Positions 1 to 41,788 of a stretch of 41,788 bases of DNA are shown in pieces. How positions within the stretch are numbered: the first letter of the stretch is position 1; each line of letters starts with the position of its first letter. The stretch covers positions 1 to 41,788 of the forward strand of contig JASHPL010000194.1 in the NCBI GenBank assembly GCA_030038125.1, written 5' to 3'. The stretch comes from Candidatus Sulfotelmatobacter sp. GTDB lineage: Bacteria > Acidobacteriota > Terriglobia > Terriglobales > Acidobacteriaceae. The position numbers and the translations under genes are program-made. A model generated the notes under the pieces. The model was not told where the DNA came from. It saw nothing but the letters and a program-made list of their open reading frames with translations, and ran no database searches.

Positions 1-17
1 AGTCGAGGAGAGAGACT

Positions 18-1526
18 GTGGTGCTGCTCGAAGCCAACCGAATCGAGAAATCGTACGATGGCGTAAAGGCTTTGACTTCTGTTTCCCTTCAGTTGCACGC
101 GGGTGAGGTGCATGCACTGGTGGGTGAGAATGGCGCCGGGAAATCCACACTCATCAAGGTGTTGGCTGGCGCCGTGCAACCCGACAGTGGAGAAATACGA
201 TTACACGGCCAGCGCCTCCTGCACAACGATCCTGCAAGGGCGCGCAAACTCGGTATTTACGCTATCTATCAGGAGCCTGCTCTTTTCCCACCCCTCAATG
301 TCGCGGAGAATATCGCGATCGCTACCGAAGGCTACAAGTTATGGCACAAAGTGAATTGGCCAACGCGAATCGCGGAGGCCAACCGCTTGCTGAAAAGAAT
401 CGGGGCAGAGATTGCACCCAGTGCTTTGGTGTCCTCCCTGAGCCTGGCTCAGCAGCAACTTGTCGAAATCGCCAAAGCGCTGGCGGCCACTGCAACCGTC
501 CTGATCATGGACGAACCGACCGCTTCTCTCGGGCAGCAGGACACCCGGAACCTTGTCCGGATTATTCGGGAACTGCGATCGCAAGGGACGGGAATAATCT
601 ACATATCCCACCGCCTCGAAGAACTGTTTGAGATTGCGGATCGCGTGACCGTCTTGCGTGATGGCAGCAATGTAGGTACGCAAAACATGGCAGGGTTGAC
701 ATCTCGAGAATTGATTCGAATGATGGTCGGCCGCGAACCGGAGACGTTGTATCCAAAGCTGCATCTAAAATCAGGCAAAGTCGCGATTGAGCTCCGCAAT
801 TTCTGTTGCAGACAAGCCGGGGTGAGGAATGTCAGTCTTCAGTTGCGAAGTGGAGAAATCTTGGGGCTGGCCGGCTTGGTTGGCTCGGGAAGAACACAAC
901 TCGCTCAGGGGCTCTTTGGCTTAGCCTCCACTCAAGGCGATATCTATGTCGATGGTCGCCAGGTTGAGATCAAATCCCCAAAAGATGCAACGCGCGCCGG
1001 GCTTGCTTACGTTCCAGAAGATCGGCGTCGCCACGGTGTAATCCTTGAGATGACCATCCGCAGCAACGTGACCTTGGCAAGCCTGGATAAAGTCAGCAAG
1101 CACGGCATACTCCGAAAGAGTGCAGAACACGACGTTGCTCAAGAATTTGCACAACGTCTGCGTCTGAAAGCACCCTCAATCGAAACCCTCGCGAGAGACC
1201 TATCTGGCGGAAATCAACAGAAAGTCGTCCTCGCCCGCTGGCTGCTCACCATGCCAAAGGTGCTCATCTTGGACGAACCGACGCAAGGCATTGACGTCCG
1301 GGCAAAGTCGGAAATCTATAATCTCATCGGCGCACTTGCAGAAAGCGGGATGGCGATTCTCCTGATCTCATCAGAGATGTCTGAAATTCTGGCCTTGAGC
1401 GACCGCATTGCGGTCATGTCCAAGGGAGAGTTGGTCCAAATCCTAGACAGCCAAGATGCCAGCCCCGACGAAATACTCAGACTGGCCCTGTCGCGGAATA
1501 GCAGTGCACCCCGGGGGAACAATTGA
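18..1526 (+). CDS. Sugar/autoinducer-type ABC importer, tandem ATP-binding subunit (RbsA/LsrA family)
   Basis: This is the ATPase that powers uptake by the two permeases encoded directly downstream. It is 502 aa with two fused nucleotide-binding domains, the usual RbsA/LsrA length. The first half has Walker A GENGAGKST (residues 36-44) and Walker B LIMDEPTASL, but its signature is degenerate (LSLAQQQ). The second half has the GxGSGRT-type degenerate Walker A typical of this family, a full LSGGNQQK signature and Walker B LILDEPTQGID, so the composite sites are asymmetric as in RbsA. The GTG start at 18 follows a GAGGAGAGA ribosome site at about 5-13, and the N-terminus fits the family. The stop overlaps the next start by 4 bases. 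The substrate cannot be read from an ATPase; rhamnose, AI-2 and ribose importers share this subunit type. Confidence 0.93.
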   Translation: MVLLEANRIEKSYDGVKALTSVSLQLHAGEVHALVGENGAGKSTLIKVLAGAVQPDSGEIRLHGQRLLHNDPARARKLGIYAIYQEPALFPPLNVAENIAIATEGYKLWHKVNWPTRIAEANRLLKRIGAEIAPSALVSSLSLAQQQLVEIAKALAATATVLIMDEPTASLGQQDTRNLVRIIRELRSQGTGIIYISHRLEELFEIADRVTVLRDGSNVGTQNMAGLTSRELIRMMVGREPETLYPKLHLKSGKVAIELRNFCCRQAGVRNVSLQLRSGEILGLAGLVGSGRTQLAQGLFGLASTQGDIYVDGRQVEIKSPKDATRAGLAYVPEDRRRHGVILEMTIRSNVTLASLDKVSKHGILRKSAEHDVAQEFAQRLRLKAPSIETLARDLSGGNQQKVVLARWLLTMPKVLILDEPTQGIDVRAKSEIYNLIGALAESGMAILLISSEMSEILALSDRIAVMSKGELVQILDSQDASPDEILRLALSRNSSAPRGNN

Positions 1527-2479
1527 AACTGCAACTAGTCCGAGCGTGGCCTGCGCTGATTGCACTTGCGACACTCTACATTTGTCTGGCTTTCGCGGCC
1601 CCTGCGTTCTATGCGCCCGACAATTTACGCGATATAGCGTTGGCAAATGTTGCGGATTTGTTGGTAGCAACGGGAATGACGATGGTGATCGTCGTGGGCC
1701 AGATTGATATCTCCGTCGGAGCGCTCTTCGCCGTATGCGGCCTTATTTGCGGAACACTCGCGAAATTAGAAGAGCCAAGGCTCTTGTTGCCCCTCGCGGC
1801 TGCTGCTGCGGGTACTGTTTTGGGAGCTATGAATGGGGCCTTGGTCTCATTTGTGAGAGTTCCTTCCATTGTTGTAACGCTGGCGACGATGGTAACTTGG
1901 CGCGAGGCGCTGCGCTGGATCACCAACGGTGCTTGGATTGAGGGCTTGCCGCGTACATTTCAGTGGTTTGGCCTTGGGCAGCGTAGTGGCGAGGCGCTCA
2001 TCATCGTGTCGGCACTGGTCCTGTTTGCTGCTCTCTGGTGGGCTTCCAGAAACCTCTCTGCAGTTCGCGCAATCTATGCGACCGGCTCGGATGCTGAGGC
2101 GGCCCGGCTTGCGGGCATTCCAACCAAACTCATCGTCTTCTGGGTGTTTGCCGTGATGGGCACGCTTACTGGAATCGCGGCGATGCTCAATGCAGTGCGA
2201 TTTTCCGACGTTCCCGCGAACAGTGGTATTAACCTCGAATTGAAAGCAATCGCTGCGGTTGTCGTGGGAGGGACCCCGATTACCGGAGGACGTGGAGATT
2301 TAGTCGGGACGTTGATCGGGGTGATCTTAATGGGTAGCATCGGGCCGGCGTTGGTCTACTTGGGAGTCAGCCCTCACTGGGAAAAGGCCGCCCAAGGTGC
2401 AATCATTTTATCTGCCGTCCTACTGGATGCGATCCGCCGGTGGAGAGACCGGCGGGTAATTTTCGCAAGATCTCTGTGA
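1523..2479 (+). CDS. ABC importer permease 1 (RbsC/LsrC-like, BPD_transp_2 family)
   Basis: Integral inner-membrane permease of 318 aa, hydrophobic throughout with roughly eight to ten helices. The family motif GQIDISVGA sits near residue 60, matching the GGIDLSVG element of RbsC-type permeases, and a second conserved stretch VVVGGTPITGGRGDLVGTL lies near residue 250. The TTG start at 1523 lies inside the ATPase stop (ATTGA, 4-base overlap), and a GGGGGAAC stretch just upstream can serve as ribosome site. Its own stop overlaps the next start by 4 bases, so the three genes are translationally coupled. It should pair with the permease half of the next protein as a heterodimer, as LsrC pairs with LsrD. 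Confidence 0.92.
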   Translation: MKLQLVRAWPALIALATLYICLAFAAPAFYAPDNLRDIALANVADLLVATGMTMVIVVGQIDISVGALFAVCGLICGTLAKLEEPRLLLPLAAAAAGTVLGAMNGALVSFVRVPSIVVTLATMVTWREALRWITNGAWIEGLPRTFQWFGLGQRSGEALIIVSALVLFAALWWASRNLSAVRAIYATGSDAEAARLAGIPTKLIVFWVFAVMGTLTGIAAMLNAVRFSDVPANSGINLELKAIAAVVVGGTPITGGRGDLVGTLIGVILMGSIGPALVYLGVSPHWEKAAQGAIILSAVLLDAIRRWRDRRVIFARSL

Positions 2480-4479
2480 AAACCAAAATTCAGCACGAGG
2501 CGATGCTCGGCGTTCTGATTGCGTTAGAGGTCGCCTTGTTTAGCTTCACGGGCCGAAATTTCCTTTCTATCGATAATTTCTCCGAGTGTGTTCGTCTTAG
2601 CGCAGAGATCGGCCTACTCGCGCTAGCCCTCACTCCAGTTCTGATCACGGGAGGAATCGACCTTTCCGTTGGATCGATGATGGGTTTCTGCGCCGTTGTT
2701 TTTGGAGCGATGTGGCATGACGCTCATTTTCCCATTGGGATTGCCTTATTGCTTACCCTGGTGATGGGACTGCTTGGCGGAGCGCTGAACGCGGTCATGA
2801 TCGCCCATCTCGACGTGTCACCGCTGCTCGTGACGTTAGGAACCTATTCCCTATTTCGAGGGCTTGCCGATGGCATAACAGGCGGAGCTAGGAGCTATTC
2901 TGGCCTGCCTGCAGGATTTCTTTACCTCGGGCAAGGCTACTTGGGCGGAGTAGTGCCCACGCAAACACTTATCCTTGTGCCGGCGATTGCAGCGTTCTGG
3001 CTTCTCTTACATCACAGCATTGTTGGACGGGGACTGTACGCCATCGGCCACTCCGCTGAGGGAGCGCGCTATGCCGCAGTCCCTGTGGTCCGTCGCCTGG
3101 CACTGGTCTACCTCCTCTCAGGACTATGTTCCGCAATCGCAGGCATCGTATACGTCGCTCGTTTAGGCCAGGCAAAATCGGATGCTGGTACGGGTTACGA
3201 ACTAATCGCCATCACAACCGTTGTACTGGGTGGAACGTCGATCACGGGCGGCGCAGGAACCATTCCGGGTACTTTGATGGGCCTTGCTGCAATCGTCCTG
3301 TTACAAAGCGGGCTGCGTCTTTCCGCGTGGCCTGCCGAACTGGCGGGGATATCGGCTGGCGCGTTGCTAATCCTGACGATCGTCTTGCAGCGCCTCGTTA
3401 GACCACAAACGATCCAGCCCTATGCTGCCAATGCGAAACCGAGACCGAGGATGACGGTTGCGGCAAGACTCGTGACCGTAGCCTGTATCGCCGTGGTTCT
3501 GATAGCACTCATTGGCAACTGGGTTCATCGTTCGAGGCTGGTTCAAACGGGTGCGGAAACGAATGCAGCGGGAAAGCGGCGGGTCACGATCGGCGTCATG
3601 CCGAAATCGAAAGGTGATCCATACTTCATTAGCTGCCGGACTGGCGCAGAAAAGGCGGCGGCAAGTCTTAACGTGGACATGATTTGGGATGGTCCCACGA
3701 GTCTCGATGCCTCGAAGCAGAATGAGGTTATCGAAGGCTGGATCACCCGTCGCGTGGATGCAATTTCCGCAGCCGTTGAGAATGCGGCGAGCATTTCCAC
3801 TGTCCTTCGCAAGGCGCGTGCTCAGGGAATCAAGGTTGTCGCTTGGGATGCAGATGCGCAACCGGATGCGCGCGACTACTTCATCAACCAGGCAACAAAC
3901 CAAGCCATTGGCTATACGTTGCTAGATGAGGCCGCGCGCGTCGTGCACGAGAAGGGAGAATTCGCCATCATCACAGGAGCTCTGACAGCGGCCAATCAAA
4001 ATTTGTGGATCTCCTTCATCAAGGAACGTCTAACAAAGTATCCCAATATGAAGCTGGTTTCCATTCGCCCTAGCGATGACGATCGGGACAAAGCCTTCTC
4101 GGAAGCACAGACAATTTCTAAGGTTCATCCGGGCGTGAGTGTCATGATTGTAATCTCTGCTCCTGCGGTTCCTGGCGCCGCCGAGGCGGTCAAGCAGTAT
4201 GGGAGAAAGGACTTAGTCGTTATCGGGCTTTCGCTGCCCAACTTGTGCAAACCGTACGTTCATGATGGTGAGATCGAGGCTGTGGTCTTATGGAACACCG
4301 AGAACTTGGGATATCTGGCCGTGAGTGCGCCAGCTGCTTTGGTCCGCGGAACATTTCCCGTGGGGAAGCCCGCGTTCGATGGCGGAATTCTCGGCACACT
4401 GAAGATTGAGGGAAGCGAGATCATTCTTGGGGCGCCAATGATTTTCCGGAAAGACAATATCGACGCTTTTGACTTTTGA
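2476..4479 (+). CDS. Fused ABC permease + LsrB/RhaS-like solute-binding protein
   Basis: One 667-aa polypeptide joins two importer parts. Residues about 1-320 are a second RbsC/LsrD-like permease with GGIDLSVGS near residue 60 and TSITGGAGTIPGTL later. An additional hydrophobic segment at about 329-347 (LVTVACIAVVLIALIGNW) follows, then a type I periplasmic-binding domain from about 368 to the end. That domain resembles LsrB/RhaS: GVMPKSKGDPYF, WDAD (457-460), NQNLW (507-511), SAPAVPGAAE and a C-terminus IFRKDNIDAFDF very like the end of LsrB. RbsC-type permeases end in the cytoplasm, so the extra helix would carry the binding domain to the periplasm (inference). I chose the GTG at 2476 because it overlaps the upstream TGA (GTGA); an ATG at 2440 is the alternative. 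No frameshift is visible at the junction. Confidence 0.9.
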   Translation: MKTKIQHEAMLGVLIALEVALFSFTGRNFLSIDNFSECVRLSAEIGLLALALTPVLITGGIDLSVGSMMGFCAVVFGAMWHDAHFPIGIALLLTLVMGLLGGALNAVMIAHLDVSPLLVTLGTYSLFRGLADGITGGARSYSGLPAGFLYLGQGYLGGVVPTQTLILVPAIAAFWLLLHHSIVGRGLYAIGHSAEGARYAAVPVVRRLALVYLLSGLCSAIAGIVYVARLGQAKSDAGTGYELIAITTVVLGGTSITGGAGTIPGTLMGLAAIVLLQSGLRLSAWPAELAGISAGALLILTIVLQRLVRPQTIQPYAANAKPRPRMTVAARLVTVACIAVVLIALIGNWVHRSRLVQTGAETNAAGKRRVTIGVMPKSKGDPYFISCRTGAEKAAASLNVDMIWDGPTSLDASKQNEVIEGWITRRVDAISAAVENAASISTVLRKARAQGIKVVAWDADAQPDARDYFINQATNQAIGYTLLDEAARVVHEKGEFAIITGALTAANQNLWISFIKERLTKYPNMKLVSIRPSDDDRDKAFSEAQTISKVHPGVSVMIVISAPAVPGAAEAVKQYGRKDLVVIGLSLPNLCKPYVHDGEIEAVVLWNTENLGYLAVSAPAALVRGTFPVGKPAFDGGILGTLKIEGSEIILGAPMIFRKDNIDAFDF

Positions 4480-4897
4480 GATGATGAATCGCTCTCCGGG
4501 CACTCGATGATGATGCGCACATGCCTGTCCATGTTAATCGCCACCGATTGCACCACTTTCCCTACTGTGAGGTTCCATCGGGTCATCCAATTACACCAAA
4601 GCACACCAATATTCTGCGCAACTGTTTGAAATTAGGCCCTGGGATGACATTCAACTGCCGTTCTTCACCGTTTAAACCAAGTTGGCTGAAGACGCCAAAA
4701 ATTCAGAGACTTACCGGCGTCCGAACAAATTCTCTACAATATTCGTGTGTGACCGAACTCTTCTCTCCGGATCCTAGGCCTCCTGTCTCGTGGTACCCGC
4801 TGCGTCGCCCTGGGTTCGCGGCTGTGTACCCAAAATCTTGCTTCCATGCGATTTCAGGTTCGTTCGCAAACGATCTTCCTTAACCAACCCTTACGCC

Positions 4898-4924
4898 GTC
4901 AGCAGGTGCCGGATGTCTGCTGAC
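4898..4924. promoter_or_regulatory. Perfect 8-bp inverted repeat upstream of the PpiC/ASPIC gene
   Basis: GTCAGCAG (4898-4905) and CTGCTGAC (4917-4924) are exact reverse complements around an 11-base spacer. It could be an operator or a hairpin in a leader. It lies about 130-180 bases before the next gene. Confidence 0.4.
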
Positions 4925-4939
4925 CTTGCAGTAACCACA

Positions 4940-4961
4940 AATAGTGTGTTCGAATAGTGTG
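4940..4961. repeat. Direct repeat AATAGTGTG x2
   Basis: AATAGTGTG occurs at 4940-4948 and again at 4953-4961, separated by TTCG (13-base period). It sits just downstream of the inverted repeat and before the PpiC/ASPIC gene, a position suited to a regulator site. No regulator can be assigned. Confidence 0.4.
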
Positions 4962-5053
4962 CTCTCGCTAGTTGGTTTGCTCTATGGACCCTGTTGACGC
5001 TGCGTCCCTAGAATTCCGCCACCATCTTCTTCAAGAACGACCTGAACGGTCGG

Positions 5054-7738
5054 ATGGGTAAAAGTCCAGCCATTCGACCGATCGGTCGCGACGACTGGGG
5101 TTGTGTCTTGCCATCGAAAGTTTGTCAAGTTGCGGAACTGTTTTTGGCAATTCTTGTTCTTACTACAGGTTTGTTTTCGCAGGGTTCCAAGCCCGCAGCG
5201 GCCGGCACTTCCCATGATGTCACGCTGCGAATCATAGTAGTGAGCTCAGAAGAACAAGCGCAACACATTGTGGGTGAATTGAAGCGCGGTGAAGAGTTCG
5301 CAACCATCGCAAAAACAGAGTCCATCGATTCGACAGCGGGCGAAGGAGGGTATCTAGGGAAGATAGATCTTTCCGCCCTTCGCCCTGAACTCAGAAACGC
5401 CGTAGCCGGCCTCGCGCCCGGGCAGATCAGCCCGATTGTGAAAACACCTCTTGGTTTTGCCATCCTGAAAGTCGAAGGAGAACAAACTTCGGACAGCAGT
5501 GCATCAGACCGAGGTGGGACTGCCGAAACTACTTCGATCGGTAGCGTCAAATATGCGTTGAGTCTTGGGGGATACGGCGAAGCCCAGTTGGGTCTGAACA
5601 ACTTCGACAAGCCGGCGGGTTGGGATAAGGATCCGCGCAAGATCTGCGAAGTTCATAAGCTATCACTGGCACAAGAGAAGGAATCGCTGAACCACTTCCT
5701 CTCGCCTGAAAATCAGAAAGCTCGCGCTTCGTTTGCTCCGCTCGACTTGCTGAATCTGCACTACTCACTTGGGGAAATCTACTCCTATGAAGGTGACATG
5801 GAACATGCGGTCGCCCAGTACAACCAGGCCTATCAAATCGCAGCCTCGCAAGCGCCCAAAGCGAAACTCCGGATGGACGAGGCGATGGGGGTAGCCTACC
5901 TCCACAAGTCGGAAATAGAAAATGATGTGTACCACACTCCAGGTGATCGATGTCTCTTGCCCATGCATCCGAGCAGCGCATTCCAGAAGACAAAGGACTC
6001 CGAGAACGCCATTGAATATTTCCTCCAGTATCTGGAGCAGAAGCCTGACGACCTCGAAGTGAAATGGCTGTTGAACCTGGCCTATATGACGCTGGGCATG
6101 TACCCGGACAAGGTCCCGCCGAAATACCTGATACCACCATCCGTTTTTGAGTCAGCCGAAGATGTGGGGCGGTTCCATGATGTGGCGGAGAAGGCCGGTC
6201 TGGAATCCTTCTCAACAGCCGGAGGCGTCATCGTCGACGACTTCGAAAATAATGGACGATTCGATGTCGTGACTTCGAGTTTCGACGGTTGCCAGCCACT
6301 CCACTACTTTCACAACAATGGAGACGGGACCTTCACCGAGCAAGGCACAAAAGCGGGCCTGTCAGACCAACTCGGGGGATTGAATATCTTGCAAGCCGAC
6401 TACAACAACGACGGTTGCTTGGACATTCTGGTCTTGCGTGGGGCATGGGAACTCCCGCAGCGTAAATCGTTGCTCCGGAATAACTGCGATGGAACTTTCA
6501 CGGATGTAACCTATGCCAGCGGTTTGGGTGAACCCACCAGCACTCAAGCTGCTGTGTGGGTCGACATCAATAATGACGGCCTTCTGGACCTCTTTGTTGG
6601 GAATGAAGGACAACCCGCTCAGCTCTTTCTAAACAAGGGTGACGGAACGTTCCAGGACATCTCCGCTTCGGCCGGAGTTAACCGTATCATGTTCACTAAG
6701 GGCGTCGCCGCTGGCGATTACGACAACGACGGTTATCCGGACCTCTACGTATCAAATCTGAACGGAGACAATTTCCTCTATCACAATAACCACGACAACA
6801 CGTTCACGGAGGTAGCCGACAAGGCAGGCGTGCCCGGTTCGGGGCGCAGTTTTGCAACGTGGTTTTTCGACTATGACAATGACGGCTGGCCGGACATTTT
6901 CACCACCAGCTACTTCATGTCCGTGGATGAAACCGTACGGACCTACCTCGGTCTTCCCCATAACGCAACAACCCTAAAGCTGTACAAGAACCTGGGCAAT
7001 GGAACCTTTCGCGATGTCACGAAAGAGGTTGGGCTCGACAAGGTATTCATGCCCATGGGCGGCAACTTCGGAGACATCGATAACGACGGCTTCCTGGATA
7101 TGTTTCTGGGAACGGGCACTCCCTCTTACGCTTCTCTGAAGCCCAGTGTGTTGCTCCACAATAAAGATGGCAAGTCTTTCGTGGATGTGACGACTTCCTC
7201 CGGCACTGGAGACTGGCACAAGGGTCATGGCGTGGCATTCGCTGACTTGGATAATCGCGGCGACGAAGACATTGTTTTCGAGATGGGTGGCGCAACGCTC
7301 GGTGACAGTCACGCGCTGCGCGTGTTTGAGAACCCTGGTCATGGAAATGACTGGATTAGTTTGAAGCTGATTGGCGTGAAGACGAACCGATCCGCGATCG
7401 GCGCCCGAATCAAAGTAACGGTAGTGAACGGGAGTCAAGGAACCCGCTCAATCTATCGCACTGTCGGGAGCGGAGGTTCATTCGGAGCGTCACCTCTCGA
7501 GCAGCACATCGGATTGGGCAAAGATGCCCGAATTACAGACCTTGAAATCTGGTGGCCGACGAGCAATACTCGGCAGCATTTCTCGAACGTGGAGAGAAAT
7601 CAATTCCTGGAGATCAAGGAATTCGCCAACGATTACGCCAAGCTCAATCGGAAAGCGTATCGGCTTGGCGGCGTGAAAGGTGACGGCTCCATATTTGCTC
7701 AACAGCCCAAAACGATCCCCCCGGCAAAGGTTAACTGA
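5054..7738 (+). CDS. Secreted PpiC-like + TPR + VCBS/FG-GAP + ASPIC/UnbV protein
   Basis: Large exported protein (894 aa from ATG 5054; a TTG at 5108 would give a more typical signal peptide). A hydrophobic segment at about 27-42 is followed by a parvulin/SurA-type PpiC domain (about 57-143), a TPR-like helical stretch (about 220-340), then many VCBS/FG-GAP repeats with DxDNDG-type calcium loops (about 390-770), and an ASPIC/UnbV domain near the C-terminus (GARIKVTV, YRTVGSGGSF, ITDLEIWWPT). In the PpiC part both usual active-site histidines appear replaced (LRIIV where xxHIL is expected, GFAILKV where GFHIIKV is expected), so it may bind without isomerase activity. The repeats suggest a calcium-stabilised propeller outside the cell. 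The next gene begins 9 bases later and is probably cotranscribed. Actual function is unknown. Confidence 0.88.
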   Translation: MGKSPAIRPIGRDDWGCVLPSKVCQVAELFLAILVLTTGLFSQGSKPAAAGTSHDVTLRIIVVSSEEQAQHIVGELKRGEEFATIAKTESIDSTAGEGGYLGKIDLSALRPELRNAVAGLAPGQISPIVKTPLGFAILKVEGEQTSDSSASDRGGTAETTSIGSVKYALSLGGYGEAQLGLNNFDKPAGWDKDPRKICEVHKLSLAQEKESLNHFLSPENQKARASFAPLDLLNLHYSLGEIYSYEGDMEHAVAQYNQAYQIAASQAPKAKLRMDEAMGVAYLHKSEIENDVYHTPGDRCLLPMHPSSAFQKTKDSENAIEYFLQYLEQKPDDLEVKWLLNLAYMTLGMYPDKVPPKYLIPPSVFESAEDVGRFHDVAEKAGLESFSTAGGVIVDDFENNGRFDVVTSSFDGCQPLHYFHNNGDGTFTEQGTKAGLSDQLGGLNILQADYNNDGCLDILVLRGAWELPQRKSLLRNNCDGTFTDVTYASGLGEPTSTQAAVWVDINNDGLLDLFVGNEGQPAQLFLNKGDGTFQDISASAGVNRIMFTKGVAAGDYDNDGYPDLYVSNLNGDNFLYHNNHDNTFTEVADKAGVPGSGRSFATWFFDYDNDGWPDIFTTSYFMSVDETVRTYLGLPHNATTLKLYKNLGNGTFRDVTKEVGLDKVFMPMGGNFGDIDNDGFLDMFLGTGTPSYASLKPSVLLHNKDGKSFVDVTTSSGTGDWHKGHGVAFADLDNRGDEDIVFEMGGATLGDSHALRVFENPGHGNDWISLKLIGVKTNRSAIGARIKVTVVNGSQGTRSIYRTVGSGGSFGASPLEQHIGLGKDARITDLEIWWPTSNTRQHFSNVERNQFLEIKEFANDYAKLNRKAYRLGGVKGDGSIFAQQPKTIPPAKVN

Positions 7739-7747
7739 AGGGAAGGT

Positions 7748-8737
7748 ATGAAACGCTTGAGTCCACTTCTTGTCCTCGCCCTCTCAATCCCATCCTTCGC
7801 AACGCAGTATTCGGCAAGCGGCATGGTTCTGCGGGTGGATCGAGTCCATAAGAACTTCGTTGTTTCCTGCCAGAGCATTCCCGGACTCATGGATGCTATG
7901 ACGATGCCCTTCGACGTGCACGAGACGAAGGAACTCGAAGGACTAACTCCCGGTACCATGGTGGATTTTACGCTTGTTGTTGAGGGCGCGAGTTCTTATG
8001 CTGAACACATCCATGTTCGAGCGTATGAAAGCGTCGAACAAGACCCCCTAACTGCGCGCCGGTTGAAGCTGCTGAACCATTTGACCCACCCTGAGGTCTC
8101 TTCGAAGCCACTCGCCATTGGAGAGCGCGTGCCGGATTTTGCTTTGATCGATCAGAGACGGCAGCGTGTCACACTTTCAGAATACGGGGGCAAAGTTGTG
8201 GCTCTGAATTTCATTTATACAAGTTGCGCCCTGCCTGATTTCTGTTATCGGATCTCGAACAACTTTGGCGTACTCCAGCGACGATTTAGGAAACAACTAG
8301 GGCGCGATCTGGTGTTGTTGACTGTGACCTTCGATCCGGAACGCGACCAGCCAGAAACGCTCGCACGCTATGCCGAGAATTGGAAGGCTGATCCGGCGAC
8401 ATGGCACTTTCTCACCGGAGCAGTCCCGGATGTCCGCCGTGTGACCAGCATGTTCGGAATGGATTTCTTCCCCGACGAAGGGCTAATGGATCACTCATTG
8501 CACACCGCAATCATTGATCGGCAACGAAAACTCGTGGCCAACATCGAAGGAAACCAATTCACGGCCGATCAGCTTGCAGACCTGGTCAAAGATGTTTTAA
8601 ATCAATTCCACCGCCGCAAACCTGTCAAGCCAGTGTATTGGCCATCGAAAGACGTGGGAATGGAGATGTTTCAGGCGCCCGGCACGTCCTTCCGAATGAG
8701 GGATCAGGTAAACATCGCAACCCTGAGCGCCGAATAG
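7748..8737 (+). CDS. CusF-like copper-binding domain fused to an SCO1/SenC domain
   Basis: A 329-aa exported protein with a signal peptide (about 1-18). Residues about 20-95 resemble the CusF-type copper-binding fold, including the AMTMPFDV motif. Residues about 120-285 are an Sco/SenC thioredoxin-like domain (IGERVPDFALIDQ, VTFDPERDQPE). Sco proteins deliver copper to the CuA site of cytochrome oxidase or act as thiol reductants. The usual CxxxC copper motif is here C160-ALPDF-C166, a wider spacing, while the expected histidine is present in MDHSLH (H249). The gene starts 9 bases after its neighbour with a GAAGGGAAGG ribosome site, so it is very likely in that operon. A respiratory copper role is inferred from family only. 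Confidence 0.87.
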   Translation: MKRLSPLLVLALSIPSFATQYSASGMVLRVDRVHKNFVVSCQSIPGLMDAMTMPFDVHETKELEGLTPGTMVDFTLVVEGASSYAEHIHVRAYESVEQDPLTARRLKLLNHLTHPEVSSKPLAIGERVPDFALIDQRRQRVTLSEYGGKVVALNFIYTSCALPDFCYRISNNFGVLQRRFRKQLGRDLVLLTVTFDPERDQPETLARYAENWKADPATWHFLTGAVPDVRRVTSMFGMDFFPDEGLMDHSLHTAIIDRQRKLVANIEGNQFTADQLADLVKDVLNQFHRRKPVKPVYWPSKDVGMEMFQAPGTSFRMRDQVNIATLSAE

Positions 8738-8762
8738 TTTAGGGACGGTACGGATAACGGCT

Positions 8763-9632
8763 TTAACAAACCTGCTCTCTTCTCAAGGCGCTAAGCAGAG
8801 GAAAGTGCCCTGCCTGATACTCAGTAAAGAGTCGGGCAATGTCCTGCTTCGTATCTCCAATAAATGGACCGTAAGAAACGATAGGGTCTCCTTGAGGCTG
8901 TCCCGCATACAAGATCAGTCGCGCTCCGGATTCGCCAGCGGCCACACGTACGACGCTCGCACCTTTGTCGCTGGGACGATCGAGCCAACCGACCTGCCCA
9001 GCTTTCAGCACGGTCTCCCCAATCTCGACTGAACCATCAATCACGAATACGAAGCCGTTGTATGAAGTTGGTACTTCCTGCTCAATGCGGGCGAGTGGTT
9101 CCAGGCGGATCTCCGCCATCGTTACAGGGACATGATTACGTGTGCCGGAACGAAGATCTCCCGACGACCCGCTGTACACACGGATTTCTGCTCCGGATTC
9201 GTGGCGCACGGGAATCGAATCGGAATGAAATACCTGAAAATCCGGTTCAGTCCAGCGTTCTTTCCCGGGCAAGGTGAGCCAGAGCTGGAGCAATCGGACT
9301 TTTCCTTTAGTCTTGACGTCTTCGTTATGAATGACTCCGCTGCCCGCAGTCATCCACTGCACCTCGCCGGCATTGAGCGTGCCGCCCTCATCGCGGTCAT
9401 ATATTGCACCGTCAAGAACGAGGGTCACGGTTTCGAAACCCGCATGCGGGTGAGGACCACCCACCGGTCGGTTACCGATGTCGAGATGATCGTCCATCAA
9501 TAGGATGAAGGGATCGGTCATCTCAAAGTTCTCGGGAGGCACCACAGGCGCCGCCAGGTGCCCCGGACCTACAAAGCCGGGCGTTGCCGGAGGAATATTC
9601 ACTATGCGACTGATACCACGTTGTTGCGACAT
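8763..9632 (-). CDS. Pirin family protein (bicupin)
   Basis: Cytoplasmic cupin-type protein of 289 aa. The N-terminal cupin has the pirin metal ligands HPHAGFET (H61, H63) and GVIHNE (H102, E104); the second cupin lies in the C-terminal half. Some bacterial pirins have quercetinase activity and others act as redox sensors; nothing here decides between them. I chose the ATG at 9632 because AAGGAAGG lies immediately before it; the open frame continues upstream to 9728 but overlaps the preceding gene. It follows the DoxX gene by 31 bases on the same strand and should be cotranscribed with it. Confidence 0.92.
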   Translation of the reverse strand: MSQQRGISRIVNIPPATPGFVGPGHLAAPVVPPENFEMTDPFILLMDDHLDIGNRPVGGPHPHAGFETVTLVLDGAIYDRDEGGTLNAGEVQWMTAGSGVIHNEDVKTKGKVRLLQLWLTLPGKERWTEPDFQVFHSDSIPVRHESGAEIRVYSGSSGDLRSGTRNHVPVTMAEIRLEPLARIEQEVPTSYNGFVFVIDGSVEIGETVLKAGQVGWLDRPSDKGASVVRVAAGESGARLILYAGQPQGDPIVSYGPFIGDTKQDIARLFTEYQAGHFPLLSALRREQVC

Positions 9633-9663
9633 GTTCCTTCCTTGTGACATCAATCGTTCTGGC

Positions 9664-10173
9664 TCACTTGGTAACGGCTTGCTGAAGGGGCGCTTTGCGC
9701 CATTCCAACAAAGCCGTGCCGCCGCCAATGAGACCAGCCAGCAAAGCTGCTACGCCCCAGACGGCTCCAGTCCGCTCAAGCCCGAGGAGGGCATCGAGGG
9801 AGAGGGATCCTGGCCCAGTGAACGCAACGGTCAGTGCAGCCACGGCGAGCACGAAGGCGTATTCGTAGCCGCCTTTTTGGGCGAAGAAGCCCTTAGTGAG
9901 GTGGACAGTCACTACAGCGACCAGCATCACGCTGATGACAATGGGCGCAGCCGCAGGCGTAGCAAGTCCAAGTGCTAGCAGGACGCCGCTAACCGTTTCG
10001 CCCAACGCCGCCATCAGTGCGTGCCGCCTGCCGGGAGGAAAACCAAGAACCGTAAAGAACTGCCCAGTAGCGCTAAGCCCGGGTCCCCCGAACCATCCAA
10101 ACAGCTTTTGTGTGCCGTGCGCGGCGAGAGTCAGTCCCACCGCCAGTCGCAGAAGCAGAAGCCCAATTTCCAT
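9664..10173 (-). CDS. DoxX family membrane protein
   Basis: A 169-aa inner-membrane protein with four predicted helices. The N-terminus MEIGLLLLRLAVGLTLAAHG followed by QKLFGWFGGPG is characteristic of DoxX. Family members are linked to thiosulfate:quinone oxidoreductase or to redox-stress complexes, but most are uncharacterised. A strong GGAGGGAACTT ribosome site precedes the ATG at 10173, which rules out the longer frame to 10308 that would run into the divergent regulator. First gene of a DoxX-pirin operon, divergent from a TetR-type regulator with an operator-like palindrome in the 77-base gap. Confidence 0.92.
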   Translation of the reverse strand: MEIGLLLLRLAVGLTLAAHGTQKLFGWFGGPGLSATGQFFTVLGFPPGRRHALMAALGETVSGVLLALGLATPAAAPIVISVMLVAVVTVHLTKGFFAQKGGYEYAFVLAVAALTVAFTGPGSLSLDALLGLERTGAVWGVAALLAGLIGGGTALLEWRKAPLQQAVTK

Positions 10174-10202
10174 AAGTTCCCTCCATAACCGTCGTCTGTT
10201 GG

Positions 10203-10224
10203 TTAGACGACATATGTTGTAAAA
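10203..10224. promoter_or_regulatory. Operator-like palindrome between DoxX and the TetR-type regulator
   Basis: A palindrome is centred on CATATG (10211-10216). The core ACGACATATGTTGT (10207-10220) is symmetric except for one base pair, and flanking T/A bases extend the match to 8 of 11 per arm. Its size and place in a divergent promoter region fit a TetR-family operator controlling both directions. Confidence 0.55.
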
Positions 10225-10250
10225 GGATTCAAACTTCTGATAAGCTTCAA

Positions 10251-10907
10251 GTGATGGCAATACCAGTATCAGATTGCGAGTTGCGAGATCCACGCCAGAA
10301 GCGGACACGGAAACTGCTTCAGGACGCTCTACGGAAGTTGTTGCAGGAAAAGCCGTTCGAAGAGATTCTGGTGCAGGATATTACGGACACGGCCACCCTC
10401 AACCGAGCTACCTTTTACGACCATTACGCCGACAAGTTCGCTCTGTTCGAGGCAATGGTGGCAGGTGACTTTCACGAACTCTTGAAAGAGCGCAACATCT
10501 GCTTTGACGGAACCTGTCCGACCGCAACCGAAGCCATCGTTCTCGTGCTTTGCGACTACTTGAGAGAGATTCACCGGAACAAAAAGCAGTGCGCCAGCAA
10601 GGCGTCTTTTGGTCCGTTGCTCGACTCGGCTGTCACCAGGGCGATTCGAATCGTTGTGCTCGAAGGTCTCGCGAAACGTGCCTCTAGGAACGGAGTTCCG
10701 AACGACGTGCTTGCTTCCACGATCAGTTCGGCAATCTACGGTGCCACTCGCGAATGGTTCTACCAAGCGAAACGGCGCAGAAACGACGAACTCGTGGCGT
10801 TTATTGCCAGTGTCGTTGGCCCCATGCTCGACGCAGGCCTGGCTAAACAACGCGTTCGGTACTCGTCATACGACGGCACTGTGGGTAAGGTGAACAAGCA
10901 ACCATGA
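10251..10907 (+). CDS. TetR/AcrR family transcriptional regulator
   Basis: DNA-binding regulator of 218 aa (GTG at 10251; ATG at 10254 is equally possible). The N-terminal helix-turn-helix is plain: RTRKLLQDALRKLLQEKPFE, then ILVQDITDTATLNRATFYDHY and ADKFALFEAM. The C-terminal part is an all-alpha ligand/dimerisation domain with no recognisable ligand. It is divergent from the DoxX-pirin operon and probably represses it through the palindrome at 10203-10224 (inference). A second TetR-like palindrome lies upstream of the decayed dehydrogenase downstream. Confidence 0.92.
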   Translation: MMAIPVSDCELRDPRQKRTRKLLQDALRKLLQEKPFEEILVQDITDTATLNRATFYDHYADKFALFEAMVAGDFHELLKERNICFDGTCPTATEAIVLVLCDYLREIHRNKKQCASKASFGPLLDSAVTRAIRIVVLEGLAKRASRNGVPNDVLASTISSAIYGATREWFYQAKRRRNDELVAFIASVVGPMLDAGLAKQRVRYSSYDGTVGKVNKQP

Positions 10908-11011
10908 ACCCGTCGATGAGCAGAGCGCACAGCTTCGCCTCGTCCTCACCAAGGCAAATGAGCTTAAGCACATGGCGGGTGTCTGCGTCACCGGCATGTC
11001 TCAGTTGCCGG

Positions 11012-11240
11012 TCAATCTTGCGTGAGCCGACGGAACACGACCTGCGTCAAGATCTTTGAGACATCTCCCTGAACAGCCGTTACATTCTTCCCGATCAGCG
11101 CAACGGCTTTGTCCAACTCTGCCTGCCGGCGCCCGGTGATAAATACGTAGGCTCCCTCTTTCACGAACCGCTTGGCCGTAGCGAGGCCGATCCCGCTATT
11201 GCCTCCTGATTACTGCTACCTTGCCTTCAAGTGCGCCCAT
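11012..11240 (-). pseudogene. Short-chain dehydrogenase (SDR) remnant, frameshifted and truncated
   Basis: Starting at ATG 11240, behind an AAAGGAGAAG ribosome site, the frame reads [11 protein letters not shown] and then hits a stop. Shifting frame (as if two bases were lost in the codons for the TGG of TGxxxGIG) continues as [20 protein letters not shown], then [18 protein letters not shown] and [10 protein letters not shown] before ending at 11012. This is the Rossmann half of a classical SDR, about 65 of roughly 245 residues, with the catalytic YxxxK part absent. The start region and ribosome site are intact, so the decay looks recent. A TetR-type regulator next to an SDR is a common pairing. 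Confidence 0.8.
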
Positions 11241-11266
11241 TGACTTCTCCTTTGAACACTCACCCG

Positions 11267-11290
11267 TGTTATTATGTAACAGTCGCTACA
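11267..11290. promoter_or_regulatory. TetR-type operator-like palindrome upstream of the SDR remnant
   Basis: TGTAACAGTCGCTACA (11275-11290) has inverted TGTA/TACA ends with an inner C-G match, and overlaps TGTTA-N5-TAACA (11267-11281). The site is 27-50 bases upstream of the decayed dehydrogenase start, where its promoter should be. It may be a leftover operator whose target gene is dead. Confidence 0.45.
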
Positions 11291-11401
11291 GATGTGGCGC
11301 AAGGCGCGCTGGATTCAGGATTTTGCGACCTTTACGAAACCGGCGAGCGGATGCTGGGTGACGTTTGACCTTGGCGATGGTTCCGTCCTATTCTGCCGGT
11401 C

Positions 11402-12127
11402 GTGAATCGCCGCAAATGGATGACGATGTCTGCCGGGTGCTTGGCCGCGCTAGCATGCGAGGGTGAGGCTTCTTCATTGAATAGCATGCTCGATCTTTCG
11501 ATTCGCGATGCCACCGATGCGTTCGATCACATCTTGCTCGGCGCACCCGACCTCGATGTCGGCATCCGCTGGGTTGAGGAACGCACGGGCGTAGTCGCGA
11601 AATTTGGTGGGAGTCATCCCGTGGGGGGCACACGCAATGCCCTGCTTTCACTGGGTACGGGGCACTATCTCGAAATCATTGCACCTGACCCTGCACAAGC
11701 CAATGCGTCCGACGTGCGCCAGCTACGAGAGCTTTCGTCACCCCGCATCATTCAATGGGCGATTCACACCGAGGACATCGCTGCCGCGAAGAGTATGGTC
11801 GAGGCGTGCGGGATCAAGACGGTTGGGCCGAAGCCCGGCTCGCGGCAGCGTCCTGATGGCAAGCTGCTCCACTGGCAAACGCTCGGAATGGAGCAGACCA
11901 CGCCACTGGTGCCGTTTTTTATTCAATGGGAGGCTGGTGTGCCGCATCCGTCGTCGGACTCACCTCAGCTGGGCACCGCGAAGTGGCTGCATTTCGAGAC
12001 TCCGCAACCCGACGAACTGCGTCGCATCCTGCACGCCGCCGCCATACAATCCGACATCCGCAAATCCAATTTGCCACGTATCGTCCTTGCGGTTCAAACG
12101 GCGAGAGGCGAGATTGAGATGAGTTAG
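11402..12127 (+). CDS. Glyoxalase-like (VOC superfamily) protein
   Basis: A 241-aa protein with a glyoxalase-like domain (PF13468 type) beginning at AFDHILLGAPDLDVGIRWVE, followed by GGTRNALLSLGTGHYLEIIA and IQWAIHTEDI. The H in FDHILLG and the E in YLEII are candidate metal ligands of the first beta-alpha-beta module. The GTG at 11402 gives an N-terminus with RRKWMTM and a short hydrophobic stretch, which could be a Tat-like signal; a start at the internal ATG near 11486 would give a cytosolic protein. No strong ribosome site distinguishes them. The substrate is unknown; family members are diverse lyases, dioxygenases and resistance proteins. Confidence 0.75.
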   Translation: MNRRKWMTMSAGCLAALACEGEASSLNSMLDLSIRDATDAFDHILLGAPDLDVGIRWVEERTGVVAKFGGSHPVGGTRNALLSLGTGHYLEIIAPDPAQANASDVRQLRELSSPRIIQWAIHTEDIAAAKSMVEACGIKTVGPKPGSRQRPDGKLLHWQTLGMEQTTPLVPFFIQWEAGVPHPSSDSPQLGTAKWLHFETPQPDELRRILHAAAIQSDIRKSNLPRIVLAVQTARGEIEMS

Positions 12128-12181
12128 TAATGATTTGCAGACTGCAGATGTGATCTTATTTGGCCAGGCATTCTCTGCGAG

Positions 12182-12637
12182 ATGAGGAAAGAAGAAATAG
12201 TCCGTGAAAATGCAGCGACTCGCCAGGCGCTTGGTGAATTGGTAAGCGCGCTTTCCGACGACAGCTACCGCTGCCCGATCGGTCTTCATTGGACTGTGAG
12301 CACGACGCTTTGTCATCTCTCCTTTTGGGATCAACGGGCGCTATTCCTCTTGAAGTTTTGGGCCAGCGGCGCGGCTGTCGAAGTACCCAAACTTGATGCT
12401 CCATCGATTGAATCGATCAATCAAGCAGTGAACTGGATCGCGCTTGAGGTCCCAAGCTTTGCCGCTGGGCGTATGGCGCTGCAGAGCGCCGATGCCGTAG
12501 ACGCATTTGTTGCGCAAATCAGCGACGATCTAGCTCAACGAATCGAGGCTGCCGGATTCGAGCGATATCTTCGACGCTCACTTCATCGGCAGGAGCACCT
12601 CAACAAGATCCGTCATGCTTTAAGCAATAAATCTTGA
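12182..12637 (+). CDS. DinB-like / maleylpyruvate isomerase N-terminal-like protein
   Basis: Small four-helix-bundle protein of 151 aa. The pattern WTVSTTLCHLSFWD in the first half and HRQEHLNKI near the C-terminus supplies the three histidines that bind metal in DinB-like and mycothiol-dependent isomerase families. Such proteins are thiol-dependent transferases or isomerases, often of unknown substrate. It follows the glyoxalase-like gene by 54 bases on the same strand and may be cotranscribed. The start at 12182 has only a weak ribosome site. Confidence 0.8.
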   Translation: MRKEEIVRENAATRQALGELVSALSDDSYRCPIGLHWTVSTTLCHLSFWDQRALFLLKFWASGAAVEVPKLDAPSIESINQAVNWIALEVPSFAAGRMALQSADAVDAFVAQISDDLAQRIEAAGFERYLRRSLHRQEHLNKIRHALSNKS

Positions 12638-12703
12638 AAAATCGCGATAGCGCTCGTGGGCCCTGCCCGGTGGGTTTTACAGTACGTACACCCGTAGCAT
12701 CCA

Positions 12704-12787
12704 CTAGATCAGGAATATGGCAACGATGGCCCCGATGATGTGAACTATCCAGTCGCCAACTGTTTTCGGTTTTCCGAAATTGAACAT
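12704..12787 (-). CDS. Tiny single-helix membrane ORF downstream of kinase 1
   Basis: ATG at 12787 opens a 27-residue frame: MFNFGKPKTVGDW, then IVHIIGAIVAIFLI and a TAG. It would be a one-helix membrane protein (about residues 13-27) with a short basic cytoplasmic end. After the TAG the same frame continues WMLRVYVL and ends at TAA (12677), so the TAG could be a nonsense mutation in a 36-codon gene. The ORF begins 34 bases beyond the kinase 1 stop on the same strand. No strong ribosome site is visible. The well-formed amphipathic-plus-hydrophobic pattern argues against chance. Confidence 0.45.
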   Translation of the reverse strand: MFNFGKPKTVGDWIVHIIGAIVAIFLI

Positions 12788-12821
12788 TTAGCGATGGTAG
12801 CAGGCCCCGCGCAAGTTACCG

Positions 12822-15800
12822 CTATTTCAGTCTCGCGTATTCCGCTTTGGCTTGCTTCAGGACGGGGATATTCGGGTCGGCATCTTTCCAGAGCGTCAGG
12901 AAATCCTTGTAAGCCGTGACAGCGCGCACCCGGGCGGCGTCGGCGTCGGCGCCCTGCGAGTTCTTCGCCTGCAGGGCGTTGGCCCGCGCCAGGCCCAGGC
13001 GCGCCAGGGCTCCGGTCCAGCAGTTCCAGACCACGCCGCTGTGATCGATGATCTTGCGAAATTCGGCCGACGCGGCGGCGCTTTCTCCCTCGGCAAGATA
13101 AGCCTCGCCACGAATGTAGGTGGGATACAGACACGAAACATTAGCCAGAAAGATTATCAGACCGTATTCGATCGGCAGCGTGACCTGTAGGTCGCGAATG
13201 GCCTCGGCCGGGTTCTTACGATTCAGTGCCAGTTGCGCGTGAATCGCGGGCAGCCAAAGCGACTGCATCTGCGTGTCGAGCGGGAAGGTCTTGTTAAGAT
13301 CGTCCGCCAGCGCTTCGGCCCGAGCGGCATCGTCGGACATGGCGAATGCCAACGCAGTTTCCGCCGAATTGCCCGAACTGGCGGGAGCAAGCTTCAGTCC
13401 GTCGGCCGCCAGTTGCCGCGCGGCTGCCGGTTCTCCGAATGCCGCTTCCCGCAGGGCAGAATTCTCCAACCAGGTCGATCCCGTTTCCTTGCTGTCGTCG
13501 CGAATGGCAGAATCGACGGCGCTTTTTGTCAGCTCTCGCGCTTTAGCGAGATGACCTGCATAGGCCTCGGTGTCAGACGCGAGCGAGAGCCCGTTGTTCT
13601 CTTCCGGCTTGCCTTCGAACCAATGCTGCTCTGCCGCCATACCGGAAGCGTCGCCGCGAAGAAACGCCAGTGCATATACCGTTTCATGAAGCTGGAAATC
13701 CAGAAGGTTTCGCGCCTCTGCCTGTTGAATGATCTGCTCCGCATCATCGAAACGCTCGAGGGCCAGCAGACTGATCACCAGATTGCCGTACGGGATGCTG
13801 CTGTCGGGTGTGAAGCCGAGACTCAGGCGATACGCTTCCGTCGCGTTCTCGTACTGACCCTGCTGGCTGTAGATGTTACCGATGCTGGTGTAGGCGGGGT
13901 CGCGAGAGTAGATCCGCGTGAGTTCCAGATCGGTCGCGAGCGCCTTATCCAGTTCGCCTGTGACCGTTCCGTAATAACTCATTTCGATGTACAACCTCTC
14001 GCGCTCTCCGGCTCGCTCGCGCAACTGGAAGGCTTTGCTGTAATACTCTCGTGCGCGTCCGATCTCACCGAGCCCATAGTAGTCGGCGCCGACGGAGCGA
14101 TACCCGATGGCAAAACCGGGATCGAGTTCGATGGCACGCTGATGGTAAGGCAGGGCGGCGGCTTCGCCTTTTTCGAGCAAAGCCTGCCGGCCGAGACTCA
14201 GGGCCTTCAGGGCGTCGAGTGACGACGTGGTGGCTTCCGACAGGGAAACGTCGAACTTCTGCACGGTGGTCAGCGACTCGCCCAACTTTTGGCGCAATCT
14301 CGACGCCGCCTGACCGAGCGCATCGACCACTCTCTGTTTCGACTCCGCGGTGGCGCTCTCCTGCGCCAACGTGTCGCCGTTTCTGCAATTCACGGCCGTG
14401 AGTCCGACGAGGTATTGATCGCCCGCAGCGGCGATCGATCCGCCAACGTAGGCCTTGCTGCCAGCGCGCTGGCAAATGTCGCGGGCAACGTCTGGTGTAA
14501 GCCTTGTCTGGCGCGGAAGGGTCATCAGCTTCAGCGTGCTCGCGACCTTTCCGTCAGAGACAACGCTCAAAAACGGCGACTGCCGCAAGGAAACACCAAG
14601 CGCCGTCTTCAGCGTGTCGTCGAACAGCGGGTCGCCCGTCGTGTTGGTGAAGTCAGCCAGGACGATCGTATCTTTGTCGGTCAGCCGCGTGTTTCGCCAG
14701 CGGTAATAAAGCGCGCCGGCTACGCCGAGGATCAAAAAGACCGCGCATAGCGAGAAGGCCATGATGCGCCGGCCGCGCGCCTTGGCGAAGGAGTGCCACG
14801 TGTCATCCTTGATCGCCTTCGCTACTTCCTCTGCGGTGGTGAAGCGTTTTTCTGGAAGCCTCTCGATGCAGCATGCAATGAGTTCGTTCCACTTTTCCTC
14901 GAGATCGGGAACGATGGTGCGCGGAGGCGGAGGGCTCTGCTGCAAGCGGCGTACGGCCATGGAAAGTGGAGTGGCCTCGTCGAACGGCAGTCTGCCGGTG
15001 ACCATTTCATAGAGAACGAGGCCCAGCGAATAGACATCGGACGCCGGAGTCAGAGTTTTACCTTCGACCTGCTCAGGCGACATATAGGCAGGCGTGCCCA
15101 TCTGTCCACCTGTGGTCAACTCGGCGCTACGGCGGACGTCTTCGCCGTGTTGAAGCGCGAGTCCAAAATCGGTAATCACAACGCGTGTCTTCTTCGTGCT
15201 GTGAATCAGAACGACGTTGGTAGGCTTAAAATCGCGGTGCAAGATTCCCATCTCGTGCGCTGCAGCCAACCCGTTGGCCATTTGCAATGCGATCGGCTCG
15301 GTTTCCTCGCAACTCATCTTATCCACGTGATCCAGATGCGCGGCCAGAGTCTCGCCACGAAGTAGCTCCATGCTGACCAGCGCGACGCTAGCATCAGCCG
15401 ACGTCGCGTGGCGAAACAGGTCAAAGATGCGGCAAATATTGGGATGCGTGACTTTCTTTGCGAGGTGGACTTCACGTTTGAACCGTTCCAGAGAATGAGG
15501 ATCGGAGAGAATCTCCGGCCGGATGGTCTTAAGCGCGACCTCTTCGTGAAGTTCAAGATCCTCCGCCTCATATACCTCGCCCATACCGCCGCGCGCCAGA
15601 AACCGTATGACCCGGAAACGCGAGGCGAGGATTTCCCCGGCAGAAAAAGTCGGCTGTTCCTGCTTCGTGCGGGTCGCGGCTGCCAGATGGGCTAATGGAT
15701 CGAAGGCAAAATCGGGACCTTCGGTGTGATGGGACAAAAGCCGTTCCACTTCACGAACAACCGTCTCTTCCGAACCGGCGCGGCGAAGAAACGAAGAGCG

Positions 15801-15875
15801 TTCGCTGGCAGGCTGCTCCAGGGCAGCCGCAAACAGCTCCTTCACCTCATTCCATTGTTCCGGAGTGAGAACCAT
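12822..15875 (-). CDS. Membrane Ser/Thr protein kinase with TolB/FlgO-like and TPR sensor region
   Basis: Acidobacterial-type Hanks kinase of 1017 aa. An N-terminal helical region (MVLTPEQWNEVKELF) leads into the kinase domain: GGMGEVYEAED glycine loop, VALKTI lysine, HRDFKPTN catalytic loop (F where L is usual), DFG in ITDFGLAL, and GTPAYMSPEQ. One transmembrane helix (MAFSLCAVFLILGVAGALYY) follows the kinase, then an extracytoplasmic region with a FlgO/TolB-N-like part (DTIVLADFTNTTGDPLFDDT) and many TPR units. The topology suggests signal input outside and phosphorylation inside. The start at 15875 gives the family's usual opening; an ATG at 15893 adds six residues. No partner sigma factor is adjacent, unlike kinase 2. 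Confidence 0.92.
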   Translation of the reverse strand: MVLTPEQWNEVKELFAAALEQPASERSSFLRRAGSEETVVREVERLLSHHTEGPDFAFDPLAHLAAATRTKQEQPTFSAGEILASRFRVIRFLARGGMGEVYEAEDLELHEEVALKTIRPEILSDPHSLERFKREVHLAKKVTHPNICRIFDLFRHATSADASVALVSMELLRGETLAAHLDHVDKMSCEETEPIALQMANGLAAAHEMGILHRDFKPTNVVLIHSTKKTRVVITDFGLALQHGEDVRRSAELTTGGQMGTPAYMSPEQVEGKTLTPASDVYSLGLVLYEMVTGRLPFDEATPLSMAVRRLQQSPPPPRTIVPDLEEKWNELIACCIERLPEKRFTTAEEVAKAIKDDTWHSFAKARGRRIMAFSLCAVFLILGVAGALYYRWRNTRLTDKDTIVLADFTNTTGDPLFDDTLKTALGVSLRQSPFLSVVSDGKVASTLKLMTLPRQTRLTPDVARDICQRAGSKAYVGGSIAAAGDQYLVGLTAVNCRNGDTLAQESATAESKQRVVDALGQAASRLRQKLGESLTTVQKFDVSLSEATTSSLDALKALSLGRQALLEKGEAAALPYHQRAIELDPGFAIGYRSVGADYYGLGEIGRAREYYSKAFQLRERAGERERLYIEMSYYGTVTGELDKALATDLELTRIYSRDPAYTSIGNIYSQQGQYENATEAYRLSLGFTPDSSIPYGNLVISLLALERFDDAEQIIQQAEARNLLDFQLHETVYALAFLRGDASGMAAEQHWFEGKPEENNGLSLASDTEAYAGHLAKARELTKSAVDSAIRDDSKETGSTWLENSALREAAFGEPAAARQLAADGLKLAPASSGNSAETALAFAMSDDAARAEALADDLNKTFPLDTQMQSLWLPAIHAQLALNRKNPAEAIRDLQVTLPIEYGLIIFLANVSCLYPTYIRGEAYLAEGESAAASAEFRKIIDHSGVVWNCWTGALARLGLARANALQAKNSQGADADAARVRAVTAYKDFLTLWKDADPNIPVLKQAKAEYARLK

Positions 15876-16132
15876 GGAAAGTCCGCGAATCATGTTAGGG
15901 ACGGATGGAAGTGGAAGTCAACGGCACGGCCGTGGTAGTCCGATGCCGGGCGGGCTCGTCCTCGGCCACGCTGTCGACCAGTGGGAACGCGAGCGTATGC
16001 GGTGATTTCGCAGCGGAACGGCCAACACTGTGACCCTATTTCGTTTTCCTTGTCGCGTTACCTAGTTGAAAGCTCGAATCACAGCCAGAGTGCCCTATTA
16101 GCGAAATCTGACAACACAAAGGAGAATCACAA

Positions 16133-17404
16133 ATGGAAAAGATCCGGAAATTCGGGCAAATCAGCAATCAGTTGACGCGACGGTCACGCATGTCCAGATT
16201 GATGCGGATCGCTCTCTTTCCCTCGATAGCGATCTTCGTGTCCGGGCTGATGGGGAGCCCCGCAGCGCAGGCGGAGACCTACACATTTTCCACACTTCAC
16301 AGCTTCAATTACAACGACGGCGCCAACACCCAGGCTGGACTGGTCCAAGGCGCCAATGGGGAACTCTACGGCACAACCCTGGTTGGTGGGGCCAACGCCG
16401 GTCACGAAGACGCGGATGGCACGGTTTTCGAAATCACGACGGCTGGCAAGCTAACCACACTGCACAGCTTTAGCGGCCCGGACGGCGATGCGTCAACCGC
16501 GCCGCTGGTCAAAGCCTCCAACGGGAACTTCTACGGAACAACCCCTGAAGGCGGGACGGGCACTGGCTGCGGCAGCCTCGGCTGTGGTACGGTCTTCGAA
16601 ATCACTCCGAGTGGCAAGCTGACCACACTGCACAGCTTCGACGGTCCGGATGGTTCTTATCCTTACGCCGGACTGGTACAGGGCACTAACGGCGGCCTTT
16701 ATGGAACAACTTTCTCGGGCGGGCGCTACGGTGTTGGCACCATCTTCGAAATCTCCCTGAGCGGTAAGCTCACCACGCTGCATAGTTTCAACGGCAACGA
16801 CGATGGCATGGACGGCGCCCTAACTTATTCGGCGTTGGTGCAGGGCGCCAACGGGAACTTCTATGGGACGGCTTATGCCGGCGGACACTACGGCATGGGC
16901 GCGGTCTTCGAAGTCACCCCCAGCGGCACGCTGACCATACTGCACAGCTTCGACAACTCAGACGGCGCTTATCCCCGCGCAGGTCTTGTCAAAGGCAGCA
17001 ACGGCGACTTCTACGGAACGACCAACATGGGCGGCTTCTATAACGGTGGGAATAATGGAAGTGGCACGGTCTTCGAAATGACACCGACGGGTGCGCTCAC
17101 TACGCTGCACGTCTTCGGGGGCACCGGCGATGGAGCTTATCCCTACGCGACACTGGTGCAAGCCAGCAACGGATACCTCTACGGAACTACTTACGAAGGC
17201 GGGGACTACAACAACGGTACGATCTTCGAGGTTACTCCCGATGATCTGCTGTTGATACTGGTTAGCTTCGACATCTCAAAGGGCGATGGCGGGTGGCCTT
17301 ATTCGCCTTTGGTTATCGACAGCAACGGAAACCTTTATGGAACAACTTCTGGAGGCGGCGCCTATTCCGCTGGCACAGTCTTCAGCCTGACAGGCGAGAA
17401 ATGA
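16133..17404 (+). CDS. Secreted GloVer-type tandem-repeat protein (TIGR03803-like)
   Basis: Exported 423-aa protein made almost entirely of seven copies of a roughly 50-residue repeat: LHSF..DG..P.AGLVQG.NG.LYGTT..GG...GTVFEITP.G. This is the GloVer repeat common in Acidobacteria, probably a beta-propeller. The first about 49 residues hold a basic stretch and a signal peptide with cleavage after AQA. A clear AAAGGAGAA ribosome site precedes ATG 16133. The function of the family is unknown; binding or adhesion at the cell surface is a guess. A hairpin at 17419-17445 follows the stop. Confidence 0.9.
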   Translation: MEKIRKFGQISNQLTRRSRMSRLMRIALFPSIAIFVSGLMGSPAAQAETYTFSTLHSFNYNDGANTQAGLVQGANGELYGTTLVGGANAGHEDADGTVFEITTAGKLTTLHSFSGPDGDASTAPLVKASNGNFYGTTPEGGTGTGCGSLGCGTVFEITPSGKLTTLHSFDGPDGSYPYAGLVQGTNGGLYGTTFSGGRYGVGTIFEISLSGKLTTLHSFNGNDDGMDGALTYSALVQGANGNFYGTAYAGGHYGMGAVFEVTPSGTLTILHSFDNSDGAYPRAGLVKGSNGDFYGTTNMGGFYNGGNNGSGTVFEMTPTGALTTLHVFGGTGDGAYPYATLVQASNGYLYGTTYEGGDYNNGTIFEVTPDDLLLILVSFDISKGDGGWPYSPLVIDSNGNLYGTTSGGGAYSAGTVFSLTGEK

Positions 17405-17418
17405 GCTCCGCGACACTG

Positions 17419-17445
17419 AGGCGCTGGGAGCTTCTCCCGGCGCTT
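17419..17445 (+). terminator. Terminator-like hairpin after the GloVer gene
   Basis: GCGCTGGGAG (17421-17430) and CTCCCGGCGC (17434-17443) pair over 10 bases with one G-U, extended by A-T and G-U outside, around a CTT loop. It begins 15 bases after the stop codon. There is no U-tract, so termination is likely but not assured. Confidence 0.55.
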
Positions 17446-17673
17446 CTGCAGGTTCCAGGTTGCCATCTCTATTCTGGATTGTTGTCGATAAATCTCTATT
17501 ACGCTCTAAATGCCAGGAAAAGGGCGAGCAAACAGCGCAAAGTTGCGAGAACTCCTGTTCTAGCCAACCGACTTCCGCGTCGTTTTTCGAGTTTGCAAGA
17601 AACCGCGATTCGGTAACGCTACGCTGGAGAGGAAGATCGATGCGCGGTTATGCCTTTGACAAACCCATGACGG

Positions 17674-17910
17674 CTACCAGACCCAAAGAGGGTGCTCGTT
17701 GAACCAAACGTGGACGACGAATACCAAGACGCCACCGAAGAAAAGTATTCCGATAGCCCCGAAAAGTATTGCGACAAAGGTGCAGACGGGGCCGCATTGC
17801 TCTCGGCGCCTCGCTGCGTCGTTGGAGTGTTTTTCGACCAGAGTTCCACGAAAAGCGCCGTCTACAGCAGGGATGTAATGGGGTGGGTTGTTGCCAATGA
17901 GGTTGGACAC
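17674..17910 (-). CDS. Small single-helix membrane protein, unknown
   Basis: GTG at 17910 with a GAAGGGAG ribosome site opens a 78-aa frame. The first half is polar (NDAARRREQC), then CGPVCTFVAILFGAIGILFF and GGVLVFVVHVWFNEHP form one long or two short membrane segments. A CGPVC pair precedes the helix. I do not recognise a family. An overlapping frame on the plus strand (17692-18105) is longer but has no protein-like features, so the minus reading is preferred. Confidence 0.5.
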   Translation of the reverse strand: MSNLIGNNPPHYIPAVDGAFRGTLVEKHSNDAARRREQCGPVCTFVAILFGAIGILFFGGVLVFVVHVWFNEHPLWVW

Positions 17911-18084
17911 TGGAATCTCCCTTCTACTTCAGAGATTGGTAGGAATTCTAACACCTGCCCCCGGTTAGCGGGACTCTGTTGGAGCGATGGTTGGCGTAAT
18001 CGCAATCGCGCACATTCCGATTGCTTTCAAAGTAAACTGAATCGAAACGAATCGAAACTTGAGCGCATCGCCTGGTTTGAACAG

Positions 18085-18543
18085 TTAGCACCTAAAAAGC
18101 GCTGAAGCCCCGCTAGGGATGGCTTGTATGTCCGTCCAGGAAGCGGTGGCCATATTGCTGGTTGCGTGTATGCCGTTTATGTAGTCGTCGAGGTTTTGTT
18201 TGGTGTCAACGATTTGCAAAATTTCTCGTCCGTCCGGTACGGCAACGAAGTCAGAGAAAGTTTTGTCCGCGATCTCCGACAATGGGCCGCTGGTCATATC
18301 GGCGATCTCAAAGCGAAGCTCGTTGGCCTGAAGTTCTTTGGCGAGTTCCGGTAATGTCAGGTTTGGGGTTTTGTGGGCGGCGTCGAAGACGGTGTGAGCT
18401 TGAACGGCATAGGCGAGTTTGGCGTAAGCCTTTCTTACTACCTGCTCGTCTTGTGTATTAGCGGCGAATGCAGCGCTAGCCAACAAGATCGGCAGCGCGA
18501 AGCGTACGCTTCTACACCACAGTGGGAATAGGTTGTACTTCAT
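18085..18543 (-). CDS. Secreted hypothetical protein
   Basis: A 152-aa exported protein. The AGGAGGAGCGAG ribosome site fixes the ATG at 18543. A signal peptide (MKYNLFPLWCRSVRF, then ALPILLASAAFAA) is followed by a mostly helical domain containing VVRKAYAKLAYAVQ, LTLPELAKELQA and ADKTFSDFVAVPDG. I do not recognise a family. The short, Cys-containing C-terminus (SALFRC) looks abrupt, so a C-terminal truncation is possible but cannot be shown here. Confidence 0.72.
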   Translation of the reverse strand: MKYNLFPLWCRSVRFALPILLASAAFAANTQDEQVVRKAYAKLAYAVQAHTVFDAAHKTPNLTLPELAKELQANELRFEIADMTSGPLSEIADKTFSDFVAVPDGREILQIVDTKQNLDDYINGIHATSNMATASWTDIQAIPSGASALFRC

Positions 18544-19084
18544 CTCGCTCCTCCTGCTGATTGGGGGCAGCACCTGTACAGGCCGCCCCGTGGTGCAACT
18601 GGTTTCTCTTATTCCGTGGCCGTGTTAAGGCGTTTACATTTCAAGGGGAAGGCGAAGGAAGGTTAGCGCGAGTACTGGGAAGCACAGTCCCGGTTCGCTA
18701 AATCCGGGAAAGTGTAAACCCGGCTGCTGAATGTTAGGTAAAAATATTGTTTCTGTTACGAAATCCGAACGGGCAAAATCGAGGGTGTCGAGGAAGAAGA
18801 CATGTCGATTTTGGACCCCACTATGTTGTCCGTACACGCTTGCTTAATGAGAACGGCCTGTTTCTCGACAGCGTCCGCGAACAGATTAAAAGAACATACC
18901 AGACGTTTCCGAGCATGATTTGGGTTGGTGAAACAGGATTACACTCAAACCCTTCTGAGAGGCGCACGGCTGAAAATGCCAAAAGTAAGGTAGACCCCGC
19001 CATCAGAGAAAGCTACTCTGGTTTCGTGATTACCAGCCACTTCTGGTCGCGTTTTGTTGGCTTTTCGTTGAAGGCCTCGGTATC
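18544..19084. other. Gene-free stretch with a structured element
   Basis: About 540 bases between a minus-strand and a plus-strand gene. Its main content is the nested inverted-repeat element at 18632-18723. A plus-strand open frame over 18747-19124 lacks ribosome site and protein-like composition and overlaps the next gene, so I do not call it. Confidence 0.55.
18632..18723. repeat. Nested inverted-repeat element with alternative hairpins
   Basis: Outer arms GTTTACATTTC (18632-18642) and GAAAGTGTAAAC (18708-18719) are complementary with one bulged base. Inside, TTAGCG (18663-18668) pairs with CGCTAA (18696-18701), and ACTGGGA (18674-18680) pairs with TCCCGGT (18688-18694) with one G-U. Competing pairings exist: CCCGG (18689-18693), CCGGG (18704-18708) and CCCGG (18719-18723) are spaced 15 bases apart and could form mutually exclusive stems. 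It may be a structured RNA, an attenuator, or a small palindromic mobile repeat. Confidence 0.5.
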
Positions 19085-19474
19085 GTGTCTTTGCCGAAAA
19101 TCCGTCTCGCCTTCATCATTCTGATAATCGGGATGTTTGTTGCTCTTGTGCGGCAAAAGCCGTTTGAGCGAATGCTGTGGAAACGCTACTACTCACTTGT
19201 GTTCACGCAGTTTTTCTTTTACCCGGCGATCATCGCGATTGGAGTTCTCTACCGATTGAGCAGCAATCCGGCTCGGCCCCTTCCACCGGTGAATCCTTTT
19301 GCTAACTTGACACTGGATGTCCTATTCGGCATGTCGCTGGTATCAGGTGTCTTCTGGGTTTGCCGGATGTCGGGGCTGCGATGGTTTGCATTCTGTTTAA
19401 TTTTCCTGCAGCAGATTCTTTTGTTCGGTGCGCTCTTTGTTGCGGGAATGTCGATCACCGGAGACCGGCTCTAA
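19085..19474 (+). CDS. Four-helix membrane protein, unknown
   Basis: A 129-aa protein with four clear hydrophobic segments (about LAFIILIIGMFVALV, FTQFFFYPAIIAIGVLY, LDVLFGMSLVSGVFWV, FCLIFLQQILLFGALFVAG). A basic loop KPFERMLWKRYY separates the first two. I do not recognise a family. GTG 19085 has a weak upstream GAAGG. A strong bidirectional hairpin follows at 19505-19535. Confidence 0.7.
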   Translation: MSLPKIRLAFIILIIGMFVALVRQKPFERMLWKRYYSLVFTQFFFYPAIIAIGVLYRLSSNPARPLPPVNPFANLTLDVLFGMSLVSGVFWVCRMSGLRWFAFCLIFLQQILLFGALFVAGMSITGDRL

Positions 19475-19504
19475 CCGGGTGGTTGTTGAAAAATCTCAAT
19501 TTCT

Positions 19505-19535
19505 CTCATCTTCCCCGCGTCGCCGGGAAGATGAG
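19505..19535. terminator. Strong bidirectional terminator-like hairpin
   Basis: CTCATCTTCCC (19505-19515) and GGGAAGATGAG (19525-19535) are perfect 11-base arms around a 9-base loop, between two convergent genes. On the minus strand a TTTTT run follows a few bases later, which suits termination of the metalloprotease transcript. Confidence 0.75.
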
Positions 19536-19584
19536 TGCTATCGAGTGTCAGGGTCAATCAACTACCGCGCCGGCCGACTTCCAG

Positions 19585-21255
19585 TTAGTGTTTCTCTTCC
19601 CGCCGCTTGAGGTAAGGGAAAAACGGAGATACCTCGAAGGGGATCTTCTCTGTCGCCAAGGGCGGAGGCGCCGATGTGGCCTTCATCATCTCAATACGGT
19701 CCGACCACGGATCGACCTTAATGCGCGAACCAAGAGGCGAGGCAGCCAGTTGATCCGCCCGGTTCATTTGCGTCTTGGCAAAATCGGTGAGTCCTTGCAT
19801 TTCGGCCAGATGACTGCCAGCGAAATCGTTGCTGAAGCGTCCATGGAGGAGGTTCGGTAATTTCTCAGAGCGGAGTTCGACAGCTCTTAGAAAAAAGGCC
19901 AGGCTCGTAGTGTCGTTGTACGGTGAGTTGGCAATCAGCACCATACTCTTTTTGTCAGCCTCAGCCTCCTGTTTGGGATCAAAGCGAAAGTTAAATTTGG
20001 AAAAGACCTCCAGATCCGAGAAGGGCAGATTGAATTCCGACAAGTACTGCGCCTCCAGTGAGTGACCCAGAATGATATGCGCTAATTCGTGTGCGACCAC
20101 ACCGGCCAGCGCAGCCTCATTGGGCAGCACATCAAGAAGGCCGCGGCTCACCACAATTGTCGGGCCCATCACGAACGACTCCAGTGGTGTGGTGAGCAAA
20201 ACGCGGCAGCGCACGGCAGGAAGGCTCAGGTGGTTCGTAATCAGCAGATTGTTGACTACTGTCTGCAAGATGTTGTCGACCTCGCCGTGAGGCGCCATCA
20301 ACCCGGCAACTTGCAGCCGCTCCACGATCTCATCATCGGCAGTATAGGTTGTTTTGTCCTGCGAGTACTCGGGATTCAGATCCTGCGAAGCTTCGCGCCG
20401 CTTGGGATCTACCCCAATCGGGTTATCGGTCAAAGGTTTGGCAAATTCTCGATGATCCCCGGCGTGTTCCAGGTCGTATCCCCAAATACGGGTTTGCGAT
20501 TTTAGCAAGATCGGCTTTGAGGGATCGCGCCCCTCCGAATCCTCGGTGTAAACATAGGCTGGCATCCAGGTCATGGTCATCGTGTTCAGCCGCCAGCTGT
20601 CGAAGTGAAACGGTTTGCCAGTCATTTTCGACGTGTATGATCCGTTGAAGCGAACAATGTTGAAGTCCTGATCTTCAACCCAGATTTGCGCAATCAACCC
20701 ACGGTTCCGCGAATCCTCTCGCGGCTTTATGGCGATGACGGCGCAGCGCACGTCGCCAAGAACCTGCCAGCGCACAAATTCGAAAGTGTAGTTTTGCCGG
20801 TCGAAATGGTCCTTGTCGGGGAATAGCGCCAGCGCAAGATCTTCCGCCCTCAAGTCTTGCGGAATCTTCGTCTGTCTCTTTCCCTCCCCTTCTACCGAAG
20901 TAAATTTCTTCACCGTCACCGGCCCAGTTAGATTTAGGCGGCTTAGGAAATAGTCATCAGCTCTTGGGGAGAAACGATTGTCCGAATCCAAGCGATATTC
21001 CTGAACGTAGGTCTCGACCACGGGCTTGAAATAGTGGAGCAGATTGATCACGCGGCGTTCTTGCTGGATAGTCGCATCCACGAAGCGATCGAACGAAAGT
21101 GCGCTGCCTGCTGGAGCGGTCGACGCACGATCCGAAGTGGGCGACTGCGTCTGAGGCGCAGTCTGACCTGCGATGCACCCGGCCGCCAGTAGCGCGAATA
21201 CTGTCGGGCCAAGCCACGAGAATGTCCTCAAACGGCCGCTAGTCATTCTGACCAT
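19585..21255 (-). CDS. M48-family zinc metalloprotease, probable lipoprotein
   Basis: Exported 556-aa protein. The zinc site HELAH (H389-H393) in VVAHELAHIILGHS and the third ligand in KQEAEADKKS identify an M48 peptidase of the BepA/Oma1-like group. The N-terminal half (about 40-300) is a separate beta-rich region of unknown role (FEFVRWQVLGDVRCAVIAI, FDSWRLNTMTMTWMPAY). The N-terminus carries a signal with LLAAGC, a good lipobox, so it is likely membrane-anchored and periplasmic. M48 relatives degrade or help assemble outer-membrane proteins. Starts at 21255, 21246 or GTG 21312 are all possible; none has a strong ribosome site. Confidence 0.87.
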   Translation of the reverse strand: MVRMTSGRLRTFSWLGPTVFALLAAGCIAGQTAPQTQSPTSDRASTAPAGSALSFDRFVDATIQQERRVINLLHYFKPVVETYVQEYRLDSDNRFSPRADDYFLSRLNLTGPVTVKKFTSVEGEGKRQTKIPQDLRAEDLALALFPDKDHFDRQNYTFEFVRWQVLGDVRCAVIAIKPREDSRNRGLIAQIWVEDQDFNIVRFNGSYTSKMTGKPFHFDSWRLNTMTMTWMPAYVYTEDSEGRDPSKPILLKSQTRIWGYDLEHAGDHREFAKPLTDNPIGVDPKRREASQDLNPEYSQDKTTYTADDEIVERLQVAGLMAPHGEVDNILQTVVNNLLITNHLSLPAVRCRVLLTTPLESFVMGPTIVVSRGLLDVLPNEAALAGVVAHELAHIILGHSLEAQYLSEFNLPFSDLEVFSKFNFRFDPKQEAEADKKSMVLIANSPYNDTTSLAFFLRAVELRSEKLPNLLHGRFSNDFAGSHLAEMQGLTDFAKTQMNRADQLAASPLGSRIKVDPWSDRIEMMKATSAPPPLATEKIPFEVSPFFPYLKRREEKH

Positions 21256-21737
21256 TCTATCGCTGCTGCTTGAGGTGATCGGCGACACTTTGCCCGTACG
21301 ACTTTCAACCACTGATCAAAGGGCAGGGATGCGGTCTTCAGGGCTTGCTGATCCTCGTCCTCGACAGCATTCAACACCCAAGAGGGGCAACTAGGTCTTG
21401 ACCCATCGACCGATGAGGCCGCAATTGCACCCGGCTCCTTTTGCACCCAAACTGAAGTAAGTCCTTTCACGTCATCACGATAATCGCTGATGACATACCA
21501 GGCTGTCTGTAAAAAGATAGTTGCTTTCACAAAGCCGTTCCCGAGATACTTCCCGCGAAGAAGGTTTATGGCCAACTTCCGGATCGCCGAGGATGAGGGA
21601 GTTTGAGAAGCATCGGTCTCCTAGTGGCATCATCGAGGAGTGACCTGCGTTACTTCGGACACGTGCCTCGTTCTGGAAGTGGTTTCAACCAAAGGGTCGT
21701 ACCCTTTAGAATCCAGCTTTCTGCTCGTGCCTTGACA

Positions 21738-23618
21738 ATGCTTCGCAATCTCGCCTTTCTTCTCGCGATATTTACGCTTTTGGGCTCTGCCGCTGAACCG
21801 CGGGAAGAATCGAAGCAAGCACTTGCGCGTGACGTTGAACGCGTTGATTCCGGCTGGGCAGAAAACACTCTAAAGAGCCTTTCACTGGAAGAGAAGGTCG
21901 GGCAGCTCTTCATGATCCGCATGCGAGTAGAGCTGCTGGACAGTAACAGTCCCGGCTACTTAGAGCTGCGTGATCGCATTCGCAAATATCATATCGGCGC
22001 ACTGGCCATGTCAGCCCCGCCGCAAGGCCGGGCGCGCGATATTCGCCGTCGCTATGAGGTGGTTACGTTGCTCAACCGGCTGCAACAGGAGTCGAAGTTG
22101 CCGCTCCTTATTGCTGGAGATTTTGAGCGCGGTGTCTTGCCGGCACATCTTTTCGGAACGACCGTATTTCCGCACGCGATGGCTTTTGGCGCTGCCGGGA
22201 ACGTGGCTTACGCGGAGGAGTTCGGGCGCATCACCGCCCAGGAAAGCCGGGCCCTGGGCGTGCACTGGAACCTGTTTCCCGTCGCCGACGTAAATTCCAA
22301 CCCGGCCAATCCCATCATCGGCACCCGCGCTTTCGGCGCGAATCCGGAGCAAGTGGGCGATCTGGTGGCGGCCTACATCCGCGGCGCGCGGGCGAACGGA
22401 ATGCTGACCACGGCGAAGCACTTCCCGGGCCACGGAAATACCGCCGCGGACTCACACGTAGCCGTACCGGTGGTCAACGACAATTGGGACTACCTTCGTG
22501 CGGTCGAGTTACCTCCGTTCGAAAAAGCGATCGGAGCCGGAGTCGATGCCGTGATGACTGCGCACGTGCGAGTCCTTGCGCTGGACCCAGACCCGGGCCG
22601 CGTGGCGACTACCTCGCCCGCAATCGTGACAGGTCTGCTGAAAAAGGAACTCGGCTTCAAGGGCATTGTGGTGACGGACGCGTTGGATATGGGGGGCCTG
22701 GTTGGCCTCTATGCAAAGAATCCAGGACGCGTGGCCGTGGATGCGTTCAAGGCAGGAAGCGACGTGCTCACGGAGCCCTACAATCTAGATTCATGCTACC
22801 GAGCAATGCTGGACGCCTTCCGGACGGGCGAGATCGGGCAAGAACGGCTGAACGCATCCGTCCTCAAAATCCTGCAAGCCAAGGCTTCGCTCGGCCTCGA
22901 GAAAAATCGCTTGGTGGATGTCGCCGCCATCCCCAGGGTCGTGGGCATTCCGGAGAGCATTGCGACCGGTCAGCGTATCTCTGATGCTGCCATTACTTTG
23001 GTGCGTGACAACGGCAAGGTGCTTCCGCTGAGAGATGAGCGATCCGACAAGAGACTGCGTGTCGTGTCCCACGGCAAAGCTCAGCCCGGCCTGCTTGTGA
23101 TTATTCTGTGCGACAACCGGCGCGCAGAGGACGGTCGCGTGCTCGAGCGTCAGATTCGGAAGCGGGCGCCCGACGCCAGGGTAGTCTACATCGACCCTCG
23201 CGTCGCCGCGGCCAGATCGGATGAGGTGTTGAACGCAGCAGGCAGTGCGCAGCAGGTAGTGGTGGCCGTCTATGTCGTCCCTTCTGCAGCGCGAACCAGG
23301 ACGGTTGCACGCGGCCAGAAGAATTCCGCATCTCTGCCGGACTCGACAGCGAAGTTATTGTCCAGGATCCTTACCTTCGCGGCCCCAAAAACTGCGGTTC
23401 TCGCCATGGGAACTCCGTACTTGACCGAGGACTTCCCCACGATCCAGAACTACATCTGTACATTCTCGAATGCGACGGTCTCGGAGATAAGTGCGGCTAG
23501 AGCACTCTTCGGGGAAATTCCGATCCCGGGCCATCTGCCGGTCAGCATTTCCAACGCGTCTGTCCCGAATACGACAATTGATCGCCCGACACAATTCGCA
23601 AACGGGGTATCGCGCTAA
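21738..23618 (+). CDS. GH3 glycoside hydrolase, beta-N-acetylhexosaminidase (NagZ-like)
   Basis: Secreted 626-aa GH3 enzyme expected to release terminal beta-linked GlcNAc from chitin or peptidoglycan fragments. The catalytic domain has SLEEKVGQLFMI, GDFERGV, the NagZ signature KHFPGHGNTAADSH (about residue 227; its Asp-His pair acts as acid/base in NagZ) and the nucleophile in VVTDALDMGG (about D314). A C-terminal GH3-C-like domain follows (about 400-620), which short cytosolic NagZ proteins lack. The ATG at 21738 begins a good signal peptide (MLRNLAFLLAIFTLLGSAAE); the frame extends to 21603 but that part is not protein-like. It converges with the chitinase gene. Confidence 0.9.
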   Translation: MLRNLAFLLAIFTLLGSAAEPREESKQALARDVERVDSGWAENTLKSLSLEEKVGQLFMIRMRVELLDSNSPGYLELRDRIRKYHIGALAMSAPPQGRARDIRRRYEVVTLLNRLQQESKLPLLIAGDFERGVLPAHLFGTTVFPHAMAFGAAGNVAYAEEFGRITAQESRALGVHWNLFPVADVNSNPANPIIGTRAFGANPEQVGDLVAAYIRGARANGMLTTAKHFPGHGNTAADSHVAVPVVNDNWDYLRAVELPPFEKAIGAGVDAVMTAHVRVLALDPDPGRVATTSPAIVTGLLKKELGFKGIVVTDALDMGGLVGLYAKNPGRVAVDAFKAGSDVLTEPYNLDSCYRAMLDAFRTGEIGQERLNASVLKILQAKASLGLEKNRLVDVAAIPRVVGIPESIATGQRISDAAITLVRDNGKVLPLRDERSDKRLRVVSHGKAQPGLLVIILCDNRRAEDGRVLERQIRKRAPDARVVYIDPRVAAARSDEVLNAAGSAQQVVVAVYVVPSAARTRTVARGQKNSASLPDSTAKLLSRILTFAAPKTAVLAMGTPYLTEDFPTIQNYICTFSNATVSEISAARALFGEIPIPGHLPVSISNASVPNTTIDRPTQFANGVSR

Positions 23619-23764
23619 TCGATTTCAACCCAACCACTGCGGCGAGAAAAGTTCGGTGGCGCTCTCTCCATCGAATGCAAGCAGAGCAGGACTCCCGTTC
23701 AAGCCGCAGAACAAAACCCAACGAGGTTCGTCGCCGAGGGTTGTGAATTCCTCTGACAGGCCGA

Positions 23765-23783
23765 CCTAGCAGGATCAGCTAGG
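23765..23783. terminator. Small hairpin between the convergent GH3 and GH18 genes
   Basis: CCTAGC (23765-23770) and GCTAGG (23778-23783) are perfect arms around a 7-base loop and include the chitinase stop codon. The short stem and missing U-tract make it a weak terminator candidate for either direction. Confidence 0.35.
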
Positions 23784-25125
23784 GGCGTCCCAGACTGTGC
23801 GCCAGGGTCTTTACCATCGTGCCGTCGGGATTGTCGTCCTTAAGGGCCCACACCATAGCTCCACCGAGTCCTCCCGGGACGCGCAAATCGATGTACAGCC
23901 CCTTGGCCGATGCGATATATGGGGTGTCGTAGGTCCAAAAAGTCAGCGTGGCCGGGTCATAGATCCATTGCGCAATTCTCGTGGGATCAAAATGGTGCTT
24001 GAACCCTGCCTGACTCTCGAGAGTGCGAAAGGTAGCGACTCCAGCAGTTTCCAGGCTGTCGCCCGCAGGGGATGGGGCCGGTCCGGTTGAAGTCTGGTAC
24101 AACCCGAAATCCTTGTCGGGGACTCCGGTCCAGCCATAGCCATAGAGCGGAACGCCCAATACCAGCTGCCGGGCGGGCACACCAGCCTTGAGGTATGCGG
24201 TGACGACCGCATCGTCGAAGAGGCCCTGGCCAACGTTGGGGTCTTGCCGCGAGTCGAAAAGCGAAGCGGCGTGGTTCGTGACGGTCTCCCAAGTTCCGTT
24301 CAGGTCATAACCCTGCAGGTTAAAAAAATCGAGCTGGTGCCCGACCTGAGCGAGTTCGATGTTGGAGTAGTTTTGCGACCCAGCCGGCGCAAAAATCGTG
24401 AGGAGATAGTGGCGATGGTTCGTTTTTTCGAGGCTGTCGAGTTGATGGCGGAACTCCTCAAGCAACAGGGTGAAGTTATGCTTGTCGGCTGCGCTGGGAA
24501 ACTCCCAGTCGATGTCAATCCCGTCAAACAGGTCGGCGGCGGACACACCGTCGGCGATGTTGCCATGAATGAACAGGTCGATACATGAGGCGGCCAACTG
24601 TGCACGCAATGCGGAAGTGCTGGCAGCGTAGGCGAAGCCCGCTGCGTTCGTGCTCGACGCACCGCCGAGCGAGACCATGATCTTCAAGTCAGGATGAAGC
24701 TGCTTCAGCTGCAACAGGGCGGCAAAGTTTCCATACAACGGGCCCATATACGCCTGACCGTTAACGCTCGGAAGATAGGGATCCTGATAGTCGGCCCATG
24801 TGTCGGCTATGTGGCATTGCGCGTCCGGAGCACCGCTCGTGGGCGCAACGTTGCCAAAAGCGTATGTAAGATGTGAAAGCTGACTGGCGACCCCATTGGT
24901 TTGAAGATTGGCGACGTTATAGTCCGCGGCGTAAATACTCCACTCTTCGAAATAGGCTGCCATAATCTTGTCATGGTCGCTGCCTTGATCTTGATCGGTG
25001 CCTGCCAGGCTGGGCGTGCCATAAACGAACAACGCGATGAGCAGTAGTCCTAGAGACCAGAATCCGGTAGACCATGTTCCAGTGAACCGATCCTGCCACA
25101 TGCGGACGGGGAGAGTAGTCTTCAT
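23779..25125 (-). CDS. Secreted GH18 chitinase
   Basis: A 448-aa exported GH18 enzyme that hydrolyses beta-1,4 GlcNAc polymers by substrate-assisted catalysis. The catalytic motif DGIDIDWEFP (proton donor about E208) and the SLGG element in LKIMVSLGGAS are both present, as are MAAYFEEWSIY at the first strand and YGYGWTGV later. ATG 25125 is fixed by the AGGAAGGATAC ribosome site; a signal peptide with FWSLGLLLIALFVYG follows. No chitin-binding module is seen. It converges with the GH3 hexosaminidase, which would complete chitin breakdown. A perfect 6-base palindrome lies about 100 bases upstream. Confidence 0.92.
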   Translation of the reverse strand: MKTTLPVRMWQDRFTGTWSTGFWSLGLLLIALFVYGTPSLAGTDQDQGSDHDKIMAAYFEEWSIYAADYNVANLQTNGVASQLSHLTYAFGNVAPTSGAPDAQCHIADTWADYQDPYLPSVNGQAYMGPLYGNFAALLQLKQLHPDLKIMVSLGGASSTNAAGFAYAASTSALRAQLAASCIDLFIHGNIADGVSAADLFDGIDIDWEFPSAADKHNFTLLLEEFRHQLDSLEKTNHRHYLLTIFAPAGSQNYSNIELAQVGHQLDFFNLQGYDLNGTWETVTNHAASLFDSRQDPNVGQGLFDDAVVTAYLKAGVPARQLVLGVPLYGYGWTGVPDKDFGLYQTSTGPAPSPAGDSLETAGVATFRTLESQAGFKHHFDPTRIAQWIYDPATLTFWTYDTPYIASAKGLYIDLRVPGGLGGAMVWALKDDNPDGTMVKTLAHSLGRP

Positions 25126-25224
25126 GGAAGTATCCTTCCTATTGAGAATTCCAGGACCGGCGCAGTATAGACCTCTACAGCACTTTCGGCAACCGTAACA
25201 ACTAAGCACTTGTTTTTCTAGGAA

Positions 25225-25240
25225 ATCACATATTTGTGAT
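25225..25240. promoter_or_regulatory. Palindrome ATCACATATTTGTGAT upstream of chitinase
   Basis: Perfect 6-base arms around TATT in an A/T-rich stretch, about 100 bases upstream of the chitinase start. An operator is plausible. It is not a canonical CRP site, because the half-sites point the opposite way and are closer. Confidence 0.4.
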
Positions 25241-25316
25241 ATATAGCACTTTGCGACGAGGCATCCAGGAATAAACGCCCGATAGTTGGATCAGACAGCA
25301 GAATTCCGACCGCTCC

Positions 25317-25331
25317 GCGACACGTGGTCGC
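25317..25331. repeat. Inverted repeat GCGAC/GTCGC
   Basis: GCGAC (25317-25321) and GTCGC (25327-25331) flank ACGTG. Perfect 5-base arms in the divergent intergenic region; possibly an operator, but short enough to be chance in this GC context. Confidence 0.25.
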
Positions 25332-25629
25332 GATCTGGCCACATGTCATCTTCATAGCCGGATCTTTATCGATTTGCGCAGGAACTCCACGCTGGGCGAG
25401 GACTCTTCGTCAGTAAGATCGGCGGCAGCACCACTATATTGTGACATTTGGCACACACTCGCCATCGAGAATAGACTGTCCTTTACTTGTTTTCCGCTCT
25501 GCGGCAAACCCTCGGCCTTTCTCGAGAACACCCATCTTAAGATTACCTCTCGAAGAAATGCTGTTAGTGGGCATAATCCGCACCGGCAGATCGCGACTTT
25601 CACGAATGCGCGATGTGGGCGGGGAAACG

Positions 25630-27339
25630 ATGCAGATCAAGCGCGCGCCCAAAACGTATGACGTTTGCATCATTGGCTCAGGAGCCTCGGGCGGCACCGC
25701 CGCAAAGGTGCTCACCGAAGGTGGACTGAGTGTGGTTATGCTCGAAGCGGGACCGCCTATTGTTCCCGAGCGAGACTACAAAGAACACATGTGGCCCTAC
25801 GATTTGCCGCATCGAGGAGCGGGCGTCGGTGGACGGGTGCGTCATGCCATCGGAAATGAATTTATGGCGCCGAACGGGGCTTGGGAAATCGAAGGGGAAC
25901 CATATGTTTCCGCGCCTGGTTCGACGTTCCGCTGGTTTCGTTCGCGTATCGTCGGCGGACGCACGAATCACTGGGGGCGCATCGCTCTGCGGATGGCACC
26001 CGTGGACTTCAGGGTTCATTCACATGATGGTATGGGGGATGACTGGCCGCTCTCGTATCAGGACGTCGCGCCCTACTACGACAAGGTTGAGTCTTACATC
26101 GGAGTTTTCGGGAGCAGAGAAAATATTGCCAGTGCACCCGATGGCATTTTCCTGCCACCTCCGAAACCGCGCTGCACTGAAACTATTGTCAAGACAGCCT
26201 GCGACAAGCTGAATATTCCCTGTATTCCCAGCCGCCTCGCGATCCTCACTAAACCACATCAGGGCCGGCCAGCGTGTCACTACTGCGCGCAATGCGGGCG
26301 AGGATGCATCACGGCCGCTAATTTCAGTTCAAGCCAGGTCATGATCCCGCCTGCGGAGGAAACCGGTCGCTTCACTCTAATCACTGGCGCAATGGCACGC
26401 GAACTCGTCGTCGGCAAAGACGGCAAGATCGCTTCGGTTTCCTACATTGACAAAGAGACGCGCGAGGAGCAGCGGACCCACGCTCGTGCATTCGTCGTTG
26501 CAGCCAGCGCCTGCGAGTCTGCACGCTTGCTGCTGAACTCGAGGTCTGCGCTCTTTCCCGACGGTTTGGCAAATTCATCGGGTATTGTCGGCCGCAATCT
26601 CATGGATACTGTCGGCACTGAGGGCGTGGGATATTTTCCCCAGCTGGAAAAAGTCCCTCCCCACAATCACGATGGCGTCGGCGGCATGCACATGTACTTG
26701 CCGTGGTGGAAGTTCGATCGAAAGAATGATTTTCTCCGGGGATATCACACGGAGTTCGGCGGCGGCCGGGGCATGCCTGCCGTGGGAGACTATGACCGGG
26801 TCTGTGACGAGTTCGTAGGCTACGGAACTGCCCTAAAACAGGAATGCAAGAACAAGTATGGCACCTATATTAGATTCGCTGGTCGCGGTGAAATGATCCC
26901 TAACGAAAATTGCTACTGCGAAATCGATCCGACCACAGTCGACCAGTGGGGCATTCCGGTTCTTCGTTTTCACTGGAGGTGGAGCGACAACGAGCTCAAG
27001 ATGGCGAAAGACATGCAAGAGACCTACCGCGCCATCGTTGAAGCCGCGGGAGGAGTGTACTTGACGCGCACGCGCGACGATGGCCCACACCCCTACGGCA
27101 TTACCGACGGTGGTTTCGTCATTCACGAAATCGGCACGGTCCGCATGGGAGTGAATTCTCAAACCTCCGCTCTCAATCAGTTCTGCCAGGCTCACGATGT
27201 CAAGAATTTGTTCGTGACCGATGGTGCATGTTTCGTAACTAACTCCGACAAGAATCCCACGCTTACGATCATGGCGCTCACGTGGCGTGCTTCAGATTAT
27301 CTGCGGGATCAGGCGAAGAAAGGAAATTTGGGCCTATGA
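25630..27339 (+). CDS. GMC-type FAD oxidoreductase, sugar/alcohol dehydrogenase catalytic subunit
   Basis: A 569-aa flavoprotein. The dinucleotide-binding motif GSGASGGTAA is near the N-terminus, followed by GGRTNHWGRIALR, and the active-site region holds IHEIGTVRMG and NSDKNPTLTIMAL. A cysteine cluster CHYCAQCGRGC (bases 26275-26307) resembles the iron-sulfur motif of FAD glucose dehydrogenases that pass electrons onward. The ATG at 25630 follows GGCGGGGAAACG and precedes the Rossmann fold directly; the frame extends to 25441 without protein-like sequence. The stop overlaps the small-subunit start (ATGA). No own signal is seen; it could be exported with its Tat-signal partner. Confidence 0.9.
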   Translation: MQIKRAPKTYDVCIIGSGASGGTAAKVLTEGGLSVVMLEAGPPIVPERDYKEHMWPYDLPHRGAGVGGRVRHAIGNEFMAPNGAWEIEGEPYVSAPGSTFRWFRSRIVGGRTNHWGRIALRMAPVDFRVHSHDGMGDDWPLSYQDVAPYYDKVESYIGVFGSRENIASAPDGIFLPPPKPRCTETIVKTACDKLNIPCIPSRLAILTKPHQGRPACHYCAQCGRGCITAANFSSSQVMIPPAEETGRFTLITGAMARELVVGKDGKIASVSYIDKETREEQRTHARAFVVAASACESARLLLNSRSALFPDGLANSSGIVGRNLMDTVGTEGVGYFPQLEKVPPHNHDGVGGMHMYLPWWKFDRKNDFLRGYHTEFGGGRGMPAVGDYDRVCDEFVGYGTALKQECKNKYGTYIRFAGRGEMIPNENCYCEIDPTTVDQWGIPVLRFHWRWSDNELKMAKDMQETYRAIVEAAGGVYLTRTRDDGPHPYGITDGGFVIHEIGTVRMGVNSQTSALNQFCQAHDVKNLFVTDGACFVTNSDKNPTLTIMALTWRASDYLRDQAKKGNLGL

Positions 27340-27926
27340 CGATTTCGCGGCGGGATATTCTCAAATCCTTAACCGTAGCTGCCGCAAGCGGATCGGTTTT
27401 GCGCGTCATTCCGCTTGAGGCAGCGGAATACGCCCATCGCATGGTCAACGCAGAGAAGACCGCGACCGAAGTCTACACTCCAAAATTTTTCTCTGCGCAC
27501 GCCTATAAGACGTTGCAAATCCTTTGCGACACAATCATCCCGTCGGATGATGAATCGAAAGGAGCTATCGAGGCAGGTGCACCCGAGTTCATCGATCTCC
27601 TCACCAGCGAGAACTCCGATTATCAACGCATTCTTGGCGGCGGACTGATGTGGCTTGACAATGCCTGCGTCGACCGCTACACAGAGCCGTATCTAGATTG
27701 CACACCCGAGCAGCGGAAGGAAATTCTGGGCCGGATTGCACACCGCAAAAACGCGCAGGACGACCCGAGTTTGGGTCCAGGAGTCGAATTCTTTGGCTTA
27801 CTCCGCAAACTCACCGCCGATGGATTCTTCACTAGCGAAATAGGAATCGCCTATCTGGGCTACATCGGCAATACCTACGTCCAGGAGTTCCCCGGCTGCC
27901 CACCAGTTCCGGAAACGCGAAAATAA
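27336..27926 (+). CDS. Gluconate 2-dehydrogenase subunit 3-like protein (Tat exported)
   Basis: A 196-aa partner of the GMC subunit, starting at ATG 27336 within a 4-base overlap. It opens with a twin-arginine signal (SRRDILKSLTVAAASGSVLR) and continues with the family pattern ALxxLCDTIIPSDDESKGA-like sequence (LQILCDTIIPSDDESKGAIE, then GAPEFIDLLT) and FFTSEIGIAYLGYIGNTYVQ. In known three-part sugar dehydrogenases this small subunit helps export of the cofactor-loaded catalytic subunit. The usual third part, a cytochrome c subunit, is absent; the next gene is convergent. Confidence 0.9.
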   Translation: MTISRRDILKSLTVAAASGSVLRVIPLEAAEYAHRMVNAEKTATEVYTPKFFSAHAYKTLQILCDTIIPSDDESKGAIEAGAPEFIDLLTSENSDYQRILGGGLMWLDNACVDRYTEPYLDCTPEQRKEILGRIAHRKNAQDDPSLGPGVEFFGLLRKLTADGFFTSEIGIAYLGYIGNTYVQEFPGCPPVPETRK

Positions 27927-27958
27927 TTCCCAACGCGTCCAACCAGTTAACTTGTGCT

Positions 27959-30900
27959 TCACTCTGGTTGCAAGGCTTGCTTGGATTTACGGGCGATCAG
28001 TGCGAATCCGTGTGACTGGGAATCCGAGATCAGTTGACTGAGACGGATACGGCCGTTTCCTTGTTGGCCCGATTTGATTTCCATTACTCCCAGCCGCAGT
28101 CGCGATTCAAATTCGTAACCGACGTAGCCATATCGGCTGGCTTCAGAGCGAACCTTTTCGACGATTCTCAAGGCCTCCTTGAAATTTCCGCTCTGGCCTA
28201 GTATCGCCGCCTTCGCAAATTCTTCCTCATAACGCGAAGTCCGATCGGATCCCTGACGGCATAAGTCGGCCGCACGAGCGGCGGCGGATTGCGAGTCTGA
28301 AACCTTCCCTTGTGCCAGCAGTATAGTGCTGAGAATCGCCTCGGCCTCGCAACCAGCATCTGTTTCTTTTTCCTTTTCGAATTCGGCGGCTGCCCGCTGA
28401 GCCTGCTGGGTCGCTTCCGAGATGTTTCCTTCGTCGAGCAAGATTTGAGCCAGTTGTATTTGGGTATGGGCGAGATCGCTTTCGACGCCGAGTTCCTTTC
28501 GGAGCGCAATGCCCTGCTCGGATTTAGCGTGCGCCTCGGCCAGGTGGTCCTCGGTTCGCAAAAGTTCAGCCATTCCCCACAACACGAAGCCTTGCCCGCG
28601 TCGGTGACCGGTTTGCTGATGGATCGCCATCGCTTGGTCCAGTCGTGCGCCGGCCGCGGCAAGCTGTCCCTGCTCCATCAGCACATTGGCGAGATTGCTT
28701 AGCGTCGAAGCCTCACCTCTGCGATTGCCAGCCTTGCGAAAAGCCTCCAAAGACTGCTCTTGCATTCGAGTCGCACCGGGTAAGTCGCCCATGTCCTCCA
28801 CCACATTGGCGAGGTTGCCAAGATCGCCGCCAATGTCGCTGGCGCTGGCCCCCAGAGAACGATCAATATGCAGCGCCTGCTGGTAAGCACGGAGCGCTTC
28901 TTCCAAGTTGCCCTGCTCATAATAAATATTCCCAATGTCACTCAACATTCTCGCGACGATCAATTGCGCGCCAGTCTGACGAGCGATTCGCAATGCTTCC
29001 TCGTATGCCTTGCGCGCGCCAGCAAAATCGCCCTTGTCGTACAAGACAGTTCCGGTTCCACTCATCGCGATCGCGGCTTCCCGCAGGTTCCCGGCTTTCT
29101 CATACAAGTCGCGCACCTCGGCATACTCAGATTCCGCCTTTCCCAGTTCTCCAAGACGCTCCCAGGCCCAGGCCTCCTGCTGTTTCGCACTAGCCACAAT
29201 GAGGCGGCTGCCCTGCCGTGAGGCCAGATCAACAGCCTGCGCAGCTACCCGTTGGGCGTGCCGGAAGTCGGCCAGAGACGCGCTGGCCTCGGATTCAACC
29301 ACATCAATGCGCGGATCCAAGCTCCCGGGACCGGAAATGTTTCGCAACTGCGCCACAGTGGCCAGTGCGTCCTTCCCCTGCCCAGCTTCTGTTTCCGTGG
29401 AAGCGAGACGCAGTCCGCTTTCGATATCGTCCGGGTAGAACCTGAGGAGCGTGCGATAGATTTCGATCGCCGCGGGATAATCGTTTTGCAGTTCGCGATA
29501 ATGGCCTTCGATGAGCAACTGATCGCGCCGGGGCAGGTTCTGGGAGAGTTCAAACGCTTTGCTTGCTTCCTGCTTCGCTTTTTCGTCATAGCCCAAGGCC
29601 CAGAGACTGCGGGCGAGGAAGGAATGAGAGAGCGCGTGGTTAGGATCTGCGGCGATCGCTTTTTCGAACAGGTCACGCGCCGTCTTGGCATCGTAGGCGC
29701 GGAATTTGGTCAGCCCCTCGGAATAGAAGCGAACGGCGTCCATCGTACTCGGCAAAGAAAAGCCGAGGCGTTGAATCTCCTGGGTCGATACCACACCTAT
29801 ACCCAGCTGCGCGCGGAGTTTGTCACTGACTCGCGAGACCAGGTTGGCCATCTCGGGCTCCGTGCCACTCTCGGAAACCGCTGCAATCGTCTCGCCCCCG
29901 ATGGCGTCCTGCACCCGCAAATCAATCCGCAACGGTCCCGCTGTGTCCTTTCCCATGCCTAGGTAAGAGCCGACGACCACGTCGTCTGCTCCCAGGTTCC
30001 CGCTGATTCTGGAAAGCGTTGTAGGTGAGTAGCTATCGGTGACCGGCAACGACAAATCGAGCTTCATGCGGGCGACGTTTTCTCCGGAGATCACGCGCAA
30101 ATTGTCGCCCGAAGCAAGTTCCGTCCCGAGCATTTCGGAGATTGCAGTCGAGACCCATTCCTGTTCCGGACTTCCCGAGAGATTTCGAAACCCCAGCACC
30201 GCAATCGAACGTCGGGCTTTCGCATGAACGGCCTCCGGTGGCGCACTCGGCCGGTGCAAAGCGCGCTCGACAAGTGCTCCACCGACAGCCAGTAGAGCGA
30301 AGACACCGGCCAGCAGCCACGCCCGTCCTTTTACTGCTGACAGTAGTCCGGGACGGGCCCCCAAGGGCACTGCCGCCGGACGAACCACCATCACCCTTCG
30401 GGTGTCAGTGTTATGGCGCAGATCCTCGAGATCCGCTCGCATGTCCGCTGCTGAGCGGTAGCGCAATTCACGATCTTTCTCGAGAGACTTCTTGATGATA
30501 GTTTCAAGTTCCGGCGGAATTTCCGGATTGATCGCGCGAGGTGAGACAGGCTGCCGGTTGAGAACCGACTCCAGCGTCAGCGCAACGTTCTTCCCCGAGA
30601 AGGGACGCTGTCCGGCAGCCATCTCGTAAAGCATTACGCCCAGAGAAAACAGGTCGGTTCGACCATCGAGTTCCTCTCCCCGAATCTGCTCCGGCGACAT
30701 GTACTGACTCGTCCCGGGAATTACGCCAAAGGAAGTGAGCACATCATCGGCGGTCGGGGCCGGATCGTGGCTTCCACTACTCAGCTTGGCCAAGCCGAAA
30801 TCCAGCACCTTGCTTGATCCCCGCTGAGTCAGAAAGATGTTGGCTGGTTTGATGTCGCGATGAATAACCCCCGCGGCGTGTGCGGCATCCAGCGCATCAG

Positions 30901-31486
30901 CTGTTTCTATCCCCCACTGCAGGGCCTCGCGCAGCGCCGGGCGCCCGGAATCAAGGCGATGCCGGAGTGTCTGCCCTTCGAGCAACTCCATCACGATCAC
31001 CGGACTGCCTTCGTAGTCCTCTACTTCATACAGTGTGCAAATGTGAGGGTGATTAAGGGAAGAAATGGCGCGCGCCTCTTGCTGGAAACGTAGCAGCGCT
31101 TTACCGCGGTCGCCCTGCGTCTCCAGAACGAATTTGAGCGCCACGTGACGGCCGATGCGAAGATCTTCCGCCTCATAAACCCGCCCCATTCCCCCGGTGC
31201 CAAGGTGTCGTAAGACGCGATAGTGGGCGATGGTTTTGCCCGGCAGCGAGTCGCTCCATCGGAGATCCTGCGCCAAGCCTGTGTTGCCGACGGTTGCCGC
31301 ACCCAGGATTGGCTGCTCGAGGAAGGTTCCCAACTGGTTGTGTGAGCTTAACAGCGAGCGAACTTCCTGTTCCAACGCGACATCACCGTCGCAGGCTTGC
31401 CGCAGGAACGCGTCTAGCTGATTGGACGGCAGGCGCAGCGCTGACTGCAGCAGGTCATCGACTCGTTTCCAACGGTCCACATCCAT
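27959..31486 (-). CDS. Membrane Ser/Thr protein kinase with long TPR array, coupled to an ECF-type sigma factor
   Basis: An 1175-aa Hanks kinase. Kinase hallmarks: [49 protein letters not shown] transmembrane helix ([17 protein letters not shown]) follows, then a TolB/FlgO-like part ([19 protein letters not shown]) and about ten TPR units, many with A-Y-Q-A-L spacing typical of Kinesin-light-chain-like TPR. ATG 31486 shares its A with the TGA of the sigma-factor gene (TGATG), which sets the start and implies translational coupling; the frame runs to 31537 inside that gene. The pair probably forms a signalling unit in which the kinase and the sigma factor are made in fixed ratio (inference). 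Confidence 0.93.
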
Positions 31487-32106
31487 CACTGATCCCGCTT
31501 CATTTCGCGATACAGCCAGGCACGGGCCGTACTCCAATCGCGAGCGATGGTGGCCGTCGAAAGCTTCAGAAGCTGGGCCGTCTCCTCCGAGCTGAGCCCA
31601 CCAAAAAAACGTAGTTCCACGACTTGCGCCTTGCGCGGATCAATCTGCGCAAGTGCCTTCAGGGCATCGTCGAGAGCCACGACATCGATGCTCTTGCGTC
31701 TGGTCAGCAGGGTCGCTTCCTCGAGCGGAAGCGTGCCATCGCCCCCTCCGCGCTTTCCGGCGCGGTGCCGCCGGGCGTAATCAACAAGGATCTGGCGCAT
31801 GAGCTGTGCAGCGATGGCGAAGAAGTGCGTACGGTTTTCCCATTCTGGGGTATTCAGTCCGACCAACCTCAGATAGGCCTCGTGCACCAATGCAGCGCTT
31901 TGCAGGGTGTGATCCGCACGTTCGTGACGCAGCTGAAAGTGAGCCAGACGTTGGAGCTCCTTGTAAACAATCGGCAGCAGTGAATCCAACGCCTTGCGGT
32001 CTCCATCACGCCAGACCCGCAACAGCTGTGTGATCTCGGCTGTAGGCTTTTCCCCCAAAGAGCACACCCAAAACGCGATCCCGCTTTGGTTAGGTAGGCT
32101 AGCCAT
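31486..32106 (-). CDS. ECF-like RNA polymerase sigma factor (Sigma70_ECF, PF07638 type)
   Basis: A 206-aa sigma factor. The region-2 part reads [20 protein letters not shown] and [17 protein letters not shown], followed by [20 protein letters not shown], all diagnostic of this acidobacterial/planctomycete family; region 4 is [19 protein letters not shown] with [21 protein letters not shown] 32106 is chosen; a TTG at 32124 adds six residues. No anti-sigma factor is adjacent; instead the gene is fused in expression to a Ser/Thr kinase by a one-base stop-start overlap, as often seen for this sigma group. Confidence 0.93.
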
Positions 32107-32470
32107 GCATGCTTCAAAAGTCAACTGTTAACGCCTGAACTCTCGCTGCTTAGCGCAACCACCCAAGTCTGCCAAAGCTTAGTAAACGAATGATGCGTTT
32201 TCCTGGCGCGGTTTACAGACAAGAGACCGAAGACGATTCGACCCACGGTTGAAGATTCCGCAAGAAGCTTACGAAACCCATGCTGTTCTTTCGGTCTGCA
32301 CGAACTATGGAAGCCGATTCGCAGGGACGGGTCATGAAGAATAATGAAGAATAATGAAGAATAACGATCTCGGCTAGTGAATTATTGTCACGAATCCTCC
32401 CGGAACTGCTCGACATCTAGCCAAGCCATTTTGCGGCAATTGGGAAGCCGACCGAGAGGCTCCGCCGTTC
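32107..32470. other. Gene-free stretch upstream of the sigma factor
   Basis: About 360 bases that should contain the promoter of the sigma factor-kinase operon on the minus strand. The only distinct feature is the 10-base tandem repeat at 32334-32363. No coding sequence is apparent. Confidence 0.55.
32334..32363 (+). repeat. Tandem repeat ATGAAGAATA x3
   Basis: Three perfect consecutive copies of a 10-base unit, close to one helical turn each, between the NIPSNAP-like gene and the sigma-factor gene. Such a short array can change length by slippage. Confidence 0.85.
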
Positions 32471-32779
32471 TCAGTATTCGAGCACTTCGTAAAACTCGAT
32501 CCAGCTCTGTTGGAACATGGGGTGTTGTTGCTTAGCCAACTCCGTGTGCTCCGTACTGTTGTCGATTCGTTTCAGCGCTTCTTCCGCGGCGCAAAGAGAC
32601 TCGAACCGGCATTCCCACACGATGGTATTCGCTACCTCGCGGCCAGAAATCGGCACGAGGCGTTCTCCTCGCGGAAGAATCCCACGGTGTTCCAATTCGG
32701 CAAATTTCTTCTCAAGTGCGTGGAACTCCTGTTTGTGGGAAGGATGATATTGCTGAATAAGTCGCATAATGATGGCCAT
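32471..32779 (-). CDS. NIPSNAP-like dimeric alpha/beta-barrel protein
   Basis: A 102-aa cytoplasmic protein. The AAGGAGGAATAT ribosome site fixes the ATG at 32779. The pattern of an alpha helix rich in E/K (HKQEFHALEKKFAELEHRGI), a strand (IVWECRFESLCAAEEALKRI) and a C-terminal WIEFYEVLEY matches NIPSNAP/antibiotic-monooxygenase-like ferredoxin folds. Function unknown. It lies 57 bases after the amino-acid permease gene on the same strand and may be cotranscribed with it. Confidence 0.8.
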   Translation of the reverse strand: MAIIMRLIQQYHPSHKQEFHALEKKFAELEHRGILPRGERLVPISGREVANTIVWECRFESLCAAEEALKRIDNSTEHTELAKQQHPMFQQSWIEFYEVLEY

Positions 32780-32836
32780 ATATTCCTCCTTCGGTACGGC
32801 GAATCTTCGTGCGTTTGCGGATCGCAGTCTGGCAAC

Positions 32837-34213
32837 CTAATCTACTGCCCCTGCCGTGTGGTTACCTTCGTCTGGGATGTCGAATGACACCAACTCTGCT
32901 TTGAAACCGTGGGTCCTGAATGCACCGTAGGCGATGCCGAGAGCCATCCAGATTACTCCTGCAATCTTGGCCGGACGGCTGAGGCTGAGCCACAGCAACA
33001 AGCACACCAGAAAACCGAGTACCGGAACGAGAAAGTTGCTCAGTTGTTTCTGCGACTCTCGCAAGAAATATCGAGTGAACGACGCGGCGTTTACACCCAT
33101 GAATGCCAATAATGCTCCGAAATTCAGCAGTTCAGCCGCGCGTTCAAAAGTCAGGAACGTTGTTCCGATTAATGCGAATATGCCCACGAACAGAACATTG
33201 TTCCGGGGGATGCGCCGTTTTGGTTCGATCGCGCCAAAAAACGATTTCGGAATAGCATTCCCTCTACCCATGCCGTAGAGCAATCTCGCCGCTCCCAACT
33301 GCGATCCCATCCCGGAACCAACGGTCGCCACTAACAAAGTGACATTGATGAGACCAAACAGCCACGCGCCACCGGCACGGCCCGCAACTGACACGTAGGC
33401 CGTGTCGACATCCGGAAACGGCTGTGTACCCGGCCAGACTAATTGGGCCGCATAAACTTCCACCGATGCCAGAGCGCCGGTAATAAGGCAAACCAGAACC
33501 GTCGCGAGAAGGATGTTCCGCTTGGGGTTTTCTGCCTCCTCCGACAGCGTGGAGATGCCGTCGAATCCGATATAAGTCAAGACTGCCAGCGATGTCCCAC
33601 CCAATACTGCAGCAGGAGAAAATGTCTTCGGGTCATAGAAGGGACGCGTGAAGAAAGCCAGACCATCATGCGGGGTCTTAAATATGTAGCGCGCGGCGGC
33701 GCAAAGAAAAATGAGGATGACAACTCCCATGCCCGCCGCAAGTGTGTCATTGATCCGGGACGAGGTGCGGATGCCGAACAGGTTCAGACCCGTAAACAGC
33801 GAGATAAAAAACACGACGAGGACTGCGTAGGGAATCTCAGGGAAGAAATCGAGCGCAAACTTGCTGCATAAGATAGTACACACGATCGGGTTGAGCATGT
33901 AGTCCATGGCCATGCTCCATCCGGTCACATAGCCGAGTGCCGGGTGAATCTCAGAGCCGACGTAGGTAAAAGCTGAGCCGGCACTGGGATAGGCACGAGC
34001 CATGCGCCCGTAGCTGACCGCGGTAAACAGCATTGCAATCATAGCGATCAAAACTGTGGTGACTGCGTGGCCGTGCGCCCGTTGAGTCATGACACCGTAA
34101 ACCGGCATCGGCGCCGTCGGCTGAATGACGATCATCCCATAGAGAATCAAGTCCCACAGGCCGAGGACGCGCCTCAGCTTCGGACCTTCAGCGGTGGTGG
34201 GTGAGGAAACCAT
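32837..34213 (-). CDS. APC-superfamily amino-acid/polyamine permease
   Basis: Inner-membrane transporter of 458 aa with about 12 helices. The first helix region GLWDLILYGMIVIQPTAPMP matches the unwound helix 1 of APC transporters, and later SYGRMARAYPSAGSAFTYVG and YIGFDGISTLSEEAENPKRN are family hallmarks (the latter in helix 6 and the following loop). Substrate unknown; amino-acid or amine uptake or exchange is expected. ATG 34213 has only a weak ribosome site. Confidence 0.92.
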   Translation of the reverse strand: MVSSPTTAEGPKLRRVLGLWDLILYGMIVIQPTAPMPVYGVMTQRAHGHAVTTVLIAMIAMLFTAVSYGRMARAYPSAGSAFTYVGSEIHPALGYVTGWSMAMDYMLNPIVCTILCSKFALDFFPEIPYAVLVVFFISLFTGLNLFGIRTSSRINDTLAAGMGVVILIFLCAAARYIFKTPHDGLAFFTRPFYDPKTFSPAAVLGGTSLAVLTYIGFDGISTLSEEAENPKRNILLATVLVCLITGALASVEVYAAQLVWPGTQPFPDVDTAYVSVAGRAGGAWLFGLINVTLLVATVGSGMGSQLGAARLLYGMGRGNAIPKSFFGAIEPKRRIPRNNVLFVGIFALIGTTFLTFERAAELLNFGALLAFMGVNAASFTRYFLRESQKQLSNFLVPVLGFLVCLLLWLSLSRPAKIAGVIWMALGIAYGAFRTHGFKAELVSFDIPDEGNHTAGAVD

Positions 34214-34655
34214 TCGGCCGTCTATCGTGGCTAAGGGGCACTGCGTACTCTCTGGTTTAACGTTTTGCTATGCCACCAATCCGTGCATGAAAGTGCGAAA
34301 GTCGTACACATGATTTTTTGGGGTAACGGACGGCTTGGTCAGCCGAGGCATTCGTCCATTTGAAAAACAAAGAAATTACGTAAAGAGACGTTTCGCGCGT
34401 TGTCCAATTTCGGCGAAAGGTGCACACCAGCATAGTCGCAGGAAGTGCTTCGAGCAAGACCGTAAACCAGCTCAGACAAGCCACTCTGCATACTTTTGCT
34501 TGACGCAGATAGTTAATCGGCGTATTAGCTTCGAATTGGTTCAACGATTCACGAAACGAGTTGTTGGTTGGATTCAACTCCGCCGATTCCGACGCGATGT
34601 AAGTCTGAGTTGAAGAGAAGCGCCAGAGTAATTCCTGAGAAATCTGGGAGCTACC
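34214..34655. other. Divergent intergenic region, permease / amidohydrolase
   Basis: About 440 bases between the start of the permease gene (minus) and the amidohydrolase (plus). Both promoters should be here. A long minus-strand open frame over 34257-34868 is not protein-like. I see no clear palindrome or RNA. Confidence 0.5.
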
Positions 34656-35789
34656 GTGAAGAATTTGAGCCTCCGCCATGCAATCTTGCTTACGTGGAGT
34701 GTGCTGTTTACGTGCTGTTTGTTGTTCCATTCGTCGACTGCCACACCGCAGACGCAAGAACGCGCCCACGTCGACGAGGCGTTGCAGGCATTTGCCAATA
34801 TTCGACCCATCGATGTTCACGTGCACGTGTTCAAAACCGACGCTGATTTTCAGGCCATGCTGCAACATCTGAACTTGAAATTGATGAACATCCTCGTCGT
34901 TGATGATACCTTGTCGTACCGCAGGCAGTTGGAGCCACAGATCACGGATGCCCTAGCCTTGGTTCGCTCCAGTAACGGCCATGTCGCTTTTTGCACGACC
35001 TTCGATCCCTACAAATTCAACCAGCCGACCTTCGATGCCGACAGCATTAAGCAACTGGATCGCGACTTTGCCCATGGTGCAGTCGCGGTAAAAATCTGGA
35101 AAAACGTGGGCATGGAAATCAAGAATTCCGACGGCAAGTTCATCATGCCTGACGATCCGAAGTTCGAACCTATCTACAAAGACATTGCTCGTCACCATAA
35201 GACTCTTATGACGCACTTGGCTGAGCCTGACGTGGCATGGGGACCTCCTGACTCCTCAGATCCTTCCTGGTCCTACTATCAGGAGAATCCGCAATGGTTC
35301 CTCTACAACAAACCAGGGGTTCCATCGAAGCAACAGATCCTGCAGGCGCGTGATCACGTGTTGGCCGAAAATCCCAACCTCCGCATGGTAGGAGTCCATT
35401 TGGGAAGTATGGAGAAAGATCTGGACAACATTGCGGCTCACCTTGATCGCTACCCAAATTTTGCTATCGATACTGCCGCCCGCATGGCATACCTTATGAT
35501 CGCGCCACCAGAAAAGGTACGTGCGTTTCTGATCAAGTATCAGGATCGCGTACTTTATGGCACTGATCTCGACTTGATCGCCGCTGCAAACGTGGGAGAG
35601 ACACTAACCGAATGGAATTCAACCTATGCCCGCGATTGGACGTTCTTGGCGACCGATGAAATCGTTGAGTACAAGGGAAAAAAGATTCGCGGATTGGCGT
35701 TACCCGAGCCGGTTTTGCAGAAGATCTTTCACGACAACGCACTGCATTGGATCCCGGACCTCGCATTGCCTGCCCGGAGTCTGCGATGA
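34656..35789 (+). CDS. Exported amidohydrolase (Amidohydrolase_2-like)
   Basis: A 377-aa metal-dependent hydrolase with an N-terminal signal peptide (about 1-31, LTWSVLFTCCLLFHSSTA). The metal motif PIDVHVHVF (HxH) starts the barrel; VAVKIWKNVG offers a bridging lysine, THLAEP and VGVHLGSM further histidines, and LYGTDLD the terminal aspartate. This matches the Amidohydrolase_2 group (lactonases, decarboxylases). GTG 34656 follows CTGGGAG. It is first in a row with aldolase, kinase and isomerase genes, and might cleave a lactone or ester that feeds them (inference). Being exported separates it from typical cytosolic members. Confidence 0.85.
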   Translation: MKNLSLRHAILLTWSVLFTCCLLFHSSTATPQTQERAHVDEALQAFANIRPIDVHVHVFKTDADFQAMLQHLNLKLMNILVVDDTLSYRRQLEPQITDALALVRSSNGHVAFCTTFDPYKFNQPTFDADSIKQLDRDFAHGAVAVKIWKNVGMEIKNSDGKFIMPDDPKFEPIYKDIARHHKTLMTHLAEPDVAWGPPDSSDPSWSYYQENPQWFLYNKPGVPSKQQILQARDHVLAENPNLRMVGVHLGSMEKDLDNIAAHLDRYPNFAIDTAARMAYLMIAPPEKVRAFLIKYQDRVLYGTDLDLIAAANVGETLTEWNSTYARDWTFLATDEIVEYKGKKIRGLALPEPVLQKIFHDNALHWIPDLALPARSLR

Positions 35790-35910
35790 TGCCAAAGCTC
35801 CTCTGTCACAACTCAGGGAACTCTGAAGACGACTTACGAGATCGCATACGCGCGCAGATTCGGGGACCGATGGTGCTTCCGATTTCATATGTAGAAAGTT
35901 TGAGGCCAGC

Positions 35911-36723
35911 TTGAGCGACTCCGGTAAGAAGATTCGCTTGCGCCGCGTCCTGGGCAATCCCGGGCGCGGGGCTTTAGTTGTTGCTTTCGATCACGCATTA
36001 GTGCTGGGTCCAATTCCTGGCACTGACGATCCCCTTGGCAAAATCCGACATTTTGCTGAAGCGGGCGTTGATGCTGTTCTCCTGAACCTGGGCCTGCTTC
36101 GGCAATATGCCCAATCGCCTCTGGACGTGTGCCTCCCGGCTTTCATCGCCCGCATTGATTGGACCACGGTCTGGGCTGTGTTGCAGAGTGGAGCAGGTGA
36201 ATTGCAAAGCAGGCTGTTGGCGCGCCCTGAAGAAGCGCTCAGGCACGGCGCGGATGCGGTCATTACGTACATGGTCATCGGAACCGGCGATGCCGACTTT
36301 GAAGCCAAAGAAATCGCTCGCACAGCGGATGTAGCGCGCGAATGCGAGCAAGTTGGCATTCCCCTGCTCGTCGAATCTCTCGCGCGAGGCAAACCGGTCG
36401 ACAATCCAAGCGATCCAAAGTGGCTCAAGTTGCACACTCGTATGGCGGTCGAACTCGGAGCGGACGCAATCAAAACTGACTACAGTGGCAACTCAGTATC
36501 CATGCGGTCTGTGACGGAAGCATGCCCGATTCCGATTCTTGTTCTGGGTGGCAGCCGGCAGGGTTCCGATGAAGACGCACTCGCAGTCGTTCGCGGCGCT
36601 GCGCAAGCCGGAGCCGCAGGCGTCTTCTTCGGCCGCAATGTTTTCCAGTCTCAGGATATGGATTCTTTTCTTCGCCAGGCCCGCAGCATTTTGGATACTG
36701 GGGCTCCGTCCCCGGCTTCATAG
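35911..36723 (+). CDS. Class I aldolase of the DhnA/LsrF family
   Basis: A 270-aa TIM-barrel aldolase. AFDHALVLGP opens the barrel; the Schiff-base lysine is K188 in DAIKTDYSG. The C-terminal part, CPIPILVLGG and GAAGVFFGRNVFQS, follows the phosphate-binding pattern shared with LsrF and archaeal-type class I FBP aldolase. LsrF acts on processed phospho-AI-2; relatives cleave ketose phosphates. The TTG start at 35911 is uncertain because no clear ribosome site is seen. The kinase gene follows after 15 bases and the isomerase after that, suggesting it splits a ketose phosphate made by them. Confidence 0.88.
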   Translation: MSDSGKKIRLRRVLGNPGRGALVVAFDHALVLGPIPGTDDPLGKIRHFAEAGVDAVLLNLGLLRQYAQSPLDVCLPAFIARIDWTTVWAVLQSGAGELQSRLLARPEEALRHGADAVITYMVIGTGDADFEAKEIARTADVARECEQVGIPLLVESLARGKPVDNPSDPKWLKLHTRMAVELGADAIKTDYSGNSVSMRSVTEACPIPILVLGGSRQGSDEDALAVVRGAAQAGAAGVFFGRNVFQSQDMDSFLRQARSILDTGAPSPAS

Positions 36724-36738
36724 CAGCGCAAGACATGC

Positions 36739-38220
36739 ATGAGTCTACTGGTTGTCGATATCGGATCAAGTGCCTGTAAAGCGGTGGCATTTGCCGTCGA
36801 GGGAGAAATTCTCGCGCAGCATGCGTCTGCCTACAGCGCCGCTGTTTCCGCGCCCTCTCACGCCGAAATGAATCCGTGCCGCTTCTGGGAAGCGGTGTGT
36901 ACTTGCACACGTTCAGTCACCAGGAACCTTTCCGATCCAGTGCAGGCATTATGTCTCAGCTCGCATGGCGAAACCTTTGTCCCCATCAATGAACGGAACC
37001 AAGCGATCGGACGGGCAATCCTCAACCAGGACAGCCGTGCGATTCACGAAACTGACTGGCTTGAACAGGAACTGGGACGACACCACTTGTTCGAAATCAC
37101 CGGACTTGTCGCACACCCCATGTACCCGATCCCCAAAATCCTGTGGCTGCGGCGACAACAGCCCGATATTTTCTCTTCTGCCGCAAAGTTCGTTACCGTA
37201 ATCGGCTACGTCTTGCTTAAGCTCGGATTGCCGCCCTATGTGGATTACTCGCTAGCTTCCCGATATCTGGCCTTCGACGTTCGCAAACGCTGCTGGTCGG
37301 GAGAAATTCTCGAATCGGCTGAATTGTCGGATGACCGTCTCCCCGAACCTGTTCCCGCAGGCACGATGATAGGAAAAGTTGGTGCATCGGCGGCGAGTCA
37401 ACTCGGAGTACCTTCCGGAACCGCGATGGTGCTCGGCGGCCACGATCAGCCCTGCGGTGCTTTGGGATTGGGAGTTACACAGCCCGGCCAGGTGGCCGAC
37501 TCGATGGGAACCTACGAATGCGTTCTGGTGGCTTCCGATGAGCCCATACTGAGTGATGCCGCTTTCGCCGCTTCCCTCAACTCCTATTGCCATGTGGTTG
37601 CCGATAAGTTCGTCACAATCGCCTATTTCCCATCCGGAATTATGGTGAGGTGGCTTCACGATCTGCTGTCCAACAACCTTGACCAATCAGAATCGGAACG
37701 ATATGCGCTTCTGGAAGCCCACGCGCCACCCGGCCCGAGTGGCCTATGCATCACGCCCAATTTGATTGGCACCTGCAACCCAGATTTCAATCCGAATGCG
37801 CGCGGAATCATCTATGGTCTCAGTCCCGGCAGCGGCCCTGCGCACATCTACAAAGGGATCCTGGAGGGCCTGGCTTGTGAGTTTGCACAAGCCACGTGGT
37901 TGCTGGCGAGCGTTGTAGGGCAATTTTCAGACCTGCATGTTACTGGCGGTGGAACTCGTTCCGCCATGGGCTTGCGTTTGCGCGCTGCCCTGGCAGCAAA
38001 ATCTCTGCATGTGATGCGATGTCGGGAAGCAGTGTGCCTGGGTGGAGCAATCTTAGCCGGCGTTGCCACCGGAGAATATAGAAGCATTGATGAGGGCGTG
38101 AGGCAGTTGGTTCGCGAGAATGCGGTTGTTGCACCGGAGGCACAAATCGCTTCAGCCTACGCGGACCAGATGAAGCAGTATCAGTGGCTGCGGTCGTTAA
38201 ATGCGCCCGCCGCCAACTGA
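36739..38220 (+). CDS. FGGY-family carbohydrate kinase
   Basis: A 493-aa sugar kinase. The N-terminal ATPase fold begins MSLLVVDIGSSACKAVAF; the central NQDSRA and SHGETFVPIN segments and the catalytic GGHDQPCGALG (D236) match FGGY kinases, and VTGGGTRSAMGLRLRAALA with CLGGAILAGVATG closes the C-terminal ATPase domain. Full length for the family. FGGY kinases phosphorylate ketoses and polyols (xylulose, rhamnulose, fuculose, glycerol) and, as LsrK, AI-2. Which one applies is not visible. It lies between aldolase and isomerase genes in what appears to be one operon. Confidence 0.92.
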   Translation: MSLLVVDIGSSACKAVAFAVEGEILAQHASAYSAAVSAPSHAEMNPCRFWEAVCTCTRSVTRNLSDPVQALCLSSHGETFVPINERNQAIGRAILNQDSRAIHETDWLEQELGRHHLFEITGLVAHPMYPIPKILWLRRQQPDIFSSAAKFVTVIGYVLLKLGLPPYVDYSLASRYLAFDVRKRCWSGEILESAELSDDRLPEPVPAGTMIGKVGASAASQLGVPSGTAMVLGGHDQPCGALGLGVTQPGQVADSMGTYECVLVASDEPILSDAAFAASLNSYCHVVADKFVTIAYFPSGIMVRWLHDLLSNNLDQSESERYALLEAHAPPGPSGLCITPNLIGTCNPDFNPNARGIIYGLSPGSGPAHIYKGILEGLACEFAQATWLLASVVGQFSDLHVTGGGTRSAMGLRLRAALAAKSLHVMRCREAVCLGGAILAGVATGEYRSIDEGVRQLVRENAVVAPEAQIASAYADQMKQYQWLRSLNAPAAN

Positions 38221-38250
38221 ATTTGGGAGTTGCATTACTTAGGAGGAATC

Positions 38251-39633
38251 GTGATTCAACCTACAGTCGGATTCATCGTCTACGGCGTTCATAAGGACGG
38301 CCTCAAAGACCCGATGGGCACACCTTTTATCGATGACGCCATCGTCAAGCGCGCGAAAAAAGCGCTTACACAGGCGGGCCTGAAAATAATCGAGCACAAC
38401 GTAGTCCTTGCCACCAAAGAGGAAGCTCGTGCGGCCATGAGGAAGATGAAATCGAATGATGACGTCGACATGGTGATACTGTTTTCCGGCACCTGGGTGT
38501 GGGCGGCACACCTGGTCGGCGCAATTCGTGACTTCGCGGCCAGCGGGAAGGCGGTGCTGCTGTGGACTCATCCCGGCTCGCAAGGCTGGAGGCCTGTTGG
38601 CGGCCTGGTTATGCATGGCGGCCTCCTGGAAATCGGCGTAGCGCACAAGTTTGTTTACGGCACAGCCGAAGATCAAGATAGCCTCGATAAAATCGTGAGC
38701 TATGCGCGGGCGTCTCACCTCAAGAATTTTCTGAACATGTCCACAATGGGCACGTTTGGCGGGCGAGGAATGGGACAGACCTGCGGCGTTGCCGACCCAT
38801 CGCAATGGATGCGCATGTTTGGCATTGATATCGATTCCCGCGATACCACCGAGCTGATTCGGACTGCCGAAAAAATCACTCCGCGAGAGCTAGGCAATCT
38901 TCAGCCCCGGATGAAACGACTGTTTGGCGCCGCGCCCGAAAAGAGCCTGGTCAATGAGCGATCCATGCGTCTGTATCTTGCACTGAGGAAAATTGTCGAA
39001 AGGGAAAAGTTCGACTTCTACACAATTCAATCTTTCCCTGGGTTGGGGGACAACTACTCGGCCACTTGCTTCGCTCAGAGCATGATGCTGGAGGATGCAC
39101 ATGGCACCTCAACTCTGGGCGATTTCAACACAGCGCTGACAGTTCTGCTACTCACGAAACTGAGTAAGGAACGTGTGTATTACGGTGATCTTCAGCACAT
39201 CGACAAGCAGGGCAATGAGATCAAAATTATCGGCGACGGCGCCTGCCCGCCATCCTTAGCTGGCAAGCTGGGGCCAGCCGGATTCTCCGAACATGGTATC
39301 CCCACCGAAGGCGAAGCCGGCGGACTTTCGGTCAAGCTGATCTGCAAGGTGGGCGAGGGAGTTCTTGCGCGGCTCGGGCGGGTCAATGGAGAGTTCCAGA
39401 TGGTAATTACCCGAGCCAGGATCTTCGAGCCGCCTGCCAACAAGGTTTCTAAGCGCCTCGAAGAATGCGGTATTCCGTTTTGGCCGCACGGTTTTGTTAC
39501 CGTTCACTGCGATGTGGAGATCCTGCTCCAGAACTGGACAAACGAATACGCTTGCTTGGGCTACGGCGCCGACCTTTACCCGGCACTCACGGATTTCTGC
39601 CAGCTCACAGGAATCAAGGCGATCCTGCCATGA
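38251..39633 (+). CDS. L-fucose/L-arabinose isomerase-like protein
   Basis: A 460-aa cytoplasmic protein resembling the FucI/AraA isomerase superfamily. GTG 38251 is set by a perfect AGGAGG at 38241-38246; the frame is open 21 bases further. Visible segments: PTVGFIVYGV at the start, VDMVILFSGTWVWAAHLVGA, STMGTFGGRGMGQTCGVADP, and EDAHGTSTLGDFNTALTVLL, a conserved stretch in these isomerases. Members convert aldoses to ketoses with a divalent metal; the exact sugar is not visible. Its place after kinase and aldolase makes an isomerase-kinase-aldolase route likely. Confidence 0.85.
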   Translation: MIQPTVGFIVYGVHKDGLKDPMGTPFIDDAIVKRAKKALTQAGLKIIEHNVVLATKEEARAAMRKMKSNDDVDMVILFSGTWVWAAHLVGAIRDFAASGKAVLLWTHPGSQGWRPVGGLVMHGGLLEIGVAHKFVYGTAEDQDSLDKIVSYARASHLKNFLNMSTMGTFGGRGMGQTCGVADPSQWMRMFGIDIDSRDTTELIRTAEKITPRELGNLQPRMKRLFGAAPEKSLVNERSMRLYLALRKIVEREKFDFYTIQSFPGLGDNYSATCFAQSMMLEDAHGTSTLGDFNTALTVLLLTKLSKERVYYGDLQHIDKQGNEIKIIGDGACPPSLAGKLGPAGFSEHGIPTEGEAGGLSVKLICKVGEGVLARLGRVNGEFQMVITRARIFEPPANKVSKRLEECGIPFWPHGFVTVHCDVEILLQNWTNEYACLGYGADLYPALTDFCQLTGIKAILP

Positions 39634-39999
39634 GCTGCGACCTATAGCGTAGACCGTGAGGATCCCCCAACCCGGCTCTTTGGCCGAACTTTGCGCAAAT
39701 AAAGCTCTTGACAAGCGAGAGATTAAGTGCTTTCTTTGGAGCAATTAAAATGTATTCATAAGAGATCGAAACTTGTCCTCGCAATAATACGAAAATACTG
39801 CAGCCGTGCCGAGATTCTGTGAAGGACGAACACATACGCGCCACCAAAGTGCAGGCGGGCAGGACCGTCAATGCCGTGCCCGGGACTTACAACAAGACTA
39901 TCATCCCTCCAAACTCATGTAATGGACCGCGCTTACGAACATAAAAGCAGTGGCTTCCGCGTCTTGGAATTGTTCAGCGGTTGAATTTTCGGAGGACTT
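39634..39999. other. Gene-free stretch upstream of the TonB-dependent receptor
   Basis: About 365 bases, A/T-richer than the flanking genes, presumably with the receptor's promoter and leader. TTGACA at 39708 has no well-placed -10 partner. I see no hairpin terminator after the isomerase gene. Confidence 0.5.
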
Positions 40000-41788
40000 A
40001 TGAAACGCAACCTTGCTGTACTCCTGCTCTGCGGTCTCGGAGTCACTCTGCCGGCATGGGCGCAGGTGGATACTGCGACTGTGACGGGTACGGTCCGGGA
40101 TTCAACCGGAGCGGTCGTTGCGAACGTCACCGTTACCGCTACCGAAATGAACACTGGGATCAAGACGACTGTCAAAACCGGGAATGACGGAAATTATGTG
40201 ATCACGCCGCTGAAGATCGGAACCTATTCGGTCTCCGCGGAAGGGTCCGGGTTTCGAACCGAGACCCGGCAGAACATCGTTCTCAATGTTCAGCAAAACC
40301 AGCGCCTTGATTTTCAGCTCCATGTGGGTTCGGTGGCTCAGACCGCTGAAGTTACCAGCGAAGCTCCGCTGCTGGAGACAGAATCGGCTTCTCTGGGCGA
40401 CGTAGTGTCGGCGCAGCAGGTTGAGGAATTGCCCCTCAACGGCCGGCGTTATACCGATCTTGCCGAGTTGACTTCGGGCGTTGCCAAGATCACCGAAGGT
40501 CCGGTCAACGGAGGCAGCACACCGACCAACGGAAATGCGGGCGGAAGCTTCGCTGTCAACGGAACTCGTGGCGATCAGAACAACTTTATTCTGGATGGGA
40601 TCGATAACAACTCCAACGACAATGGCGATATAGCGATTCTTAGCAGTGTGGATGCCATCGCCGAATTCAAGATTGAAACCTCGAATTACTCTCCCGAATT
40701 TGGCCGTAGTGGGGGCGCGGTGATCAACGCCAGCACCAAGTCTGGCACGAACAAATTCCACGGAGAGCTCTGGGAATTTTTCCGCAACGATGCCCTGGAC
40801 GCTCGCTTGTATTTTGAAGCACCAAACTCGCCTAAGGCGCTTTACCAGCAGAATCAGTTTGGAGGAACGCTCGGCGGGCCGATCAAGAAAGATAAGGCAT
40901 TTTTCTTCGTGGATTACGAGGGAACACGAATCCATCTGAATCAAGTCGACATTGTCAGCGTGCCTACGGTTGCAGGCTCTGGAACTTCCGACGAGCGAAT
41001 AGGAGATTTCAGCGGCATTTTAGGTTCGCAATCCACACTTTGCGGCGCTAGTGGAACGTCGCCTTGTGTTGATGCGCTGGGCCGCCCGGTTTTTACCAAC
41101 GAAATTTACGATCCGACTCTTCTGACGAATGCAAACGGGGTGCAATACCGTAACGGCTTTGGATTTGATCCCACAACAGGCCTACCCATCCCCGGACAAG
41201 CCAACATCATCCCCACGAATCGCCTAAGCACAGTCGGAATGAATTACGCGGCTTTATATCCCGCGCCCAATCAACCGGGAACCGCCAACAACTACCTGAC
41301 GAACGCCCCCGGAACCCAGCGCGTGGATCAGATGGATGCGCGGGTCGACGAAAATCTCACCCACAACATCCAGCTCTTCGAACGATTCTCACTGGTCGAG
41401 CAGTCTAATTTTCAAGCTCCCGTATTTTCAGGAATCGCTGACGGGGGAAACTACAACACCGGCAATCAGCCCTTAGACAGTCAAGGTTTCGTGCTGGGCC
41501 TGACCGATTCCATCAATCCGAACACCGTCGACGCGCTGCGCATCGGATTCAACCGGGTCCATTACATCGCCAATTCGCCGTCTTATGGACAGAAGTATCC
41601 GCCGACGGGATTCCAGGTGCCCGGGGTTCCCAATGATCCTTTAATCAATGGGCTGACTTGGTTTGCACCGAGCGCGTATGCCGGGCTGGGCGAACCCTTG
41701 TACACGCCGACGCGCAGCACGAGCCAGGATATTCAGATCAATGACACCCTCAGCCTTGTGCGCGGAAAACATCTGCTGAAAGTGGGGC
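40000..41788 (+). CDS. TonB-dependent receptor with carboxypeptidase-regulatory-like N-terminus (5' part)
   Basis: Outer-membrane transporter, running off the window end (596 codons visible, no stop). ATG 40000 follows GGAGG at 39991-39995. A signal peptide ends in PAWA before QVDTA. Then comes a CarboxypepD_reg-like beta-sandwich (about 25-105: TVTGTVRDSTGAVVANVTVT, GNYVITPLKIGTYSVSAEG), a plug domain (LPLNGRRYTDLAELTSGV, FILDGIDNNSND, SGGAVINASTKSGTNKFHGE) and the start of the barrel (GGPIKKDKAFFFVDYEG). This is the large Oar-like receptor type abundant in Acidobacteria, commonly tied to glycan or oligosaccharide uptake. It follows the sugar-catabolic genes on the same strand after a 366-base gap. 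Confidence 0.9.
   Translation, partial: MKRNLAVLLLCGLGVTLPAWAQVDTATVTGTVRDSTGAVVANVTVTATEMNTGIKTTVKTGNDGNYVITPLKIGTYSVSAEGSGFRTETRQNIVLNVQQNQRLDFQLHVGSVAQTAEVTSEAPLLETESASLGDVVSAQQVEELPLNGRRYTDLAELTSGVAKITEGPVNGGSTPTNGNAGGSFAVNGTRGDQNNFILDGIDNNSNDNGDIAILSSVDAIAEFKIETSNYSPEFGRSGGAVINASTKSGTNKFHGELWEFFRNDALDARLYFEAPNSPKALYQQNQFGGTLGGPIKKDKAFFFVDYEGTRIHLNQVDIVSVPTVAGSGTSDERIGDFSGILGSQSTLCGASGTSPCVDALGRPVFTNEIYDPTLLTNANGVQYRNGFGFDPTTGLPIPGQANIIPTNRLSTVGMNYAALYPAPNQPGTANNYLTNAPGTQRVDQMDARVDENLTHNIQLFERFSLVEQSNFQAPVFSGIADGGNYNTGNQPLDSQGFVLGLTDSINPNTVDALRIGFNRVHYIANSPSYGQKYPPTGFQVPGVPNDPLINGLTWFAPSAYAGLGEPLYTPTRSTSQDIQINDTLSLVRGKHLLKVG

Follow-up and report, generated by a model that had tools for sequence, protein, structure and literature searches.

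The L-fucose and L-rhamnose routes follow a three-step logic of isomerase, FGGY kinase and aldolase, and their aldolases are of the FucA/RhaD type. Clusters for the salvage of 5-deoxyribose reportedly use enzyme families different from those of the gene set described here, which we call the cassette. As described in PMC6079011, those clusters comprise three genes for a kinase, an isomerase and an aldolase and were found by genomics, and the cassette is alike in being such a trio noticed by the same means. The cassette shares the three-step logic of the L-fucose and L-rhamnose routes but differs from them in its class I DhnA-type aldolase (or, in other phyla, a class II F_bP_aldolase) and in the presence of an amidohydrolase. 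A narrow search of open-license PMC papers returned none on this gene set or on an AraA/FucI-fold family lacking the catalytic residues discussed below.

The window, meaning the whole 41,788-nucleotide stretch of Candidatus Sulfotelmatobacter DNA that was analyzed, contains the following features.

32471..32779, minus strand: c65, a protein of 102 aa with no Pfam or NCBIfam match
32837..34213, minus strand: APC-type amino acid permease (PF00324, PF13520), divergent from the four cassette genes
34318..34446, minus strand: decayed NagB-like gene remnant (about 40 residues at 60-66% identity, interrupted by one stop)
34656..35789, plus strand: AMH, amidohydrolase (PF04909), 377 aa, GTG start; probably exported, given a hydrophobic N-terminal leader recognized by eye
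35911..36723, plus strand: ALD, DhnA-type class I aldolase (PF01791), 270 aa, TTG start
36739..38220, plus strand: KIN, FGGY carbohydrate kinase, 493 aa, ATG start
38251..39633, plus strand: ISO, AraA/FucI-fold protein, 460 aa, GTG start
39115..39117, plus strand: codon of ISO Leu296, at the AraA/FucI Glu position by MAFFT and hhalign (AraA, L101 and L016 profiles)
40000..41788, plus strand: TonB-type outer-membrane receptor (PF25183, 260.6 bits; PF13620), cut by the contig end

The ORF listing of the window confirmed the layout given in a preliminary description of this DNA, with four plus-strand genes separated by gaps of 121, 15 and 30 bases and followed by the TonB-type receptor, whose ORF begins 366 bases past the stop codon of ISO. 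From its first TTG the ISO ORF would span 38230-39633 (467 aa); the GTG at 38251 sits just behind AGGAGG and gives 460 aa, a length that recurs among ISO orthologue ORFs. A start at this GTG makes the third gap 30 bases, in agreement with the earlier description; ISO residues are numbered here from the TTG at 38230. No Rfam family attained its gathering score within the window. Promoter-like and terminator-like sites were no commoner there than in shuffled sequence and are thus uninformative on operon structure.

Among 37 genomes of the genus, ISO is present in 15. Orthologues of KIN occur in all 15 of these and in 0 of the 22 ISO-negative genomes (Fisher p about 1e-10, with kinship left in), those of ALD in 14/15 versus 1/22, and those of AMH in 11/15 versus 2/22; the two genomes with AMH and no detected ISO are G006, an assembly of about 900 contigs, and G033. 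We compared neighborhoods in the best 80 of 155 confirmed ISO loci, or 81 loci with the window. By their titles these 80 span 14 phyla, one of the 14 names resting on a single doubtful title (L036, Proteobacteria), and we counted that locus with the Acidobacteriota because its genes match theirs. Neighbors were counted above a bit-score floor of 60 (45 for the small protein), loci on short contigs were counted alike, many gene names were assigned by eye, and ORF clustering represented the window by its last 15.8 kb only. On this basis, KIN is encoded no more than 2.5 kb from ISO and on its strand in 42 of the 43 Acidobacteria-type loci and 16 of the 38 others, and AMH in 12/43 and 15/38, the other-phylum counts for both having been made with the window protein and a Bacteroidota protein as queries. 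The KIN and AMH proteins of other phyla share only about 30% identity with those of the window, which makes their orthology uncertain. ALD is found within 2.5 kb of ISO in only 15/43 Acidobacteria-type loci and anywhere in 32/43; ISO stands without any searched partner in 10 of the 81 loci, some of them on short contigs. Taken together, the co-occurrence within the genus and the conservation across phyla indicate that the four-gene set is more than chance, and they bear out the view that isomerase-fold protein, FGGY kinase, class I aldolase and amidohydrolase form a conserved unit. AMH heads the unit in the window, as had been described, but of the 20 Acidobacteria-type loci that show it (window included), 14 have it on the same strand as ISO and downstream of it.

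Relatives of the permease occur in 11/43 Acidobacteria-type loci (window included, from the best 80 of 155), 2 of which have it no more than 2.5 kb from ISO, and c65 occurs in 5/15 ISO-positive and 0/22 ISO-negative genomes of the genus, with relatives next to the cassette in L088 and L094 and at a greater distance in L071, L029 and L069. The divergent permease and the 102-aa c65 belong to a related sub-module. Some relatives have an intact NagB-like gene close to the cassette.

ALD carries the PF01791 domain (107.6 bits in Pfam) and Lys188, which we take to be the Schiff-base lysine and which is present in 17/17 aligned rows (the window and 16 of 23 others) and in E. coli FbaB. In these features and in a GR motif, presumably the phosphate site, it resembles the DhnA-type class I aldolases FbaB, MJ0400 ADH synthase and LsrF, but it differs from them in reaching no equivalog cutoff. 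On NCBIfam it scored 196 bits with NF005556/PRK07226 (the ADH-synthase subfamily) and 120 bits with the archaeal class I FBP aldolase, both below cutoff, and 113.8 bits with LsrF (NF006081), for which the cutoff is 297; in PDB the best match was MJ0400 (2qjg, 144 bits), with LsrF at 68. We therefore do not retain the label "LsrF-type", as LsrF is no closer to ALD than are other DhnA-type enzymes (196, 120 and 114 bits). The same scores bear on AI-2 processing, an Lsr-like system in which the FGGY kinase would act with ALD as the LsrF analogue and c65 would correspond to LsrG, which we take to be a small isomerase. An FGGY kinase, a DhnA-type enzyme and, in a subset, a 102-aa protein are indeed present, but LsrF (114 versus 297 bits) and LsrK (163 versus 528) both fall far short of their cutoffs, c65 is missing from 10/15 ISO-positive genomes of the genus, the aldolase is replaced by a class II enzyme in other phyla, and to our knowledge Lsr has no AraA/FucI-fold protein. 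We consider this explanation extremely improbable.

The earlier emphasis on a class I aldolase proved apt in that a class II enzyme fills the same set in several other phyla. Such an enzyme takes the place of ALD within 2.5 kb of ISO in 8/38 other loci (best 80 of 155); the one scanned was PF01116, and ten aligned with GatY keep the His motifs. The Calditrichota loci L088 and L093 have a class II aldolase together with a 26-28% identical DhnA-type protein, so the swap between classes is not clean. The occurrence of class II aldolases beside ISO in several other phyla suggests that ALD is a ketose-phosphate aldolase.

Both FGGY domains (FGGY_N, 161 bits; FGGY_C, 86.5 bits in Pfam) and the catalytic Asp are present in KIN, which scored 256 bits with the xylulokinase family TIGR01312, below its cutoff of 380; the Asp, in a GHD motif, is kept in 12 aligned cassette kinases. 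AMH passes the Pfam cutoff for PF04909 (46.5 versus 26.4 bits) and has the HxH, H, H, D ligand pattern of that family, with H55, H57, K146, K149, H187, H248 and D304 invariant in 24 aligned members. The AMH model (pLDDT 92) is a TIM barrel with a Z score of 21 against 3irs and of about 19 against decarboxylases, and its fold matches are spread over decarboxylases, LigI, LigJ and ACMSD (Z 18-21); neither single-sequence nor profile searches of solved structures returned a relative of AMH. Leaders were assessed by eye in those 24 aligned rows; four of the 15 other-phylum AMH proteins counted above (L057, L064, L075 and L095) lie outside that alignment. Nothing beyond the fold family backs the earlier suggestion that the amidohydrolase may hydrolyze a lactone or ester outside the cell.

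For ISO, the predicted structure (pLDDT 87) indicates a complete AraA/FucI isomerase fold over the whole chain, with a Foldseek TM of 0.81 and a Z score of 34.3 to 4r1p (rmsd 2.9, 442 residues aligned). ISO is thus like AraA and FucI in fold (Z 34 and 31) but is only about 14% identical to members of that superfamily. Pfam matched nothing in ISO at E 0.001; at E 0.01 there was a PF02952 match of 18.3 bits, below its cutoff, and a similarly weak match in 39/50 ISO members. A plasmid search with ISO gave a single weak match at 22%. No close characterized homolog of the isomerase or the aldolase was found at an equivalog cutoff in PDB, Pfam or NCBIfam. Annotation by fold and weak domain matches would tend to name ISO an L-fucose or L-arabinose isomerase, and this may be wrong.

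The best NCBIfam match of ISO is the sulfoquinovose isomerase family NF048012 (60.2 bits), which is weakly matched by 50/50 ISO members and raises the prospect of a sulfoquinovose route, with ISO as a distant SftI/SqvD, KIN producing sulfofructose 1-phosphate and ALD being YihT-like. The cassette would share with sulfo-EMP the logic of isomerase, kinase and aldolase. Sulfoquinovosidases include GH31 enzymes, and one Melibiase-type neighbor (L034:3948-6251) passes the Pfam GH31 cutoff (31 versus 23.5 bits; Melibiase 51). PMC9594981 places the class I aldolase YihT in PF01791 and SqiA in class II, a swap of the same kind as here, but it also gives YihV as a PfkB-type kinase, whereas KIN is FGGY. 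ISO lies 640 bits below the NF048012 cutoff of 700, which 0/297 genomes of the phylum passed, and its closest SftI-like relatives in the phylum (L101-L103, 168-174 bits) retain both the Glu and the His missing from the altered active site of ISO. No sulfoglycolysis gene was recognized among the neighbors by eye or in ten profile scans. We regard a sulfoquinovose route as very unlikely.

The catalytic residues set ISO apart from the AraA/FucI superfamily. The position of the catalytic, metal-binding Glu, for which we take AraA E306 and FucI E337 to be the counterparts, is Leu296 in 92/92 sequences, and that of the C-terminal ligand His, presumably AraA H450 and FucI H528, is Tyr440 in 92/92; these rows exclude L094, where the match extended across an upstream stop, and the incomplete L014 and L015. 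The middle His of the family falls on Gly335 or Asp336 (uncertain by one residue), and one acidic ligand position is kept as Asp320. At 14% identity these pairings are inferred from sequence alignment: for Tyr440, MAFFT and hhalign to AraA and FucI concur and the L101 and L016 profiles leave the C-terminal end unresolved, and for Leu296 the FucI-only hhalign gave the same pairing, weakly (4.9% probability). Among 25 counted relatives the Glu is kept in 25 and the His in 24, the remaining one being a gap (L130 fell to the length filter, and six of the other 31, namely L104, L107, L111, L114, L120 and L128, were also left out).

Given the loss of the Glu and His, the fold by itself cannot imply isomerase activity. 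One explanation is that ISO is not an aldose-ketose isomerase and that the fold has been reused for an epimerization, dehydration or hydrolysis that prepares the substrate of KIN. The altered residues and the retained Asp320 are in its favor, as is the very strong conservation of ISO (67-84% identity across the best 80 of 155 confirmed loci; mean column identity 75% over 50 sequences), which argues for function. We nevertheless consider it somewhat unlikely, as the partners of ISO are those of an isomerase-kinase-aldolase route and Asp298, Asp320, Asp336 and Glu439 could make a substitute metal site; ISO may remain an isomerase that uses the carboxylates Asp320, Asp336 and Glu439 with Tyr440 in place of Glu and His. 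A broader possibility, which we hold tentatively and at less than even odds, is that ISO represents an enzyme class new to the AraA/FucI fold, catalyzing either other chemistry or the isomerase reaction by way of a carboxylate/Tyr metal site, and heading a carbohydrate pathway in about 14 phyla that is coupled to a dedicated PF04909 enzyme.

The substrate could also be a standard sugar handled by non-orthologous enzymes, either a galacto-configured aldose such as D-galactose, or else L-fucose or L-rhamnose. AraA also forms D-tagatose from D-galactose in a side reaction. A group of Melibiase-type (GH36-like) proteins occurs in 18/81 loci (best 80 of 155 plus the window), and its closest orthologues (65% or more) were found in 5/10 ISO-positive and 1/13 ISO-negative sampled genomes of the genus, the exception being G006, where ALD is on the same contig. 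A general Melibiase search was uninformative because 31/37 genomes of the genus have a match, and only the closest subgroup was weakly linked, so that linkage to a GH36-like glycosidase is a weak hint to the substrate. Against a standard sugar, the genome of the window has only a 47% partial match to this group, and ordinary galactose use would need no new cassette. Alpha-L-fucosidase (PF01120) was unlinked to ISO (6/10 ISO-positive versus 7/13 ISO-negative genomes), and since it shows no signal we placed the L-fucose reading low. Overall, we judge a standard sugar to be an improbable substrate, and the decision of the preliminary description to name none is upheld.

With modest confidence, we favor the four genes being the core of a conserved route of sugar catabolism that runs from ISO to KIN to ALD, with AMH acting before ISO. 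The gene set, its co-occurrence, the fold of ISO, the intact residues of ALD, KIN and AMH and the loss of canonical residues in ISO are observed; we infer the reactions, the order in which they run and the site of phosphorylation. The action of AMH on the substrate would take place outside the cytoplasm in the Acidobacteria and intracellularly in other phyla. ISO, with its rearranged active site, would convert an aldose, or a precursor thereof, to a ketose. KIN would phosphorylate the ketose, most likely at C1, and ALD (the class II enzyme in several other phyla) would cleave the resulting ketose phosphate to DHAP plus an aldehyde. An aldose substrate would fit the mutarotase-like genes beside ISO in 19/43 Acidobacteria-type and 12/38 other loci (best 80 of 155 plus the window), a category made up of DUF4432, a group matching DUF4432 below the cutoff and a third group identified by eye; the contig of the window has none, and the best match in its genome is a 40% partial one on another contig. 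We recognized no conserved gene that would use the aldehyde product. The ketose-phosphate route with an unusual aldolase that had been proposed thus gains from the conserved gene unit and the class I aldolase but is weakened by an "isomerase" without the catalytic residues of its family.

In summary, standard-pathway annotation may be wrong for ISO, a protein conserved in the best 80 of 155 loci and in 14 phyla as titled. Its chemistry would reveal either a rebuilt metal isomerase site or new chemistry on the AraA/FucI fold, and the use of class I and class II aldolases in one gene set is a second natural experiment. The substrate of ISO, once found, would account for a carbon source used by many uncultured bacteria.

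The window is one complete contig (G000:C375) within a 6.02 Mb genome of 494 contigs; the record titles of its nearest named relatives read Acidobacteriaceae, Terriglobia or Candidatus Sulfotelmatobacter. The four ORFs and the spacing given in the preliminary description were borne out, provided that the fourth gene starts with the GTG codon at 38251; this start follows closely on AGGAGG and yields a product of 460 aa, the same length as many orthologue ORFs.

34656-35789, plus strand: AMH, amidohydrolase (PF04909)
35911-36723, plus strand: ALD, DhnA-type class I aldolase (PF01791)
36739-38220, plus strand: KIN, FGGY kinase
38251-39633, plus strand: ISO, AraA/FucI fold from the model

The anatomy proposed for this set was right, and we file the four genes as a variant of the isomerase-kinase-aldolase kind. 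Elsewhere, the window carries sugar-type ABC importer genes at 1-4479 (an ATPase, a permease and a fused ORF joining permease and periplasmic binding domain in one 679-aa frame) and an 894-aa ORF at 5054-7738 that combines a rotamase domain, FG-GAP repeats and a UnbV/ASPIC domain. Two large Ser/Thr-kinase genes lie on the minus strand, one at 12822-15893 with TPR repeats (Pfam) and one at 27959-31537 (read by eye only) that adjoins an ECF sigma factor gene at 31486-32124.

The gene set is real. ISO occurred in 15 of 37 genus genomes, a sample that includes the window's own; KIN orthologues (at least 50% identity) were found in 15/15 ISO-positive and 0/22 ISO-negative genomes, ALD (at least 57%) in 14/15 versus 1/22 and AMH (at least 66%) in 11/15 versus 2/22, counts for which Fisher tests ignore kinship and in which some absences fall in incomplete or fragmented genomes. 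One genome, G006, has ALD and AMH with ISO not detected, in an assembly of about 900 contigs. Beyond the genus, we examined the best 80 of 155 confirmed loci (81 with the window), in which ISO is 67-84% identical to that of the window and the record titles name 14 phyla (the name from L036 is doubtful); mean column identity of ISO is 75% (50 sequences). On the strand of ISO and within 2.5 kb of it, KIN was found in 42/43 Acidobacteria-type and 16/38 other loci, AMH-type genes in 12/43 and 15/38, and mutarotase-like genes in 19/43 and 12/38. The window's contig has no mutarotase-like gene, the best in its genome being a 40% partial match elsewhere. ALD lies within 2.5 kb of ISO in 15 of the 43 Acidobacteria-type loci and anywhere in the locus in 32, and 10/81 loci contain ISO but lack every partner gene searched for. 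Five loci (L058, L059, L068, L074 and L078) have ISO without KIN or a class II aldolase nearby, and uroporphyrinogen decarboxylase family-like genes (by eye only) are near ISO there.

ALD had been labelled LsrF-like, and this label was not supported: it scored 196 bits against the ADH-synthase subfamily versus 114 bits against LsrF, below every NCBIfam cut-off listed. All 17 aligned ALD rows (the window's plus 16 of the other 23) share Lys188, as does E. coli FbaB. KIN is nearest to xylulokinase models, yet below cut-off. Among the loci outside the Acidobacteria type, 8/38 have a class II aldolase no more than 2.5 kb from ISO (Planctomycetota, Bacteroidota, Calditrichota, Bacillota and one unnamed); the one profile-scanned was PF01116, and in the ten such ORFs compared with GatY the His motifs of that enzyme are retained. 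That an unrelated aldolase can occupy the position of ALD speaks for ALD being a genuine ketose-phosphate aldolase, although L088 and L093, where a DhnA-type protein (26-28%) accompanies the class II enzyme, count against a clean swap.

AMH matches PF04909 with 46.5 bits (Pfam). It is modelled as a TIM barrel (mean pLDDT 92), and the matches listed for that model (Z 18-21) comprise uncharacterised barrels, aromatic decarboxylases, LigJ, LigI, ACMSD and similar. The window's AMH has a hydrophobic N-terminal leader, judged by eye; in a 24-row alignment read the same way, the leader was present in 12 Acidobacteria rows and L088 and in none of 11 other-phylum rows. Because those 11 rows share just 22-29% identity with the window's AMH, we can only infer that AMH would act at the start of the route, outside or inside the cell, if both types share one function.

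The earlier idea of a lactone or ester substrate was not supported. Sulfoquinovose, for which routes were taken from PMC9594981 and PMC11968277, is unlikely, one reason being that ISO reaches 60 bits against the sulfoquinovose isomerase family, whose cut-off is 700 (NCBIfam). A Melibiase-type protein group occurs in 18/81 loci, its closest orthologues (at least 65%) in 5/10 ISO-positive versus 1/13 ISO-negative sampled genus genomes, with just a 47% partial match in the window's own genome; this link hints weakly at a sugar of galacto configuration. Alpha-L-fucosidase was not linked to ISO (6/10 ISO-positive versus 7/13 ISO-negative genomes). Facing the four genes are a divergent permease gene and c65 (32471-32779, minus strand), whose 102-aa product belongs to no known family and occurs in 5/15 ISO-positive versus 0/22 ISO-negative genus genomes, with relatives near the same cassette in other phyla too. 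Four of the five c65-bearing genus genomes have a NagB-like gene (at least 75%); the fifth is the window's own, where a decayed NagB-like piece with an internal stop lies at 34318-34446 on the minus strand, and intact copies lie near the cassette in some relatives. L088, L094 and L071 (there about 7 kb from ISO) have all three of the NagB-like, PfkB and c65 genes; L075 and five Acidobacteria loci have the first two. This recurrence with the cassette suggests that use of the same substrate may include an amino-sugar step. Loci shared by the NagB-like/PfkB-like pair and the cassette (L031, L033, L034, L037, L040, L071, L075, L088 and L094) span Acidobacteriota, Armatimonadota, Spirochaetota, Calditrichota and a locus titled KSB1.

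ISO had no Pfam match at E 0.001. Its model (pLDDT 87) can be superposed on L-arabinose isomerase (442 residues, Z 34.3) and on L-fucose isomerase (Z 31), which makes the modelled AraA/FucI fold secure. We aligned ISO, with residues numbered from the TTG at 38230, with E. coli AraA, FucI and relatives from the phylum. The family Glu, which serves as base and metal ligand (AraA E306, FucI E337), is replaced by Leu296 in 92/92 ISO sequences, and the last ligand His (AraA H450, FucI H528) by Tyr440, also in 92/92, with an invariant Glu439 just before. The family's middle His pairs with Gly335 or Asp336, and its kept Asp (FucI D361) with Asp320. In 25 counted relatives, the Glu was present in 25/25 and the last His in 24/25, with one gap. 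The Glu-to-Leu pairing was repeated by hhalign with AraA, L101 and L016 profiles; the His-to-Tyr pairing was repeated with AraA and FucI, the FucI-only comparison being weak, and the C-terminal end of ISO was not resolved with the L101 and L016 profiles. With both residues replaced, the alignments indicate that ISO cannot use the classical metal mechanism in unaltered form, and a rebuilt site formed from Asp298, Asp320, Asp336, Glu439 and Tyr440 is possible. What is new, as read from these alignments, is the absence from this set's conserved "isomerase" of residues common to the isomerases of its fold.
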